Shown: piece after piece, positions 1 to 64,000 of the stretch
Position numbering within the stretch: position 1 is the stretch's first letter
Layout of the letters: each line of letters begins with the position of its first letter
Assembly (NCBI RefSeq): GCF_040581405.1
Contig: NZ_CP137157.1
Span: forward strand, 1,962,001 to 2,026,000
DNA length: 64,000 nt
Origin: Komagataeibacter sucrofermentans DSM 15973
GTDB lineage: Bacteria; Pseudomonadota; Alphaproteobacteria; Acetobacterales; Acetobacteraceae
Reading direction: 5' to 3'
Translations under genes and position numbers: made by a program
Notes under the pieces: generated by a model
The model's input: the letters and a program-made list of their open reading frames with translations, nothing else
The model's database searches: none
Told to the model about the DNA's origin: nothing

Positions 1-71
1 CCAATAATGGCAGCGAACGACCTCCTTTATTACTTCCAGCCTTCTTTCAGATGAAAGAAACCAGCCGTATC

Positions 72-341
72 TTACGCAGCAGCGATGGACTTGATACGGG
101 CGGACAGGCGGGAAAGACGACGGGCAACCGTGTTGGCGTGAAGGACGCCCTTGCCAACGGCGCGCTGCATTTCGGGCTGTGCCTCACGCAGGGCAACCAC
201 GGCGTCGTCCTTCTTGCCGGTGGCGATCGCGGTTTCAACCTTCTTCACGAAGGTGCGCACGCGGGAAAGGCGCGCGGTGTTGCGGGCGTTGCGGCGTTCG
301 TTCTGACGGATGCGCTTGCGCGCGGATGCTGTATTGGCCAT
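72..341 (-). CDS. rpsT: 30S ribosomal protein S20
   Basis: Small basic 89-residue protein that binds 16S rRNA in the 30S subunit. It begins [21 protein letters not shown], the conserved Lys/Arg/Asn-rich S20 N-terminus, and ends in a helical Ala/Arg-rich tail; the length is normal for the family. The reading frame is open for 22 more codons upstream, but the S20 family starts at this ATG. It is encoded alone on the minus strand. A short inverted repeat (TTCTTTC/GAAAGAA, positions 42-59) lies just past the stop and may be part of its terminator. rpsT is often close to mutM in alphaproteobacteria, as here. Confidence 0.97.
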
Positions 342-471
342 TGCTCTCAGTTCATCTGCATAAATCAGGTTACGGCGGTCCGCCACCCGATCGTGCGGAC
401 ATCCCATATCAGGCTGGCGATCTAGTCCACCCTGACCGTATTCGTCAAGACAAGTCTTTGCCTAAATCGTC

Positions 472-1326
472 TCATGCCTCCTGCAATCGGGGGCAGAAGA
501 AGCTTGAACGCCCCGACTGGGTGATGCGTTCCACCCCATCGCACGCAGGCGGGCCGGGGCAATCGGGGCATCCCAGCCCCTCGCGCCCATAGACGCGCCA
601 TGCATGCTGGAAATAGCCGAGTTCCCCATCGGGTTGCACATAATCACGCAGGCTTGAGCCGCCTGCGGCAATCGCTTCCTCCAGCACGGCGCGGACCTCG
701 GTGGCCAGTTCATCATATTCCGCGGCACTGATCTCGCCTGCGGCCCGCGCGGGGTGGATGCGCGCGCGGAACAGCGCCTCGGACACATAAATATTGCCAA
801 GCCCCGCCACCACGCGCTGGTCCAGCAGCAGCGCCTTGATGCTCGTGCGCCGCCCGCGCCCCTTTGCCGCCAGCCACGGGCCATCAAAGCGGTTGCCCAG
901 CGGCTCGGGGCCCATGCCCGCCAGCAGGCGGTGACCTTCCACGCCCGCCGCCGGCACCAGGTCAACCATGCCGAAGCGGCGCGGGTCCACCAGCCCGCAA
1001 CGGGCCCCTTCCCCGGTTTCGATCACCAGATGCTCGTGCAGGGCGGGCGGCGCCGCACGCTCGGCTTCCGTAGGCCGCGAGAGCAGCACGCGCCCGGACA
1101 TGCCCAGATGCAGCACGACCACCATCCCGCCCGAAAGGGTGATGAGGATATATTTCCCCCGCCGGGCGAATCCATTGATCCGCCGGCCTTCCAGCGCCTG
1201 GGCCAGACCGGGGGGAAACGGCCAGCGCAGCCCCGTATGGTGCGTGCTGGCGCTAGAAATAGTGTGACCTTCAAGATGCACTCGCATCCCGCGCATCACA
1301 GTTTCAACTTCAGGGAGTTCCGGCAT
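472..1326 (-). CDS. mutM: formamidopyrimidine-DNA glycosylase (Fpg/MutM)
   Basis: Base-excision repair enzyme that removes 8-oxoguanine and FaPy lesions and nicks the DNA by beta/delta elimination. The N-terminus [13 protein letters not shown] has the catalytic Pro2 and Glu3. The helix-two-turn-helix region ([14 protein letters not shown]) and a C-terminal zinc-finger region are visible. The 284-residue length is normal. The oddity is the zinc finger: the last motif reads FFCPRLQEA instead of the usual CPxC, so the fourth zinc ligand is missing in this frame. A Cys followed by Arg-Arg appears if the frame shifts by one base near position 487 (read through to about 462). It is divergent from ubiE with only about 30 bp between the starts. 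Confidence 0.95.
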
Positions 1327-1355
1327 GGCCTCATCTGGGGTTATACCTGTGCATC

Positions 1356-2153
1356 ATGACCGACAATAGCCAGCCATACCATCCCTCCCCTTCCGCCGGC
1401 CGTCCCGATGACCGCCATGCGGATACCACCGATTTCGGCTTCCGCGATGTGCCATTGCGCGAGAAGAAATCCATGGTGCGCGAAGTCTTTGACAGCGTGG
1501 CCTCCAAATACGACGTCATGAATGACGTGATGTCGCTGGGCATTCACCGCGCGTGGAAAAAGATTTTCGTCAACGAACTCGCCCCCCACCCCGACCTGTC
1601 GCTGCTCGACCTGGCAGGCGGCACGGGCGATATCTCGTTCGGCTGGCTGCGCGGTGGCGGCGGGCCTGCCATCCTGTCCGACATCAATGTGAGCATGCTC
1701 ACGGTGGGCCGCAACCGCGCCATGGAGCGCGGGCTGGTATCGGGCCTGAACTTCATGGCCGTCGATGCCGAGGCCATTCCGCTGGCCGACAATTCCGTGG
1801 ACCGTGTCTCCATCGCCTTCGGCCTGCGCAACTGCACCGACAAGCTGCAGGTGCTGCGCGAGGCGCATCGCATCCTGCGGCCGGGCGGGCGGTTCCTGTG
1901 CCTTGAGTTCTCACGCGTGCAGGTCGCGGCCTTCGCGCCCGTATATGATGCCTGGTCCTTCCACGTGCTGCCGCGCATGGGCGCAGCCATCGCGGGCGAC
2001 CGCGAGAGCTACCAGTACCTCGCCGAGAGCATCCGCATGTTCCCCGATCAGGAAACGCTGGCTGACATGATGCGTGAGGCGGGGCTTGAGCGCGTGTCCT
2101 ACCAGAACCTCTCGGGCGGGATCGCGGCCATCCATTCCGGCTGGAAGATCTAG
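1356..2153 (+). CDS. ubiE: ubiquinone/menaquinone C-methyltransferase UbiE
   Basis: SAM-dependent C-methyltransferase of quinone biosynthesis, cytoplasmic and membrane-associated. The SAM-binding motif DLAGGTGDISF is at residues 85-95, followed by the family's NMLTVGR-like and RVSIAFGLRNCTD segments. The 265-residue length includes a longer-than-usual polar N-terminal extension of about 30 residues before FRDVPLREKK, so an internal start is possible, but no better ATG is seen. The downstream gene starts 3 bp after the stop, so they form an operon. In many alphaproteobacteria ubiB sits between ubiE and coaBC; here it does not. Confidence 0.95.
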   Translation: MTDNSQPYHPSPSAGRPDDRHADTTDFGFRDVPLREKKSMVREVFDSVASKYDVMNDVMSLGIHRAWKKIFVNELAPHPDLSLLDLAGGTGDISFGWLRGGGGPAILSDINVSMLTVGRNRAMERGLVSGLNFMAVDAEAIPLADNSVDRVSIAFGLRNCTDKLQVLREAHRILRPGGRFLCLEFSRVQVAAFAPVYDAWSFHVLPRMGAAIAGDRESYQYLAESIRMFPDQETLADMMREAGLERVSYQNLSGGIAAIHSGWKI

Positions 2154-2155
2154 GA

Positions 2156-3382
2156 GTGGCACGGACAGACCGTTCTGTCCTGCTGGTGGTGTGTGGGGGA
2201 ATCGCCGCCTACAAGGCGCTCGAGCTCATCCGCAGGCTCAGGGAACACGACATCCGCGTGCGCACGGTGCTGACCGAAGGCGGCGCCCGATTCGTAACAC
2301 CCCTTTCGCTTCAGGCCCTGAGTGGCGAGCGCGTGTTCAGCGACCTGTTCTCCCTGACCGATGAAAGCGAGATGGGCCATATTGCGCTATCGCGCAGCAG
2401 CGACCTGATCGTGGTCTGCCCCGCCACTGCCGATATTCTGGCCCGCATGAGCGCGGGTCTGGCCGATGACCTCGCCACCACCGTGCTGCTGGCCACTGAT
2501 GCGCCGGTGCTGGCCGCGCCCGCCATGAACGTGCGGATGTGGCAGCACCCCGCGACACAGGCCAACATCGCGACCCTTGCGGCGCGTGGCGTGGAATTTG
2601 TCGGCCCCGAAACCGGCCTCATGGCATGCAACGAGCACGGGCCGGGGCGACTGGCCGAGCCCTCCTCCATCCTTGCCGCCATCATGGCCCGGCTGGAGGG
2701 CGCGCAGCCGCTTGCAGGCCGCCGCGCGCTGGTCACCGCAGGCCCCACCCATGAGCCGATCGACCCGGTGCGCTATCTGGCCAACCGCTCATCGGGCACG
2801 CAGGGCTATGCCATTGCGCGCGCGCTGGCGGCGGCCGGGGCCGACGTGACCCTGGTCAGCGGCCCAACCACCCTGCCCGACCCGCCGGGCGTGCGCACCA
2901 TGCGCGTCGAGACGGCACGCGCCATGCTGGCGGCGTGCGGGCAGGCCCTGCCGTGCGACATTGCCGTCTGCGCCGCTGCCGTGGCGGACTGGCATGTGGA
3001 TGAAACCCCGCAGAAGATCAAGAAAGCTGCAGGCCAGCCCCCTCCCGAACTGCGCCTTGTGCCCAACCCCGACATTCTGGCCACGCTGAGCCAGCCCTCT
3101 CCCACGCGGCCAGAACTGGTGGTGGGCTTTGCCGCCGAGACGGAACGTGTGGTCGAACACGCCACCGCCAAGCGCCTGCGCAAGGGCTGCGACTGGATCG
3201 TGGCCAATGATGTCAGCCCTGAAAGCGGCATCATGGGCGGCGCTGAAAACGAGATCGACCTGATCGATGCCACGGGTTGCGAACACTGGCCCCGGCTGGA
3301 CAAGACGCAGGTGGCGCAGCGCCTCGTCGCCCGCATCGCCGCCTTTTTCAACTCCCCGCATGTTGACGGACACACTTCATGA
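2156..3382 (+). CDS. coaBC: bifunctional phosphopantothenoylcysteine decarboxylase / phosphopantothenate-cysteine ligase
   Basis: Coenzyme A biosynthesis enzyme that ligates cysteine to 4'-phosphopantothenate and decarboxylates the product. The CoaC flavoprotein half (about 1-185) has [11 protein letters not shown] near the N-terminus, a His in [10 protein letters not shown] (His75) and the PAMNVRMW motif (122-129). The CoaB half (about 186-400) has [19 protein letters not shown] (196-214) and a Lys-rich KIKK segment. The 408-residue length is typical. The start is a GTG preceded by TAGGA, in which the ubiE stop is embedded. It overlaps dut by 4 bp (ATGA), indicating translational coupling. 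Confidence 0.96.
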
Positions 3383-3840
3383 GCCTTTCCCCCCTACCCA
3401 TTCAGGTCAAGCGCCTGGCCCACGCGCATGACCTGCCCCTGCCCGCCTATGCCACTGAAGGGGCTGCTGGCATGGACCTGCTCGCTGCCGTGACCGAACC
3501 GCTGAGCATTGCGCCGGGTGGCCGCGCGCTGGTGCCCACGGGGCTGTGCGTGGCGCTGCCGCGTGGCTATGAACTCCAGATCCGCCCGCGCTCGGGGCTT
3601 GCGCTCAAGCATGGCGTGACCCTGCCCAACGCGCCGGGCACGATTGATGAGGATTATCGCGGCGAGATCGGCATTATCGTGATGAATGCAGGCGATGCGC
3701 CCTTCGTGGTCGAGCGTGGCATGCGCATCGCCCAGGGCGTGCTCGCCCCCGTGATGCGTGGCGAGTGGGTGGAATATGCCGAGCTTGATGAAACCACCCG
3801 TGGCGCGGGCGGCTTTGGCAGTACGGGCACGGCAGGGTGA
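3379..3840 (+). CDS. dut: dUTP diphosphatase
   Basis: Trimeric dUTPase that hydrolyses dUTP to dUMP and pyrophosphate, limiting uracil in DNA and supplying dTMP synthesis. All family motifs are visible: GAAGMDL (motif 1), [12 protein letters not shown] (motif 2), [15 protein letters not shown] (motif 3) and the C-terminal glycine-rich arm [10 protein letters not shown] (motif 5, with Ala replacing the more common Glu or Ser). The 153-residue length is normal. The coaBC-dut order is widespread in alphaproteobacteria. The stop overlaps the GTG start of the downstream permease, so a transporter has been joined to this housekeeping operon. Confidence 0.97.
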
Positions 3841-5555
3841 GCACGGGCGGTCAACCGGGAAACCTGCGCGCCCGCCCCAATATAGCGGACCTGCTCGGCC
3901 TGCTTGCCATCATGGCGGGTGCGGTCGTGGTGGCTACGGCGGGCCGCCACATGCTCGTGCCCATTCCCGCAAGCGAAGCCGGGACCATCCATCTCAGCCC
4001 GGCCTACCTGCCCGGCTATGCCGTGCGCACCACGCTGCGCATGTTCGCAGCCCTTGCGGCGTCGCTGGTGTTCACCTTCACCTATGCCGTCTGGGCCGCC
4101 AAGAGCAAACGGGCGGGACAGGTGCTGGTGCCGCTGCTGGATGTTTTGCAGTCGGTGCCCATTCTGGGCTTTCTCACCTTTACGGTCATTTTCTTTCTCG
4201 GGCTGTTTCCGGGGCGGATGATGGGGGCCGAACTTGCCGCCATCTTCACCATCTTCACCAGCCAGGCATGGAACATGGCCTTCGCCATGTACCAGTCGCT
4301 GCGCACCGTACCGCCTGACCTGGAGGAAGCCGCCCGCTGCTTTGGCCTCACGCCATGGCAGCGCTTCTGGCGGCTGGAAGTGCCGTTCGCCATTCCCGCG
4401 CTGGTGTGGAACACCATGATCTCGATGTCGGGCGGGTGGTTCATGGTCGTCTATTCCGAGACGATCACGGTCGGCAATACCGACATCGCCCTGCCCGGCA
4501 TCGGCTCCTATGTGGGCGTTGCGATCGAGCAGCGGAACCTTGCGGCCATTTTCTATGCCATCGTGACCATGCTGGCCGTGATCCTGGCCTATGACCAGCT
4601 TCTGTTCCGCCCGCTCGTGGCATGGTCGGCCCGTTTCCAGACCGATGACGGCGCGACCCTTGCCACGCCTGACCCGTGGGTGCTGGTGCTGCTGCGCCGC
4701 ACGCACCTGCTGCGCCGCTTCTGCCTGCGCGTGGGCGATGGCATGACGCGCATCGGCTGGCTTGCCCTTGGCCCGCGCCCCTCCGCCCCGGCGCGCGCGC
4801 TTATCCCTCCCCGCCTGATGGATGCGGCCTGGATTGCCGGGATTATCCTGTGTGCCCTCACCCTGGGGTGGAAAACATGGACCTTCTCCCTCACCCATTA
4901 CAGCACGGGGCAGGTGCTGCATGTCATGGCGCTCGGCGGGCTGACGCTGCTGCGGGTCATGTTTACGGTGCTGGTGGCCTCGGTGATCTGGGTGCCTGCG
5001 GGGATCTGGCTGGGTCTTTCGCCCCGGCGGGCGCGGCATGCGCAGATGGCGGCACAGTTCATGGCCGCCTTCCCGGCCAACCTGTTCTTTCCACTCGTCG
5101 TGGTCGCGATCGTGCACTGGCATCTGAACAGCAATATCTGGCTGACCCCGCTCATGCTGCTGGGCACGCAGTGGTATATCCTGTTCAATATCGTGGCCGG
5201 GGCCTCGTCCTATCCCGGTGACCTGCTCGAGGCGGCGCGCAACTTCCACGTCAAAGGCTGGCTGTGGTGGCGGCGCGTGATGCTGCCGGGCATCATGCCC
5301 TATTTCATCACCGGCGCGCTGACCGCATCGGGCGGGGCATGGAATGCCGCCATCGCCACCGAGGTGGCCAGCTGGGGCGACACCACCCTGAGCGCGCAGG
5401 GGCTTGGCGCCTATATTGCCCACGCCACCGTAGCGGGCGCGACCGATCAGGTGGGGCTGGGCATGGCGGTCATGGCGGCCTTCGTGCTGCTGCTCAATCG
5501 CGCCGTGTGGCGCCCGTTATCCAATTATGCCGCCCGGCATTACACTTTTGACTGA
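3837..5555 (+). CDS. ABC transporter, fused double permease (NitT/TauT type)
   Basis: Inner-membrane permease with two BPD_transp_1 domains in one 572-residue chain, instead of the usual 250-residue single-domain subunit. Each half has about six hydrophobic segments and an EAA-type loop for the ATPase ([21 protein letters not shown] around 165-185; [21 protein letters not shown] around 465-485). The family transports nitrate, sulfonates or similar anions. The GTG start overlaps the dut stop. The ATPase gene follows after 9 bp. No periplasmic binding protein is encoded nearby, so the substrate is unknown. Confidence 0.88.
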
Positions 5556-5564
5556 GAGCGCCTG

Positions 5565-6926
5565 ATGCCGCAGCAAGCCGCCACCCCAACCCCGAAGCAG
5601 ACCGGCACCGAACTTGTCCGGATCGTCAACTGCCGCCAGGCCTACCCCAAGGAAAGCGCGACTGACCTCGTGGTGCTCGATGGCGTGAACCTGAGCATCC
5701 GCAGTGGCGAGATCGTGGGGCTGCTGGGCCGCTCGGGATCGGGCAAGTCCACCCTGCTGCGCATTATCGCGGGGCTGTTGCCGCCTACCGCCGGGGAGGT
5801 GATCTGGAAAGGCAAGCGGCTGGAAGGGCCGGCTGCGGGTATTTCCCTGGTGTTCCAGTCCTTTGCGCTCTTCCCGTGGCTGACGGTGCAGAAAAACGTG
5901 GAACTCGGGCTGGAGGCGCAGGGCGTGGCGCCTGCCGAGCGTGAGAAACTGGCGGAAGACGCGATCCACCTGATCGGGCTGGGCGGGTATGAAAATGCCT
6001 ACCCCAAGGAACTGTCGGGCGGGATGCGCCAGCGCGTGGGGCTGGCGCGCGCGCTTGTGGTGCGGCCTGACCTGCTGCTGATGGATGAGCCGTTTTCCGC
6101 ACTTGACGTGCTGACGGCGGAAAACCTGCGCACCGACCTTGTTGAACTGTGGGCGGAGAAGAAACTGCCCATCCAGTCAATCCTGCTGGTCACCCACAAT
6201 ATCGAGGAAGCGGTGCTGATGTGCGACCGCATCCTGATTTTCTCCTCCAACCCCGGCCGGGTGGCCTATGAGCTTCAGGTGCCCTTCGAGCACCCGCGCA
6301 ACCGCGAGGACATGGCCTTCCGCCAGTTCGTGGACCGGATCTATGCGCTCATGACGCGGCGCGCGCCGGTCGTGTCGGAAGCGGACATGACCGACCCGGA
6401 TATGCGGCATGTCCAGATCTCGGCTGATGCCGTGGCGCTGCCAGCCCTGCCGATGAACACCATCGTGGGCATGATGGAAACGCTGGCCGCCGACCCGCTG
6501 CATGGCCGCGCCGACCTGCCGCTGCTCGCCAGCCGCCTGCAGCTTGAGCTTGATGACCTGTTCCCCTTGGGCGAATCCCTGCAACTGCTGGGCTTTGCCG
6601 AGCTGGAGGATGGCGACATCCTGCTCACGCCCGAGGGCATGCGCTTTGTGCAGAGCGAGCACGACATCCGCAAGCACATCCTGTGGCAGAGCATGCTGCA
6701 CAACATTCCCATGGTGCGCACCATCCGCGCCGTGCTTGACGAGCGCCCCAATCACCGCGCCAGCGCCGAGCGCTTCCGTGATGAACTTGAAGACAGCATG
6801 TCACCCAACTATGCCCGCCAGACGCTCCAGACCCTGATCGGCTGGGCGCGCTATGCGGAACTGTTCGATTTTGATGAGGAAGCCGACCAGCTTTTCCTGG
6901 ATGATGACCCGACGGATCGTGGCTGA
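5565..6926 (+). CDS. ABC transporter ATP-binding protein with C-terminal AAA-associated domain
   Basis: ATPase partner of the preceding double permease. Residues 1-250 are an ABC domain of the nitrate/taurine class, with Walker A GRSGSGKST, signature LSGGMRQRVGLARAL and Walker B LLLMDEPFSALD. The C-terminal 190 residues are a separate domain resembling the AAA-associated C-terminal domain found on some NitT/TauT ATPases, which probably regulates transport. 453 residues against about 260 for a plain ATPase reflects this extra domain. An ATG start follows a moderate ribosome site. The gene ends 9 bp before a perfect hairpin of the dispersed repeat family. Confidence 0.88.
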   Translation: MPQQAATPTPKQTGTELVRIVNCRQAYPKESATDLVVLDGVNLSIRSGEIVGLLGRSGSGKSTLLRIIAGLLPPTAGEVIWKGKRLEGPAAGISLVFQSFALFPWLTVQKNVELGLEAQGVAPAEREKLAEDAIHLIGLGGYENAYPKELSGGMRQRVGLARALVVRPDLLLMDEPFSALDVLTAENLRTDLVELWAEKKLPIQSILLVTHNIEEAVLMCDRILIFSSNPGRVAYELQVPFEHPRNREDMAFRQFVDRIYALMTRRAPVVSEADMTDPDMRHVQISADAVALPALPMNTIVGMMETLAADPLHGRADLPLLASRLQLELDDLFPLGESLQLLGFAELEDGDILLTPEGMRFVQSEHDIRKHILWQSMLHNIPMVRTIRAVLDERPNHRASAERFRDELEDSMSPNYARQTLQTLIGWARYAELFDFDEEADQLFLDDDPTDRG

Positions 6927-6934
6927 ATGCGGCC

Positions 6935-6964
6935 TGTTGAAGCTTTTTGAAAAAAGCTTCAACA
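6935..6964. repeat. dispersed 3'-end repeat, single hairpin copy
   Basis: Perfect inverted repeat with 14-bp arms (6935-6948 and 6951-6964) around a 2-base centre; the core is GAAGCTTTTT/AAAAAGCTTC. It is the right-hand hairpin of the dispersed element seen complete at 23011-23096. It lies between the stops of the convergent ABC ATPase and msrA genes and could act as a terminator in both directions. Confidence 0.75.
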
Positions 6965-6977
6965 AAACCTTTCCTCT

Positions 6978-7532
6978 TTAACCAGCGGTATCTACCAGCC
7001 GGTCCCGGAACAGGCGGCGCATCTTGGCGATCTTGGGCGGGATGACCGCGCTGCAATACGGGTTGCCGGGGTTACGGGCAAAATAGTCGCGGTGATAATC
7101 CTCGGCAGGCCAGAAGTACTCCAGCTTCGCGATTTCGGTCACGATCGGGTTGGGCCAGACATGCTGGGCCGCGATTTCATCCCGTATGGCGTAAGCCGTC
7201 TTTTCCTGCGTCGCATCCTGCCAGAAAATGGCCGAGCGATACTGCGTCCCCACGTCATTGCCCTGCCGGTTGGGCGTGGTGGGGTCGTGCATGACAAAGA
7301 AAATGCGCAGCAGGTCCGCGCATGAAAGCTCGGTGGGGTCGAACATCACGCGCACGACCTCGGTATGCCCGGTGCGGCCCGTGCAGACCTGCTCATAGGT
7401 GGGGTTGGGGGTATGGCCGCCTGCGTAACCCGGCTCAATCGCCTGCACGCCACGCAGTTCCTTGAACGGCGCTTCAATGCACCAGAAGCAACCCCCACCA
7501 AGCACCAGTGTCTCCAATGCGTTTGCGGTCAT
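6978..7532 (-). CDS. msrA: peptide-methionine (S)-S-oxide reductase MsrA
   Basis: Repairs oxidised proteins by reducing methionine-S-sulfoxide with thioredoxin as donor. The catalytic motif GGCFWC is at residues 13-18, followed by the family's EPGYAGGHTPNPTYEQVCTGRTGHTE block. The 184-residue length is typical of a single-domain MsrA. It is encoded alone on the minus strand, convergent with the ABC transporter. Oxidative-damage repair suits an obligate aerobe such as an acetic acid bacterium. Confidence 0.96.
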   Translation of the reverse strand: MTANALETLVLGGGCFWCIEAPFKELRGVQAIEPGYAGGHTPNPTYEQVCTGRTGHTEVVRVMFDPTELSCADLLRIFFVMHDPTTPNRQGNDVGTQYRSAIFWQDATQEKTAYAIRDEIAAQHVWPNPIVTEIAKLEYFWPAEDYHRDYFARNPGNPYCSAVIPPKIAKMRRLFRDRLVDTAG

Positions 7533-7557
7533 GGTGGCTGCCTTCCCTCAGTTAACG

Positions 7558-7615
7558 TGAAGCTTTTTCAAAAAGCTTCGAAAGAACGCCGCCCTTTTAA
7601 AAAAAAGCGGCGCCC
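7558..7615. repeat. dispersed 3'-end repeat, two-hairpin copy
   Basis: Two adjacent hairpins: GAAGCTTTTT/AAAAAGCTTC (7559-7579, one-base loop) and a GCCGC...GCGGC hairpin with a T/A-rich middle (7588-7611). It has the same modules and order as part of the copy at 23011-23096. It sits just past the valS stop and just upstream of msrA. Confidence 0.75.
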
Positions 7616-7631
7616 ATAAATTTCTGTTCCG

Positions 7632-10325
7632 TCAAGCAATCCGTGCAAGCGCTGCCTGCAGCCGCACGCGCTCTGCCTGGAACGCTTCCAGCCGCTCGCG
7701 GTTTTCGGCCACGACTTCCGGCTTGGCGCGGGCGACGAAATCGGCATTGCCCAGCTTGCGCTCGACCTTGGCAATCTCGCCATCCACCTTGGCGCATTCC
7801 TTTTCCAGCCGCTGGCGCTCAACGCTCAGGTCAATGATCCCGGCCAGCGGAATGACCAGCGTTGCTTCATCCACAACAAGCTGGGCGGCCCCCTGCGGCA
7901 TCTCGCCTTCAAGCGCCTGCACTTCGGACACGCGGGCCATGCGGCCAATCGCTTCCGCCCATTTGGCGGCCCGCGCCACCGTGGTGGCGGAGGCATCACG
8001 CAGCAGCACGGGGGCAAGGCGCGAGGGCGGCACGTTCATTTCCGAGCGCACGGTGCGGATGGCGGAAATGAAACGGATCAGCCATTCCATCTCATCGCGC
8101 GCGTCCTTCGCCCCTTCCAGATGTTCGGGCTGCGGCCACGGCGCGGTGATGAGCGACCCCTCGCCGCCAAAGCCGAAATGCTGCCACAGCCGGTCGGTCA
8201 TGAACGGGGTGACGGGCTGGAGCAGGCGCAGGATGGTGCCCAGCACATGGGCGGCCACCGCGCGGGTCTCGACGGCCTCCGCCGTGTCACCCGCAGCAAA
8301 GACCGGCTTGGCCAGTTCAAGGAACCAGTCGCAGAAGCAGTTCCACACAAAGCGGTAGCAGGCACCTGCATATTCATCGAAGCGGAAGGATTCCAGCGCC
8401 TTGCTCGCCTCTTCCACCGCCTGCGCCAGTTCGGCGAGTATCCACCGGCCCAGTGGAGAGCGCACGGAGGCCGGGCTGAAACCTGCAACCGGGGCCACGC
8501 CGTTCATCTCGCAAAAGCGCGCGGCATTCCAGATCTTGGTGATGAAGGAGCGGTATTCCTCCACCTTCTTTGGGCCCAGCTTCACGTCACGGCCAAGACC
8601 GGTAAGCGAGCAGATGCAAAAGCGCATGGCATCCGCGCCGTAGCTGTCGATCATCTCCAGCGGGTCAATGCCGTTGCCCTTGGACTTGGACATCTTCTGC
8701 CCGCGCTCGTCACGCACCAGCCCGTGGATGAACACCTGCCGGAAGGGCACATCCTTCATGAAGTGCAGGCCCATCATCATCATCCGCGCAACCCAGAAGA
8801 AGATGATGTCAAAGCCCGTGACCAGCACATCGGTGGGGTAGTAGCGCGCGAGCTCCGGTGTCTGCTGCGGCCAGCCCAGCGTGGAGAACGGCCACAGGGC
8901 GGAGGAGAACCATGTGTCAAGCACGTCCTCATCGCGCGTCAGCACCATGTCCTGCCCGTAATGGGCGCGGGCCTGGCTGGCGGCATCGGCTTCATCATGG
9001 GCGACGAACACATGCCCATCGGGGCCATACCAGGCGGGGATGCGATGCCCCCACCAGAGCTGGCGGCTGATGCACCAGGGCTGGATGTCGCGCATCCAGG
9101 CGTAGAAGGTATTTTCCCACTGCTTGGGCACGAATTCGATCTTGCCGGTTTCAACCGCCTCGATGGCGGGGCCGGCAAGGGTCTTGGCATCGCAGTACCA
9201 CTGCGTGGTCAGGCGCGGCTCGACCACGGCGCCGCTGCGCTCGGCATGGGGCACCTGATTGGTGTGCGGCTCGATCTTTTCCAGCCATTCCAGCCGCTCA
9301 AGCTCGGCCACCATGGCCTTGCGCGCCTCATCACGCGGCATGCCGGCCAGCGTGCGCACGAAGGCGGGGTCGGCCAGCCCTTCTTCCGCGCGGAGTTCGC
9401 CCTCGATCTCGGCCAGGGTGATGCGGGCTTCCTCATCAAGCACGCTGGGCATGTCGAGCTTGTGCCGACGGCCCACCTCGAAATCGTTGAAATCGTGCGC
9501 GGGCGTGATCTTGACCGCGCCGCTGCCCTTGGTGGGGTCGGAATGTTCATCGGCCACGATGGGGATGCGGCGGCCGGTCAGCGGCAGGATGACGTTCTTG
9601 CCCACGAGGTCGGCAAAGCGTTCGTCCTCGGGGTGCACGGCCACGGCCATGTCGCCAAGCATGGTCTCAGGGCGGGTGGTGGCGACCGTGATGGTGCGGC
9701 CCGGCTGCCCCTCGACAGGGTAGCGGATATACCACAGGCTGCCCCGGCTCTCGCGGTTATCAACCTCAAGGTCGGAGATGGCGGAGCGGAAGGCGGGGTC
9801 CCAGTTGACGAGGCGGCGGTCGCGGTAGATCAGCCCCTCGCGGTAGAGGGTGACGAACACCTCTTTCACCGCATCCGACAGGCCATCATCCATGGTGAAG
9901 CGCTCGCGCTGCCAGTCGAGCGAGCCGCCAAGACGGCGGAGCTGCTTTGTAATGCCGCCGCCGGATTCGGCCTTCCACTCCCACACGCGCTCGACAAAGG
10001 CGTCGCGGCCCATTTCCTGGCGCGATGTGCCTTCCTTCTGCAGCATGCGCTCAACCACAAGCTGGGTGGCGATGCCCGCATGGTCGGTGCCCGGCTGCCA
10101 CAGCGTGTCGCGCCCCTGCATGCGGCGCCAGCGGATGAGCGTGTCCTGCAAGGTCATGGTCAGGGCGTGGCCGATATGCAGCGTGCCCGTGACGTTGGGG
10201 GGCGGAATCATGATGGTATAGGGCTTTGCCGCGCTATCGGGCCGGGCGCTGAACGCGCCACTGGCCTCCCACAGGGCATAGAGGGAGGTTTCTGTCCCGG
10301 CGGGGGAGAACGACTTGTCAAGCAT
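7632..10325 (-). CDS. valS: valine-tRNA ligase
   Basis: Class I aminoacyl-tRNA synthetase that charges tRNA-Val and edits misactivated threonine. The HIGH motif lies in PPNVTGTLHIGHAL (residues 41-55) and the KMSKS motif in GQKMSKSKGNGIDP. The CP1 editing insertion, anticodon-binding domain and a C-terminal Leu/Lys-rich coiled coil (about the last 65 residues, ending ERVRLQAALARIA) are recognisable. The 897-residue length is normal. The frame also has a GTG one codon upstream (10328); the ATG at 10325 is the simpler start. It is followed by a two-hairpin repeat that probably ends transcription. Confidence 0.96.
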   Translation of the reverse strand: MLDKSFSPAGTETSLYALWEASGAFSARPDSAAKPYTIMIPPPNVTGTLHIGHALTMTLQDTLIRWRRMQGRDTLWQPGTDHAGIATQLVVERMLQKEGTSRQEMGRDAFVERVWEWKAESGGGITKQLRRLGGSLDWQRERFTMDDGLSDAVKEVFVTLYREGLIYRDRRLVNWDPAFRSAISDLEVDNRESRGSLWYIRYPVEGQPGRTITVATTRPETMLGDMAVAVHPEDERFADLVGKNVILPLTGRRIPIVADEHSDPTKGSGAVKITPAHDFNDFEVGRRHKLDMPSVLDEEARITLAEIEGELRAEEGLADPAFVRTLAGMPRDEARKAMVAELERLEWLEKIEPHTNQVPHAERSGAVVEPRLTTQWYCDAKTLAGPAIEAVETGKIEFVPKQWENTFYAWMRDIQPWCISRQLWWGHRIPAWYGPDGHVFVAHDEADAASQARAHYGQDMVLTRDEDVLDTWFSSALWPFSTLGWPQQTPELARYYPTDVLVTGFDIIFFWVARMMMMGLHFMKDVPFRQVFIHGLVRDERGQKMSKSKGNGIDPLEMIDSYGADAMRFCICSLTGLGRDVKLGPKKVEEYRSFITKIWNAARFCEMNGVAPVAGFSPASVRSPLGRWILAELAQAVEEASKALESFRFDEYAGACYRFVWNCFCDWFLELAKPVFAAGDTAEAVETRAVAAHVLGTILRLLQPVTPFMTDRLWQHFGFGGEGSLITAPWPQPEHLEGAKDARDEMEWLIRFISAIRTVRSEMNVPPSRLAPVLLRDASATTVARAAKWAEAIGRMARVSEVQALEGEMPQGAAQLVVDEATLVIPLAGIIDLSVERQRLEKECAKVDGEIAKVERKLGNADFVARAKPEVVAENRERLEAFQAERVRLQAALARIA

Positions 10326-10661
10326 CACGAAAAACCAGATCCACCATAATCAGACGCAGGGCAGGACAACGCGCCCAGCCATGGGCAGATATACCCCAAA
10401 CCGGCGCGAAGGGAACGCCTGCCCCCGTAATCTTTGTGCCGGGAGGCGGATCATGTGCTGATGGAGGATGCAGCAGGGCCTGAATGACGCATCAGTCAGG
10501 ATCGATACCCCCGACCTTATTGTCGATACCCCCACAAATACCCCCAACATGCCTGTCATTCGGCATTTTTCCCTACCATCGGCTGTCACAGCCAGAGGGA
10601 AGAAAACGGCAGATTTTCGGGGGTTGTATCAACCATTATTTCTTCCCGCTCAGGGAAGGAT
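10326..10661. other. intergenic region between valS and tRNA-Cys
   Basis: Holds no convincing gene. It contains a short cluster of direct repeats: TCGATACCCCC at 10502-10512 and 10523-10533 and a shorter AATACCCCC at 10537-10545. Their role is unknown. Promoter elements for valS (minus strand) must lie in the left part. Confidence 0.5.
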
Positions 10662-10735
10662 TGGAGGTCTGGGCGGGAATCGAACCCACATTCGCGGATT
10701 TGCAGTCCGCTGCATCACCATTCTGCCACCAGACC
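10662..10735 (-). tRNA. tRNA-Cys (anticodon GCA)
   Basis: On the minus strand a complete 74-nt cloverleaf folds. The acceptor stem is GGTCTGG/CCAGACC with discriminator T and an encoded CCA (10662-10664). The anticodon arm GCGGACTGCAAATCCGC has anticodon GCA, and the T arm GTGGGTTCGATTCCCGC has the standard GTTCGA loop. Length and T discriminator are typical of bacterial tRNA-Cys. An open frame running through this region from 10468 towards the methyltransferase is therefore not coding. Confidence 0.95.
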
Positions 10736-10917
10736 TTAACGGTGCAGGGGGTATATCCGCTGAAATGCCGCTCAGGTCAAGCCGTTGTGTGCGGCGTTCC
10801 TGTTGTTTCCCGATCAAAGCGGCGCATAAATACAAAAAAAAGCCGGGAAAAATTTTGCCCGTCCGGCCGGGTTGCGGCTTCAGCATCCTGCGGGGCAGCG
10901 TGTTTCAAGGAAACGTT

Positions 10918-11604
10918 ATGGACAGGACAGACCCCGATTACGCGCCACTCGATTTCGTTGCCGCCCGGCAGCGCATGGTCGATGCCCAGATTCGCCCCTC
11001 GCAGGTGGGCAATGCCACGATTATCGCCGCCATGCGCGCCGTGCCACGTGAACGCGCCGTGCCTGATGCGCTGCGGGCCTTCGCCTACTCCGACCAGAAC
11101 CTGCCACTGGGCGAAGGACGCTACCTGACCGAGCCACGGGTGACGGGGCGCATGCTGCAGGTGGCCGACCTGCGCCACGGCGAGCGGGTGCTGGTTGTTG
11201 CGGCTGGCACGGGCTACCTCGCGGCCCTGCTGGGCGCGATGGCGCTTGAACTGCATGTCACCGCCCTCGAATCGGACCCACGGCTGGCCACCATGGGCAA
11301 GGCCCTGTGCGCCACCTGCGCGCCCGGCGTGCAGTGGTGCGATGGGCCGCTGGTCAAGGGCGCGCCAGCCTCGGCGCCGTATGACCTGATCTTTATTGAT
11401 GGCGCGGTGCGCACGGTGCCGCAGGCCATTGTGGATCAGCTCGCGCAGGGCGGGCGCATCATCGCCCCCATCTGCCCGGCATCGGGCGTGACCTCGGTCA
11501 GCCGCATCGCCGCGACAGTGCAGGGCAGCGCGGTGCAGCCGCTGTTCGAGGCAGCCGTGCCCATGCTGCCTGAACTGGCCCCTGCCCCCGCCTTCGTGTT
11601 CTAG
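10918..11604 (+). CDS. protein-L-isoaspartate O-methyltransferase family protein
   Basis: SAM-dependent methyltransferase of the PCMT family, which repairs isoaspartyl residues in aged proteins; alphaproteobacteria often carry divergent paralogues. It is 228 residues long. It has the family N-terminus (MVDAQIRPSQVGNATIIAAMRAVPRE), the SAM motif VLVVAAGTGYLAALLG and a post-I acidic segment ALESDP, then DLIFIDGAV. The start at 10918 follows AAGGAAAC at good spacing; the upstream open frame runs through a tRNA gene and is rejected. The TolC-family gene starts 92 bp downstream on the same strand, a common pairing in Acetobacteraceae, which suggests but does not prove a link to export. Confidence 0.88.
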   Translation: MDRTDPDYAPLDFVAARQRMVDAQIRPSQVGNATIIAAMRAVPRERAVPDALRAFAYSDQNLPLGEGRYLTEPRVTGRMLQVADLRHGERVLVVAAGTGYLAALLGAMALELHVTALESDPRLATMGKALCATCAPGVQWCDGPLVKGAPASAPYDLIFIDGAVRTVPQAIVDQLAQGGRIIAPICPASGVTSVSRIAATVQGSAVQPLFEAAVPMLPELAPAPAFVF

Positions 11605-11696
11605 CCGGTTAACCCGCACGCAACCTCCTGCGGCTAAGACTGGCCGGGGCGGGCCATCATGGTTCCGCCTGGCATATCAGGCTGGCAGGGGCGGAC

Positions 11697-13118
11697 ATGA
11701 AGGGAAACTGGGCGATCGGGGCGGGAAGCGCCGCCCTTCTGTGCAGCGGCACGGCGCTGGCGCGCATGCCGCAGGCAGTGGAGGAACCGCGCACGCTGGA
11801 TGCGGCCCTTGCCGCGGCCTATCTGGGCAACCCGGTGCTGCGGCAGGAACGCGCCACCCTGCGCGCGACCGATGAGCAGGTGCCCCAGGCGCTGGGCGGC
11901 TGGCGCCCCACCATTACGGGCACGGCGAGCATGTCCTATTATTCCGGCCTGATGCGCATGGAGCCCTCAGCGGGGGAAAGTGGCTATGCCCGCCGGTATG
12001 ACAGCCCCGGATATTCCGGCGGGGTCAGCATCTCGCAGCCCATCTATACCGGCGGCAAGACCACGGCTGGCACGCACAAGGCGCGCCATGCGGTCATGGC
12101 CGAGCGCGCGCGGCTGATCGCGGCGGAGGAGCAGGTCTTCTCCGATGTGGTCAACGCCTATGTCAATGTGGTGGAGGATGAGCAGATCCTGCGCATCGAC
12201 ATCAACAACGAACAGGTTTACGCCGCCCAGCTTCACGCCACCGAACTGCGCGCGCATGGCGGCGAGATCACCCACACCGATGTGGCCCAGGCGGCAGGTG
12301 CCCTGGCCAATGCCCGCGCCGTGCGGCAACTGGCCGAAGGCACCCTGCAGGCCGATCGCGCCACCTACCGGCAGGTTGTGGGGGTTGACGCACCCGATGA
12401 TCTGGCCCCGCCCCAGCCCCTTGTCCTGCCGCTCCATACCGAGCAGGACGCCATGACGCAGGCCGTGCAGAACAACCCCGACGTGATTGGCGCCCTGTTT
12501 GACGAGGCGGCGAAAAAAGATGCCGTAGGCGTGGCCTTTGCCGCCCTCATGCCCACGGTCAGCGCGCAGGCGGCCTATATGCATGGCATCAATCAGGATG
12601 AAGGCCGCTCGCTCAACGATAACAAATATGCCCTCGTCAACGCCTCCATGCCGCTTTATCAGGGCGGGGGCGAATATGCCGCCGTGCGCATGGCCCGCCA
12701 GCAGGCCAATGAGGCCAGCCATACGGTGGATGTAAAGCGCCGCGCCGCCGTGCAACTCGCCGCGGCAAGCTGGCAGCGCATGCAGGCCAACCGCGCCGCG
12801 ATAGAAAGCAACCGCGCCGCCGCCGAGGCCGATGCCGCCGCCCTGCATGGCATGCAGCGGCAGGTCATGGTCGGCACCACCTCAACGCTTTCCGTGCTGC
12901 AGCAGCAGGAAACCCTGCTCCAGGCCCAGATTGCGCTGGTGCGCAGCGCGGGCAATCTTGTGATCTCGTCCTATCAGGCCACCGCCGCCATCGGTCGGCT
13001 GACCGCGCGTGACCTGAACCTTGACGTGCCGCTTTATGATGAACGCGCCTATTACCGCGCCGTGCATGACCGGCTGTGGGGCATCAGCGATTACGCCACC
13101 AACCAGCCGGGGCGGTAG
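11697..13118 (+). CDS. TolC family outer membrane protein
   Basis: Outer-membrane channel of a type I or RND export system. The 473-residue chain has an N-terminal signal peptide (cleavage near residue 21, GTALA-RM) and two related OEP halves of long amphipathic helices rich in Ala, Gln and Glu (LDAALAAAYLGNPVLRQERATLRA; DAMTQAVQNNPDVIGALFDEA). PIYTGGKT and PLYQGGGEYAAV are the two beta-strand/hairpin signatures of the family. No inner-membrane pump or adaptor gene is adjacent, so the partner is not known. A strong GC-rich hairpin overlaps the last base of the stop codon. Confidence 0.93.
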   Translation: MKGNWAIGAGSAALLCSGTALARMPQAVEEPRTLDAALAAAYLGNPVLRQERATLRATDEQVPQALGGWRPTITGTASMSYYSGLMRMEPSAGESGYARRYDSPGYSGGVSISQPIYTGGKTTAGTHKARHAVMAERARLIAAEEQVFSDVVNAYVNVVEDEQILRIDINNEQVYAAQLHATELRAHGGEITHTDVAQAAGALANARAVRQLAEGTLQADRATYRQVVGVDAPDDLAPPQPLVLPLHTEQDAMTQAVQNNPDVIGALFDEAAKKDAVGVAFAALMPTVSAQAAYMHGINQDEGRSLNDNKYALVNASMPLYQGGGEYAAVRMARQQANEASHTVDVKRRAAVQLAAASWQRMQANRAAIESNRAAAEADAAALHGMQRQVMVGTTSTLSVLQQQETLLQAQIALVRSAGNLVISSYQATAAIGRLTARDLNLDVPLYDERAYYRAVHDRLWGISDYATNQPGR

Positions 13119-13146
13119 GCGCGCAGGCCACCGGGGCCTGTGCGCC
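13118..13146 (+). terminator. hairpin after the TolC-family gene
   Basis: GGCGCGCAGGCC (13118-13129) pairs with GGCCTGTGCGCC (13135-13146) as a 12-bp stem with one G-U pair and a 5-base loop. No T-tract follows, so it may be a weak terminator or an mRNA 3'-end stabiliser. Confidence 0.55.
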
Positions 13147-13455
13147 ATGTGCATCAATATTTACGGAGGCGGCGTTATTGGAAGTTTTTTGAAAAAAGCA
13201 GGCCAGCGCCTGAATGCGGTACGGCGACTTCATCCATGACGGACATGCAGCAGGAAGTTGCGGCAAACACGATCACAATGATGCGAATACCGCCCCATCG
13301 CACCAACCTGTTAACGCCAGAAAACAGGGTGGGGTCTTATCTTCATGCGGCATCAGCGGGCAGGCCCGGACAACACAGCCATCCGATTTTTCCTGTGGGG
13401 TTGACTGCGCGGTGTCTGTTACATGAGGCAATATTGATCGACCGACAGGAAACCT
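13119..13455. other. intergenic region with degenerate repeat copy
   Basis: 337 bp between the TolC-family gene and the lipoprotein gene. After the terminator hairpin, 13166-13202 is a degenerate copy of the dispersed repeat (AGGCGGCGTTATTG then GAAGTTTTTTGAAAAAAGC). The rest should carry the lipoprotein promoter; no gene is supported. Confidence 0.5.
13166..13202 (+). repeat. degenerate copy of dispersed 3'-end repeat
   Basis: GGCGGCGTTATT followed by GAAGTTTTTTGAAAAAAGC matches the central part of the full element at 23011-23096 with several substitutions. It lies about 50 bp past the TolC-family stop. Confidence 0.55.
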
Positions 13456-14127
<672 letters not shown>

Positions 14128-14250
14128 CGACCTGCCCCGTGCCGCCTTGCTGTTTCTGGCCGTGGCGGCATGGGCAGATCGTATCGAAAACCGATCAATA
14201 TCGTTGCGGACATATATCCATAAGGCCGTTCATCAGGCATAACGCGTTTG

Positions 14251-15603
14251 ATGAACACGGCGTTTGAAACCCACACCATACACCAGATTCCACCCGACCA
14301 GCGCCATGGCCGCGCGCGCGACCTGTTCGCGGTCTGGTTCAGCACCAACCTGACCTTGCTCACGGTCGTGACCGGAGCCCTTGGGCCGGGGCTGTTCGGG
14401 CTGTCATTCACGTGGTCGGCTATTGCCGTCGTGCTGGGCAATCTGGCGGGGGCCGTGTTCATGGCGCTGCATGCCGCCCAGGGCCCCATGCTGGGCGTGC
14501 CGCAGATGGTGCAGAGCCGGGGGCAGTTCGGCTTTTATGGCGCGGTGCCCATCATCGGCCTTGTCGTGCTCATGTATATCGGCTTCGTGGCCTCGAACTT
14601 CGTGGTGGGCGGCCAGGCGCTTTATGCCGCCCTGCCCATGACCGGGCGGCGCAACGCGATCCTGCTCATTGCCGTGCTGAGCCTCGTGCCGTGCTGCATG
14701 GGCTACCACACCATCCACGCCTGGTCGAAGCTGGTCAGCTGGGTGGCGGGAGCGGTTATTTTATACTGCCTGTGGCTGGGCTATGAAGCCTTTCCGCCCG
14801 GCACGCTGCGCGACATGCATGGTTCGGTCGCCGGTTTTTTCAGCACTTTTTCCACTGCGGCGCTGTGGCAGATCGCCTATGCGCCGTATGTGTCGGATTC
14901 ATCGCGCTACCTGCCCGCCGATGAGGCCGGTCGCCGCACCGCCTTCCTCACCACCTATATCGGCACGGTCATTGGCACGGCGCTATCCATGATTCTGGGC
15001 TGCATGATCGCGCTGCACGGGCCGGGCGTATCGGTCGCCACCACGCTGGCCGGGCTGGCGGGGCGGCAGGCAACGCCGGTCATGATCGTGCTGTCGCTTT
15101 CCATCGCCCTTGGCAACGCCATGAGCCTGTATGGCGGCGCGCTCTCGGCCATAACCGTGCTCCAGACCTTCATGCCGGACTGGCGGGCCGCCCTGCGCGA
15201 ACGCCTTGTCGTGACCTGCACGCTGGTGGCGATTGCGCTGGGCATGGCGCTGGGCATGGCCGACAGTTTCATGAAATCCTACGCCGCCTTCCTAGACCTG
15301 CTCATGGCCATCATGGTGCCGTGGACCGCCATCAACCTGACCGATTACTACCTGCTGCGCCGTGGCCGTTATGATGTCGCCTCGTTTTTCCGCCGCGATG
15401 GCGGGGCGTATGGCTATTGCAACATCCCGGCCCTGTGCGCCTATGGCATCGGCATCGCCATTGAAGTGCCCTTCATGCAGAACGGGTTTCATACCGGCAG
15501 CCTGGCCCGTCGCCTGCATGGGGTGGACATATCATGGGTGGTGGGCCTGCTTGTTACCACCGCCTTCTATATCCGCGCCATGACCACGCGCAGGCGCACG
15601 TAA
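14251..15603 (+). CDS. NCS1 family purine-cytosine permease-like transporter
   Basis: Inner-membrane protein of about 450 residues with some 12 hydrophobic segments. Family landmarks are the N-terminal IPPDQRHGRARDLFAVWFSTNLTLLTVVTGALG, the QMVQSRGQFGFYGAVPI segment and AYAPYVSDSSRYLP, all typical of the cytosine/purine permease branch. It imports nucleobases or related compounds by cation symport. ATG 14251 is preferred to the in-frame TTG just upstream. No catabolic gene such as cytosine deaminase is next to it, so the substrate is open. Confidence 0.88.
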   Translation: MNTAFETHTIHQIPPDQRHGRARDLFAVWFSTNLTLLTVVTGALGPGLFGLSFTWSAIAVVLGNLAGAVFMALHAAQGPMLGVPQMVQSRGQFGFYGAVPIIGLVVLMYIGFVASNFVVGGQALYAALPMTGRRNAILLIAVLSLVPCCMGYHTIHAWSKLVSWVAGAVILYCLWLGYEAFPPGTLRDMHGSVAGFFSTFSTAALWQIAYAPYVSDSSRYLPADEAGRRTAFLTTYIGTVIGTALSMILGCMIALHGPGVSVATTLAGLAGRQATPVMIVLSLSIALGNAMSLYGGALSAITVLQTFMPDWRAALRERLVVTCTLVAIALGMALGMADSFMKSYAAFLDLLMAIMVPWTAINLTDYYLLRRGRYDVASFFRRDGGAYGYCNIPALCAYGIGIAIEVPFMQNGFHTGSLARRLHGVDISWVVGLLVTTAFYIRAMTTRRRT

Positions 15604-15681
15604 TCGCGCCCATTCCCCTGTAACGACGGCTGCGGCACGTGGTCCGCTACTGGTCAAAAAGCCTCAAAAGCAACGTCTGAT

Positions 15682-17826
15682 TTACATATGTCCCTGCACC
15701 AGCCCCGCAATGGCAGGCGTAATGGCCTGGAGCAGGTCGCCTGCTGGCTGCGGGCTGTTGCGCACTGCCAGCATTGATTCCGAGGCGGCAAACTGGGCCT
15801 GCGCCGCCTGTAGCACCGCAGCCACCTGCACCTGATGCGCCGCCAGCGTGCCATCGAGTGCATACAGCCCCACGCAGGCCAGTTCCGCCAGCTGGCCCGA
15901 TGCGGGCAGCGCCTCGCGCAGGGCCGGGCGGGTGGCCACGACCTGGCGCAGGCGCGCATCGTTATCGCGCCAGTTTTCCAGCCGGGCGCGCAGGCCGGGC
16001 GCAAGGTCATGCTGTCCATCCACATAAGCCGCGACATCGCGCGTAAAGGCCGCAGCCTCAAAACTGTCAGGCGTGGCGATATCTGCCACCCGGTCCAGCG
16101 CGAGGGGGATGGATGCCGCTGCCACATGGCTCGGGCCAAAAACATGGTTGAGCGCATAATTGCGCACCGGAGTGGTCACGGCCAGCAGGGTGGCAAGCGG
16201 GGCAAGGCCATCGGGCGCAAGGCGCGCCATCATGCGGTGGCGGTCAGCTGCGGCACGGTTGCCCAGTATTTCCAGTTCCGCCTGCACCACGGGCAGGCGG
16301 CGGGCCAGGGCAGCCTCGTCACGCACGGCGGCAGGCGACCAGAAACGCTCGGCCAGGGCGGCCGCGCGCGGCCACAGGCGGGCATCGAGCATCTCCTCGC
16401 TCACGATCTCGGTCCATAACGCCGCCTCCGCCCCCAGCACCAGCCCATCCTGCGCCGTGGTCATGGAGGCGGCGGGATCGAGGGCAAAAGGCGCAAGGGC
16501 AGGCGCATGGGCCGCGGCCACCTGATCGGGCGGCAGGCCATTGCCCAGCGGGTCCAGCGGGTCAACACGGTAATGCTCGGCCGCAGGCAGCAGCAGGTCG
16601 AGATAATACCCCGCCGAGACCACCACCGGATGCCCCGCCGCCGTGGCCTGCGCCGTATAGCGCGAGCCACGCCACGGCTCGATCACGATGCCGGGGGAGG
16701 CTGGTGCATCGAGCAGTTCATCCCAGCCCATCATGGTCTTGCCCTCATGCGCCACAATGGCCTGCACGCGGCGGGTAAAGGCAGCCTGCATGGCCGTGGC
16801 GCTGGCATAGCCATGCTGCTGCATGAAAGCGCTGATGCGGGGGTTTGCCGTCCATTCATCGGGCCGCACCTCATCGCCACCGACATGGAAATAGGCATCG
16901 GGGAACAGGCCCGCCATTTCATGGTAGAGCCGGGCCAGAAACACATAGGTATCAGGATTTGTGGGGTCGAATGCGGCGCGCACCACCCGTTTGGGGTCGA
17001 GCGGGGCTGTAACAGGCTGGGCGGCATATTGCGGATAGGCCAGCAGCATGGCGTAGCTGTGGCCCGGCGCATCGAATTCCGGCACAACCCGGATGCCGCG
17101 ATCCGCTGCATGGGCCACAAGGTCGCGCACCTGCTGCTGGGTATAATATTCCCCGTGCGATGCCACCTGCTGCAGGCGCGGATAGACCCTGCTTTCCACC
17201 CGGAAGCCCTGCCCGTCAGACAGGTGCAGGTGCAGCACGTTGAGCTTGGTCAGTTCCATCATGTCGAGCTGCCGCTCAAGGGCCGCGGGCGACATGAAAT
17301 GACGGCTGACATCCACCAGCATGCCGCGCCATGCAAAACGCGGGCTGTCATCAATCTCGGCCCCATCCAGCACCGGCCCCGCCTCGCCGGGTTCAACAAG
17401 TTGCAGGAGTGTCGCCAGCCCGCGCAGCACGCCCGCCGGCCCATCGGCCACCAATGCCGCGCCGTTGGTCCCCGTGCGCAACTGGTAGTGCTCGCGCATA
17501 TGGATCGAGAGCATGTCCGGGTCGGCGTGCTGGCAGTTGATGCGCAGCACCAGCCCCGCAGGCGTGCCTGCCACCGCCGGGCGCGCGCTCAGGGCGGCCA
17601 GACGCTGCTCGAAACGCGCTACCGCCCGCTCCAGCAATGGGGACCGCACGCCCTGCCATTGCACCTGCACCCCGCCCGCAAGCGGCAGGGCACCCTCCTG
17701 CGGCAGGTACTGCACGGGCTGCGGCATCAGGGCCGGGGCGGCCAGCACTGGCGTGCAGGCCATGCCCGCGCAGAGCAGAACCATGGCAAAGGGGCGAATA
17801 CGGCGTGGAAAGCGCATGATGAACAT
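15682..17826 (-). CDS. secreted beta-N-acetylhexosaminidase (GH20)
   Basis: Glycoside hydrolase that releases terminal GlcNAc or GalNAc from chitin-like, peptidoglycan or glycan substrates. It is 714 residues with an N-terminal signal peptide (cleavage near VLAAPA, residues 27-32). A GH20b-like N-terminal domain (about 35-155) is followed by the catalytic barrel starting at DSPRFAWRGMLVDVSRHF (160-177). The catalytic Asp-Glu pair is in HVGGDEV (D318, E319), and FDAPGHS precedes it. A C-terminal helical extension of about 180 residues is present. ATG 17826 is used, though ATG 17817 is also possible. It is isolated by strand from its neighbours. Confidence 0.92.
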   Translation of the reverse strand: MFIMRFPRRIRPFAMVLLCAGMACTPVLAAPALMPQPVQYLPQEGALPLAGGVQVQWQGVRSPLLERAVARFEQRLAALSARPAVAGTPAGLVLRINCQHADPDMLSIHMREHYQLRTGTNGAALVADGPAGVLRGLATLLQLVEPGEAGPVLDGAEIDDSPRFAWRGMLVDVSRHFMSPAALERQLDMMELTKLNVLHLHLSDGQGFRVESRVYPRLQQVASHGEYYTQQQVRDLVAHAADRGIRVVPEFDAPGHSYAMLLAYPQYAAQPVTAPLDPKRVVRAAFDPTNPDTYVFLARLYHEMAGLFPDAYFHVGGDEVRPDEWTANPRISAFMQQHGYASATAMQAAFTRRVQAIVAHEGKTMMGWDELLDAPASPGIVIEPWRGSRYTAQATAAGHPVVVSAGYYLDLLLPAAEHYRVDPLDPLGNGLPPDQVAAAHAPALAPFALDPAASMTTAQDGLVLGAEAALWTEIVSEEMLDARLWPRAAALAERFWSPAAVRDEAALARRLPVVQAELEILGNRAAADRHRMMARLAPDGLAPLATLLAVTTPVRNYALNHVFGPSHVAAASIPLALDRVADIATPDSFEAAAFTRDVAAYVDGQHDLAPGLRARLENWRDNDARLRQVVATRPALREALPASGQLAELACVGLYALDGTLAAHQVQVAAVLQAAQAQFAASESMLAVRNSPQPAGDLLQAITPAIAGLVQGHM

Positions 17827-18062
17827 TATTCCGTTAAAGGCACCCCATCGTGCCTCATCATGCCGCTACAGGCCAGCACCACCGCCTTGCGCCAGACCGC
17901 GCGCGACGCTGGCAATGACGGGCATTACAGCATATAAAATATTATACGTGCGATAATTTCAAAAAGCCTGCCGGCAATTCCCGCCAGCGCCCTGCCGGTT
18001 CCGCCCCCTGCCCCGACCTGCTATGGCTGGGCCACCCCAACAGGATTCAGGTCTGTCACGTC

Positions 18063-19424
18063 ATGCGCCTGCGCTCCCCCTGGCAGCCGCGCCTGCCCGC
18101 AGGCGACGGCCCACCCGCCGAACGGCTGGCCGATGCCCTGGCCGGTGACATCCTTGGCGGCCGACTGCAATCAGGCGACCGCCTGCCCGCGCACCGCCCG
18201 CTGGCCTGGCAGCTTGGCATCGGCATTGGCAGCGTCACGCGGGCTTACGCCACGCTTGAGCGGCGCGGACTGGTGCGCAGCGTGCGCGGTCGGGGCACCT
18301 TTGTCGCCGCCAGCCCCAACGGCACGGGGCAGGTGCTCGACCTTTCGGCTAACATGCCGCCACCCATGTTCAGCGACCGCGCACTGGCCCGCACTTTGGC
18401 CCGCCTTGCCCGCACGGTCGATCCGGCGCTGTTCAATGTCTATCCGCCCGTGGCGGGCCATATCGAACACCGGCGCATCATGGCCCACTGGCTGGCGGAA
18501 CTCGGCGTGGATCTCTCGCCCGAGCACCTGCTGCTGACCAGCGGGGCGCAACAGGCCCTTGGCGTGGCGCTTGCCGCCGCACGCAAGGCCGCCCCCGTTA
18601 TGCTGACCGAGGCCCTGACCTATCCCGGCATGCTCGGCCTCGCGCAGCAGGCTGGCATGCCCGTGCAGGGCCTGCCCATGGATGCGCAGGGCCTGTTGCC
18701 CGAAGCACTCGCGCGCGCCCTGCGCCATCATGCCCCCGGGCGCTGCGTGCTCTATGTCACGCCCACCATGCACAACCCCACCACCGCCACCATGAGCGCA
18801 GGCCGCAGGCACGACATTGCACGCCTGTGCCGCCACCATGATGCGCTGATTATTGAAGATGACGTCTATGACTGCGTACATGACACCGCCCTGCCCCCGC
18901 TGGTGACGCTGGCCCCGGAGCGGACCTTTTATGTCAGCAGCCTGTCAAAAACCCTTAGCCCCGGCCTGCGCATCGGGGCACTCGCCCCGCCACAGGGGTT
19001 CATGCAGGCGGCCCGTGACGCGCTGCTGAGCGCATCGCTCATGATCGCCCCGCTCTCCTATGCCATGATGGCGCAATGGATGCTTGATGGCACGGCGGCT
19101 TCCGTGCGGCAGTCGCTGCGTGGCGAGGCGGGACGGCGGCGGGCACTGGCCTTGTCCGTGCTTGGTCCGCACCTTGCGCCACCACCCTATGATGCCTTCC
19201 ATGCGTGGATGCCCATGCCACTCGCCCGTGCGCGGTGGTTCGGGGCGGAAGCAGCCAAACAGGGCGTGAAAGTGACCCTGCCCCAACCCTTTATGGCCTG
19301 CACACGGGCCGATGCGCAGGCGGGCATTCGCCTGTGCCTTGGCCCAACACCCCTGCCTGACCTGCGCGAGGCCCTGCACCGGCTGCGCCATGTGCTTGAT
19401 GGCATGAACAATAGTGTCACGTGA
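18063..19424 (+). CDS. MocR-type (GntR-HTH plus aminotransferase) regulator
   Basis: 453-residue transcription factor of the MocR/PdxR group. Residues 15-85 are a GntR winged helix (ADALAGDILGGRLQSGDRLPAHRPLAWQLGIGIGSVTRAYATLERRGLV). Residues 100-450 are a fold-type I aminotransferase domain with DALIIEDDVYD and the PLP lysine in SSLSKTLSPGLRIG (K296). Such proteins sense PLP or an amino-acid-like ligand and bind paired direct or inverted repeats. The gene ends inside a palindrome cluster (19413-19452) upstream of the four-gene operon on the same strand, which makes that operon its likely target. MocR genes are more often divergent from their targets; here it is co-directional. Confidence 0.9.
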   Translation: MRLRSPWQPRLPAGDGPPAERLADALAGDILGGRLQSGDRLPAHRPLAWQLGIGIGSVTRAYATLERRGLVRSVRGRGTFVAASPNGTGQVLDLSANMPPPMFSDRALARTLARLARTVDPALFNVYPPVAGHIEHRRIMAHWLAELGVDLSPEHLLLTSGAQQALGVALAAARKAAPVMLTEALTYPGMLGLAQQAGMPVQGLPMDAQGLLPEALARALRHHAPGRCVLYVTPTMHNPTTATMSAGRRHDIARLCRHHDALIIEDDVYDCVHDTALPPLVTLAPERTFYVSSLSKTLSPGLRIGALAPPQGFMQAARDALLSASLMIAPLSYAMMAQWMLDGTAASVRQSLRGEAGRRRALALSVLGPHLAPPPYDAFHAWMPMPLARARWFGAEAAKQGVKVTLPQPFMACTRADAQAGIRLCLGPTPLPDLREALHRLRHVLDGMNNSVT

Positions 19425-19452
19425 CACTTTCTTCGTAGAAGGAAAGTGTCAC
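19413..19452 (+). promoter_or_regulatory. palindromic operator cluster before the ABM-MFS-UPF0261-TIM operon
   Basis: Three copies of one 8-base half-site: AGTGTCAC (19413-19420), directly abutting its inverse GTGACACT (19421-19428) to make a perfect 16-bp palindrome, and AGTGTCAC again at 19445-19452. The last two also form a long inverted repeat, GTGACACTTTC (19421-19431) with GAAAGTGTCAC (19442-19452). No T-tract follows. The array spans the MocR stop codon and ends 50 bp before the ABM start, fitting an operator bound by a dimeric regulator. Confidence 0.7.
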
Positions 19453-19502
19453 ACCACCCTATGCTCGCCACACCATAGAACACATCTGGCGAGGATATTT
19501 TA

Positions 19503-19799
19503 ATGACAGCGCAGCCCATCACGGTCATTGCAACGCTCCGCGTCCTGCCGGGGCATGAAACGGCAGCGCTCGAGGCCATCCGCCATTGCGTGGCGCTATC
19601 GCGGCAGGAGGCGGCCAACCTGTCCTATCAATGCCATCGTGACATCAACGACCCCGCCGTTTTTGTATTTGTCGAGCGCTGGGCCAGCCCCGAAGCCCTG
19701 ACGGCCCATGAAGAAACACCGCACTTCCAGGCCATGAAGGCCGTGTTCGCCACGGCACTCGCCGCCCCGATTCAGGTGCACATTACCCGTGAACTCTGA
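19503..19799 (+). CDS. ABM-domain putative quinol monooxygenase
   Basis: Small 98-residue protein of the antibiotic biosynthesis monooxygenase fold (ferredoxin-like dimer). The N-terminus ITVIATLRVLPGHETAALEAIRHCVALSRQEAANLSYQCHRD and the motif FVFVERWASPEALTAHEETPHFQAM match the YgiN-like branch, with the conserved Glu, Trp and His residues. Such enzymes oxidise quinols or aromatic polyketides without a cofactor, or act as isomerases. It is first gene of the operon, and its last 11 bp overlap the MFS gene. Confidence 0.88.
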   Translation: MTAQPITVIATLRVLPGHETAALEAIRHCVALSRQEAANLSYQCHRDINDPAVFVFVERWASPEALTAHEETPHFQAMKAVFATALAAPIQVHITREL

Positions 19800-20961
19800 G
19801 TCCGCATCGCTGCGCCAGCTTGGCCGTCTCGCCATTGCGCTGTTCCTCGCCTACATGGCCGTGGCATTGCCGCTGGCCGCCATACCGGTGGCCGTGCTGC
19901 ACTGGCCGGGTTACGGCAACGGGCTGGCTGGGCTTGCGGTGGGCATTGCTTTCTTTTCCACCATTCTCAGCCGCAACCACGCGGGCCAGATGGCCGATAC
20001 AAAAGGCGGCAGGCCGTGCATGCGCACGGGCCTGATGGTGTATGTCGCCGCCAGCCTGATCTGCGTGCTGGCAGCGCTTCCGGGCCTGAGCGATGGCGCG
20101 CGCTACGCCATCCTGATCATCGGCAGGCTCCTGCTGGGGGTGGGCGAAAGCCTGACCATTGTGGGCATGCTGGGCTGGGGCATAGGCCTGGTGGGGCAGG
20201 CGCGCGCGGGCCGCGTGCTGGCCTGGACCGGGGCGGCCATGTACGGCGCCTTTGCCGTGGGCGGCCCGATCGGGCTGGCGCTTTACCAGCATGCCGGGCT
20301 GGGCGGGCTTATGGGCGTGTCCGCCCTGCTGCCGCTGGTGGGGCTGGCGCTGGTGCACACCATACCCGCTACCCCGACCCATGCAGGCGGCAGGCCGCCA
20401 TTCTGGCAGGTTCTGGGCACCATTCGCTGGCAGGGCATGGCCGTGGCCCTTCAGGGCGTGGGCTTTGCGGCACTGGGCGCGTTCCTGCCGCTGCGCTTCA
20501 TTGCGGCGCACTGGCCTGGCGCCGGGCTGGGGCTGACCTGTTTTGGTACTGCCTTCGTGGCCGGACGCTTCGTGTGCGGGCATCTGCCCGACCGGATTGG
20601 CGGGCTGCGCGTTGCGCTGCTGTCGCTTGTGGTCGAGGCGGCGGGGCAATACCTGCTCTGGCTTGCTCCCTCACCCGTGCTGGCGCTGACGGGCGCGTTG
20701 CTGACCGGAGCGGGGTGCTCAATGGTCTTTCCCGCCCTCGGGGTCGAAGTGGTGCGGCTGGTTGCGCCTGCCATGCGGGCCACAGCACTGGGTGGCTTCG
20801 CGGCATTTCAGGATCTGGCCTATGGCGCCACCGGCCCACTGGCGGGGTTGCTGGCCGACCGGTGTGGCTACCCGGTCGTGTTCGTGCTGGGCGGGGCGTG
20901 CGCCACGCTGGGCGCGGGCATTGTGCTGGTACTGCTGAACGGCCAGCGGGCGGAGGCATGA
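19789..20961 (+). CDS. MFS transporter
   Basis: 390-residue major facilitator with about 12 hydrophobic segments. RNHAGQMADTKGGRPCMRTG is the loop 2-3 motif A region, and the order of segments resembles the YfcJ/YhhS-type efflux carriers. The start is a GTG inside the end of the ABM gene (11-bp overlap). UPF0261 starts one base after the stop. The tight packing indicates that the transported compound is the substrate or product of the neighbouring enzymes; direction of transport cannot be read from the sequence. Confidence 0.85.
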   Translation: MNSESASLRQLGRLAIALFLAYMAVALPLAAIPVAVLHWPGYGNGLAGLAVGIAFFSTILSRNHAGQMADTKGGRPCMRTGLMVYVAASLICVLAALPGLSDGARYAILIIGRLLLGVGESLTIVGMLGWGIGLVGQARAGRVLAWTGAAMYGAFAVGGPIGLALYQHAGLGGLMGVSALLPLVGLALVHTIPATPTHAGGRPPFWQVLGTIRWQGMAVALQGVGFAALGAFLPLRFIAAHWPGAGLGLTCFGTAFVAGRFVCGHLPDRIGGLRVALLSLVVEAAGQYLLWLAPSPVLALTGALLTGAGCSMVFPALGVEVVRLVAPAMRATALGGFAAFQDLAYGATGPLAGLLADRCGYPVVFVLGGACATLGAGIVLVLLNGQRAEA

Positions 20962-20962
20962 C

Positions 20963-22171
20963 ATGAGTTCTGGCCATGTTTACATTCTGGGTACCTGCGA
21001 CACCAAGCAGGCTGAACTGACCTATCTGCGCCAGACCCTGCGCGAGAGCGGAATTTCTGCGCTGATTGTCGATATCGGCACGCGGCATGCGGGGCGCGCG
21101 GCGGATATCAGCGCCCGTACTGTCGCCCGCTTTCACCCACGGGGAGAAGATTACGTCTTCTGTGGCGACCGGGGGCGGGCCATCGCTGCCATGGCCGAGG
21201 CGCTGCGCCTGTTTTTATGCGCACGCACCGACATGCGCGGCGTGCTGGCCATTGGCGGCTCAGGCGGCACGGCGCTGGTGGCCCCGGCCCTGCAGGCGCT
21301 GCCCATTGGCCTGCCCAAGCTGGTGGTCTCGACCGTGGCCTCGGGCAATACCGCGCCTTATGTTGGGGGTGCTGACATCGCCATGCTCTATCCGGTGACG
21401 GACATGGAGGGGCTGAACCGCATCTCACGCGTGGTGCTGGGCAATGCGGCCCACGCCATGGCGGGCATGGCACACACACCCTGCCACCCCACGCCCGACC
21501 CGCGCCCCGCCATTGGCCTGACCATGTTTGGCGTGACAACGCCGTGCGTGGAGCAGGTCGTGCACCAGCTTTCCAGCCGGTTTGACTGCCTTGTGTTTCA
21601 CGCCACCGGCACCGGCGGCCGCGCCATGGAGCGGCTGGCCGATGACGGGATGATAAGCGGCTTTATCGACACCACACTGACCGAGTTCTGCGATTACGTG
21701 GCAGGCGGCATTTTCCCCTGCGATGCCGACCGGCTTGGCGCCGTCATCCGCACGGGGCTGCCTTACGTGGGCAGTTGCGGCGGGCTGGACATAATCAATT
21801 TTGGCGCCCGCGCCAGTGTGCCCGCCCATTACAAAGACCGCGTGTTTGTCGAGCACAACCCCCAGATCACCCTCATGCGCACGAGCGCTGCGGAATGCCG
21901 GGCCATGGGCCACATGATTGGCCACCAGCTCAACCGCTGCCCCGGCGAAGTGCGCTTTCTCTACCCCGAGGGCGGTTTTTCCGTGCTCGACCAGCCCGGT
22001 GGCCCGTTTCATGACCCTGCCGCTGATGAAGCCTTTTATGCGGCCCTGACCGAAACACTGGAGCAGACCCCGCGCCGCAGGCTGATCCGCCTTCCCCATG
22101 CGATCAACGACCCGGCCTTTGCTGCGGCGCTGGCGCATGAATTTTTGCATCTTTATGGAGACCAGAACTGA
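20963..22171 (+). CDS. UPF0261 / Tm-1-like ATP-binding domain protein
   Basis: 402-residue protein of the UPF0261 family, the bacterial counterpart of the N-terminal part of tomato Tm-1. It starts [21 protein letters not shown], the family signature, followed by the glycine-rich [43 protein letters not shown], the ATP-site region of Tm-1-like proteins. [17 protein letters not shown] and [12 protein letters not shown] complete the family pattern. No enzymatic reaction is firmly established for bacterial members. Its stop shares one base with the start of the TIM-barrel gene. In plants and fungi these two proteins are fused, which supports a joint function. Confidence 0.9.
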
Positions 22172-23001
22172 TGCCCCGTATTCCCCGTAGTGAAATCCTG
22201 GCCCGCTTTCGCAGCATGATTGCCGCGCGCACGCCCATCGTGGGCGGTGGCGCGGGCACCGGCCTGTCCGCCAAATGCGAGGCGGCAGGCGGCATTGACC
22301 TGATCGTCATCTACAATTCCGGGCGTTACCGCATGGCGGGCCGTGGCTCGCTGGCGGGCCTGCTGGCCTATGGCAACGCCAACCAGATCGTGATGGACAT
22401 GGCGCGCGAAGTGCTGCCCGTGGTGCCCCACACCCCCGTGCTGGCCGGGGTGAACGGCACCGACCCGTTCGTGGATTTTGACGTGTTCCTTGATGACGTG
22501 AAGCGGGTCGGGTTTTCGGGCATCCAGAACTTTCCCACCGTGGGGCTGATTGACGGCAATTTCCGCAAGAACCTTGAGGAAACCGGCATGAGCTACAGCC
22601 TTGAGGTGGATGTGGTGGCCCGCGCCCACAAAAAAGACCTGCTGACCACGCCTTACGTGTTCGACCCCGCACAGGCGGTGGACATGGCCAGGGCGGGCGC
22701 TGACGTGCTGGTGGCCCATATGGGGCTGACGACAGGCGGCGCGATTGGCGCGGAGACGGCGCTGACGCTGGATGACTGCATTACGCAGATCAACGCGATC
22801 ATCGACGCCGCGCGCAGCGTGCGCCCCGACATCATCACCCTGTGCCATGGCGGCCCGATCGCCATGCCCGCCGATGCGCAGAAAGTGCTCGCGGCCTGCC
22901 CGGACTGCCACGGCTTTTATGGCGCATCGAGCATGGAACGGCTGCCGGTTGAAGTGGCGCTGACCGAGCAGACCCGCAACTTCAAGGCCCTGTCGCGCTG
23001 A
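22171..23001 (+). CDS. TIM-barrel PEP-hydrolase-family protein, partner of UPF0261
   Basis: 276-residue TIM-barrel protein of the family annotated as phosphoenolpyruvate hydrolase-like or TIM-barrel signal transduction protein. Segments: [47 protein letters not shown], then [40 protein letters not shown] and HMGLTTGG. It corresponds to the C-terminal half of Tm-1. The ATG overlaps the UPF0261 stop by one base. It is last gene of the operon and is followed within 10 bp by a full copy of the dispersed repeat. The substrate is unknown; the conserved Asn/Gly loops suggest a phosphorylated or carboxylated small molecule (inference). Confidence 0.9.
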
Positions 23002-23010
23002 AGATAAAAC

Positions 23011-23096
23011 AATAAAAGTTTTGGGATGCTGCCTTTTTTAAAAAGGCGGCGTTCTTTACGAAGCTTTTTGAAAAAAGCTTCGCCAAAAACTTTTAT
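23011..23096 (+). repeat. dispersed 3'-end repeat, complete reference copy
   Basis: The most complete copy in the window, 86 bp. The ends are imperfect inverted repeats: ATAAAAGTTTTGG on the left and CCAAAAACTTTTAT on the right. Inside are two hairpins: GCTGCCTTTTTT/AAAAAGGCGGC (23028-23050), then the linker GTTCTTTAC, then GAAGCTTTTT/AAAAAGCTTC (23060-23081). It lies between two convergent genes, and its right end supplies the TAA stop of the gene at 23093-23593. It has no coding capacity. Confidence 0.85.
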
Positions 23097-23593
23097 CCGG
23101 CTTCAGGCGGTCCCTCGGTCCATGGCTGCTGCTCGATCGCAGGGGGGCTGTTGGCGGGGCCGCACAGGGTACGGGCAAAACCATGCCGCACCCGCCCGTG
23201 GCGCAAGGGCAGCACAAGGGTTGCCGGTGTCTTGCATGCACCAGGATCAAACACATCACCTGAAACCCAGCGCAGGGCGGTTTTCATCTGCCCGCCCGCA
23301 GGCAGCACCATGGCCGGCGCAGGCACGGCCTGCTGCCATGTCACGGCAACGCGGTGGTGGCGGGCATCCTCAAACGCGAGCGGCTTCATGTGCGCAACCG
23401 AGCAGGCGCGCGCGCCGGTGTTGCGCACGATAACCCATGCGCCGCTGTGCATCATGCCATTGAATGCGCCCTGCCCGTCATCAAGGCTTAATGCCATCTG
23501 CCGTGCCTTGCAGTCAGGCACTGTCGTGGCCCGCGCCTGTAGCGGCAGGCTCCATAGCGTGAGGGCCAGCAGCCCCGCGATCCTGCCTTTCAT
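23093..23593 (-). CDS. secreted DUF4232-like protein
   Basis: 166-residue protein with a signal peptide (MKGRIAGLLALTLWSLPLQARA-T). The mature part has the pattern seen in DUF4232 domains: a Cys and basic start (PDCKARQMALSLDDGQGAFNGMMHSG), then WVIVRNTGARACSVAHMKPLAFEDARHH, a beta-sandwich with paired cysteines. Function is unknown. The ATG overlaps the stop of the upstream gene (ATGA), which itself overlaps the fluoride antiporter gene, so it is the third gene of a fluoride-riboswitch operon. The stop codon is contributed by the end of a dispersed repeat. Confidence 0.75.
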   Translation of the reverse strand: MKGRIAGLLALTLWSLPLQARATTVPDCKARQMALSLDDGQGAFNGMMHSGAWVIVRNTGARACSVAHMKPLAFEDARHHRVAVTWQQAVPAPAMVLPAGGQMKTALRWVSGDVFDPGACKTPATLVLPLRHGRVRHGFARTLCGPANSPPAIEQQPWTEGPPEAG

Positions 23594-24039
23594 GGTCCGG
23601 CCCGCACTGGCCCGGTGGGCGTTACGTCAAAATGCACCACGTGCCCGGTGGCAGGATCAAGGTGGCAGGCCCATGCAAAACCGAACCACTCAATGCCATT
23701 GGCCGCCCGCAGAAACTGCCCCCGCCCCGACACCAGCGCAGCACTTGCCACGACCTGACTGTCCGGCCCCGCATCCTGCAGAAAAAAGCGGTGCGGCTGG
23801 CTGCCCATGCGCACCAGCACACCACGTGCGGCATTCTGGCACAAAAAGGTGGTCATCTGCCACGCCATGTCCTGCCCCTGCACGGCGTGGCGCGTGGCGG
23901 GGTCAGCAATGCGGCTGATCTGCCGGTCGATGATCCGCTTTTCAGCCACGGAGGGGCCTGCCATGACAGCAGCACCACAGGCAGGCCGCAGCATGGCCAG
24001 CAGGCCCAGCCCGGCGCACAGGCAACGCATCGTGTTCAT
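23590..24039 (-). CDS. secreted hypothetical protein coupled to the fluoride antiporter
   Basis: 149-residue protein with a signal peptide (MNTMRCLCAGLGLLAMLRPACGAA). The mature part contains ISRIADPATRHAVQGQDMAWQMTTFLCQNAARGVL and a C-terminal half with WFGFAWACHLDPATGHVVHFDVTP; four mature-part features (two Cys, several Trp and Phe) suggest a small disulfide-bonded beta-rich periplasmic domain. I do not recognise the family. The start at 24039 overlaps the CLC-F stop (ATGA); the longer open frame reading in from 24426 is antisense-like noise inside clc. It is also coupled to the DUF4232-like gene downstream. Confidence 0.7.
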   Translation of the reverse strand: MNTMRCLCAGLGLLAMLRPACGAAVMAGPSVAEKRIIDRQISRIADPATRHAVQGQDMAWQMTTFLCQNAARGVLVRMGSQPHRFFLQDAGPDSQVVASAALVSGRGQFLRAANGIEWFGFAWACHLDPATGHVVHFDVTPTGPVRAGP

Positions 24040-25376
24040 GTTTTTGATCCCCCTATGCGGACCTGCCGCAGCGCCATGCCAGTCATGGTGCCCGCGTGAT
24101 GCCGCTTGGGCACGGCAACGCGCTGGGACAGGTAGATACCCGAATGACCCGAGCACATATAGGCCACGAAACAGCCCGTGGCGAAATAGACGATATCTGC
24201 CGTGCCGAACAGTTCCACCCCCATGAGCGTACAGGCCAGCGGCGTATTGGCCGCCCCCGCAAATACCGCGACAAACCCCACCCCTGCCAGCAAATCCGCC
24301 GGGGCGTGCAGCAACGGGGCCAGCGCATTGCCCAGACCCGCCCCGATGAAGAACAGTGGCGTGACCTCGCCGCCCTTGAAGCCCGCCGCCAGCACGACCA
24401 CCGTAAAGACCAGCTTCCAAGCCCATGCCAGCGGATAATGCCCAGCCCCGAAGAAGTCGCTGATCGACGCTCCGCCCGCCTCGGGTGCGATAATGCCCAG
24501 CCCCAGATAATCACGCGAGCCGCACAGCCACACCAGCGCTATGGTGGCAATCCCGCCCAATGCGGGCCGCAGCCACGCAATCGGGCATAGCTGCCGCAGG
24601 CGGGCTGCCAGCCGGTGCACCGATTCCGCAAATACGAGGCTGGCCAGCCCGAAGGCCACCGCCGCCACCATGACCTTGCCCAGAAGCAGCAGGTCGGCAT
24701 GAAAAAAATGTCCATCCGGCCCTGCGTAGCCCTGAAAGGCCAGATGATAGGGCACATGCTCGATGCCCCAGGCATGGCATGCCCAGTCCGCCACGATGGC
24801 GCTTACGGCCACGGGCACCAGGGCATCATAATCAATGCGCCCCACCCGGATCACTTCCATGCCGAACACCGCCCCCGCCACCGGCGTGCCGAACACGGCG
24901 GAAAACCCCGCCGCGATGCCGGACATGAGCAGAACCCGGATTTCGTACGGGTTGGTCAGCCGCCACACCCGCCCCACCGTGCTGGCAATGCTGCCGCCCA
25001 TCTGCACCGCCGTGCCCTCGCGCCCGACCGATGCCCCGAACAGGTGGCTGACCACCGTGCCAATGAGCACCAGCGGCGCCATGCGCAGGGGCACGCCGCC
25101 GCCGGGTGCGTGAATCTGGTCCACGATTAGGTTATTGCCCCCCTCCGCCGCGCGACCAAAAACGTGATAGAGCCCCCCCACGGCAACACCCGCCACCGGC
25201 AGGGCGTAAAGCAGCCACGGGTGCAGCAGGCGTGTGTGCGCCGCCTGGTCGAGCAGCCACAAAAACAGGGCGCACAGCGTGCCCACGCAGGCCGCCATGG
25301 GCAGCAGCAGACTGGCCCATCTGAGCAGCCCCCCCGACTGGCGGGCCACAGCCCGCGCAAGTGCAACGATATTCAT
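24036..25376 (-). CDS. CLC-F type fluoride/proton antiporter
   Basis: 446-residue CLC-family membrane protein of the fluoride-exporting branch. The selectivity loop reads GGNNL (residues 79-83) where chloride CLCs have GSGIP; the Asn replacing Ser is the hallmark of CLC-F. GREGT (118-122) holds the gating glutamate, and FGTPVAGAVFGMEVIRVG is the next conserved helix, with Met preceding Glu-Val as in CLC-F. The start MNIVALARA is chosen because upstream in-frame sequence is riboswitch leader. It exports F- in exchange for H+, protecting against cytoplasmic fluoride trapping in acid, which is relevant to an acid-producing bacterium. Two small secreted-protein genes overlap downstream. Confidence 0.92.
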   Translation of the reverse strand: MNIVALARAVARQSGGLLRWASLLLPMAACVGTLCALFLWLLDQAAHTRLLHPWLLYALPVAGVAVGGLYHVFGRAAEGGNNLIVDQIHAPGGGVPLRMAPLVLIGTVVSHLFGASVGREGTAVQMGGSIASTVGRVWRLTNPYEIRVLLMSGIAAGFSAVFGTPVAGAVFGMEVIRVGRIDYDALVPVAVSAIVADWACHAWGIEHVPYHLAFQGYAGPDGHFFHADLLLLGKVMVAAVAFGLASLVFAESVHRLAARLRQLCPIAWLRPALGGIATIALVWLCGSRDYLGLGIIAPEAGGASISDFFGAGHYPLAWAWKLVFTVVVLAAGFKGGEVTPLFFIGAGLGNALAPLLHAPADLLAGVGFVAVFAGAANTPLACTLMGVELFGTADIVYFATGCFVAYMCSGHSGIYLSQRVAVPKRHHAGTMTGMALRQVRIGGSKT

Positions 25377-25493
25377 GATATTTACGCTAAACCCGGCATT
25401 CAGGATGGAACAGCAGGCCAGCCAGCCTGCTCGTGGATCATGGCTGTACGATACGCTACACGGACTCCTCCCCTTGTTGCCATAAAGGCAGTG

Positions 25494-25560
25494 GGCAGGA
25501 ATCATCAGCCCCCTTGCGGGCAGCGGTTCGACCAGCATGGTCCGGCAGAATCCATTGCCG
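25494..25560 (-). promoter_or_regulatory. fluoride riboswitch (crcB motif)
   Basis: The minus-strand leader of the CLC-F gene contains the fluoride aptamer. The first stem CGGCA/TGCCG encloses the loop ATGGATTC, and the ACCGC joining element is followed by the stem GCCC-GCAA-GGGGC and the invariant GGCTGATGATTCCTGC. These match the natural consensus (GAUGGnnUUC, ACCGC, CUGAUGAUnCCUnC). An extra small hairpin, GACCA-TGC-TGGTC, is inserted between the stems. A TGCC-TTTA-GGCA hairpin follows at about 25479-25491. The distance to the ATG is about 115 nt. Fluoride binding should turn on the operon. Confidence 0.88.
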
Positions 25561-25637
25561 TATTCATTTAAAAAAGCCCGTATCGCCCTGAGGGTCAACT
25601 ATGGAAATACGTGGCCCGGCAGCCCCCGTCCTTCCCC

Positions 25638-25692
25638 CAATAAAAAGAACGCCACCTTTTGAAAAAAAGGCGGCACCCCAAAACTTTTATTA
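25638..25692 (-). repeat. dispersed 3'-end repeat, left-half copy
   Basis: Inverted relative to 23011-23096: AAGAACGCCACC...GGCGGC followed by ACCCCAAAACTTTTATT. It contains the GC-flanked hairpin and the outer arm but not the GAAGC hairpin. It lies just after the 2-hydroxyacid dehydrogenase stop. Confidence 0.75.
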
Positions 25693-25723
25693 TCTTTCAA
25701 GCACCTTGTGCCAGTTTTCGAAT

Positions 25724-26668
25724 TCAGTATCCCCGCCTGGTGTCGCACAGCAGGGCGGGCCGCTCGTTGCGCTCCAACTGCCCGATCACCTCCACCACAT
25801 AACGCGCCTGTGCCTCCCGTGAGGCTTCAGAGGCCACATGCGGGGTAATGGTCACGCGCTCATGGCGCCATAACGGATCATCGGGTGGCAGGGGTTCGGG
25901 CGCCACCACATCAAGCACCGCGCCGCCGAGCACGCCCTCATCAAGCGCGCGCAGCAGGTCGGCCTGCACCACATGGTCGCCACGCCCGACATTGACCAGC
26001 CCGGCCCCGCGCGGCAGTTGCGCCAGCAGGGCATAATCGATCATGCCGCGCGTCTGCGGCGTGCTAGGCAGCAGGTTGACCACAATATCCACATCACGCA
26101 AAAAATCGGGCAGCCCTGAAGGCCCGGCAAAAGTGCGGATGCCCGGCACCACCTGCGCCGAACGCCGCCACCCCGAAACCTGAAAGCCGACCTGAAGCAG
26201 CTTGCGGCCCACATGCGCGCCCAGGTGCCCCATGCCCATTATGCCCACGCGGGTCTGGCTGCTGGTGGGCGTGCTGGTGCGCGGGTTATGCCATTGATGC
26301 GCATTTTGCTGCACGGCCCATGTCCGCCCCCCGCGCAGCAGGCCGAGCGTGGCCCACAACACGTAATCAGCCATCAGCGCCGCTGTCTGTTCACCCCCCA
26401 TGCGCACGAGGGGCACATGCCGCGGAAAGACAGGATTATCGAGCAGATGATTGACCCCGGCCCCCGTGCAGATGATGGCCCGCATGCCCCCCATGCGGGC
26501 AAGGTCATCTGCCGTGGGGTTCCATATCAGCGCATAATCATCAGCCGTGATTTCCAGCGCCGGGTCGTGCCATGCGGCAACGGGCAGATCGGGTGCAACA
26601 TGCTGAAAGGCGGCGCGCCACCCGGGCATGGCGGCAGGTCCGTCAGAACTGATGACAAGCCTTGGCAT
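25724..26668 (-). CDS. GhrA-like glyoxylate/hydroxypyruvate reductase
   Basis: D-isomer-specific 2-hydroxyacid dehydrogenase of the short GhrA branch, 314 residues, which reduces glyoxylate or hydroxypyruvate with NADPH. The Rossmann motif GMGHLGAHVGRKL is followed by the substrate segment VNLLPSTPQTRGMID. The catalytic Arg is in NVGRGDHV, with Glu in PEPLPPDDPLW and His in TITPHVASE. ATG 26668 is preferred because GGAGAAGA precedes it at ideal spacing; ATG 26680 is also in frame. The amidinohydrolase gene lies 30 bp upstream on the same strand, so the two are probably co-transcribed. Confidence 0.88.
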   Translation of the reverse strand: MPRLVISSDGPAAMPGWRAAFQHVAPDLPVAAWHDPALEITADDYALIWNPTADDLARMGGMRAIICTGAGVNHLLDNPVFPRHVPLVRMGGEQTAALMADYVLWATLGLLRGGRTWAVQQNAHQWHNPRTSTPTSSQTRVGIMGMGHLGAHVGRKLLQVGFQVSGWRRSAQVVPGIRTFAGPSGLPDFLRDVDIVVNLLPSTPQTRGMIDYALLAQLPRGAGLVNVGRGDHVVQADLLRALDEGVLGGAVLDVVAPEPLPPDDPLWRHERVTITPHVASEASREAQARYVVEVIGQLERNERPALLCDTRRGY

Positions 26669-26698
26669 TTCTTCTCCCATTCCGTGTCCTGCAGCCCT

Positions 26699-27571
26699 TC
26701 AGGCTGGCAGGAGAGATTTACGGCGCAGAGGCATGGTCATGCAATGAATGCTACCCCCGCCCTGCGAAAACTGGTCAAGGGCCGGGTCAAGCACGCGCAG
26801 CCCCTCGGCGCGCAGCATCTGGTTGATGCGTGTGCAATGGCGCGGGCTGACCACGCGCTCGCGCCCGAGGGCCAGCACGTTGCAGCCCATGTCGCGCATG
26901 GCCTCCTTGTAACTGACCGGCAGCAGACGGATGCCCTGGGCGCGGAACCAGTCCAGGTCTTCATCGGCAATCACATCCACCGCCGCGATGGCAAGGTTCT
27001 CGGCCACCATGGTGAAGATGACGTCAAGATGCAGGAAGTGCTCGGGGAAGCGGATCATGCGGCACGTCCAGCCTGCCGCCTCGAACCAGTTGATGAACTC
27101 GGCGGCACCCGCCTCGTCCGTGCGGCCTCCGCTTACGCCCACCGCCAGCAGGCCAGGGCGGATGATATGGATGTCGCCTCCTTCGATATGGCCTGTGGTG
27201 CAGGTCCGCCATATCTCGTCAGGGGCGTAGAATTCATGGATCGGCCTGATCTCGGCCCGGCGCTCGGGGCGGGCAAGACGGGTGACCACGGTGCCGAATG
27301 GCGTGGTCTGTGAACTGTCGCGGGTATAGACCTCGTAGGGCATGCCCTCATGCGGGGTCAGGTAATGACAGGCGACCTGCTCTCCCTCCAGTGCAGCCAC
27401 GAGTTCGCGGAACTGCGCCCCCAGCGCGGCCCGGTCGATGCGCGCGCCACGCGCCATGCTGCTGATGGCGATGTCATTGCTCGGTATCCACGCATAATGA
27501 TCGGGGGGGCAGAGCAGCACGTCAGCCAGTTCGCCTGTTTCACTATCGATAAACCAGCGATTTGCCGCCAT
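26699..27571 (-). CDS. amidinohydrolase of the DDAH/arginine deiminase superfamily
   Basis: 290-residue beta/alpha-propeller guanidine-modifying enzyme. The conserved residues are seen in order: RDSS (84-87), EGGDIH (130-135), His181 in FLHLDVIF and the nucleophile Cys277 in GGSIHCMTMPL. Such enzymes hydrolyse dimethylarginine, arginine or agmatine-like substrates. The N-terminus (ELADVLLCPPDHYAWIPSND) resembles the dimethylarginine dimethylaminohydrolase group. It is upstream of and probably in one transcript with the GhrA-like reductase. The exact substrate cannot be fixed from sequence. Confidence 0.85.
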   Translation of the reverse strand: MAANRWFIDSETGELADVLLCPPDHYAWIPSNDIAISSMARGARIDRAALGAQFRELVAALEGEQVACHYLTPHEGMPYEVYTRDSSQTTPFGTVVTRLARPERRAEIRPIHEFYAPDEIWRTCTTGHIEGGDIHIIRPGLLAVGVSGGRTDEAGAAEFINWFEAAGWTCRMIRFPEHFLHLDVIFTMVAENLAIAAVDVIADEDLDWFRAQGIRLLPVSYKEAMRDMGCNVLALGRERVVSPRHCTRINQMLRAEGLRVLDPALDQFSQGGGSIHCMTMPLRRKSLLPA

Positions 27572-27726
27572 ATGCCTGTTATCCTTTACCGTTCAAACAT
27601 TACGATAGCGGATATACCTGCCCCTTCAAGATACCAATAAGCCGGAGTTTACTTTAGCCGCAGGCAAACTGTGCCGTGATCGCCGGCGCCGCCTGCCTGC
27701 CGCGCCAGATGCGTGGCGCGGGATTG

Positions 27727-28269
27727 TCAGCTATTCGCGCCAAAGGCCGGGCGGGTTGATTCGAACAGGAACCATGTGCGGCGCTCGGTCTCGTCGATCC
27801 AGTTTTCGAGCAGGCTGGCTGTCGCCACGTCATTGCCTTCGTCGCACACGGCATGGACGGCACGCAGGCGCGCGGTCAGGGCCAGGTTATCCTCGCGCAG
27901 TTCAGCCAGCATGTCCTCGGGCGTCACATACTCGGCATCGTTATCGGCCACTTTGGTCAGCCGCGCGATCTCGCCCACCGAATGCAGGGTATTGCCCCCG
28001 ATCTTGCGCGCACGCTCGGCCAACGGGTCTGTCATGGCGAAGATCTGGCTGCTCTGCTCATCAAGCAGCAGGTGATAATCGCGGAAATGGCGGCCACTCA
28101 TATGCCAGTGGAAGTTCTTGGTCTTGATATAAAGCGCAAAAACATCGGCCAGGACCGCTTTCAGCCCTGCCGCGATGTCACGCACCGCCTCGTGCGTGAG
28201 GTCGGTTGGCGTGCCGAGATAGGTCCGTACGTGGGCCGCGCCTACTGCGGCTGCCTTGTCTGTCATCAT
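27727..28269 (-). CDS. dps: Dps family ferritin-like protein
   Basis: Dodecameric mini-ferritin that oxidises and stores iron and protects DNA from hydrogen peroxide. The 180-residue chain has the ferroxidase signature KNFHWHMSGRHFRDYHLLLDEQ (residues 51-72) and a C-terminal NWIDETERRTWFLFES helix. A short N-terminal tail carries one Lys. ATG 28269 and ATG 28266 are adjacent and GGAG precedes both. The upstream region shared with the divergent unknown gene contains a Fur-box-like palindrome, in keeping with iron-responsive control. Confidence 0.92.
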   Translation of the reverse strand: MMTDKAAAVGAAHVRTYLGTPTDLTHEAVRDIAAGLKAVLADVFALYIKTKNFHWHMSGRHFRDYHLLLDEQSSQIFAMTDPLAERARKIGGNTLHSVGEIARLTKVADNDAEYVTPEDMLAELREDNLALTARLRAVHAVCDEGNDVATASLLENWIDETERRTWFLFESTRPAFGANS

Positions 28270-28378
28270 GATCTCCGTGGTTTGTCATCGGGCCGGACAC
28301 GGGCGCAGGTGCTGCGTCAGCGTCCCTGCGCCCCCAACGCACGGAGGGTGACAGGGTTCATGCCTGCCGTTTTTGTAT

Positions 28379-28399
28379 TGCAATTGATATTCGTTTGCA
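28379..28399. promoter_or_regulatory. Fur-box-like palindrome
   Basis: GCAATTGATATTCGTTTGC (28380-28398) matches 12 of 19 positions of the classical Fur box and has TGCAA...TTGCA at its ends, the form common in alphaproteobacterial Fur/Irr sites. It is placed between dps (minus) and the unknown gene (plus), so it could serve either. Confidence 0.45.
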
Positions 28400-28479
28400 T
28401 TAACTGTCAGCTTACTCACGGCGTTATCAGGCAGTTTTCCCAACCGTCGATTTCCCAGCACAGGGCCGTGAAAACTCAT

Positions 28480-28519
28480 GCGGCATCGCCAACCCGTTCC
28501 GGCGATGCCGCCCCTTTTT
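28480..28519 (+). terminator. intrinsic terminator in the leader of the 325-residue unknown gene
   Basis: GCGGCATCGCC (28480-28490) and GGCGATGCCGC (28501-28511) form a perfect 11-bp stem with a 10-base loop, followed by CCCTTTTT. It is a textbook Rho-independent terminator on the plus strand, ending 21 bp before the ATG at 28541. There is no plus-strand gene upstream for it to terminate, so it looks like a leader attenuator or the end of a small RNA. Confidence 0.7.
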
Positions 28520-28540
28520 CTTTCCCGCAGGGATCATGCC

Positions 28541-29518
28541 ATGAGCGAGACAACAGGCTGCACGGCCGATTGGCACCTTGAACATTCCACCCCCGACCAG
28601 TTGCTGCATTACCTTGATCCCCATTACCCCTTTGCCCGGCAGGCCAATGTGCTGGCCCAGCGCTTCAGGGACGTGCAGGCTTTATGCGACGGCGGCGAGG
28701 CAACGCCCGCGCTGACCCGGTTGCGCAATGCGCTGGCGTTCCATCTGATCAAGCTCTCGCGGTGGTGGCGGTTTGATTTCTGCCCGCGCGGGGTCACGGG
28801 GGTGAACAACCCGCAGTTCCTCAGCTACGTCAAGAACCATGCCGAACGCAGCGTTGATGATGAAAGCCTGCTCGACGCCTTTACCGCGCAGCGTTACATG
28901 CACGCGGGCGATGGTGGTCATATCGCCATACTGGCCCATGATCCGCTGACCGACCCCACGATTTCCATCCTGTATGGCGTGGACGGCCAGCGCGCGTTCC
29001 GGTTTGCAACCAGTTCACACGATGCCGAGCCATTATGGAACGGACAGGCCTACCCTGATTTTGCCTCGGCCTGGCTTGCGGCGCGCACGGTGCATGCGCT
29101 CGCCTGCGATGACAGCACGGACATGCATGAATTCAAAACCGCGCAGCGCGAGCATATGTGGGCGCGCGCCTGGCACCGGCAGCACTTCCACCGCAGCCGC
29201 AAGCTGCCGCTCATCCAGCTTTATGCGCAGGCACAGGCACAGCTTTCCAACTGCCAGTCGGCCTTTGGCCGCGCGGAAATGAAAACCGTGGCCGACCGCC
29301 TGGCCTTTACCCTGGCGCAGACCGCCTTCCAGCGGCGCATGACCGTGGCTGACCTGATTGAGGAGAGCGACATGCTGGCCATCAACCTGCGTGCCGCCAA
29401 CACCATAAAGCAGCGCGCGCGGGCTTATGTGGCGACATGCATCGACCCCGCCCTGAGGCCCGAGATGGATATCCTGCTGGACCGCGTGGTCTCTTACGTG
29501 CCCCGGCGGTGCCCCTGA
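28541..29518 (+). CDS. hypothetical protein, 325 residues
   Basis: Not recognised. A soluble-looking protein with no signal peptide or membrane segment. It begins MSETTGCTADWHLEHSTPDQLLHYLDPHYPFARQANVLAQRFRD and is rich in His, Trp and Arg. The middle has ILAHDPLTDPTISILYGVDGQRAFRF and the C-terminal third is helical and basic (HMWARAWHRQHFHRSRKLPLIQLYAQAQAQL). The start at 28541 is supported by CAGGGATC before it, and by the terminator that occupies the longer frame. It is divergent from dps across a Fur-like site, so an iron- or stress-linked role is possible, but this is only context. Confidence 0.7.
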   Translation: MSETTGCTADWHLEHSTPDQLLHYLDPHYPFARQANVLAQRFRDVQALCDGGEATPALTRLRNALAFHLIKLSRWWRFDFCPRGVTGVNNPQFLSYVKNHAERSVDDESLLDAFTAQRYMHAGDGGHIAILAHDPLTDPTISILYGVDGQRAFRFATSSHDAEPLWNGQAYPDFASAWLAARTVHALACDDSTDMHEFKTAQREHMWARAWHRQHFHRSRKLPLIQLYAQAQAQLSNCQSAFGRAEMKTVADRLAFTLAQTAFQRRMTVADLIEESDMLAINLRAANTIKQRARAYVATCIDPALRPEMDILLDRVVSYVPRRCP

Positions 29519-29524
29519 GCGCAT

Positions 29525-29577
29525 GACAAAAAGAACGCCGCCTTTTTGACAGAAGGCGGCACCCAAAACTTTTATTT
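29525..29577 (-). repeat. dispersed 3'-end repeat, left-half copy
   Basis: AAAAAGAACGCCGCCTTTTTG...AAGGCGGC then ACCCAAAACTTTTATTTT: the GC-flanked hairpin plus outer arm, in the same orientation as 25638-25692. It lies between two convergent stop codons. Confidence 0.75.
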
Positions 29578-29592
29578 TACGGGACGCGCGTT

Positions 29593-30363
29593 TTACTGCG
29601 CGGTATAGCCGCCATCAATAACCAGTTCGCTGCCGGTCATGAACTTTGATTCGTCCGATGCCAGGAACACGATGCCGTAGGCAATGTCATCCGGCTCGCC
29701 CAGATGACCAAGCGGGTGCAGGTCGATCAGCTTCTGCCGGGCGGCAAGCTGGTCCGGGGTCGCGGCGGTCAGGCCCTGCACCATGGGGGTCCAGATATAG
29801 CCGGGGTGAACGGAGTTGACGCGGATCTTGTAGCCCGCCTTGGCGCAGTGCAGCGCTGCCGATTTGGTGAACAGCCGCACGCCGCCCTTGCTGGCATTAT
29901 AGGCCGCGAGCGTGGGGTCACCCACCAGTCCCTCGATGGAGGACAGGTTGATGATCGACCCGCCGCCATGCGGCTTCATGGCCTCGATGGCGTAGCGCGT
30001 GCCTAAAAACACACCATCCAGATTGACCGACTGCACGCGCCGCCACTCTTCAAGGCTGGTCTGTTCGACCGTGCCGGTATAGGCGATGCCAGCATTGTTG
30101 ACCGCAATATCCAGCCGCCCGAAACGGGCCTGCACGGCGGCCATGGCCTGCTGCCAGCTTGCCTCATCGGTTACGTTGAGGGTCACGAACATCGCCTCGC
30201 CGCCAGCGGCTTCAATTTCGGCCACCACGGCCTCGCCTTCGGTTTCCTTGAGGTCGGCTATGACAACTTTCGCCCCCTCGCGGGCCAGAAGCTGGGCCGT
30301 GGCCCGGCCAATGCCAAGTGCTGCCCCGCTGACAAGGGCGACTTTTCCCGATACGCGTCCCAT
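29593..30363 (-). CDS. SDR family NAD(P)-dependent oxidoreductase
   Basis: 256-residue classical short-chain dehydrogenase. The cofactor motif is SGAALGIGR (12-20), NNAG is at 89-92, the catalytic Ser is in INLSSIEG, and Tyr155 and Lys159 are in YNASK. ADLKE at the end of beta-2 (Asp37) points to NAD(H) preference. Close in pattern to the glucose/cyclohexanol/secondary-alcohol dehydrogenases of the family. No pathway neighbour identifies the substrate. It is encoded alone, convergent with the unknown gene. Confidence 0.88.
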   Translation of the reverse strand: MGRVSGKVALVSGAALGIGRATAQLLAREGAKVVIADLKETEGEAVVAEIEAAGGEAMFVTLNVTDEASWQQAMAAVQARFGRLDIAVNNAGIAYTGTVEQTSLEEWRRVQSVNLDGVFLGTRYAIEAMKPHGGGSIINLSSIEGLVGDPTLAAYNASKGGVRLFTKSAALHCAKAGYKIRVNSVHPGYIWTPMVQGLTAATPDQLAARQKLIDLHPLGHLGEPDDIAYGIVFLASDESKFMTGSELVIDGGYTAQ

Positions 30364-30483
30364 GAATACTCTCCTGCTTTTCCATGAACCTGCGCGCAGG
30401 CGCCTCAGAAATCGAGCCGTCTTGTCCGCCAGGTTTTCGCTACCCTGCCGGATCCGCTCTTACGCCTCAATGACACGCGTCAG

Positions 30484-30539
30484 GTTCTTTTAAATATGAA
30501 CAACGGCCTGAAGCAGCCGGATTTCATATTTAAAAGAAC
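30484..30539. repeat. long perfect inverted repeat upstream of a dispersed repeat copy
   Basis: GTTCTTTTAAATATGAA (30484-30500) and its exact reverse complement (30523-30539) make a 17-bp stem. The 22-base spacer carries a further small stem CGGC/GCCG. It lies between rfbA (3' side) and the SDR promoter side, and its right arm runs directly into the next repeat copy. Confidence 0.7.
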
Positions 30540-30592
30540 ACCGCCCTTTTTCTCAAAAGGGCGGCATCCGGAATCTTTTATTATTTACAGAT
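30531..30592 (-). repeat. dispersed 3'-end repeat, left-half copy
   Basis: AAGAACACCGCCCTTTTTC...AAAAGGGCGGC then ATCCGGAATCTTTTATT. It is the GC-flanked hairpin with diverged outer arm, 20 bp after the rfbA stop. Confidence 0.7.
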
Positions 30593-30610
30593 GCAGCCCC
30601 CGCTCAGGCC

Positions 30611-31510
30611 CTACCCCTCGCCATGGGAGATGGCCATGAGCGCCTTGCCCAGTTCGGTCTTGATCATGCCCTTGGCATAGGCTTCAAGTCCGGCTGCATC
30701 AATGAACCCCATGCGGAAGGCCACCTCATGGGGCGAGCCAACCAGCAGCCCCTGCCGGGACTGGATGGTCTGCACGAACTGTCCGGCCTGCATCAGGCTG
30801 TCGGGCATGCCGGCATCAAGCCATGCGCAGCCACGGCCAAGGCGCTGCACATGCAGTTCATCGGATTGCAGGTAAAGGCGGTTGAGATCGGTAATTTCCA
30901 GTTCACCGCGCGGCGAAGGCTTGAGGCTGCGCGCATATTCACGCACGCGACCATCATAGAAATACAGCCCCGTCACGGCCCAGTTTGATTGGGGGGCGGT
31001 GGGTTTTTCAACAATATCAATTGCATGCCCATCCTGGGCAAAACTCACCACGCCATAACGCTCGGGGTCGCGCACCTGATAGGCAAAGACTGTGGCCCCG
31101 CTTGGCCGGGTGGCGGCGGCACGCATCTGTTTGCCCAGATGGTCGGCAAAGATCAGGTTATCGCCCAGAATGAGCCCGCAGGGGGAATCATCAAGCCAGT
31201 CATCGGCAATGACAAAAGCCTGGGCAATGCCATCAGGCGAAGGCTGCTCACGGTAGGTGAAGGTAACGCCCATATCCGCGCCATCACCCAGCAGGCGGCG
31301 GAACAGTGGCAGGTCGGCCGGGGTGGAAATGATCATGATATCGCGTATCCCCGCCAGCATGAGCGTGGAAAGCGGATAGAAGATCATCGGCTTGTCATAG
31401 ACCGGCAGCAGCTGCTTGCTCACCGCCAGTGTCATGGGGTGCAGGCGCGTGCCCGATCCGCCTGCCAGAAGAATGCCCTTGGTCGGCTTTGCGCTACCGT
31501 GTTCGCTCAT
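30611..31510 (-). CDS. rfbA: glucose-1-phosphate thymidylyltransferase
   Basis: First step of dTDP-L-rhamnose synthesis, joining dTTP and glucose-1-phosphate. GILLAGGSGTRLHPMTLAVSKQLLPVYDKPM (13-43) is the nucleotide-binding signature; GDNLIFAD and the product-site EKPTAPQSNWAVTGLYFYD also match. The 299-residue length is typical. It overlaps rfbB by 4 bp (ATGA). It supplies dTDP-rhamnose with rfbC and rfbD, which are at the far right end of the polysaccharide locus. Confidence 0.96.
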   Translation of the reverse strand: MSEHGSAKPTKGILLAGGSGTRLHPMTLAVSKQLLPVYDKPMIFYPLSTLMLAGIRDIMIISTPADLPLFRRLLGDGADMGVTFTYREQPSPDGIAQAFVIADDWLDDSPCGLILGDNLIFADHLGKQMRAAATRPSGATVFAYQVRDPERYGVVSFAQDGHAIDIVEKPTAPQSNWAVTGLYFYDGRVREYARSLKPSPRGELEITDLNRLYLQSDELHVQRLGRGCAWLDAGMPDSLMQAGQFVQTIQSRQGLLVGSPHEVAFRMGFIDAAGLEAYAKGMIKTELGKALMAISHGEG

Positions 31511-32583
31511 GCTGCTGTTCCCATCTTGTCACCTGTCTGCCCAAGGCGCTTGCCATCGTAGCGGGCGGCGCGGATGCCCTCCCACCAGGCGCGGTTATCG
31601 AGGTACCACTGCACCGTGCGGCGGATACCGTGCTCAAAATCATGTTTTGCCCGCCACTCCAGCGCCTGCTCGGCATGGGTGGGGTCAATTTCGTAACGGA
31701 AATCATGACCCGGACGGTCATGCACATGCCGGATCAGGCGCGCATGCGGGCCTGCAAGGTCGGGGCGCAGTTCATCCAGAATGCCGCAGATCGCTTCAAC
31801 CACCTGCATGTTGGTGCGGGGCTGGCGGGCGCCGATGGCATAGGTCTCGCCGGGCTGGCCGCGTTCGACCGCGCGGACCAGCGCTTCGGCGTGATCCTCG
31901 ACAAACAGCCAGTCGCGCACGTTCTGCCCGCTGCCATAAACCGGCAGTTCACGCCCTTCGATGGCGTTGATGGTGACCAGCGGGATCAGCTTTTCGGGGA
32001 AGTGCCACGGGCCGTAATTGTTCGTGGTGTTGGTAACAAACGTGGGCAGGCCATAAGTATGGTACCATGCCCGCACCAGATGATCGGATGACGCCTTGGA
32101 GGCGGAATACGGGCTGCGCGGGTCATAGGGCGTGTGTTCATTGAATGGCGGATCCCCCATCTCGAGCGCGCCAAAGACTTCATCGGTCGAGATGTGGTGA
32201 AAGCGGAAAGCCTTGCGACGCGCTTCATCCTGCTGCACCCACCACCGCCGCGCGGCCTCGAGCAGCGTATAGGTGCCCACGATGTTGGTGCTGACAAACG
32301 TGCCCGGCCCATCGATGGAGCGGTCCACATGGCTTTCGGCGGCAAGATGCATGACCGCATCAGGCGCGAACTGCTCGAATACCCGGTCCATGGCCTGCTG
32401 GTCGGTAATATTGGCGACCTCCAGCCTGTAACGCCCGCTGTCGGCAGCATCTTCCGTTGCTTTTATACTTGCGGCATAGGTCAGCGCATCCACATTGACA
32501 ATCTCATGCGTGGTATGCCGGACCAGATACCGCACGACCGCCGAGCCGATGAACCCGCAGCCACCCGTTATCAGTATTCGCAT
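31507..32583 (-). CDS. rfbB: dTDP-glucose 4,6-dehydratase
   Basis: Second step of dTDP-rhamnose synthesis, an extended SDR with bound NAD. TGGCGFIGS (6-14), catalytic STDEV (132-136, Asp134/Glu135) and YSASK (Tyr159, Lys163) are all present, as is NNYGPWHFPEKLIPL. The 358-residue length is normal. It is first in the rfbBA pair, with its promoter in the 32584-32800 gap. Confidence 0.96.
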   Translation of the reverse strand: MRILITGGCGFIGSAVVRYLVRHTTHEIVNVDALTYAASIKATEDAADSGRYRLEVANITDQQAMDRVFEQFAPDAVMHLAAESHVDRSIDGPGTFVSTNIVGTYTLLEAARRWWVQQDEARRKAFRFHHISTDEVFGALEMGDPPFNEHTPYDPRSPYSASKASSDHLVRAWYHTYGLPTFVTNTTNNYGPWHFPEKLIPLVTINAIEGRELPVYGSGQNVRDWLFVEDHAEALVRAVERGQPGETYAIGARQPRTNMQVVEAICGILDELRPDLAGPHARLIRHVHDRPGHDFRYEIDPTHAEQALEWRAKHDFEHGIRRTVQWYLDNRAWWEGIRAARYDGKRLGQTGDKMGTAA

Positions 32584-32705
32584 TTCCTACTCCCTCCCCC
32601 TTGCCGCGCCAGCCAGGCCAGACGCCCGGGGCAGTGCGGCAGGCCAATTATTTTGCATGGACGTGCCGGACGGAAATATTGGCAATCATATCAGACCCAT
32701 CACTA

Positions 32706-32723
32706 CTTAACGCTACAGTTAAG
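32706..32723. promoter_or_regulatory. short inverted repeat upstream of rfbB
   Basis: CTTAAC (32706-32711) and GTTAAG (32718-32723) around 6 bases, in the gap between the acyltransferase stop and the rfbB start. The region is AT-richer than its surroundings and likely holds the rfbBA promoter. Operator role is a guess. Confidence 0.3.
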
Positions 32724-32800
32724 GGGGCTTATATGTCATAAATATGAACAAAATCCCTTTAACCATGCCCGGACTGGTAAAAGGCTGACCCTGCGCCGCT

Positions 32801-33952
32801 TCAGGCCACATGGCGCGCGGGCAGCATGGCTTCACGCGCATCGATCCGCTGCATGATGCGCCGCCCGAGGCGCTGCGACGGGCGCTCGACCAGGTGGTAA
32901 CAGACCACCCCCACCAGCAGGCACAGGGCGAATATGGCCCCGACCGCCACAAGCCCCGCGGCAAGATCCAGTTGCCGCAGCCACGGCCCCATGCACCAGG
33001 CCAGAATGCCGATAATCAGGTAATGCGTCAGGTAAAACGAAAATGATATGCGCCCCAGCCACACCACTGGCGCCGAGGCCAGCAGCGCATTGACCACGCC
33101 GCGCTGGTAGGCGAGGCCAAATACCAGCGCCGTAAACCCGAACACGTCACACACCGGCACGACCGGAAAGAACAGGGTTGCGGCAATGAACCCCACGGCA
33201 CCCAGCGTAATGGCCGCCGCATAACGCTCCGTGCTGTCAGGTGCGAGATGATAGACGCGATACAGCACGACCCCGGCCGTAAAACAGAAGAACATGCGTA
33301 TGGCGCCAAACGTGCCCGTGGGGTTGTTGTTGGCGTGGTGGGCGGCAAACAGGATCACCACCAGTGCCGCCAGGCTTGCCGCGCACAGGGCCACAGCACT
33401 GCGCACCGATGTAATGCGCATCGCCAACATGGCCAGCATGGGGAACAGGATGTAACCCAGCACTTCCGCGCTCAGCGTCCATGATACGATATTCCACTCC
33501 CCCAGCTTCAGCACCGTCCAGCTCTGCACCAGCAGCAGCGTCTGCACGAAGCCAGGCCACGACAGGTTATGCGCCCTGTAGGCAAAGGCGGGGTCGGTAT
33601 AGGCACGCTGCATGGCCACGTAACTCGGCGCAAACAGCACCAGCGGCACGATGGCCAGCAGAACGACTGTATTGAGCGGATAGACGCGAAAGAAACGGAC
33701 AATAAAAAAGTCCCGTATCACCCGCCATGTCGGCACGCGGAACTGCGCCTCATGCACATGCATGAGAATGAATCCCGACAGCACAAAGAACAGATCAACG
33801 CCCCGGAAGCCATTGAACAGGAACAGCGAATGCAACAGCCATGGCATATGCAGCATATCGGCAGCCAGGCCATAAAAATGGGTGGTGAAAACCCACAGCG
33901 CCGCGATACCACGCACTCCTGTCAAACTGGGGATGGAACGGGCCCTGGGCAT
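32801..33952 (-). CDS. acyltransferase-3 family O-acyltransferase
   Basis: 383-residue integral membrane acyltransferase with about ten hydrophobic segments. The N-terminal PSLTGVRGIAALWVFTTHFYGLA contains the family R-x(n)-H pair, then GFRGVDLFFVLSGFILMH, the acyltransferase-3 hallmark. Such enzymes put acetyl or other acyl groups on exported sugars. Its position in the polysaccharide locus suggests O-acetylation of the repeat unit, like GumF/GumG. A second family member lies at 51785. Confidence 0.88.
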   Translation of the reverse strand: MPRARSIPSLTGVRGIAALWVFTTHFYGLAADMLHMPWLLHSLFLFNGFRGVDLFFVLSGFILMHVHEAQFRVPTWRVIRDFFIVRFFRVYPLNTVVLLAIVPLVLFAPSYVAMQRAYTDPAFAYRAHNLSWPGFVQTLLLVQSWTVLKLGEWNIVSWTLSAEVLGYILFPMLAMLAMRITSVRSAVALCAASLAALVVILFAAHHANNNPTGTFGAIRMFFCFTAGVVLYRVYHLAPDSTERYAAAITLGAVGFIAATLFFPVVPVCDVFGFTALVFGLAYQRGVVNALLASAPVVWLGRISFSFYLTHYLIIGILAWCMGPWLRQLDLAAGLVAVGAIFALCLLVGVVCYHLVERPSQRLGRRIMQRIDAREAMLPARHVA

Positions 33953-34003
33953 GTGATTCCCCCTTCAGAGATTGCCTGAACAACAACTCATCAACAAAAA
34001 AAC

Positions 34004-34094
34004 TATAAAAGCTACCGGATGCCGCCTTTATTTCAAATCAGGCAACATGCGCTGAAGCCGCGCGGCGCGGACTTCACCAAAAACTGATTTATAC
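34004..34094 (+). repeat. degenerate full-length dispersed repeat
   Basis: Outer arms CTATAAAAG...CCAAAAACTGATTTATA, an interior GGATGCCGCCTTTA and a GAAGC...GACTTC remnant follow the module order of 23011-23096 over about 90 bp, with many substitutions. It lies downstream of the export-lipoprotein gene. Confidence 0.55.
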
Positions 34095-34149
34095 TGCCGC
34101 GATGCTTCCGGGCGGCCGGAACCACCCCCCGGAAACAGCCTTCGCGCGC

Positions 34150-34740
34150 CTAGAAGAAGCGTTCTTCAATTGTCACGACATCACCAGGCAGCAGCACCGT
34201 CTCGCGTGAGATGCGGCCTTCATGCGCAGGGGTGTCGAGGTCTTCATGCCGCACGTCGTTCGCATGCCCCGTCACGGCGCGGTAAGTAAAGCCGCCCGCA
34301 AGCGCCACGGCGGTGAGCATGGTCATGCCCGGCTGGTAGGGATACTGGCCGGGATGATTGACCTCACCAAGGATATAGATCGGCCTGTACTGCGCGATCT
34401 CGACCGAAACGCTGGGCTGGTACAGAATGCCCTTCTTGGCCAGATCGGCGGCAATGCGCTGCGCGAGCGCCCCCGGTGCCGAACCCGCCGCCGGCACCAC
34501 CCCAAGCAGCGGAAAATCGATATTGCCGTTGTCACTCACTGTAAAAGTGTTGCTCAACTGCGGGTCATTATAGGTAATGACCCGCACCTGATCGCCCGGC
34601 CCGAGGTGATAGGCCCGGCCATCCACCGGGGCGAAGGACTGTTCCCGCCCCGATGCGCATGAGCCTAGCGCCAGCAGGGCCGTGGCACCGATTGCGTGCA
34701 GTATTCCAGGCCGACACGTTTTCCGTATCATTGCAAACAT
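34150..34740 (-). CDS. short OPX polysaccharide export lipoprotein (GumB/Wza family)
   Basis: 196-residue periplasmic/outer-membrane export protein. The lipobox LGSC closes a signal peptide (Cys about residue 27). Then come the poly_export domain (YHLGPGDQVRVITYNDPQLSNTFTVSDNGNIDFPLLG) and a SLBB-like domain (YILGEVNHPGQYPYQPGMTMLTAVALAGG). It lacks the C-terminal transmembrane helix region of Wza, as GumB does. The start at 34740 has GGGAG five bases upstream; the longer frame is not supported. It works with the Wzc-like protein and possibly with the barrel encoded just upstream. Confidence 0.88.
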   Translation of the reverse strand: MFAMIRKTCRPGILHAIGATALLALGSCASGREQSFAPVDGRAYHLGPGDQVRVITYNDPQLSNTFTVSDNGNIDFPLLGVVPAAGSAPGALAQRIAADLAKKGILYQPSVSVEIAQYRPIYILGEVNHPGQYPYQPGMTMLTAVALAGGFTYRAVTGHANDVRHEDLDTPAHEGRISRETVLLPGDVVTIEERFF

Positions 34741-34802
34741 GGCCACTCCCAAATCATTCAATGCTGTTTTTCTTCTTTCCGGGGGTGGGGCCATGTGGCC
34801 CC

Positions 34803-36179
34803 TTAGCCGGAGATGGAAAAACCCAATAGTACCGTATTGCTCGTAAACGTCGAAAGACGCCCCGGGATGTCCAGGTAATTCACGTTTCCGCCTGATGTGG
34901 CGTTATTGACATAGTTATAGGTAAGTGAGGCACGCACATGGCGATCGATGTTCCAGAACACCGTTCCGCCAAAATGAATCTGTTTTTGCAGGCGGCTGCC
35001 CTCAAGGCTCGCCACGGCCGAGCCCTGGGCCTGCTGGCCGGACTGCGAACTGCTTTCCCCGAACTCGCCATAGGCGCGCACGAACACGTTATGCCGCAGT
35101 TCATGATCCCATTGCAGCCGCACGTCGGTGATGACCTGATTGCGGGCGAAGGGGGTTTCAGGGTCGCTGATATGGCGGGCCGCGGTCAGGGTTACGGTAT
35201 CGATACGGCGCGGCATCCACGCCACATTGGCCTCGAACGTGGGCGTGCTGACCGAGGGACTGTAGCCATTTTTGAAGCTGCGCGTCTCGCCACCAACAAG
35301 CAGGCGGTACTGCCACACCTGCCCGCGCCGGAAATCGACCCCCACAAACCCCGCCCCATCGGCGTAGTTGTTGGTCGAGGCCTGAACCGCCTGATCGAAC
35401 TGCGCGGCCGATCCGCGCAGCACCGCGACAAGCGCATCCCCGCGTGAGAATTCGTAGCGCGAGGTCAGCGATCCGGTCTCGACCTTGTGGCTGATTGAAT
35501 CATAATCAATCGAAATCGGCCCCGGCGCGGTGCCAAACGAGAAATCCTGATAGTCGAACGCCGGGATCAGGCTGAAGCGCCCGAACACCTTGGTATAGCT
35601 CAGCCGCCCGTCATTGACCTGGTAAGGCACGGGATAGACCACCCCATACACGCCCAGATTGGTGGCCGAAAGGTGATACTGATAGTGCGAGAAGGCCGCG
35701 CTGAGCGTGTCATGACCCAGGTTGAGCGAGCCGCCGATGCTGCCATGCCAGTTAGTGTAGCTGGCGATGGACTGGGTGGGGTAGCGGTGATCATCCATCC
35801 CCACCGAGGCGCCGAGCGCATGCCGCCGCCAGCGTGAACTCGCGCTGACATTGGCCGATGTCTGCACCGCCGGGCTGCCCGAACCGGGAATGCCCAGCGT
35901 ATTGGTGTTGTAACCCACGTTTTCTGAAGCACTTGGCCTGAGCAGCCAACTGCCCATGCCGATTCCGTCACTCTGCTGGCCCATCATCTGGTGGGTCACG
36001 ACCGAGCCGGTCAGGTCGGTGGAATAACCCGGCACATCAGAGGGAAAAAGCTGCTGGATCAGCTGGGCATGGGCCGCCTGCGCATGCAGCCCCACTCCCA
36101 GCGCCACCATGCTCCCCACCGACCCATACCGCAGGCCACGCCGCACCCCGCCGCGACCACGCAACCGCACTACCTTCAT
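34803..36179 (-). CDS. outer-membrane beta-barrel protein of the polysaccharide locus
   Basis: 458-residue secreted protein. The signal peptide is MKVVRLRGRGGVRRGLRYGSVGSMVALGVGLHAQAAHA. The mature chain is rich in alternating polar and aromatic strands (YPTQSIASYTNWHGSIGGSLNLGHDTLSAAFSHYQYHLSATN) and ends in an aromatic/hydrophobic strand (NTVLLGFSISG), as expected for a large beta-barrel resembling the BBP2/EpsL-like proteins. Start 36179 is taken because it gives a clean signal peptide 14 bp after the flippase stop. Xanthan gum loci have no such gene. It may be the outer-membrane pore for the short OPX protein (inference). Confidence 0.8.
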   Translation of the reverse strand: MKVVRLRGRGGVRRGLRYGSVGSMVALGVGLHAQAAHAQLIQQLFPSDVPGYSTDLTGSVVTHQMMGQQSDGIGMGSWLLRPSASENVGYNTNTLGIPGSGSPAVQTSANVSASSRWRRHALGASVGMDDHRYPTQSIASYTNWHGSIGGSLNLGHDTLSAAFSHYQYHLSATNLGVYGVVYPVPYQVNDGRLSYTKVFGRFSLIPAFDYQDFSFGTAPGPISIDYDSISHKVETGSLTSRYEFSRGDALVAVLRGSAAQFDQAVQASTNNYADGAGFVGVDFRRGQVWQYRLLVGGETRSFKNGYSPSVSTPTFEANVAWMPRRIDTVTLTAARHISDPETPFARNQVITDVRLQWDHELRHNVFVRAYGEFGESSSQSGQQAQGSAVASLEGSRLQKQIHFGGTVFWNIDRHVRASLTYNYVNNATSGGNVNYLDIPGRLSTFTSNTVLLGFSISG

Positions 36180-36192
36180 ACCCTGCCCTAAC

Positions 36193-37671
36193 CTAACCTG
36201 TAATCGTAACGCGGGGCTTTCCCCCCGCGCGTGGGACCAACCGGTGCACCATCTCATGCAGCCCCGGGTCCAGCCGGTAGGCGGCAAAAGCCATTGCCAG
36301 CCCCACCACCGCAGCAGCCCCCGCCGAGACCAGCAGGCTCATGGGAACAAGCAGACTCACAATCAATGCCCCTGTCATAATCATCATACCTGGCACAAGG
36401 CGCCAAGTCTGCCGTGACAGGCAATCCGACAACAGATAAAGCGCAATTAAATTAATCGTGACCCGCAGGGTCCACGCCGCCGCAGCCCCGGGCAGCCCCC
36501 ACCATTTGATGAACAGCCACAGCACGCAAAAGAACGGCAGGATCTCGACCATCGATACCTTGGCCGTGATATGCGGCCGCCCCTGCCCCTGCAAAAGCCC
36601 GTATGGCAGGAAGGCAATGCCGTTGGTCCAGGCGCCAAACATCAGGATCTCGGCCACCGGGCGCGAAACATCGGCAAAGTTGCCGCCCACCCACATATGC
36701 AGGAACGCGCCCGAAAACACGATGCCCGGCGCGCAGATCATGCCAAAGCCATAGGTAAGCGACGACGTGGCCCGCCGCGTCAGGTCAACCGCCTCGCCGC
36801 GCTCGGCGCGTGACAGGCGCGGGAACAGCGTGCGGGCCAGGGCGGTTGCCACAACCTGCGAGCGCATGGCCAGGTTCATCGGCACGGTGTACTGCCCCAC
36901 CGATGTAACACCCAGCGTGGCGCCAATGATAAGCTGGTTTGAGGTATCAAGCAGCGGGTTGATCAGGCTTGATATGCTGACCCACGAGCCATAGCCCAGC
37001 AGGCGCTTGAGCCATGTCACGTCAAAGTCGAGCGGGCGGATGGGCCATTCCAGCGCCATCACCACGCAGTAGGACAGCATGATCATGCCCAGCCGCGACA
37101 GCACGATGGAAGGCAGCACAACCGTAAGCTGTGGTCCCCATATATGGATGCAGATCAGCGGGATGATCTGCCCCGCCATGGTGGTGGAGGAATTGAGCAT
37201 GTTGGAGAGCAGGAAGCGCTCGCGCGATTCCATCGCCCCCGTGGCCACGCCATTGATCATGCCCAGCGGCAGCATCACCGCCATCCACGGATAGGCATGC
37301 CGCGTCTCGGCCATCAGGTCAGGCGGAATACGCACGAAATGCAGCAGCACCATATCGCCAATGGGGTACAGGATCAGCCCGCCCAGCGCGCCAAGGCCAA
37401 GATTGCTGTAAAACGCGGTCATGAGCACGGGCGAGCGCTCGCGTGAGGTGGCATGCCCAAGCTGCGCCAGCGCATTGGCCGAGGCGCGCGACAGCCCGAA
37501 ATCAAGAAACCCCAGATACCCCAGCAAAATCCATGAAATGGCGACAATGCCGTACCGGTCCGTGCCGATCAGGTGCAGGTAGAACGGCACCGTGCCCAGC
37601 GACACGATGATGGGAAAGATTGAGCCAAAGACATTGAACAGGAAATTGGTGGAAAACTTGTTCCTGGCCAT
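36193..37671 (-). CDS. Wzx-type polysaccharide flippase
   Basis: 492-residue membrane protein with 12 or more hydrophobic segments of the MOP/polysaccharide-transporter type (NFLFNVFGSIFPIIVSLGTVPFYLHLIGTDRYGIVAISWILLGYLGFLDFGLSRASANALAQLG). It flips lipid-linked repeat units to the periplasmic face, the GumJ role. ATG 37671 overlaps the mannosyltransferase stop by one base; a GTG one codon upstream is an alternative. It is part of the long minus-strand transcript from the priming transferase. Confidence 0.88.
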   Translation of the reverse strand: MARNKFSTNFLFNVFGSIFPIIVSLGTVPFYLHLIGTDRYGIVAISWILLGYLGFLDFGLSRASANALAQLGHATSRERSPVLMTAFYSNLGLGALGGLILYPIGDMVLLHFVRIPPDLMAETRHAYPWMAVMLPLGMINGVATGAMESRERFLLSNMLNSSTTMAGQIIPLICIHIWGPQLTVVLPSIVLSRLGMIMLSYCVVMALEWPIRPLDFDVTWLKRLLGYGSWVSISSLINPLLDTSNQLIIGATLGVTSVGQYTVPMNLAMRSQVVATALARTLFPRLSRAERGEAVDLTRRATSSLTYGFGMICAPGIVFSGAFLHMWVGGNFADVSRPVAEILMFGAWTNGIAFLPYGLLQGQGRPHITAKVSMVEILPFFCVLWLFIKWWGLPGAAAAWTLRVTINLIALYLLSDCLSRQTWRLVPGMMIMTGALIVSLLVPMSLLVSAGAAAVVGLAMAFAAYRLDPGLHEMVHRLVPRAGGKPRVTITG

Positions 37672-38852
37672 CACTCCGCCCCTGCCGCGGCCATGTTGGC
37701 TTCAGGCCGCGCCCGGCCGAGCACCTGCTGGTACAGCCGCGCATATTCATGCGCCACGCTGTGCCAGTCATAACGGCTGGCCACATCCATGTTGCGCGCC
37801 CGCAGGGCATCTGCCGTCTCGGGCAGGCCGGCGGCCATGTCCTCGGCCTCGCGCGCGCCGGGGGCGAGATTGTCAGGGTCCACCATGACCCCTGCAGCAC
37901 CCTGCTGCATGAGCCGCGCAAAGGGGGTGATGTTGCTCAGGATGGGCACAAGCCCCGCCGACATCGCCTCCACCGCCGCAAGGCCAAAGCCTTCATGTGC
38001 GGACAGGCAGCCAAAGAAACTGGCCTCCCCCATCAGGTTGCGCAGTTCGGCATCGGACGGGCCGGGCACGATGCGCAGGCTGTCCTCTATGCCGCAGGCA
38101 CGGGCCTGCTGGCGCAGGTCATCCGCCGTGAGGTTGGAATCCTGCCCCGCCACGATCACCTTCCAGCCGGGGTTATAGGCCCGCAGCAGGGCCACAAGCT
38201 GGAACAGGAGCTTGAGGCGCTTGTGCACCGCAAAGCGGCCAAAGGCGAGGATGGTGCGGTTGGGCGTGCGCGACGCCGCATCGCGGAAGCGGGTCTGGTT
38301 GATGCCGTTCTCGATGGTGAGCAGGCGGCCCGCCGCCACATTGCGGAACAGGTCGGCATCGCTGTAGCTGCACGCCACGATCTTTTTATACGCCCGCACC
38401 GAGATGGGAGTGATGGTGCGGAACCAGACCTCCTTGATGCGCCTGAGCGCGCCGGTGTGGAAGAAGCCGCCATGGGTCGAGGCGATCATGGTCTTGCGGT
38501 GCAGCGGCCATGTCCAGGCCAGAAAATCAAAGAAGAAGTCGATCGCGTGCACGTGCAGCAGGTCAAATCCGCCAATATGCCGCAGCACCTGCGGGGCCAG
38601 CGGGTATTTGGTCGAACCCCGCCACGCCAGCCGGGTGACGGGTATGCCATCGACCACATCCCTGTGCGGCAGCTTGCCGGGGCGACCGAACACGGTGTCA
38701 AGCGTCAGCACCTCGGCGTCGATGCCCAGCCTCTGGCGCTGGCTGCGGGCAAGGTTGAGCAGGGAGTCTTCCAGCCCCCCGACCGAAGGGCTGAACTGGC
38801 GGCAGATATGCAGGACTTTCAATGTTTCATCCCCCCGTTTCTTACTGTTCAT
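37671..38852 (-). CDS. aceA: GDP-mannose:cellobiosyl-diphosphopolyprenol alpha-mannosyltransferase (AceA/GumH type)
   Basis: GT4 enzyme adding the third sugar, alpha-1,3-mannose, to cellobiosyl-PP-lipid. The sequence follows Xanthomonas GumH closely: KVLHICRQFSPSVGGLEDSLLNLAR, RGSTKYPLAPQVL, the segment containing HAIDFFFDFLAW, ASTHGGFFHTGALRRIKEVWF and the C-terminal CLSAHEGFGLAAVEAMSAGLVPILS with the GT4 EX7E pair. The 393-residue length equals that of characterised AceA of Komagataeibacter as I remember it. The start is uncertain: ATG 38852, or a TTG at LKVLHICRQF, which would match the GumH N-terminus. It overlaps the Wzc-like gene by about 11 bp. Confidence 0.88.
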   Translation of the reverse strand: MNSKKRGDETLKVLHICRQFSPSVGGLEDSLLNLARSQRQRLGIDAEVLTLDTVFGRPGKLPHRDVVDGIPVTRLAWRGSTKYPLAPQVLRHIGGFDLLHVHAIDFFFDFLAWTWPLHRKTMIASTHGGFFHTGALRRIKEVWFRTITPISVRAYKKIVACSYSDADLFRNVAAGRLLTIENGINQTRFRDAASRTPNRTILAFGRFAVHKRLKLLFQLVALLRAYNPGWKVIVAGQDSNLTADDLRQQARACGIEDSLRIVPGPSDAELRNLMGEASFFGCLSAHEGFGLAAVEAMSAGLVPILSNITPFARLMQQGAAGVMVDPDNLAPGAREAEDMAAGLPETADALRARNMDVASRYDWHSVAHEYARLYQQVLGRARPEANMAAAGAE

Positions 38853-41052
38853 CAAAACGGCTCAGGATCCTGATATCCCTGTTGCCGTAACTGTAGCCCA
38901 TCACGTCCATCGCGTTATCTTCCACCATGGTGGCGACCACACCGGCGAGGTGCGCGCCACAGGCTTCAAGCCGCTCCAGGCAGGCCATGACGGCACGCTG
39001 GGCCGTGCTCTTCCACCGGCACACGAAAATCACCTGATCGGCCATGTTCGCGTGCACTAGCGCATCGCTCAGCCCCAGCAGCGGCGGGCAGTCGATGATG
39101 ATGAGTTCATAGGAATGCTTGAGCTCGACCAGCATCGCGCGCAGGCGGCGGATCTCGACGGGGCTGAAGGCGTGCTCGATGGTGCGGCCCGCCGGGATGT
39201 AGTCAAACCCGGCCTCGGGGTCGGTGCGGATCACGTCCGCCACCCGCACGCCACTCGTGACCAGATCGCTCATGCCCAGCGAAGGGCGGCCCGTGGCGCC
39301 ATCGGTCAGATAATGATCGAGCATGCCGCGCCGGTGGTCGGCGTCGATCACCAGCACTTTCTGCCCGCCACGCCGTGCCACGGCGGCCATCCACAGCGCC
39401 AGCGTGCTCTTGCCTTCCTCCGGCCCGGCCGAGGTAATGGCAAGGCACAGCGGCTGCCCGCCTTCATGCACCCGCATGGAAAGCTGCATGACAAGGCTGC
39501 GCACCGCCTCGGTCGCGCGGGAATAGGGGTGGTCAAGCACATGCCGGCGCACGGTCTGCTCGCTGCGGCCACCCACCTTGGGCACCACGGCCAGCAGCGG
39601 CAGCGGAATGGCAGCACGCAGGCGCTCGATCTCGGTAAAGCCCGCCGTGAAGTAATCGCGCAGCAGCACGGCGCCTGCCCCTGCGGCTAGGGCGACCGCA
39701 ATCAGCCCGATACCAAGCTTCTTGCGATTGGGGAAGCTGGGCACGTCAGGCGCCGAGGCATGTGACACCATGGCGATGGGCGGCTGCAGCAGGGCGGCGC
39801 GGTCGACCACCTCCTTCGCGTGCTCGAGGAAGGTTTCATACACCGTGCGCGCGCTCTGCGCTTCCTGATCGAGCGTGCGGTATTCCGCCTGCGGGCCGCT
39901 CTGCCCACCTGCCTTCTGGCGCAGCAGGTCAAGGTTTTCGTTCAGGCGGTCCACCTCGGCGCGGGCGGAGATCTGGTCCTCGCGGATAGTGTTCAACGCA
40001 GCCTGCGTCTCGGCGGCAAGGCTTGCCTTTGTGGTGGCGATCTGCTGGTCAAGCGCGCGCAGGCGGGGGTGCTGGGGGCCGTAGGTGGCGGCCTCCTCCT
40101 GGCGCGTGCTTTCAAGCTGCATGAGCGAATTGGCGGTAGCCACCAGGATCGGCTCCTGCGACAGGGCGACGGCCGCACGCGCATCGCCACGGGCTGCCGC
40201 GTCCTTCAGGGCATCGGCACGGGCCTGGGCTGCGGCAAGGCGGCCCTGCGCCTGGCTGAGGTTGGAGGCCGTATCGGCAATCTGGCGTTCGATCAGCGGG
40301 CTTGAGGTGCTGCCCTCATTCGTGTTGGTCAGGCCATGGGCGTTATCAAAGGCGTTGGCCTTCTGCACCGCATCGAGCCAACGCTGGCGCAGGGCGGCGG
40401 TGCGGCTGTCGAGCCATGCCGCCACGCGGTTGATGTCCGCCGTCTGGCGGGCAAGGGCAATGCGCTGGTAATTGGTCACCACCGCATCGGCCAGGGCTGC
40501 GGCCCGCACCGGGTCGCCATCGACCACGCTGATGTCAAGGATCTGGGTGCGTGGCTCGGGTGTTATGGTCAGGCTGTTGAGGAAGGCGTCCTCCTCATGC
40601 ATGCGCTGCACCTGCGGGTCCACCGGTTTTGCTACATGGCACAGAAAACCCAGCCCCATGTGGCACAGCCGGTCGCGCAGGCCGGCATGGGCAGGCTGGG
40701 CAGGGGGCGGCAGTTGCGCCAGCACGGCGGCGGCCACGTCGCGCGAATGGATCATCGCGGCCTCGGTCGAGACCAGTTCATCATCCGGCGGCGCCTGGTT
40801 CTGCTGCTGGCCGTTGGGGGCGAGCGGGTCCTGCTGCGCATGCCCTGCCACCACGACCGTGGCGGTGGCCGTGTAGCGCGGCTTGAGCGAGAGCGTGACA
40901 GCGCCCCCTACCCCCACCACGCCAAGCACGGTCAGGGCAAACAGCATCCGGTGCCGCAGGAAGGCGCGGCATGTCTGGCGAATGACGAGGCCGACATCCT
41001 GTGCGGTCCATGACATTGAAGGGTTCCGTCCCTGTATGGAAACATAATTCAT
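38842..41052 (-). CDS. Wzc/GumC-like chain-length determinant with tyrosine-kinase domain
   Basis: 736-residue polysaccharide co-polymerase. The Wzz domain with a first membrane segment (MLFALTVLGVVGVGGAVTLSL, about 36-56) is followed by a long periplasmic coiled coil and a second membrane segment near 510. The cytoplasmic BY-kinase domain has Walker A GPEEGKST (543-550), VLVIDADHRRG (Walker A') and IIIDCP (Walker B, about 651-655). GumC of Xanthomonas lacks the kinase. The C-terminal tail has only two tyrosines (YSY), far fewer than Wzc. Start 41052 is six bases after the upstream gene's stop. Confidence 0.88.
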   Translation of the reverse strand: MNYVSIQGRNPSMSWTAQDVGLVIRQTCRAFLRHRMLFALTVLGVVGVGGAVTLSLKPRYTATATVVVAGHAQQDPLAPNGQQQNQAPPDDELVSTEAAMIHSRDVAAAVLAQLPPPAQPAHAGLRDRLCHMGLGFLCHVAKPVDPQVQRMHEEDAFLNSLTITPEPRTQILDISVVDGDPVRAAALADAVVTNYQRIALARQTADINRVAAWLDSRTAALRQRWLDAVQKANAFDNAHGLTNTNEGSTSSPLIERQIADTASNLSQAQGRLAAAQARADALKDAAARGDARAAVALSQEPILVATANSLMQLESTRQEEAATYGPQHPRLRALDQQIATTKASLAAETQAALNTIREDQISARAEVDRLNENLDLLRQKAGGQSGPQAEYRTLDQEAQSARTVYETFLEHAKEVVDRAALLQPPIAMVSHASAPDVPSFPNRKKLGIGLIAVALAAGAGAVLLRDYFTAGFTEIERLRAAIPLPLLAVVPKVGGRSEQTVRRHVLDHPYSRATEAVRSLVMQLSMRVHEGGQPLCLAITSAGPEEGKSTLALWMAAVARRGGQKVLVIDADHRRGMLDHYLTDGATGRPSLGMSDLVTSGVRVADVIRTDPEAGFDYIPAGRTIEHAFSPVEIRRLRAMLVELKHSYELIIIDCPPLLGLSDALVHANMADQVIFVCRWKSTAQRAVMACLERLEACGAHLAGVVATMVEDNAMDVMGYSYGNRDIRILSRFDEQ

Positions 41053-41057
41053 GCTGT

Positions 41058-41894
41058 TTACCCGGCGAGTTTCCGTGAGAGGGGGGAGGTTGCCCGCAGG
41101 CGAAGCCTGCGCTGCAGGTAGACAAGGACATAGAAGCCGAACACCGGCAGCCCCAGCACGTAGCGCCGCCATAGCCTGCGCGGCTCGCGCATCAGGCGCA
41201 CCAGCCATTCCAGCCCCATATTGGCCACCCATCGCGGCGGCCTGCGCACCCGGCCCGCCGCATGGTCGACCAGCGCCCCCGCCGTGATGAACACGCCGGT
41301 GGGCAGATGGTCGATATTGTCACGCAGCCAGATTTCCTGCCGGGGCATGCCCATGGTCAGCAGGATGATGTCGGGCTTTGTCGCCAGCAGGCGTTCAAGC
41401 AGTTGCGTGGACTCACGCGAGCCGGGTGTCAGATCAAAAAAACCATGTTGCGTGCCCACTGTCCGCACGCCATAGCGTGCAGAGAAGGTTTCCGCCGCAA
41501 CATCGACCACGCCGGGCTGCCCCCCGATCCAGAACACCGAAGCCTCGGGCCCCAGGCGCTCGAGCACCGGGCCGATCCATTCCGGCGGCGTGGTGCGCGG
41601 CAGCGAGCGACCGGTCAGCACGCGGGCGGCAAGCTGCACGCCCGCGCCATCACAGAACGCGATATCCGCCCGACGAAACAGCCCGCGCAGCCACGGGTGT
41701 TTTTGTGATTCGACCGCCATATGGGCATTGGCGTTGACGATGGCCATTTTCCGCCCGCCCTTTACGGCGTCGATCACGCGCGTGACAATTTCACCGCGCG
41801 TGATGTCATGCAGGGGCAGGCCCATGACATCGACAATCGCATCATCCAGTTTTATTTCCGTATTCGCGTTCATTTTGAATACACCGTTCATCAT
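41058..41894 (-). CDS. WecG/TagA/CpsF family glycosyltransferase (GumM-like)
   Basis: 278-residue GT26 enzyme. Family motifs: VNANAHMAVESQKHPWLRGLFRRADIAFCDGAGVQLAARVL, RTTPPEWIGPVLERL, and PDIILLTMGMPRQEIWLRD, the conserved product-site segment. In xanthan, GumM adds the second backbone glucose in beta-1,4 linkage to Glc-PP-lipid; position and family support the same role here. It lies between the priming transferase and the Wzc-like gene. Two adjacent ATGs (41894, 41891) and an internal one (41873) leave the exact start open. Confidence 0.85.
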   Translation of the reverse strand: MMNGVFKMNANTEIKLDDAIVDVMGLPLHDITRGEIVTRVIDAVKGGRKMAIVNANAHMAVESQKHPWLRGLFRRADIAFCDGAGVQLAARVLTGRSLPRTTPPEWIGPVLERLGPEASVFWIGGQPGVVDVAAETFSARYGVRTVGTQHGFFDLTPGSRESTQLLERLLATKPDIILLTMGMPRQEIWLRDNIDHLPTGVFITAGALVDHAAGRVRRPPRWVANMGLEWLVRLMREPRRLWRRYVLGLPVFGFYVLVYLQRRLRLRATSPLSRKLAG

Positions 41895-41911
41895 TATTGC
41901 AGTTCAGGAAT

Positions 41912-43411
41912 TCAGAACGCATTCCGTGAGAAAATTTCGCGCTTGATGGTCAGGAAGATGATTTTCATATCCAGCCAGATCGACCAAGCGCGTATGTATT
42001 CCAGGTCCAGCACCACGCGGCGGCGCAGGTCCTCGCGCGTGACGAGTTCCCCGCGTGAGCCGTTGATCTGCGCCCAGCCGGTAATGCCGGGCTGCACGCG
42101 GTGGCGGGCCACGTATTCTTCCATCGCCTCGTGCAGCAACTGCCCGCCTGCGCGGGTCTGGGGCGCATGCGGGCGGGGGCCGACCAGCGACATGTCGCCA
42201 CGCAGCACATTAAAAAGCTGGGGCAGTTCATCAATGCTCAGCCGCCGGATCACCCGGCCCACGCGCGTCACGCGCGGGTCGGTGCGCGAGGTCTGGCGCA
42301 CAGCGCCACTATCGGCCATGTCGGTATACATGGAGCGGAACTTGAACACGTTGAAATAGCAGTTGTTGAAGCCCTGGCGTGGCTGGCAGAACAGCACCGG
42401 CCCGCGGGAATCCAGCTTGATGGCCAGCGCCACGAGGGCGAGGACGGGGGCGATCGCAATCAGGATCAGCACGCTGGCACTCAGGTCGAACGCGCGCTTT
42501 TCCAGCATGTCCCACTCGCTCAGGGGGCGGCGCTGCAGCACCGTGAGCGAAAATGGCCCGAAGCGCTCGACGGGCCAGAAGTGGCAGTCCTCCGTCATCA
42601 GGGTCGGCACGACATAAACATCGGCCAGCACGCCGCGCAGCCGCCACAGCACATCCATCACATGCTGCTGGCCACCTTCAGCGGGGGGGAAACTCATGAT
42701 GACGGCGTCAATGCCATCCTCGCGCCCGCGCTGCACGAGCTCATCAATCGTGCCGTCAACATTGCTGCCCTGATCATCAAATACGCCAACAAGGCGGAAC
42801 ATGTTCTGCATGCGGGTATTGATGCGCGCGGCCATCTGGGTCGCTTCCGCGCCTGAACCGATAATCGCCACCTTGCGCGTCAGGCGATGGGCCATCGCCT
42901 CCGTATGCAGCACATAAGTACCGATGATCCGTTCAGCCGCCAGCGCCACCGCAACAAAGACCAGCCACTCCGCCCCCATCCGCACCGCAACGCCCACCGG
43001 CCAGGACAGCATGACCAGAATGGCGCAGAACACGATCAGGCCAAACACAACGGGGGGCACGAGATAACGGAACTGGAAAGAGAACCGGGTGATATCGGGA
43101 ATGTCGAGCAGTGGTACATTTTTGGGAAACAGGAAGAACGCACCCCCCGCCATGACATTGGCCAGCAGAAGCGCGCCAGAGAGTTCGGGCGTATCGTAAA
43201 TGCGCTGCCAGGCGATGCAGGCCACGACGGCAAAGCACACGCACATCGCATCTGACAGCACCACCACCTGCGACACGACGGGATGACGGTAGGAAAAGCT
43301 GCTTTCACCTGCCCGGTGCATCAGGCGCCACCGCGAAGAGATGTCATCGACCCCCGCTGATAGCGACAGGTCGGATTCACCATTTTCCAAATGCCTGAGT
43401 GCCTCGCTCAT
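41912..43411 (-). CDS. undecaprenyl-phosphate glucose phosphotransferase (priming enzyme, GumD-like)
   Basis: 499-residue polyprenyl-phosphate hexose-1-phosphate transferase that starts the repeat unit by placing Glc-1-P on undecaprenyl phosphate. The N-terminal half has four or five membrane segments and a CoA-binding-like domain (KVAIIGSGAEATQMAARI). The C-terminal catalytic domain has KRAFDLSASVLILIAIAPVLALVALAIKLDSRGPVLFCQPRQGFNNCYFNVFKFRSM and RRLSIDELPQLFNVLRGDMSLVGPRPH. Start 43411 follows AGGAG; the upstream 24 codons are not conserved-looking. It heads the minus-strand polysaccharide operon. Confidence 0.92.
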   Translation of the reverse strand: MSEALRHLENGESDLSLSAGVDDISSRWRLMHRAGESSFSYRHPVVSQVVVLSDAMCVCFAVVACIAWQRIYDTPELSGALLLANVMAGGAFFLFPKNVPLLDIPDITRFSFQFRYLVPPVVFGLIVFCAILVMLSWPVGVAVRMGAEWLVFVAVALAAERIIGTYVLHTEAMAHRLTRKVAIIGSGAEATQMAARINTRMQNMFRLVGVFDDQGSNVDGTIDELVQRGREDGIDAVIMSFPPAEGGQQHVMDVLWRLRGVLADVYVVPTLMTEDCHFWPVERFGPFSLTVLQRRPLSEWDMLEKRAFDLSASVLILIAIAPVLALVALAIKLDSRGPVLFCQPRQGFNNCYFNVFKFRSMYTDMADSGAVRQTSRTDPRVTRVGRVIRRLSIDELPQLFNVLRGDMSLVGPRPHAPQTRAGGQLLHEAMEEYVARHRVQPGITGWAQINGSRGELVTREDLRRRVVLDLEYIRAWSIWLDMKIIFLTIKREIFSRNAF

Positions 43412-43762
43412 CTTGAAACATCTCCTGTCAACGCGGGCCGTGGCCTGCCACCGGATACAGCTTCCCTTGCCATTCCCCCGCATTACGCAACACGGGCACC
43501 AAACACTCTTCGCCTTTTTATTGTTTTTATGACTTTCGGGGCATCGTTTCCCGTAGCGGCATTATTCTGGGTATTTTAGGGCCAAAATATGTCATTGCCG
43601 CAGTACGGAAACATGATTTACGCGTCACATCTTATTTATTAAAAAATTAACGAATTAATGAAACCGTTATTATAACGAAACAAACACCACGCACCCCGGC
43701 CCCATTCCTCTTTCATGGGGCATTCACGGGCAGATGCCCCCGAATGCCCCCATGCCTGCATG
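43412..43762 (-). promoter_or_regulatory. AT-rich promoter region of the minus-strand polysaccharide operon
   Basis: 351 bp without a gene, much more AT-rich than the surrounding DNA. It contains a perfect palindrome CGTTAT-T-ATAACG (43665-43677), which on the minus strand includes TATAAT, and AT tracts near 43632-43659. A hairpin CATGGGGCATTC/GAATGCCCCCATG (43714-43754, one bulge) lies just past the manC stop and may end that gene. It probably holds the main promoter for the priming-transferase operon. Confidence 0.5.
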
Positions 43763-45241
43763 TTACTGCCGTCCGTATGTATCCTCGAAGCGGACGATGT
43801 CGTCTTCCCCAAGATATGGCCCGGACTGCACCTCAATGAGAGTGAGTGGAATGCGGCCAGGATTTTCCAGGCGATGCATACAGCCTAACGGCAGATAGAC
43901 ACTTTCGTTTTCCTGTATCAGCAGATTTTCATCATCGCGCGTGACCAATGCCGTGCCGCTGACCACAACCCAGTGCTCGGCGCGGTGGAAATGCTTCTGC
44001 AACGAGAGTTTCTGCCCCGGATAGACCACGATGCGCTTGACCTGAAACCGCTCGCCCTGGATCAGCCCCTCGTAAAAACCCCAGGGCCGGTAACAGCGAT
44101 TATGAATTTCGGCTTCCGTCCGGCTGGCCTTTTTCAGTTGCGCCACAAGGGCCGAGACATCCTGCGCGTAATCACGATGGATGGCGAGCACCGCATCCGT
44201 CGTGACAACCAGCACGATATCGGTCAGTCCCGCCACCGCCGTCAGCATGCCCTCGCTGCGCACGTAACAGTTATGGGACTGCTCGAGCACCACGTCGCCC
44301 ACGACCACGTTGCCGCCTGCATCCTTGTCGCCCAGTTCCCACAGTGCATTCCAGTTGCCTACATCCGACCAGCCCAGATCAGCGGGAATGACCATTGCGC
44401 GATCAGTGCGTTCCATCACGGCATAATCGATGCTCACGTTCGGGCAGCGCAGGAAGGATTCCGCCTCAAGCCTGCGGAAGGTCAGGTCATGCTGGCTGCG
44501 GGCCAGGGCGGTGCGCACATTTTCAAGCACCTCGGGCTCATGCCGGGCCAGTTCGTCCAGCATGACGGAGGCTGGCGCCATGAACATGCCCGAATTCCAC
44601 AGATACCCCCCTTCGCGCAGCATCTCGGTCGCGCGCAGGTGGTCCGGCTTTTCAATAAACTGCGTGACGCGGTACACCCCCTCATCAGGCTGGTCGGGGT
44701 GCAGCGGCGCGCCCGTGCGGATATAGCCATAGCCTGTCTCGGCCACGTCGGGCTTCATGCCGAAGGTGACGATATAACCTTCACGCGCCACTTTCGCGGC
44801 TTTTTCCAGCACGGCGGGCAGGCGCTCGGGGTAGCGGAAGGCGGCATCGGCGGCCATGATCCACAGCAGGGTTTCGGGGTTGTCCTGCGCGGCCACGAGG
44901 GCGGCTGCGGCAATGGCGGCGGCCGTGTTGCGCACGGCAGGCTCAAGGATGATGCGACCGTTCTCGCAGCCATTCTCGCGCAGCTGTTCGGCCACGAGAA
45001 AGCGATGCGCCTGGTTGCACACCACGATGGGCGGCGCAAAGGCCTCGCCCATGGCGCGTTGCAGGGTTTCACCGATCATGGTCTGCTTTGAGGCCAGCGC
45101 CCAGAACTGCTTGGGGTGGCTGGCGCGCGAGACCGGCCACAGCCGCGTGCCCGTGCCACCCGAGAGCACGATGGGCGTAATGGGCGGCAAGGCGGTTTCA
45201 GGGTTGGGTACGGTTACATCCGTCGCTGTCATAAACGTCAT
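43763..45241 (-). CDS. manC: mannose-1-phosphate guanylyltransferase / mannose-6-phosphate isomerase
   Basis: 492-residue bifunctional enzyme that makes GDP-mannose. The N-terminal nucleotidyltransferase has VLSGGTGTRLWPVSRASHPKQFW; the C-terminal isomerase cupin has RPWGFYEGLIQGERFQVKRIVVYPGQKLSLQKHFHRAEHWVVVSGTA. GDP-mannose is the donor for the AceA-type enzyme and for acetan mannose. The start at 45241 has GGAG nine bases upstream. It is divergent from ugd, so the two precursor genes share a 305-bp control region. Confidence 0.93.
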   Translation of the reverse strand: MTFMTATDVTVPNPETALPPITPIVLSGGTGTRLWPVSRASHPKQFWALASKQTMIGETLQRAMGEAFAPPIVVCNQAHRFLVAEQLRENGCENGRIILEPAVRNTAAAIAAAALVAAQDNPETLLWIMAADAAFRYPERLPAVLEKAAKVAREGYIVTFGMKPDVAETGYGYIRTGAPLHPDQPDEGVYRVTQFIEKPDHLRATEMLREGGYLWNSGMFMAPASVMLDELARHEPEVLENVRTALARSQHDLTFRRLEAESFLRCPNVSIDYAVMERTDRAMVIPADLGWSDVGNWNALWELGDKDAGGNVVVGDVVLEQSHNCYVRSEGMLTAVAGLTDIVLVVTTDAVLAIHRDYAQDVSALVAQLKKASRTEAEIHNRCYRPWGFYEGLIQGERFQVKRIVVYPGQKLSLQKHFHRAEHWVVVSGTALVTRDDENLLIQENESVYLPLGCMHRLENPGRIPLTLIEVQSGPYLGEDDIVRFEDTYGRQ

Positions 45242-45546
45242 GGATCGTGTCTCCGTCCTGCGGGTTTCATGTCACGCCGGCACGCTGCCCCCGGTGGCGG
45301 GTGGCAGCGGCAAGGTTGCGGACATTCATGTGGTGAACGCACTAAGCCAGAATTTTTTTGTCAAGAATGTGGTGGGCAAACATATTTTTGTCGTGTTCAT
45401 GCCTTTGTGTGTCACTGGCATGAAATATTCGGCACGACGGAACCGACATGCCTTATTACTTTTTCATTGTTTCAAGCTGATTTGAAAAACGCTACACGCG
45501 GGCCTGCAAGTGAAAGCAGGTTCACAGACAGACCAGGGAGGTCCAG
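45242..45546. promoter_or_regulatory. divergent control region between manC and ugd
   Basis: 305 bp. It contains an 8-bp perfect inverted repeat TTCATGCC (45396-45403) / GGCATGAA (45417-45424) with a 13-base spacer, a plausible operator, and T-rich stretches near 45352 and 45384. No coding frame is supported. Confidence 0.45.
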
Positions 45547-46890
45547 GTGCGAATTGCTATGATCGGTGGAGGCTACGTGGGGTTGGTCTCCGGCACATGT
45601 TTTGCGGAATTCGGCACGGATGTTGCCATTGTTGAAACCAACCCCGACCGTCTGGCCGCCTTGCGTGAAGGGCGGATCCCGATTTATGAACCCGGCCTCG
45701 ACCGCCTGGTGGCGGAAAATGTGGAGGCGGGGCGCCTGACGTTTGGCGATGACATGGCCGCTGCCGTAAAGGGGGCTGATGCCGTGTTCGTGGCCGTGGG
45801 CACGCCCTCGCGCCGGGGCGACGGGCAGGCCGATACGAGTTACGTCTATGCCGCGGTCGAGCAGGTCGCGCGCGTGGCCGAGGGTTATACGCTGATCGTG
45901 ACCAAATCCACCGTGCCGGTGGGCACCGGGCGCGAGATTGCCAAGATCGTGCACGCGACGCGGCCGGACCTCGATTTCGATGTCGCATCGAATCCCGAGT
46001 TCCTGCGCGAGGGCAACGCCATTGTCGATTTCATGAAGCCCGACCGGGTCATTATCGGCACAGACCAGTCAAAGCCGGGCGGCACGGAGCGCGCGCAGAA
46101 CATCCTGCGCAAGCTTTACCGCCCGCTCTACCTGCTTGAGCGCCCCATTGTCTTTACCGGCCTGGAAACGGCGGAACTGATCAAATACGCCGCCAACTCC
46201 TTCCTGGCCATGAAGATCACCTTCATCAACGAGATTTCTGACCTGTGCGAGAAGGTGGGCGCAGATGTGAATGATGTCGCCCGCTCCATCGGGCTTGACG
46301 GGCGCATCGGCAAGAAGTTCCTCCACCCCAGCCCCGGCTTTGGTGGGTCGTGCTTCCCCAAGGATACGCGCGCGCTGACCGCCATCGGGCGCAACGCGGG
46401 CTCGCCCGTGCGGCTGATCGAAACCACGGTTGCCGTCAATGAACTGCGCATGAAGGCCATGGGCGAGCGCGTGATCGCGCTGGCGGGCGGCGATGTGAAG
46501 GGCCTGACGATTGGCGTGCTCGGCCTGACCTTCAAGCCCGAGACCGATGACATGCGCGAGGCGGCCTCGATTGTCGTGCTTGACCAGCTCGACAAGGCGG
46601 GCGCGCAGATCCGTGCGTTCGACCCCGCAGGCATGGAAACGGCCCGCCCCGTGCTGCCCCAGGGCGTGACCTACTGCAAGGACGCGCTTGATGCCGCCAC
46701 GGGGGCGGATATTCTCGTGGTGCTGACCGAGTGGAATGAATTCCGCTCCCTCTCCCCCGAGAAGCTCAAGACCCGCATGACAGGCCGCAAGGTTGCTGAC
46801 CTGCGCAACATCTGGGATCCCGAGAGCCTGAAGGAAGCGGGCTTCGATTACATCTCGCTCGGCCGGCCGGACATGGTGCACACCGCCTGA
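45547..46890 (+). CDS. ugd: UDP-glucose 6-dehydrogenase
   Basis: 447-residue NAD-dependent enzyme that oxidises UDP-glucose to UDP-glucuronate, the donor for the GumK-like transferase. The Rossmann motif is IGGGYVGLVSGTCFAEFG (6-23), the catalytic Lys213 is in ELIKYAANSFLAMKITF and the nucleophile Cys269 in GFGGSCFPKD. The start is a GTG after AGGGAGGTCC. A perfect 15-bp hairpin follows the stop. Confidence 0.95.
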   Translation: MRIAMIGGGYVGLVSGTCFAEFGTDVAIVETNPDRLAALREGRIPIYEPGLDRLVAENVEAGRLTFGDDMAAAVKGADAVFVAVGTPSRRGDGQADTSYVYAAVEQVARVAEGYTLIVTKSTVPVGTGREIAKIVHATRPDLDFDVASNPEFLREGNAIVDFMKPDRVIIGTDQSKPGGTERAQNILRKLYRPLYLLERPIVFTGLETAELIKYAANSFLAMKITFINEISDLCEKVGADVNDVARSIGLDGRIGKKFLHPSPGFGGSCFPKDTRALTAIGRNAGSPVRLIETTVAVNELRMKAMGERVIALAGGDVKGLTIGVLGLTFKPETDDMREAASIVVLDQLDKAGAQIRAFDPAGMETARPVLPQGVTYCKDALDAATGADILVVLTEWNEFRSLSPEKLKTRMTGRKVADLRNIWDPESLKEAGFDYISLGRPDMVHTA

Positions 46891-46904
46891 TGCCGTAAAA
46901 CGCA

Positions 46905-46938
46905 ATCCGGGCCATGCAGGATGCTGCATGGCCCGGAT
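46905..46938. terminator. strong hairpin between ugd and the glycosyltransferase operon
   Basis: ATCCGGGCCATGCAG (46905-46919) and CTGCATGGCCCGGAT (46924-46938) form a perfect 15-bp stem with a 4-base loop, placed between convergent genes. It is a probable bidirectional terminator, though without a long T-tract on the plus strand. Confidence 0.7.
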
Positions 46939-47006
46939 CAGATGAAATCATGACAAAAAAGCATCAGGTGCCGCAGGCAGGCTTTGCCTGAAGCGGCCCT
47001 GCTGTT

Positions 47007-47972
47007 TCAGGAATGGCAGAGGCGCCGCCGCACCGCAGCCCCGACCTGACAGATCATGGCGGGCAGAAAGGCGGGCCGGTCCATGGCGCGCCGCATGATC
47101 GCCCCCACGGCACCCGCGCGCAGGGCGGTTGATACGAAGTGGGAATCATCAAGCCGCTGCAACCCCTCCGCGCGCTGGCGCAGCAGGTCGACAAGCACGG
47201 GGTCATTGCTGATTCGCGGGTCACGCGCCAGCGCCAGCGCCATGTCACGCATGTCGCGATAGGCAATGATGGTGCGTGACATGCCGGATGCCCGGCCACT
47301 CACGCTGCCCTGGCGCTGGGTGTAAAGATAGGTGGCCTGATCGATCAGGCACAGCCGCCCCCCCGCAAGCAGGAACGAGACCACCAGCAGGAAGTCCTCC
47401 CCATGCCGCACCAGCGGGTCATATTGCAGCGCATGGGCGTTAAGGAATGACCGCCGGAACATCGGCTTGAGCAGGCCCCAGTCAAACCCCCCGCCGCCTG
47501 AACGGTTATGGCGCACGTAGTCATGCAGGCTGATGGGCTGGAGCGGCACCTGCCCTGCCCCCATCGCCCGCCCTGTCACCTGCCCTGCCATGGCGTCGTA
47601 ATAGCCCAGATCATCGGCCACGGCGTCGCAGTCATCATGCGCCGCGCGTGCCATGAGCACTTCAAGCCGGTCGGGGGCAAAGGCGTCATCGCCATCAAGA
47701 AAAGCGACCCAGTCCCCCCTCGCCACGGCCAGGCCGGTATTACGCGCGACAGACGGGCCGCCATTGGCAACAGTGGACACGACACGGATGGAGTCATGCA
47801 CGCGCGCCACCCGGCGCAGCAGGTCGGCCGTGTTATCGGTGGAGCAGTCATCCACCACCACGATTTCAAGTGGCGGCTGCGTCTGCTCCAGCGCTGAATT
47901 GACGGCCCGCATGATGAAATCCTGCGCGTTATACGCCGTGATGATCAGGGTGACGGACATGGGAGCGGTCAT
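47007..47972 (-). CDS. GT2 family glycosyltransferase
   Basis: 321-residue inverting transferase with a GT-A fold. SVTLIITAYNAQDFIMRAVNSALEQTQPPLEIVVVDDCSTDNTADLL (6-52) is the nucleotide-binding region and VAFLDGDDAFAPDRLEVL the metal-binding DxD segment. An inverting enzyme fits transfer of beta-glucose (or of rhamnose) to the acetan-type side chain. It overlaps the next gene by 4 bp and is last in a four-gene transferase operon. The specific sugar is inferred, not shown. Confidence 0.88.
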   Translation of the reverse strand: MTAPMSVTLIITAYNAQDFIMRAVNSALEQTQPPLEIVVVDDCSTDNTADLLRRVARVHDSIRVVSTVANGGPSVARNTGLAVARGDWVAFLDGDDAFAPDRLEVLMARAAHDDCDAVADDLGYYDAMAGQVTGRAMGAGQVPLQPISLHDYVRHNRSGGGGFDWGLLKPMFRRSFLNAHALQYDPLVRHGEDFLLVVSFLLAGGRLCLIDQATYLYTQRQGSVSGRASGMSRTIIAYRDMRDMALALARDPRISNDPVLVDLLRQRAEGLQRLDDSHFVSTALRAGAVGAIMRRAMDRPAFLPAMICQVGAAVRRRLCHS

Positions 47973-49174
47973 GAGATGCGTCCTGTCATGCTATCGTAAA
48001 TCTTCTCCAGCATGCCCGCCCAGTAGGACAGGTCATGGTGCTTAGCCACAAAAGCGGGGCCTGCGGCGGACATGCGGGCTGCCAGCGCATCATCACGCAG
48101 CAGCCGGATCAGGTAGGCGCTCAGGGCCGCCACGTCGCCTTCGGCAAAGGCGAAGCCGGTCTTGCCATGCTCGATGCCCTCGGTGGCGCCACCACGGGCG
48201 GATGTGACCACCGGCACGCCACAGGCCTGGGCCTCGAGCAGGACAAGGCCCATGCCCTCGGCATCGCCATTGGCCGCCGTGACGCTGGGCAGGCAGAACA
48301 CCCGCGCCTGCGCCAGCAGCGGCTGCATCTCGGCTGCAGAATAGCGGCCATTGAACGTAACGCCCCCGATATCAGCCGCGAGGCCTGCCAGCATGTTGCG
48401 CTCCGGCCCGTCGCCTGCAATGAGCAGGCGGGCATCGGGCACCTGCGCGCGCACGCTGCGAAAGGCCTCGATAAGATGGCGGCAGCCCTTTTTCTCCACC
48501 AGTCGGCCAGCGAACAGGATGACCGGCGCGCGCTCGGCCACGGGTGGCCCGGCGGGGTGAAAGCGGGTCAGGTCGATGCCTATGGGGCAGACATGAATGC
48601 GCTGTTCGGGCAGGCCCGCACGGATTGCCGCCTCGCGGATGCTATGCGACACCGCGACATAATTGACCTGCGGAATACTGGCCAGGTGCCTGAGCCTGCG
48701 CGGATAGGCCCGCCAGCGCCGCCCGCCGCCACCTGCGGCAAACCATTCCATGCGCGTCGTGATGTCGGAGCCATGCAGGGTGACCAGCAATGGCACGCCC
48801 AGCGCATGGGCCAGAGGCCAGGCCTCCACCCCGTCAAAGCCGAAATGGGCGTGCACCAGCCGGGGCGCGAAGCCCTGCGCTAAAGTGAGCATGCCCGGCA
48901 CCGGGCGCTCGAACATGCGTGCCGCCATGCCGGTCAGGCGCTGCAGGAATGTAGGCGGCCCGTCATGCAGCGCGCGCACGTCCATGCCATCAAGCGGCAG
49001 TTGGCCTATGGTGCGCTCGCCCAGCAGCACGGGCCGCCAGCGCCGCAGGCCACGCGCCTGATCCCGCACGAATGTCTCGGACAGGGGCAGGATCTGGGTG
49101 CGGTAGATTGCAACCGTAGGCGCGGTTGCATCCGCCATGACCGATCCCGCGCCCGCCTCAGGCATGCCGGTCAT
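47969..49174 (-). CDS. GT4 family glycosyltransferase
   Basis: 401-residue retaining transferase of GT-B fold. It contains TVAIYRTQILPLSETFVRDQARGLRRW, VHAHFGFDGVEAWPLAHALGVPLLVTLHGSDITTR, ILFAGRLVEKKGCRHLIEAF and the EX7E region DAEGMGLVLLEAQACGVPVVTSARGGATEGIEHGKTG. A retaining enzyme would be needed for the alpha-1,4-linked glucose that follows GlcA in acetan, so it is the best candidate in this locus. It overlaps both neighbours by 4 bp (ATGA). Confidence 0.88.
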   Translation of the reverse strand: MTGMPEAGAGSVMADATAPTVAIYRTQILPLSETFVRDQARGLRRWRPVLLGERTIGQLPLDGMDVRALHDGPPTFLQRLTGMAARMFERPVPGMLTLAQGFAPRLVHAHFGFDGVEAWPLAHALGVPLLVTLHGSDITTRMEWFAAGGGGRRWRAYPRRLRHLASIPQVNYVAVSHSIREAAIRAGLPEQRIHVCPIGIDLTRFHPAGPPVAERAPVILFAGRLVEKKGCRHLIEAFRSVRAQVPDARLLIAGDGPERNMLAGLAADIGGVTFNGRYSAAEMQPLLAQARVFCLPSVTAANGDAEGMGLVLLEAQACGVPVVTSARGGATEGIEHGKTGFAFAEGDVAALSAYLIRLLRDDALAARMSAAGPAFVAKHHDLSYWAGMLEKIYDSMTGRIS

Positions 49175-50313
49175 GCCGCCACGGCCTCGCCGGGGGCAGG
49201 ACAGGCCTGGCCGCGATGGCAGGCGCGGTCGGTGCGGGAGGATTCATGGCCAAAACGCCGCACCAGCGGGGCAAGCAGCACGCCAAGCACCGCATCCTTC
49301 TGCATGGCGCGCGGGCCAAATGTCCAGAACGAGCGCTCGCTATAGCCCCCCGCGCGCACCAGCCGCACAAAGGCGGCAATACGGCGCGGCAGGCTTGCGG
49401 AACATACCTCGGCACGCGTGGCGTATAGCGACTCAAGCGCCCCCCACGCCCGCGCTGCAGTGCGTGCGCGGGTGCGCAGGGCCTCGGGCCATGAGGGGGT
49501 CAGGGCCAGGTCGGCAAACAGGTTGCTGTCCTGCACTGTCATACGCGCAAGGTAGCGGTAGGTATCGGCCCGGTCTTCCAGCCGGTAGCGCCAGCGGTCA
49601 AGAAAAGTGGGCTGCGTGCGCTTGCCCGAGCCCACCGTATTGCCGCCATGCAGGCGGTATTCGGTCAGTTCCTCATCAATATAGGCAATCGAGCCGACGC
49701 CTGAGGCTACAAGGAAGTAGAACAGGTCATGACCCATTTCCTTGCCGGGGTTGTAGTGGTCTCGCATGCGCGACCACAGGGCACCCGCAGGCTTGAGGTC
49801 GGCGCGGAAGGTCTGCATGTACCCGTAGGAAAAGCTCCACGGTTGCAGGGTCAGCGGCCGGGCAACGGGCGGCATGGGGGGCGTGGCATAGAAGGTGGAG
49901 ATGGACCTGCGGTTTTCATCAACGAGCCGCGCGTTGTGATAGACCATCATCACATCGGGGTCGTTGAGAAAGACCTCGCGCACGCGCGCGAGGTTGTCAG
50001 GCTTCCAGTAATCATCCTGATCGCAGAACGAGATCAGATCGCCCGTGCTCAGGGTAACGGCATGCATGAAGTTGCCCTTATAGCCCAGCCGCGTGGCATT
50101 GCGGTGCACCTGCACGGGAAAAGGCGCGTTACGGGCAAAATCGGCCACGATGTCGAGCGTTGCATCGGTCGAGCCATCATCGGTCACGATCAGCTCGGCA
50201 GGCAGGCAGGTCTGCGCTGCCAGGCTGTCGAGCTGCTCGCGGATATGGGTCGCGCCATTATAGGTGGCCATGACAATGGAAATACGGGGACCGGGATCAC
50301 CTGCCTCACTCAT
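49171..50313 (-). CDS. GT2 family glycosyltransferase, possible rhamnosyltransferase
   Basis: 380-residue inverting transferase. RISIVMATYNGATHIREQLDSLAAQTCLPAELIVTDDGSTDATLDIV is the donor-binding part, and ISFCDQDDYWKPDNLARVREVF contains the DQDD-W pattern typical of rhamnosyl- and related transferases. A C-terminal extension of about 130 residues is helical. In an acetan-type repeat the terminal alpha-L-rhamnose needs an inverting enzyme, making this a candidate. It overlaps the GT4 gene by 4 bp; the GumK-like gene is 42 bp upstream. Confidence 0.86.
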   Translation of the reverse strand: MSEAGDPGPRISIVMATYNGATHIREQLDSLAAQTCLPAELIVTDDGSTDATLDIVADFARNAPFPVQVHRNATRLGYKGNFMHAVTLSTGDLISFCDQDDYWKPDNLARVREVFLNDPDVMMVYHNARLVDENRRSISTFYATPPMPPVARPLTLQPWSFSYGYMQTFRADLKPAGALWSRMRDHYNPGKEMGHDLFYFLVASGVGSIAYIDEELTEYRLHGGNTVGSGKRTQPTFLDRWRYRLEDRADTYRYLARMTVQDSNLFADLALTPSWPEALRTRARTAARAWGALESLYATRAEVCSASLPRRIAAFVRLVRAGGYSERSFWTFGPRAMQKDAVLGVLLAPLVRRFGHESSRTDRACHRGQACPAPGEAVAA

Positions 50314-50355
50314 GTTCTCGCTCTTTCCTGTGCTTGTGCGGGGCTTGGCCTGCGC

Positions 50356-51465
50356 TCAGACATGTGTGTCGGGATATGCTTCGGGTGTAAGGATGCGCTG
50401 CACGATCTCGGGCCAGCCATGGGCCTCGAGTTCGATCACATCAGATGAGCGCAGGGCATCGGCAATGGCCTGGCCGATCGAATGTTCATCGCCCGGTCGG
50501 TAGCCATACCGGCCGGGCGTGTCATTGAGCGCAAAATCGGGGCATACGGCAGGAATGCCAAACAGCGCAAACTGCCGCAGCTTGAGCGATGTATCGAGCA
50601 GGTAGCGCGGCGTGTTGGCGTCACGGTAGGGCGCTATGCCAAAACTTGCGTGCTGGAGATAGGACAGCGTGCGTTCAAACGCCATCTCGGGGTGGATGAT
50701 GATGTTGGGCGCATCCAGCCCTTCGGTTGCGCGCCCTGCCCCGATGATATGAAAATCGATATCGGGCCGCAGCCTCGCCGCAATCTGGAAAAATGTTTTG
50801 TCGAACAGCATCGAGCCGATCGAAACACAGCTTATGCGGCCGGGCGTGTAGGGATTGGGATAGGTTTTATCGGCAATGCTGCGATCAATGCCATGCGGCG
50901 CGAACACCGCCGAACGCGCGTGGGGCAGCCGCTCGAGCAGATAGCGCGAGGGCATGCGCACGGTGTCGATCATATCGAAATTACGCACGAAATCATTCTT
51001 GATGGTATCCGCACAGCCCACGACCTCAAGGTCATCGGACATCAGGTAGATAATGCGCGCTGTGGGATTAAGTTTCCTGACATCGCGGATAAATATTGGC
51101 GCCATGCCCGATTCAATAAAAACCGTATCGGCGCGGCGGATCCATCTGCGCGCAATGGCGGGCAGCATCTGCCGGTAAAGCCAGAACAGACCGCGCTCAA
51201 GGGGTGCAAGCGCCTTTCTGCGCATGTTGAAAGGGTGCCATTTCATGCGCCACAGGTAGCATTCCACGCCATCGACCGTTTCCACCTTATTGGCGCGCGC
51301 GGCAAGGTTGGCGCGCGTATCGCCGCGCCGCAGCGACAGGTCGCTCAACCCGATGGACAGGAAGGCCGTTGGCCCGCGATGCGCCATTTCCGCTGCAATG
51401 AAATGAATACTTGCCTTGCGCAGACTACGAAAATCATGAACGGAAATGAACAGCGACCGTGTCAT
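50356..51465 (-). CDS. gumK: GumK-like beta-glucuronosyltransferase (GT70)
   Basis: 369-residue transferase adding GlcA from UDP-GlcA to the mannose of the lipid-linked trisaccharide. The sequence tracks Xanthomonas GumK: HDFRSLRKASIHFIAAEMAHRGPTAFLSIGLSDLS, VECYLWRMKWHPFNMRR, the segment ISCVSIGSMLFDKTFFQIAARL, and FGIAPYRDANTPRYLLDTSLKLRQFALFGIPAVCPDFALN. The start at 51465 is chosen because GumK similarity begins there; an in-frame ATG at 51501 has its ribosome site too close. It is first gene of the minus-strand transferase operon. Confidence 0.88.
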   Translation of the reverse strand: MTRSLFISVHDFRSLRKASIHFIAAEMAHRGPTAFLSIGLSDLSLRRGDTRANLAARANKVETVDGVECYLWRMKWHPFNMRRKALAPLERGLFWLYRQMLPAIARRWIRRADTVFIESGMAPIFIRDVRKLNPTARIIYLMSDDLEVVGCADTIKNDFVRNFDMIDTVRMPSRYLLERLPHARSAVFAPHGIDRSIADKTYPNPYTPGRISCVSIGSMLFDKTFFQIAARLRPDIDFHIIGAGRATEGLDAPNIIIHPEMAFERTLSYLQHASFGIAPYRDANTPRYLLDTSLKLRQFALFGIPAVCPDFALNDTPGRYGYRPGDEHSIGQAIADALRSSDVIELEAHGWPEIVQRILTPEAYPDTHV

Positions 51466-51784
51466 GGAAGGGTGTACTCCTGCCTTGCAACCATTCTTCA
51501 TGCTCCTGCACGCGCAACGACAGGCGCACCCGCCGGTTCATTGTGGCTGCATGAACATATGCGAGAGCACCAGCAGCCCTTTTCACGCAGGCGCCAAATC
51601 CACCCGCACATTGCGGCAGGATCATGACATGATCGTGCTCTGAAAAAGGCGTTCAGACAAAGAATTGTGTAGGGATATTTATTGTGTTTTCTTCATTTAT
51701 AGTCTGATACGCTCTGCCCGCCATAGCAGAATCACTGTATTGCCTTGATCACACCATGCCGCGCATGCACCGGGGGAACCGACA
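51466..51784. promoter_or_regulatory. divergent promoter region between gumK-like and acyltransferase genes
   Basis: 319 bp. The right half (51650-51760) is AT-rich, with TTGTGT and TTTATA-like hexamers that could form plus-strand promoters. No conserved gene is seen. Two operons start here in opposite directions. Confidence 0.45.
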
Positions 51785-52960
51785 ATGTCGTCTGTGACAG
51801 AAACTTCGGGAACGGAACGACATTACCTGCACCAGCTCACCTCCCTGCGCGGCGTTGCATGCCTTGTGGTGCTGTTTGGCCATGCCATACAGGTTTTTCA
51901 TTACAACAACCCGCAGCGCACGCCCGTGCAGGCGGGGGTGCATGATCTCATCACCTACGCCTTCAATGCGGAAGCGGCGGTGGTGCTGTTCTTCGTGCTC
52001 AGCGGGTGCGTGCTTTCGCTTTCGCTGCGCAAATACGCGCATATGACGGCGCGCATCGTGGGCAGCTTCTACATAAAGCGTATTTTCCGCATCTATCCGC
52101 TGCTGTGGTTTTCCATCGGACTTGCCGTGCTCAGCATGGTGGTGGCGCGCGGACTGGTGCCTGACGGGGTGTTCGTGGGCTGGCTGTCACGCAACCTGCA
52201 CACGCCGGTCTCCATCCGCAACACCATCGCCTCGCTCGCGGGCGTGTTCACCCGCTATAATGGCCCGATGTGGTCGCTGCGGGTCGAACTCATGTACTCG
52301 GTCGTGTTTCCGCTGCTGTTTGTGCTGATGCGCGGGCGCACGGCGCGGGTCGTGACGCTGCTGGCGCTTGCGGTCATCGCCCTGCTGCCGGTACCGCATG
52401 AGGTGGGCACGGTGTTTGCCCTGTCCTTTGGCCTTGGCGCGCTGATCCCGCTCTTGCCGGGCACGCTGGGCAAATATCATGGACTGTATGCGCTGGTGGC
52501 ACTCATCGTGCTGCTGTATGACCGCTACGCGCTGGCGGGCCTGCACCTGCCCGAGCGCATTGCCGACATGATCGACACCCTGGCCGCCTTTGTCGTGATC
52601 CGCGACCTGTATGCATCGGGGCGGCAGTACCGCATCCTGCTCAGCAGGCCGGTCATTGTGGTGGGGGAACTGTCCTATGGCATCTACCTCATGCACCTGC
52701 CGGTCATGCTGATCGTGTTCACGATCGCAGGCCACCGCATGGGCACGGCCACGCTGCTGGCCCACCCGTCGATGACGCAGTTCACGCTTGGTGTCGTGAC
52801 GGCGGTGCTGACCACGGCGCTGGCGGGGTTCACCTACCGCGTGCTTGAACTGCCGCTGCACAATATCGGGCGCAGGCTGGGTCGGAGCATCCTCGATGTA
52901 GCGCCAGCCCGCCCCCTCCCCACCACGCAGGATGCGGATACCCATGCCTCACGGATCTGA
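51785..52960 (+). CDS. acyltransferase-3 family O-acyltransferase (GumF/GumG-like)
   Basis: 391-residue membrane acyltransferase. The N-terminal HYLHQLTSLRGVACLVVLFGHAIQVFHY carries the catalytic His and Arg context; VVLFFVLSGCVLSLSL and YIKRIFRIYPLLWFSIG are typical of the family, with about ten hydrophobic segments. It probably acetylates a sugar of the repeat unit. The last 29 bp overlap the polymerase gene, indicating co-translation. Confidence 0.87.
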   Translation: MSSVTETSGTERHYLHQLTSLRGVACLVVLFGHAIQVFHYNNPQRTPVQAGVHDLITYAFNAEAAVVLFFVLSGCVLSLSLRKYAHMTARIVGSFYIKRIFRIYPLLWFSIGLAVLSMVVARGLVPDGVFVGWLSRNLHTPVSIRNTIASLAGVFTRYNGPMWSLRVELMYSVVFPLLFVLMRGRTARVVTLLALAVIALLPVPHEVGTVFALSFGLGALIPLLPGTLGKYHGLYALVALIVLLYDRYALAGLHLPERIADMIDTLAAFVVIRDLYASGRQYRILLSRPVIVVGELSYGIYLMHLPVMLIVFTIAGHRMGTATLLAHPSMTQFTLGVVTAVLTTALAGFTYRVLELPLHNIGRRLGRSILDVAPARPLPTTQDADTHASRI

Positions 52961-54302
52961 TACATTCTCTTTCCTGCCAGCCAGCGCGCCTGCATTCCGG
53001 GCAGCCCCCGAGGTCAGCGCGCGTGCGCCCGCGCTGTCGCGGGCCGATGGCATATCGTGGCTGGTGGTGGCGGGCGCCGTGTTCAACCTGGTGCTGTGCT
53101 TCATCAACACCCGGCATGTCGTCACCGTTCATAATTCGGAAATCGTGCTGTGCGAGCTGTTCATCATTTTTCTCGCCTTCCTTGAGGTCCGCAACACAAT
53201 CTCGCCCGCCGTGGTGCGCATTACCGGGGTGATGGTGTGTTTCGAGGTGGGGGCAAAGCTCATCAATCCTGCCCTGGACATGAAGATCCTGCACGATCTA
53301 GCCATTGCCTATGTATTCTACCAGCTTGGCACGCGCTCCACCCTGCGCGCGGGCGAGCGGACGATGTGGGTGATGATGGCGATCATCCTGTTCATCGGGT
53401 TTTTCGAGCTGATGTTCACCAACCTGTTCGGCATGGTGTTCGATGTCTGGACCTATTACGTGAACAAGGGCGTCATCGCCAGCACCACGGTCAATTACAG
53501 CAACACCAACCTTTTCATCAGCGGCAATCGCGGGGCTGCGGCCTCGCGCACGTTCTTCCAGTCCATATTCGGCTCACACCGCGTATCCTCCATTTTCCTT
53601 GAGCCGGATTCGCTGGGCAATTTCTCGGCCATCGGGTTTGCATGGTGCCTGAGCACCCATCTCGGCTCGCGGCTGCGCCATGCGTGCCTGTTCTTCCTTT
53701 CGGCCCTTTGTTTCGTGCTGGCTGATTCCCGCTTCGCCTCGGGCTGCACGGTGGCGATGGTGCTGCTGCGGCTGACCCCGCTGTACCGCTCGCGCTTCGT
53801 GGTGTTCGCCATGCCGGTGGCGGTGATGCTCGGCCTGATGATCCAGGGCGCCAACCACGAGATGCCGGGCATCCTGCCCTCCATCATTGGCGACAATTTC
53901 TCGGGTCGCCTGCTGTTTTCGGGCCGGCTGCTTGACTACTGGAACCTGCCGCAATGGTTAGCGCTCGCCCCCTCGCAGGTCTATACGGCGGATACGGGCT
54001 ATGCCTACATCATCAACAATCTTGGCCTGCCGCTGACCCTGTTCCTGCTGGCGCTGTTCACCATGCATCCTGCCCGCACCGAAGCCGCGGTGTCGATGAA
54101 GGCGATGATCTCGCTCTACTTCTCGACCTCGCTGTGCATCGGGGCCTCGGTTTTCACCATCAAGACGGCAGCGCTGCTGTGGTTCCTGTATGGCACGACC
54201 AATAGCGTGGCCCCGATGGCGGAGACCGTGCGCCAGGTGCCCGCGCGCCTGAAATCCTTTCGCTTCAACCGCTTCTCCCCTTCAGCGGAGCATGTGACAT
54301 GA
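52932..54302 (+). CDS. Wzy-type polysaccharide polymerase (GumE-like)
   Basis: 456-residue membrane protein with about 11 hydrophobic segments and a large central periplasmic loop (FQSIFGSHRVSSIFLEPDSLGNFSAIGFAW; DNFSGRLLFSGRLLDYWN) as in O-antigen/GumE polymerases. It joins flipped repeat units in the periplasm. It starts inside the end of the acyltransferase gene; ATG 52944 (MPHGSD) is also possible. Its stop overlaps the GH5 start by 4 bp. Confidence 0.82.
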   Translation: MRIPMPHGSDTFSFLPASAPAFRAAPEVSARAPALSRADGISWLVVAGAVFNLVLCFINTRHVVTVHNSEIVLCELFIIFLAFLEVRNTISPAVVRITGVMVCFEVGAKLINPALDMKILHDLAIAYVFYQLGTRSTLRAGERTMWVMMAIILFIGFFELMFTNLFGMVFDVWTYYVNKGVIASTTVNYSNTNLFISGNRGAAASRTFFQSIFGSHRVSSIFLEPDSLGNFSAIGFAWCLSTHLGSRLRHACLFFLSALCFVLADSRFASGCTVAMVLLRLTPLYRSRFVVFAMPVAVMLGLMIQGANHEMPGILPSIIGDNFSGRLLFSGRLLDYWNLPQWLALAPSQVYTADTGYAYIINNLGLPLTLFLLALFTMHPARTEAAVSMKAMISLYFSTSLCIGASVFTIKTAALLWFLYGTTNSVAPMAETVRQVPARLKSFRFNRFSPSAEHVT

Positions 54303-55327
54303 CAGTTTCCCCCTCTTCCTTCCGCTGGCCTGCATGGGCAATGGGCTGCATTGCGGGGGCCGGGCTGGCAATGGCCTCCTCCACACCGGCAGCGGCGCAG
54401 ACCTATCGGGGCGTGAACCTTGCAGGGGCGGCCTATTCCTCCAACAAGCTGCCGGGGCGCTATGGGTATGACTATCTTTACCCCAAGCCTGCGGAGGTGG
54501 ACTATTTTACGCAGGCCGGCATGAACACCTTCCGCCTGTCGGTACTGTGGGAGCGGCTGCAACCAACGCTAAGCGGCCCGCTTGATGAAAAGGAACTCCA
54601 GCGCGTCAGCCAGTTCATTGCCTACGCGCAGGCCCATAATGCCTCGACCGTGCTCGACATCCATAATTACGGGCGTTACCGGGGGCAGGAAGTGGGCTCG
54701 CCCGACGTGCCTGACGCGGCCTTCGCCGATTTATGGGCACGGCTGGCGCAGGCTTTTGGCAACAACACGCATGTGCTGTTCGGCCTGATGAACGAACCGC
54801 AGCAGCACGCGGCCGATGACTGGAAAAGCGCCGTGCAGGCCGCGATTGACGCCATACGCAAGGCGGGCGGCCACAACCTTATTCTGGTGCCCGGCATTGG
54901 CTGGGATGGCGCGCACAGCTTTACCAAACTCAACGCTTCGGCCCTGAGCCAGCTCCATGACCCCGATAACAAGCTGCTTTATGAAGTGCATGAGTATTTC
55001 GATACCGATGCCTCGGGCACGAAACCGGGATGCATTGCCCCTGACAGGGCGGTTGACCGCCTGCGCGGCTTTACCGACTGGCTGCACGCCAACCATGCCC
55101 GCGGCTTTCTGGGTGAGTTCGGGGTCAGCCGCCAGCCCGAATGCGTGAAGCTGCTCGACCCCGTCCTGTCGCATCTGCGCGACAATGCCGATGTATGGGC
55201 CGGATGGACCTATTGGGCGGCAGGCCCGCTGTGGGGCAACTATATGTTTACCCTTGAGCCCGACCATGGTACCGACCGCCCGCAGATGACAGCCATCAGG
55301 CCCTTTCTTGCAGGCGGCACGCACTGA
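54299..55327 (+). CDS. secreted GH5 family endoglucanase-like hydrolase
   Basis: 342-residue enzyme. The signal peptide is cleaved after SSTPAAAQ (residue 34). The barrel begins TYRGVNLAGAAY; the acid/base Glu166 is in FGLMNEP and the nucleophile Glu273 in GFLGEFGV, as in cellulases. WERLQPT and DIHNYGRYRG also match. Acetan-type polymers have a beta-1,4-glucan backbone, so this enzyme probably trims or releases the locus's own polymer rather than digesting food cellulose. It overlaps the polymerase gene by 4 bp. Confidence 0.9.
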   Translation: MTVSPSSFRWPAWAMGCIAGAGLAMASSTPAAAQTYRGVNLAGAAYSSNKLPGRYGYDYLYPKPAEVDYFTQAGMNTFRLSVLWERLQPTLSGPLDEKELQRVSQFIAYAQAHNASTVLDIHNYGRYRGQEVGSPDVPDAAFADLWARLAQAFGNNTHVLFGLMNEPQQHAADDWKSAVQAAIDAIRKAGGHNLILVPGIGWDGAHSFTKLNASALSQLHDPDNKLLYEVHEYFDTDASGTKPGCIAPDRAVDRLRGFTDWLHANHARGFLGEFGVSRQPECVKLLDPVLSHLRDNADVWAGWTYWAAGPLWGNYMFTLEPDHGTDRPQMTAIRPFLAGGTH

Positions 55328-55370
55328 GCATTTATTGCAACTGCATAACCGGAATTTCAGGAGCCTGTTC

Positions 55371-55928
55371 ATGGATATAAAGACCTTCAACATCGCGGGC
55401 ATGATGCTGATTACCCCGCCCCGCTTTGGCGATGAACGCGGTTATTTTTCCGAAACTTTCAATGCGGCCCGCATGAAGGAAGCTGGCATTACCGACGCCT
55501 TCGTGCAGGACAATCACAGCCTGTCGCGCCAGCGCGGCGTAGTGCGCGGGCTGCACTGCCAGCTGCCGCCGCACGCGCAGGGCAAGCTGGTACGCTGCAC
55601 GCGCGGCAGCATCTGGGATGTGGGCGTGGACATCCGCACCGGCTCGCCCACCTTTGGTCAGTGGGTGGGCGTGACCCTGTCGGAGGAAAATGGTTCCCAG
55701 CTATGGATTCCGCCTGGCTTCCTGCACGGGTTCTGCACGCTGAGCGAAAATGCCGAAGTGCAGTACAAATGCACCGATCTGTGGAATCGTGAATGCGAAC
55801 GCTCCGTGCGGTGGGATGATCCGCTGCTCAACATTGAATGGCCGGTCGCCCCGGGCGCCGCCATCCTGTCGGCCAAGGATGCGGCGGCGGAAGCGTTCTC
55901 CAACGTCAATGACTGGTTTCACGTCTAG
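55371..55928 (+). CDS. rfbC: dTDP-4-dehydrorhamnose 3,5-epimerase
   Basis: 185-residue cupin-fold epimerase, third step of dTDP-rhamnose synthesis. It contains MLITPPRFGDERGYFSETFN, QDNHSLSRQRGVVRGLHCQ (catalytic His at its end) and WIPPGFLHGFCTLSENAEVQYKCTD. Start 55371 follows TTTCAGGAGCC, a good ribosome site; the frame is open upstream into the GH5 end. It is followed by rfbD after 47 bp. Confidence 0.95.
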   Translation: MDIKTFNIAGMMLITPPRFGDERGYFSETFNAARMKEAGITDAFVQDNHSLSRQRGVVRGLHCQLPPHAQGKLVRCTRGSIWDVGVDIRTGSPTFGQWVGVTLSEENGSQLWIPPGFLHGFCTLSENAEVQYKCTDLWNRECERSVRWDDPLLNIEWPVAPGAAILSAKDAAAEAFSNVNDWFHV

Positions 55929-55975
55929 AACGCCCCTCGCCCACCCTTTCCCTCCCGCAAGAGAAAACGCTCACG

Positions 55976-56860
55976 ATGCTCAAATCGATCCTTGTCACCG
56001 GTGGTAGCGGCCAGCTTGCCAGCGCCCTTGCCGCCCAGGGCGATGTAAAACGGGCTGGCCGCCCCGGTTTTGATTTTGAACGGCCTGACACGATTGATGC
56101 CGCCTTCCGCGCGGCAGCGCCCTCCATTGTCGTCAATGCCGCCGCCTGGACCGCCGTTGACGCCGCCGAGACCCACGAGGCGGAAGCCGAACGCGCCAAC
56201 AATACCGGCCCCGCCCATCTGGCCGCCCTGTGCCATGAACGGGGCATTCCCTTCATTCATATCTCGACTGACTACGTGTTCAGCGGCGACAAGGGCAGCC
56301 CCTATGTCGAGACCGACCCGGTTGACCCGCGCTCGGTCTATGGCCGCACCAAGGCGGAAGGCGAGCAGGCCGTGCTTGATGCCCACCCTGACAGCATCAT
56401 CCTGCGTACGGCCTGGGTCTATTCGCCCTATAACCGCAATTTCGTGCGCACCATGGTCAATGCCGCTGCACAGCGCCCGGTTCTGCGCGTGGTGAGCGAC
56501 CAGAGCGGCAACCCCACCAGTGCCGACCAACTGGCTGATGTCATTTTCAGGATCATCGCCCGCATTGAGGAAAACGGCTGGAAAGCGGAATACGCCGGTA
56601 TTTTCCATGCCGTGGGCGAAGGGGCGACAAGCTGGTACGAACTGGCCCGCACCGCCATTACGGCTGCCGCCCGCCGGGGCAACCCATTGCCCGAGATCGA
56701 GCCTATCACTACGGCGGACTGGCCCACGCCCGCCCGCAGGCCGCCCGATGCAAGGCTGGACTGCACGCGCCTCAAGCAGGTCTTTGGTTGCGCTCCCGGT
56801 CCGTGGGCACCGGAGGTGGACCGGGTTGTGGGCGAGATCATGAAGCAGGAACAGAAGTAA
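55976..56860 (+). CDS. rfbD: dTDP-4-dehydrorhamnose reductase
   Basis: 294-residue SDR-type reductase, last step of dTDP-L-rhamnose synthesis. It starts ILVTGGSGQLASALAAQGDV; ISTDYVFSGDKGSPYVE, the catalytic YGRTKAEGE (Tyr and Lys) and RTAWVYSPYNRNFVRTM match the family. The TAA stop lies at the very start of a full dispersed repeat. It ends the plus-strand operon acyltransferase-wzy-GH5-rfbC-rfbD. Confidence 0.95.
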   Translation: MLKSILVTGGSGQLASALAAQGDVKRAGRPGFDFERPDTIDAAFRAAAPSIVVNAAAWTAVDAAETHEAEAERANNTGPAHLAALCHERGIPFIHISTDYVFSGDKGSPYVETDPVDPRSVYGRTKAEGEQAVLDAHPDSIILRTAWVYSPYNRNFVRTMVNAAAQRPVLRVVSDQSGNPTSADQLADVIFRIIARIEENGWKAEYAGIFHAVGEGATSWYELARTAITAAARRGNPLPEIEPITTADWPTPARRPPDARLDCTRLKQVFGCAPGPWAPEVDRVVGEIMKQEQK

Positions 56861-56942
56861 AAACATTTCCGCGTGCCGCCTTTTTCAAGGCGGCATTTTT
56901 CTCAGCATCCTGAAAAAAGCTTTACCAAAACTTCTTACATTT
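56857..56942 (+). repeat. dispersed 3'-end repeat, full-length diverged copy
   Basis: AGTAAAAACATTTCC at the left, the hairpin TGCCGCCTTTTTC/AAGGCGGCA, then CTGAAAAAAGCTTTACC and AAAACTTCTTACA at the right. Same length and order as 23011-23096. The rfbD stop codon falls inside its left arm; the next gene's stop is about 10 bp past the right end. Confidence 0.7.
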
Positions 56943-56952
56943 TCAGGTACGG

Positions 56953-57864
56953 CTACAGGCCGCCACGGGCTATGTGCAGCCGCTGGACCGCGCGCTTAAA
57001 GGCCGCGCGGTAAAGTTGGCTGCGCGATACCGCACCGGGAAAGCGCCTGAGTTCGCGCCGCAGGTGACTACCGGGCATGAAGTAATGCCGCACGAAATGC
57101 GTCTGCCGCAGCAGGCTGGCAATATAGCGCTTCTGGTCCAGAACAGGGTGCACGAAGGTATGCCCGCCTGCAGGCAGCACCAGATCGGCCTCAAGAATGG
57201 GGGGAAACCATGTATAACGCGAGACATCGCCATACCGGCCAAGCGGCACGAAACTGAACCCCGCCTTTTCTATTTCCGATGCCACGAAGGCTTCGCCCAG
57301 CGGCCAGAATTTGATTCCCGCCCCCGGTGCCGACATGGCGCGCCGCCGGGCCGCCAGATGCACAAGCGCCCTGCGGGAAAAGAAGGAAATGCAGTTAAGC
57401 GAAGCGCGTAGCTGCCCATTGGGATAGATCCCGGTATGAAACGCGGTCCAGTACCATGACAGGTCAGCCACAATGGGGTGCGCCACGAAATCGGCCCCAT
57501 CGGCGATCATGTCAGCAAGCAGGCGGTTGCCGTTGCCACCGATGCAGGCATCATATTCAACAAACAGATAATACGCATAATCGGGAATGCAGGCCTGCAC
57601 CTGATAATGGGTGTAATCGGCATTCCACCACAGCAGGCTGCCTTTTTCAAAACGGTTGGCAAACCCTGCTTTCACCATATCGGCATTGCAGGTGCGCAAT
57701 ACGTTGGGGTGCGGAATATTTCCTGCAAAGCCGCCTGTCTCATCAATGGAAATGAAAATGTCCGTATCAGGAAAAGTAGCCTGCAGGCGCTGCAACTGGC
57801 GCTGCACGAAACTGTCCCACGCATAGGTTTTCATTACAATAGCGCATGTTCGTGCAGCATTCAT
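56953..57864 (-). CDS. hypothetical protein, possible GT-A-fold glycosyltransferase
   Basis: 303-residue cytoplasmic protein, not firmly recognised. It has ARTCAIVMKTYAWDSFVQRQLQRLQATFPDTDIFISIDETGG at the N-terminus, like the first strands of a GT-A fold, and YAYYLFVEYDACIGGNGNRLLADM, where EYDAC could be a DxD-like metal site. The C-terminus is basic and aromatic. Start 57864 gives a plausible N-terminus; the open frame upstream is AT-rich and non-protein-like. It is next to the polysaccharide locus but convergent with rfbD, so membership is uncertain. Confidence 0.7.
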   Translation of the reverse strand: MNAARTCAIVMKTYAWDSFVQRQLQRLQATFPDTDIFISIDETGGFAGNIPHPNVLRTCNADMVKAGFANRFEKGSLLWWNADYTHYQVQACIPDYAYYLFVEYDACIGGNGNRLLADMIADGADFVAHPIVADLSWYWTAFHTGIYPNGQLRASLNCISFFSRRALVHLAARRRAMSAPGAGIKFWPLGEAFVASEIEKAGFSFVPLGRYGDVSRYTWFPPILEADLVLPAGGHTFVHPVLDQKRYIASLLRQTHFVRHYFMPGSHLRRELRRFPGAVSRSQLYRAAFKRAVQRLHIARGGL

Positions 57865-58193
57865 GTCAGTCACGTTCCCTGATTCATTCGTATTATGACC
57901 TAAATTGACCGAAGGATATTTCAGTTTTCCTATTTTTTGTGAATATATCCTATAGGATAAAACACGGACAATTTTTTTTCCGTGCATGAATTTTTATTTT
58001 CTTTTTCATTTATCGTATACTTCAGCCATACATACGATCACTTAAACGTGTGGTAAACGATATGCCCCTGTGCGCGTTAAAAATGTACATGGTATGTAAT
58101 TTTCCAGACACCCCGACGGCAGATGCCATAAAGCACTGCATTCAGAACAATGCTTGTACTAATCACCGAATTCAGTAAATCGGAATGTAAAAA
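57865..58193. promoter_or_regulatory. AT-rich divergent control region
   Basis: 329 bp of conspicuously AT-rich DNA between two divergent genes. It contains a perfect 14-bp palindrome TATCCTATAGGATA (57946-57959), a hairpin CACGGA/TCCGTG with a T8 loop (57963-57984), and ATCGTAT/ATACGAT (58012-58018 and 58032-58038). This density of dyads suggests regulated promoters in both directions. No gene is seen. Confidence 0.5.
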
Positions 58194-59351
58194 ATGACAG
58201 AAATGTCGCTCCCGGAAATATCGTTCATCCGATCCAACATTCCGAAGATCAGCCAGTTATCCGAGAGCGTCATCGCAATGGAAAACTCGGGCATCTATAC
58301 CAATTATGGCCCGATCAACCAGAAGTTCGAAAAACGCCTGGTCGAGCAGATGTTCGGTGGCGTGGGCCAGTGCGTAACGGTATGCAACGCCACCATCGGC
58401 CTCATGATGGCGCTTAAATACGTCACGCGCCACACCGACCCCGAGCGGCAGCGCTACATCATCATGCCATCCTTTACATTTGCCGCGGCAGCGCACGCCG
58501 TGCTGTGGGCAGGGTTCATACCGCTATTGTGCGATATAGACCAGCAGGACTGGATGGCATCGCATGATGCGGAACAGGCACTATTGCAACAGTACAAAGA
58601 TCAGGTTGCTGCAATATTTCCCTACGCCACCTTCGGCAATGCAGCCGATCTGGCATACTATACGGAACTCGAACGGCGCACCGGCATTCCCGTCGTGATT
58701 GATGCCGCAGCCTCACTTGGCGCGCGCGATGGGCAGGGCAACGGCTTTGGCCAGGGCTCGCCGCATGCCATTATCTGTTCTCTTCACGCAACAAAAACAA
58801 TGGGGATTGGCGAAGGCGGATTCATTTACGCCAACAACCCCGAGATGATCGAAGCCCTGCGGGCCATGGGCAATTTCGGTTTTGGCCAGGTCCGTCATGC
58901 CACCATGCCGGGCCTCAACTCCAAGCTGCCTGAAATCGGAGCGCTGCTGGCCCTGTCGGGGCTGGAGCAGCTTGATGCCGTGGTCGAGAAAAAATGCAGC
59001 ATAGAACGACTGTATTACGACCTGCTGCCCGAATTCACGTTCCAGCGCCAGCACGGCACGCGCACGGCCTATCAGTTCCTGCCCGTGCGCCTGCCCGCGC
59101 AGTACGCGCCGCACCGCCGCGCGATACTGGAGCGCATGAAGCAAAAGCGCATCGGCACCTCCACCTATTTTTCGCCCCATCTGCATGAACAGAGCTATTT
59201 CGCCGCCAATAGCGTAGCGGGCGACCTGAGTGTGACCAGAGCACTGGCCGCATCCATCGTGTCGCTGCCGCTATGGCATGAAATGACCCCTGAAATGGTG
59301 CATTACGTATGCCGTGAATTCAGGGCCGCCTGCCATGCCCAGATATGCTGA
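58194..59351 (+). CDS. DegT/DnrJ/EryC1 family PLP-dependent aminotransferase
   Basis: 385-residue enzyme of the sugar-aminotransferase family. The N-terminus ISFIRSNIPKISQLSESVIAMENSGIYTNYGP is the usual start, VCNATIGLMMALK binds the PLP phosphate, MPSFTFAAAAHAV and VIDAAASLGARDG match, and the PLP lysine is K201 in SLHATKTMGIGEGG. Family members aminate keto-sugars on nucleotide carriers, or act on cyclitols. No other amino-sugar gene is nearby, so the substrate is open. The FAD-dependent gene starts 44 bp later on the same strand. Confidence 0.88.
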   Translation: MTEMSLPEISFIRSNIPKISQLSESVIAMENSGIYTNYGPINQKFEKRLVEQMFGGVGQCVTVCNATIGLMMALKYVTRHTDPERQRYIIMPSFTFAAAAHAVLWAGFIPLLCDIDQQDWMASHDAEQALLQQYKDQVAAIFPYATFGNAADLAYYTELERRTGIPVVIDAAASLGARDGQGNGFGQGSPHAIICSLHATKTMGIGEGGFIYANNPEMIEALRAMGNFGFGQVRHATMPGLNSKLPEIGALLALSGLEQLDAVVEKKCSIERLYYDLLPEFTFQRQHGTRTAYQFLPVRLPAQYAPHRRAILERMKQKRIGTSTYFSPHLHEQSYFAANSVAGDLSVTRALAASIVSLPLWHEMTPEMVHYVCREFRAACHAQIC

Positions 59352-59395
59352 GCCCCCGTCGTTCCCCCAACCACGGAAAAACGGACCCATGCCCC

Positions 59396-60778
59396 ATGTC
59401 CACCCACGCGACAACGCCCATCCTCATTGCTGGTGGCGGCCCTGCGGGCATCGCCATCCTGCTTGCCGCCTCCCGCCTCGGCCAGTTGCCCCACCTGCTT
59501 GATGCGGGCGTGACCCTGGTTGAACAGGGCAGCACGATCGGCTCTGGCATGCTGGGGCGCTATGTCATCAATTCCGACAGCGCGGCCGAAACCTTTGTCG
59601 ATGCCATTACAGCCAACCCCGTGCCCGAACTTGCCCGCCTGACCCACCACCCCCTGGTGGAAATGATCCGCAGCAAGGGCAGGCAGCCCCTGCCGCTACG
59701 CATCGTGGCGGATTTCCTTGATGTGGTGGGCCATGTGCTGACCGAGATCATCGCAGCCCATCCCGCCTCCCGCCTGCTCACCGGCTGGCGGCTTGAAACC
59801 CTGACCCGGCAGGCTGATGGCGGCTGGCTGGCCGATCTTGCCGCAACCCGTGGGGGGCACAGGCAGCAGGTAATTACGAGCAAGGTGGTGCTGGCCCTTG
59901 GCGCCTGCCAGCCCGAAGCACGCCTTTATACCGAGAACGTGGCGGGCCGCCCCCTGCTGCCGCGCTACGAGGGGCATATCGTGCAATCCGATGCCCTGCT
60001 GGCCCCCGAGGGCATGCACACCCTGCGCGCCATGCTGGCCGGATGCGAAAAACCCAGGATCACCATTATTGGCGGCGCGAGCAGCGCCCTGTCATCGGCC
60101 AATGTCATTCTGCGCGACATGGGCGAGCGGATCGCGCCGGGGCACCTCACACTTCTGCACCAGTCCCAACTCAAGCTGTTCTACCGCACGGCGGAGGAGG
60201 CACAGGCCGACGGGTATGCCGATTTTACGGCCAGCGACATCTGCCCGGTCAGCCAGTTCGTGCATCGCTTTGGTGGGCTGCGTTATGATTCGCGCAATCT
60301 GGCCATGCGCCTGATGGGCATTGCGGGCGCCCCGCCCGAGCCGCGCCTGCACGCGCTGCGCATGACACCGGACAATAACACGCAGATACAGCACCTTCTG
60401 GATCACTCAGATGCCATTATCGCCTGCCTGGGCTATAGCCCGAAGCGCGTGTGCGTGCAGGACACCAACGGCCAGCCCATCGCCCTTGCGGCAGACCAGC
60501 CCCAGGGCGCCCTGACGGGTGCGCATTGTGGCATTCTCGATCAGGCGGGGCATGAAATTCCGGGCCTGTTTGGCATTGGCCTGGCCTCGGGCTTCAGGCC
60601 ATCGGGGGCCATGGGGGGGGAAGCCAGCTTCCGCGGGCAGGTCAACAGCCTGTGGCTGTGGCAGAACGCCATCGGGGAAAGAATACTGGCGCATATCCTG
60701 CCCCCTGCGGCCCGCGCACGTTCCTCTCCCGTGCCGACGCGGCCGTTTGACCTCGCGCGCGGGCATGTGCATCTTTAA
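59396..60778 (+). CDS. FAD-dependent oxidoreductase / putative monooxygenase
   Basis: 460-residue flavoprotein. It has an N-terminal dinucleotide motif ILIAGGGPAGIAILLAASRLGQ (about 10-31) and a second one, ITIIGGASSALSSANVIL (about 222-239), in the two-domain layout of SidA/PvdA-like N-hydroxylases and related flavoprotein monooxygenases. The C-terminal IPGLFGIGLASGFRPSGAMGGE resembles the closing FAD segment. Start 59396 is chosen for the clean Rossmann N-terminus. Likely co-transcribed with the aminotransferase, suggesting a joint small-molecule pathway. The exact reaction is unknown. Confidence 0.78.
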   Translation: MSTHATTPILIAGGGPAGIAILLAASRLGQLPHLLDAGVTLVEQGSTIGSGMLGRYVINSDSAAETFVDAITANPVPELARLTHHPLVEMIRSKGRQPLPLRIVADFLDVVGHVLTEIIAAHPASRLLTGWRLETLTRQADGGWLADLAATRGGHRQQVITSKVVLALGACQPEARLYTENVAGRPLLPRYEGHIVQSDALLAPEGMHTLRAMLAGCEKPRITIIGGASSALSSANVILRDMGERIAPGHLTLLHQSQLKLFYRTAEEAQADGYADFTASDICPVSQFVHRFGGLRYDSRNLAMRLMGIAGAPPEPRLHALRMTPDNNTQIQHLLDHSDAIIACLGYSPKRVCVQDTNGQPIALAADQPQGALTGAHCGILDQAGHEIPGLFGIGLASGFRPSGAMGGEASFRGQVNSLWLWQNAIGERILAHILPPAARARSSPVPTRPFDLARGHVHL

Positions 60779-60832
60779 AAAATCAATGTTTTTTCCAGAG
60801 TGCCGCCTTTTACAAAGGCGGCGTTTTTCATA
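60776..60832 (+). repeat. dispersed 3'-end repeat, left-half copy
   Basis: TAAAAAATCAATGTTTTTTCC followed by the hairpin TGCCGCCTTTTA/AAAGGCGGC and GTTTTTCA. The FAD gene's TAA stop is the first three bases. It lies between convergent genes. Confidence 0.7.
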
Positions 60833-60840
60833 CCGCCAGT

Positions 60841-62208
60841 TCAGCGCAACCGGTCGAAGGTGCCTGCCTTGAGGGCGGTCTCGATTTCCTCAAGCGAGCG
60901 ACCACGGGTTTCGGGCACGTAGCGCCATACAAACACGAAAGCCAGCACGTTCAGCCCCGCATACATCCAGAACGTGCCCGCAGCACCAAGCGCCTGCACC
61001 AAAGAGAGCGTGGTGAGCGAGATCAGCAGGTCCGCCGTCCAGTGTGTCGCGGCCACAAGGCTCATGCCCTTGCTGCGGCATGAGAGCGGATAGACCTCCG
61101 CACCGACCAGCCAGATCGCCACCGACAGGCTGCCCACGTTGAATATGGCGTAACAGACCACAGCCGCTGCCGTGATCCATGTATTGATGCCATGCGTCGC
61201 CCCCTGGGCAAACATCGCCGCCAGCACCATGAGCGATACCGCAGCCCCCGGCACCAGCCGCAGCAGCAGCCTGCGCCGCCCCCACGCATCAACCGCCCAA
61301 CTGCCAAAGGCGGTGGAAATGACCATGGCCACGCCAATGGCGATCGAGGTCAGCAGCGCCGAACCCTCGCCAAACCCGACACCCGCGAAAATGGTGGGCG
61401 CGTAATACAGCACCGCGTTGATGCCGGTAATCTGGCAGAACAATGCCACACCCACCGACGCCACCACCGCAGGCCGCACCCAGGGCTGCAGCAGGGCCGA
61501 CCACGGGGCCTGCTCATCATGCATGGCCACGATGGCATCGAGTTCCGCGCGCGCGGCCACCGGGTCGCGCCGCAGGCGCTGCAATACGTCAAACGCGCTT
61601 TCCAGCTTGCCTTTCATGGCCAGCCAGCGCGGGCTGCGCGGCAGGAGCGACATGCCACCAAACAGAATGACCGCCGGAATGATGCCAAGCCCGAACATGA
61701 GCCGCCATGACTGCGCGCGGAACAGGTAGCCCACAATAAACGAGACAAGAATGCCGGTCACAACAGCCAGCTGGAACAGCACGACCATCTGGCCGCGTTT
61801 TTCACGCGGGGCGATTTCCGCGATATAGACCGGCACGATCTGCGAGCACATGCCCACGGCCAGCCCCAGGATGAAACGCGCCGCGACCAGCACCTCCACC
61901 CCCGGCGCAAACGACGCCACCAGCGTGCCGACAATAAAGACAAGGGCCGCGAACATGATCATGTAGCGCCGCCCCAGCCGGTCCGACAGGGGGGCAGCCA
62001 TCAGGCACCCCGCCAGCGCCCCGGCCACAATCGCCGACGTCACCACCTGCTGCCCCAGCGTGCCCAGGGCAAAGTCCGGGGTGATCTGGAGCAGGGCGGC
62101 GGAAATGATGCCCGTGTCATACCCGAACAGAAGGCCGCCGGTCGCGGCCACGCCTGCGATCAGGTTGACAATGCCGGAGCCGGAAACCGTTTGACTGTGA
62201 TGCGCCAT
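60841..62208 (-). CDS. sugar porter family MFS transporter
   Basis: 455-residue sugar/proton symporter of the GalP/XylE group with 12 hydrophobic segments. LFGYDTGIISAALLQI in the first helix, SDRLGRRYMIM (loop 2-3), PVYIAEIAPREKRGQMVVLFQLAVVTG, QITGINAVLYYAPTIF and the C-terminal VPETRGRSLEEIE are all signature segments. With the xylulokinase-like gene and the propeller protein it probably belongs to a pentose or polyol uptake locus. Confidence 0.93.
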   Translation of the reverse strand: MAHHSQTVSGSGIVNLIAGVAATGGLLFGYDTGIISAALLQITPDFALGTLGQQVVTSAIVAGALAGCLMAAPLSDRLGRRYMIMFAALVFIVGTLVASFAPGVEVLVAARFILGLAVGMCSQIVPVYIAEIAPREKRGQMVVLFQLAVVTGILVSFIVGYLFRAQSWRLMFGLGIIPAVILFGGMSLLPRSPRWLAMKGKLESAFDVLQRLRRDPVAARAELDAIVAMHDEQAPWSALLQPWVRPAVVASVGVALFCQITGINAVLYYAPTIFAGVGFGEGSALLTSIAIGVAMVISTAFGSWAVDAWGRRRLLLRLVPGAAVSLMVLAAMFAQGATHGINTWITAAAVVCYAIFNVGSLSVAIWLVGAEVYPLSCRSKGMSLVAATHWTADLLISLTTLSLVQALGAAGTFWMYAGLNVLAFVFVWRYVPETRGRSLEEIETALKAGTFDRLR

Positions 62209-62263
62209 TATTATGCGTTCTTTCAGCTGTGCCGGGTCAGGGCGGGGCGGCGGGCGCCCGGGG

Positions 62264-63400
62264 TTATTGCAGCGGTATCTTCACCACCAGCCAGGGGCGT
62301 TCTTCCATGTCGTGCCCATCATGGAACACGGGCAGCCGCCCCCACTGGCCCACGGTCAGCCACAGCGCGTTATCCTTGATGGTCAGGCCATCGGGCGCGA
62401 TCAGGCGCGGGTCATGGGCCACGACCGAAAGCTGCCCATCAGGCAGGCGGCGCAGCACGGCGTGGCGTTCGATATCGGTCAGGTAAAGGGAATTGTCCGG
62501 CCCTGTGGCCATGCCGTCCACCACGGCGTCCTCTCCTTCATCACGCACGGCATGTTCAAGCTGCGCGGGCTTGGTGGCGGGGTTGGCCAGCAGCGCGGTT
62601 GGCGCGCTGTACAGCCTGCGGCTGGACAGGGGCTGCCAGTACAGCGTGCTGGAATCAGCGCTCAGCGTCACGCCGTCAATGCCGCCCTGCCCCATGGCCG
62701 GATGCGCCATGTCATAACGCAGCATTTTGCCATCGAGTTCCATGGCGAAGCCCTGCTCGGCACTGACGGAAGGCGCGTTTTCAAGCACGCGGCGGGCATG
62801 ACCGGTGGCGATATCGACCACGATGATGGCCGGGTGATCCATCTGCGAGGTATCGCTGATGAAGGCCGTGCCCTTCTCGCCATGCGTCAGGTCAACGCGC
62901 ACGTCATTGACGTGGCTGTCCGTGCGCGTGGCGCCCGTATCGGGGCCGAGCGCAATGGTGGCGATGATCTGGCCACTCTTGGGGTCCAGCCCGATCAGCG
63001 CCGGGGTGGCGGGCGCTGCCTGCCCGGCCACGGTGCCTTCATCCACGATCCACAGGTGGCCCGCTGTATCCACCGTCATGCCGAGAGGAGAAATGAAACG
63101 CGCCTGCGTCGCCTCATCGGGGAAAGGAATGGCCTTGCCCTTGACCAGCTGGCCAAGGCGCGGCCCCTTGTGGTCAGCAGCACTGCGGGGGAAAGCGATG
63201 ACCAGCCGCCCATCGGGCAGGGCCGCGATGCCAGAGGGCTGCATGTCGGCAAACCGGGCCACCACGGTGACATTGCCGCTGGGTGCTGCGCCATGGTCCA
63301 CGCTGTCTTTGGCATGGGCGCCAACGGGCGCGAGCAGGGCCAGCAGCGCCGCCCCACAGGCATAATGATGGAAAAGACGGGAGAACAGGCGTGTTTTCAT
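62264..63400 (-). CDS. secreted MRJP/SMP-30-like beta-propeller protein
   Basis: 378-residue protein with a signal peptide (cleavage near VGAHAKD). The mature part is a six-bladed propeller of the major royal jelly protein/gluconolactonase-like type: MQPSGIAALPDGRLVIAFPR, GHLWIVDEGT, TFISDTSQMDHPAIIVVDIATGHARRVLE-like blades, IDGVTLSADSSTLYWQPLSSRRLY and DGMATGPDNSLYLTDIERHAVLRR. It is periplasmic; lactonase activity on sugar lactones is plausible in a bacterium that oxidises sugars in the periplasm, but is an inference. ATG 63400 is used. Confidence 0.85.
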   Translation of the reverse strand: MKTRLFSRLFHHYACGAALLALLAPVGAHAKDSVDHGAAPSGNVTVVARFADMQPSGIAALPDGRLVIAFPRSAADHKGPRLGQLVKGKAIPFPDEATQARFISPLGMTVDTAGHLWIVDEGTVAGQAAPATPALIGLDPKSGQIIATIALGPDTGATRTDSHVNDVRVDLTHGEKGTAFISDTSQMDHPAIIVVDIATGHARRVLENAPSVSAEQGFAMELDGKMLRYDMAHPAMGQGGIDGVTLSADSSTLYWQPLSSRRLYSAPTALLANPATKPAQLEHAVRDEGEDAVVDGMATGPDNSLYLTDIERHAVLRRLPDGQLSVVAHDPRLIAPDGLTIKDNALWLTVGQWGRLPVFHDGHDMEERPWLVVKIPLQ

Positions 63401-63497
63401 CAAACTATATCCATTTCCTTATTCTTGCCCGACATGCGTAACATGATCGTCATAGGGCCATAACCGTATTTTTCCACACCCTGACCCGCCCGTGCCC

Positions 63498-64000
63498 TCA
63501 GGCCGGGAGAGCGGCCATCGCCCCGCGCAGGGCGGGATAGAGCGCGCGATAACGGGCAAGCGGGGCGGCATAGGCTGCGCTCATGTCCGCATCGGGCATG
63601 AGCGTCTCCTCACGCGGTTGCGGCTGGCACACCGCGCCCACCGCCTCCGCCGTTACCGCGATCCGTGCAAGACGCGCCGCGCCAAAGGCCCCGCCCTGCG
63701 CCCCATGCGCCAAGCGGTGCAGCGACAGCCCCGTGACATTGGCAATGATCGAGACCCACAGGCGGCTGTGCGAGCCACCGCCAATCACGTCCGCTCCGGT
63801 CAGGACAGACCCGGCATCGGCCAGCGCATCGACCACATCGCGAAACGAGAAGGCAACGCCTTCAAGCACCGCCTGCGTCATGTCCGCCCGCGTGGTGGCA
63901 TCCGACAGCCCGGCAAAACCACCACGGATCTGCCCATCATTATGCGGCGTGCGCTCACCTGACAGGTAGGGCAGGAACATGACGGGCGAAGGCTGCGTGA
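63498..64000 (-). CDS. xylB: FGGY carbohydrate kinase (xylulokinase-like), C-terminal part
   Basis: Partial gene cut by the right window edge; the frame is open to position 64000 and only about the last 167 residues are present. FLPYLSGERTPHND is the classic xylulokinase motif, followed by AVLEGVAFSFRDVVDAL and VIGGGSHSRLWVSIIANVTGLSLHR, where the catalytic-domain ATP-site Gly-rich loop sits. Phosphorylates D-xylulose or a related ketose. It is on the same strand as the propeller protein and sugar porter, consistent with a pentose/polyol operon. Confidence 0.88.
   Translation of the reverse strand, partial: TQPSPVMFLPYLSGERTPHNDGQIRGGFAGLSDATTRADMTQAVLEGVAFSFRDVVDALADAGSVLTGADVIGGGSHSRLWVSIIANVTGLSLHRLAHGAQGGAFGAARLARIAVTAEAVGAVCQPQPREETLMPDADMSAAYAAPLARYRALYPALRGAMAALPA

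Follow-up and report, generated by a model that had tools for sequence, protein, structure and literature searches.

The locus under study lies in a 64,000-nucleotide stretch of the Komagataeibacter sucrofermentans DSM 15973 genome (hereafter the window), which sits on the 2.95-Mb chromosome C1, one of five contigs. De novo gene calls place here two convergent genes ending at 23001 (plus strand) and 23093 (minus strand); the protein of the upstream gene is 99% identical to its Komagataeibacter xylinus NBRC 15237 counterpart, and the minus-strand gene matches DUF4232. Between them sits an 85-bp core, the best window copy of a dispersed hairpin-forming family (Table 1). Its computed fold reaches −38.2 kcal/mol against −16.7 ± 3.1 for shuffled sequences (z −6.9; 0 of 200 shuffles as low) and takes the form of a three-way junction: the outer stem pairs as ATAAAAGTTTT(T)GG/CCAAAAACTTTTAT and is joined by hairpin 1, which has a GC foot, and by hairpin 2 (GAAGCTTTTT). 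The TTA at 23093–23095, inside the CTTTTAT of the right arm, is the TAA stop codon of the minus-strand gene. In K. xylinus K2G30, the orthologue of the gene at 22171–23001 has no copy behind it, and a different downstream region starts directly past the stop codon.

Table 1. Coordinates of the element and its copies within the window
Feature	Position	Strand	Evidence
85-bp core, best window copy, three-way junction	23012..23096	+	91.4 bits, E 8.7e-25; fold
Outer stem, left arm ATAAAAGTTTTGGG (consensus ATAAAAGTTTTTGG)	23012..23025	+	sequence, fold, alignment
Hairpin 1, GC foot and T/A top, then TTCTTT	23027..23051	+	fold; covarying stem
Hairpin 2, GAAGCTTTTTG/AAAAAAGCTTC	23060..23081	+	fold; covariation analysis
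Outer stem, right arm CCAAAAACTTTTAT	23083..23096	+	sequence, gene calls
Hairpin-2-only copy, 51-bp convergent spacer	6934..6960	+	23.3 bits, E 0.0003
Two-hairpin copy, downstream of gene 7632–10328 (−)	7548..7627	−	60.5 bits, E 1.9e-15
Short form, hairpin 1 and GTTCTTTTTATT, terminator-like on minus strand	25638..25690	−	33.5 bits over 25601–25690
Short form, convergent spacer	29525..29575	−	24.3 bits over 29508–29564; terminator-like match
Short form, downstream of gene 30611–31510 (−)	30530..30581	−	22.6 bits over 30507–30581; terminator-like match
Degenerate borderline copy	34005..34092	+	16.1 bits, E 0.05
Degenerate near-full copy, convergent spacer	56859..56937	+	25.1 bits, E 9e-5
Remnant, hairpin 1 alone (GTGCCGCCTTTT..AAAGGCGGCGTTTTT), convergent spacer	60776..60835	+	model match absent in window
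Claimed copy at chance level	13166..13209	+	10.5 bits, E 2.4

A sequence-only reading of the window had listed ten copies. Using a covariance model built from 30 aligned, single-orientation genome copies (with rough E-values), we recovered seven of these at E < 0.001 (those listed at 6935, 7558, 23011, 25638, 29525, 30531 and 56857), while 34004 was borderline, 13166 scored at chance level and 60776 was unmatched by the model. We read the last as a family remnant because several sister genomes carry recognisable members at the same gene end. As that reading had stated, each of the ten follows a stop codon. Five (6935, 23011, 29525, 56857 and 60776) separate convergent genes, five occupy tandem spacers, and none falls inside a called gene or between divergent genes (56857 and 60776 start within the stop codon); the stop codons at 23093, 56858 and 60776 do fall in element sequence, the second of these being the TAA (56858–56860) of a plus-strand gene. 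The genes around the 6934..6960 copy end at 6926 (plus) and 6978 (minus), and the copy at 25638..25690, a 15-pair terminator-like match, lies downstream of gene 25724–26629 on the minus strand. The terminal inverted repeats that had been described were found with the sequences claimed, but they are inner repeats of the 85-bp core and not transposon ends.

The family also proved modular, with hairpin-2-only copies, hairpin-1-only copies and short forms in which hairpin 1 is followed by GTTCTTTTTATT or its left half is fused to the right half of hairpin 2. Such partial copies may reflect internal deletion between short direct repeats of the hairpins, which their structure fits. A generic terminator scan of positions 20000–36000 lists the three short window copies second to fourth. 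At the orthologous gene end of the 29525 copy, FXV3, diospyri and intermedius have unrelated GC hairpins instead. A separate feature of this region is a fluoride riboswitch (RF01734, 38 bits) at 25489–25568 on the minus strand, upstream of the minus-strand gene 24036–25298.

The figure of about ten copies holds for the window alone. The best 40 of 238 blastn candidates from the same genome span most of 88 bases at 85–100% identity, and the covariance search of the whole genome, a check proposed with the original observation, placed the family at no fewer than 150 sites, each scoring at least 32 bits; among the best 150, 149 are chromosomal and one lies on contig C2. When the best 149 chromosomal copies are divided by fifths of distance from C1 position 1, they number 57, 38, 35, 11 and 8; the best copies are thus concentrated toward the origin, and the GC skew changes sign near C1 position 1. 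This gradient, being drawn from the best 150, may reflect intactness more than number.

Relatives carry matches as well. At E 1e-4, and among the matches listed, the family was detected in every one of the 19 genomes representing the genus, in 1 of 17 further genomes of the family set and in 0 of 24 from other families (best 75 candidates scored), and 12 of 36 named genomes had no match among those listed (best 125 candidates). Match counts for these other genomes are rough, as both strands of one place can count twice. All tested Komagataeibacter (13), Novacetimonas (3) and G. entanii carry matches; within Acetobacter only musti, sicerae and UBA5411 do so among the matches listed, and three Gluconobacter have three to four places each. 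Because copies outside Komagataeibacter are patchy yet near-consensus, this distribution suggests that the family has spread horizontally outside that genus. Six plasmid records contain matches, and according to the public tables, which are incomplete, the best place is never under an annotated feature: the copies on plasmids H3, H4, H6 and H7 lie between convergent genes (H6 and H7 represent the same site in two strains), that on H2 lies 50 bp past an IS630 transposase gene, and that on H5 has no annotated gene within 2 kb. Phages gave no match to the element; seven viral contigs match a hairpin-2 pattern. Gluconacetobacter takamatsuzukensis has a distant palindromic relative with another hairpin 2, comprising a GTTCTTTTTTGAAAAAAAGAAC hairpin and CCAAAAAACTTTT (loci L143, L147 and L151). 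In Acetobacter musti, the near-identical core has different arms around it and belongs to a longer repeat whose ends resemble GAGGCTGTTTCAGAA/TTCTGAAACAGTCTC (loci L194–L204); two repeat families here have one core in common.

None of 26 good copies has a target duplication flanking the 85-bp core, and the search was therefore moved further outward. There it emerged that the 85-bp element forms the inner part of a non-autonomous transposon, a MITE, of about 162 bp; of the earlier alternatives, "MITE- or REP-like", the MITE half thus stands, for a mobile unit larger than the element then described, and the REP half falls, with neither a RAYT nor a GTAG foot. Full units measure 156–165 bp (23 units printed with their flanks), too short for a transposase gene, and are bounded by 15-bp terminal inverted repeats GAGACTGTTTGAAAA/TTTTCAAACAGTCTC, of which GAGACTGTTTGAAAA begins some 35 bp ahead of the core and TTTTCAAACAGTCTC ends some 42 bp past it. 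This longer symmetry was first visible in plasmid copies. A pattern scan found the end GAGACTGTTTGAAAA in 16 of 23 genomes (reversed control, 0), in pairs often framing about 162 bp, and paired ends are often about 147–149 bp apart, start to start. Equal 3-bp flanks accompany 20 of 23 strict full units. With laxer ends (at most three mismatches), 37 full units were collected, two of which were removed by a motif filter and one because it shared another's flank; in the remaining 34, among which L270 and L293 still have one flank in common and from which six one-ended loci were excluded, 23 have equal flanks (TTA 14, TAA 5, TGA 2, TCA 1 and ATA 1). The sole C2 copy among the best 150 is a complete MITE (C2:39169–39330; C2 is 228 kb) with the target duplication TTA. 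Three full MITEs have crosswise shared flanks: L270 (genome G063) has one 40-bp flank in common with L293 (on C2) and the other with L214 (on an N. hansenii plasmid), which is suggestive of plasmid recombination at the MITE.

Empty sites, which the earlier reader had proposed to look for in sister strains, were found clean at two loci. At the first, one genome (G003) reads ..CCATAA-MITE-TAA.. where four genomes, the window genome included, read ..CCATAAGG..; the insertion falls on the stop codon predicted for a convergent gene. At this same locus, another genome (G015) has a copy with a broken right end, and L329 is empty too, with the triplet changed. At the second, ..GCATAA-MITE-TAATACGG.. 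corresponds to the empty GCATAATACGG. Insertion into a stop codon leaves the gene undamaged because the duplication restores the stop codon. Some more distant species carry armless cores at the gene end of the first locus, most xylinus-group genomes are empty there and two have MITE copies; some shared sites have been re-occupied and not inherited.

As for the mobilising enzyme, IS5-family insertion sequences of 883–884 bp with similar ends are present in the window genome (L326, with a transposase matching NF033580) and in a relative (L319). One end of L319 agrees with the MITE end at 13 of 15 positions and L326 at fewer, the 3-bp flanks being unequal in both; an autonomous insertion sequence with identical ends gave no convincing match in the DNA of the genomes examined. 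We infer that the MITE is moved by an IS5-family transposase because IS5-family elements with similar ends occur in related genomes. Elements of the IS1031 group duplicate TNA at their target. The IS630 beside a plasmid copy was considered as a partner and set aside, its visible ends not matching. The unit resembles IS5-family MITEs in being short, non-coding and flanked by a TNA-type 3-bp duplication, and differs from them in its 85-bp terminator-like core, which outlives the ends and is near-identical in the differently armed repeats of A. musti.

Placement relative to genes was assessed on de novo, uncurated gene calls in the window, in 400 kb around the origin of the window genome, in 400 kb of a sister genome (G061) and in 210 kb of A. 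musti (where calls cover only 73%), after loci below 20 bits were dropped (four in the window genome, three in the sister). Around the origin, 52 copies were present, of which 51 could be classified (one at the edge): 31 convergent, 18 tandem, 2 divergent and none in genes. Convergent spacers make up 10.4 of the 66.6 kb of intergenic DNA there (16%), and the excess of copies in them is pronounced (binomial p 3e-13). The sister genome gave 34 convergent, 22 tandem and 4 divergent among 60 copies, again with none in genes (convergent spacers, 27% of intergenic bases; p 9e-7). A. musti gave 17 convergent, 15 tandem, 1 divergent and 1 edge copy among 34, with none in genes (26% of intergenic bases; p 0.001), and for several of these copies the closest called gene is hundreds of bases away. 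Both the absence from gene interiors and the placement at 3′ ends noticed in the window therefore extend over 464 kb of its own genome, 400 kb of the sister and 210 kb of A. musti, where copies are not as common inside genes or at 5′ ends as at 3′ ends. Seen from the side of the spacers, those of at least 15 bp between convergent genes hold a copy in 31 of 43 cases around the origin and in 31 of 41 in the sister.

The 34 full MITEs follow the same pattern, with 12 convergent, 11 tandem, none divergent and none in genes, and 11 without two callable neighbours. The target triplet alone fails to explain the absence from genes, because 44–50% of T(T/A)A sites are coding: these triplets are 50% coding, 7% convergent, 31% tandem and 11% divergent in the 400 kb around the origin, and 44%, 20%, 25% and 12%, respectively, in the sister. 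Against random triplets, 0 of 23 classified MITEs in genes has p 1e-7 (window genome) and 2e-6 (sister). For the 12 of 23 in convergent spacers, the comparison with non-coding triplets gives p 2e-5 and 0.07, respectively, neither background being exact because the MITEs come mostly from other species. Predicted TAA stop codons were hit by 4 of 19 T(T/A)A insertions versus 3% of such sites in the window genome (p 0.003 in a post hoc test). The target may be read together with some feature of gene 3′ ends, or insertions elsewhere may be purged fast.

The element had further been proposed to act as a bidirectional terminator, and this part finds no support in the terminator signature. Under a rule demanding a stem of at least seven pairs with four GC, a loop of 3–9 and at least five T in eight, copies pass on the sense strand (hairpin 1 first) in 18 of 41 cases and on the antisense strand in 0 of 41 in the window genome, and in 19 and 1 of 48 in the sister; the term is unsupported because the signature is essentially one-stranded. 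For comparison, the rule is passed by 18 of 134 other gene 3′ ends and by 0.5% of random 102-mers, and more than half of the copies fail it. Directly after the copy at C1:16186 comes a further hairpin with a T-run. In tandem spacers, the sense orientation accounts for 14 of 18 copies in the window genome, 12 of 22 in the sister and 9 of 15 in A. musti, a weak excess in genomes that are not independent. We found no sign that copies replace other terminators: another terminator-like hairpin is present in 9 of 31 convergent spacers with a copy versus 3 of 12 without (sister, 9 of 31 versus 2 of 10). Because copy-bearing spacers are not poorer in other terminators, function is something we can only infer; the element is likely a terminator that prefers one direction and a 3′-end hairpin in both orientations.

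In the stretches examined, most chromosomal cores have lost their MITE arms. Restricting the count to well-matched cores (45 bits or more), we could still identify the left arm in 3 and the right arm in 7 of 41 copies in the window genome, and each arm in 8 of 48 copies in the sister. The two genomes share 28 sites with full cores, 24 in the same orientation and 4 inverted. The 24 same-orientation orthologous cores are on average 89.6% identical versus 81.7% for paralogs, and adjacent 30-mers from the same genome pair are 83.3% identical when non-coding (n = 26) and 89.5% when coding (n = 13); the ortholog is the best cross-match for 14 of the 24 cores. The four inverted pairs, all convergent, have identities of 0.79, 0.92, 0.74 and 0.93, with 19, 1, 26 and 4 closer non-orthologous copies, respectively; they lie at positions 94979, 224478, 322111 and 336186 of the 400-kb string of the window genome, and two of them exceed 91% identity, as if flipped in place. 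In-place inversion as a general process was considered and rejected; 4 of 28 pairs are inverted, and re-insertion explains two of them at least as well. Across 56 cores from several genera, we counted 37 two-sided pair changes versus 18.8 ± 3.6 in shuffled and 14–21 in slid structures, a contrast weakened by the kinship of the copies. The covariation is clearest in hairpin 1, of which Gluconobacter has the versions TTCCGCC/GGCGGA and GTCGCC/GGTGAC. With arms gone, core retained and stems covarying, these data lend indirect support to the proposed recruitment of the core as a 3′-end hairpin.

We consider it probable, on this comparative evidence, that an IS5-type MITE lands at gene 3′ ends, that its arms decay and that the core is kept as a useful 3′ hairpin. 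By our gene calls, insertions lie at the 3′ ends of genes, many of them in convergent spacers, and some coincide with the stop codon itself; in the stretches examined, most chromosomal copies have no arms left, and their core persists as three stems with compensatory changes or has shrunk to hairpin 1 and a T-run. Retention would follow from the usefulness of the transcribed hairpin at a 3′ end: hairpin 1 with GUUCUUU(U) would serve as a Rho-independent terminator when a copy lies in the sense orientation, and in either orientation the 3′ hairpins may limit exonucleolytic mRNA decay as well as read-through into the opposing gene. A bolder version, which we hold only tentatively, is that the transposon has remade transcript 3′ ends across the genus: it would target stop codons and convergent ends, deliver a terminator or decay-blocking hairpin and then become domesticated, its ends decaying while selection maintains the hairpins. 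Near the origin, some seven of every ten convergent spacers measuring 15 bp or more hold a copy.

These readings must be weighed against that of a plain selfish MITE, which lands or survives at 3′ ends since it is harmful elsewhere, and whose core is the youngest, most clonal or mobility-needed part and not used by the host. Placement at 3′ ends is already complete in full, young MITEs and may thus reflect insertion bias or purging and not use; the lack of depletion of other terminators and the patchiness in Acetobacter and Gluconobacter point the same way. However, compensatory changes in the stems, core conservation above that of adjacent non-coding DNA after the mobility ends have gone, and remnants that keep hairpin 1 with its T-run alone are less readily accommodated, and we regard a purely selfish origin as a serious possibility that falls short of an even chance. 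Alternatively, the armless 85-bp core could be a repeat that moves on its own, bounded by 14-bp inverted ends, of which an IS5-type MITE later captured one copy. MITE arms have left no trace in most of the chromosomal copies examined, the Gluconobacter copies are armless at sites common to three species in genomes without MITE ends, and the near-identical A. musti core carries other, longer arms. We nevertheless think this unlikely, given that the 26 good copies have no duplication at the core ends, that no empty site was seen there and that some chromosomal copies keep one or both arms; we know of no transposase for such 14-bp core ends.

That the stable three-way junction with its covariation instead marks a structured regulatory RNA or sRNA family residing in 3′UTRs strikes us as improbable: no Rfam family was detected on the window element at the gathering threshold, copies face either way along the gene almost freely, and at one orthologous site the two cores are inverted with respect to each other at 93% identity. 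Least credible of all is an element of REP/BIME type mobilised by a RAYT (Y1) transposase; it would share the short palindromic, extragenic and many-copy character of the family but is contradicted by the full unit, with its inverted ends of 15 bp and target duplications of 3 bp. PF01797 (Y1_Tnp) has no match in the window genome (control matches in 5 of 14 genomes) and the foot of the consensus hairpin bears no GTAG/CGTC tag, on which grounds a REP/RAYT origin was rejected.

Several known repeat families invite comparison. Correia, NEMIS and EFAR elements are MITE-like, structured when transcribed and in some cases near gene ends. The closest published parallel by design, compared here through its published description alone, is SPRITE of Streptococcus pneumoniae, described as a Rho-independent-terminator-like repeat near CDS 3′ ends, with 15 of 30 copies convergent and co-option as a terminator suggested (PMC3049150). 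SPRITE has 30 copies and simple AAAA/TTTT ends, with neither target duplication nor empty site established in that description (PMC3049150), whereas the Komagataeibacter family counts 150 copies or more, folds into a three-way junction and shows 15-bp ends, target duplications, empty sites and stop-codon insertions. BOX and RUP of pneumococcus, as described in the same source, are likewise MITE-like, structured when transcribed and in part near gene ends (PMC3049150); these two, like Correia, NEMIS and EFAR, differ in their ends and hosts, a separation made by description and not by sequence. REP/BIME and GTAG/CGTC repeats are similarly extragenic palindromes in many copies with a possible 3′-end role, but the Komagataeibacter family has neither a RAYT nor the GTAG/CGTC tag, and CGTC repeats have been reported missing in Acetobacteraceae (PMC3733652). 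Searches of the open PMC literature gave no paper on this family among the results inspected. As far as they reach, what is new comprises a mobile unit with defined boundaries, insertions into stop codons together with their empty sites, and a core that outlives its ends.

That mobile repeats supply bacterial 3′ ends is called conceivable for MITEs in a 2024 review (PMC10969869). The family described here offers a natural series, running from fresh MITE insertions at stop codons, with documented empty sites, to old armless hairpins at orthologous gene ends, which makes the idea of mobile repeats as a source of bacterial 3′ ends directly testable. The genus concerned is used for cellulose production, and its annotation calls for caution: "terminators" and some stop codons in Komagataeibacter can be transposon-derived.
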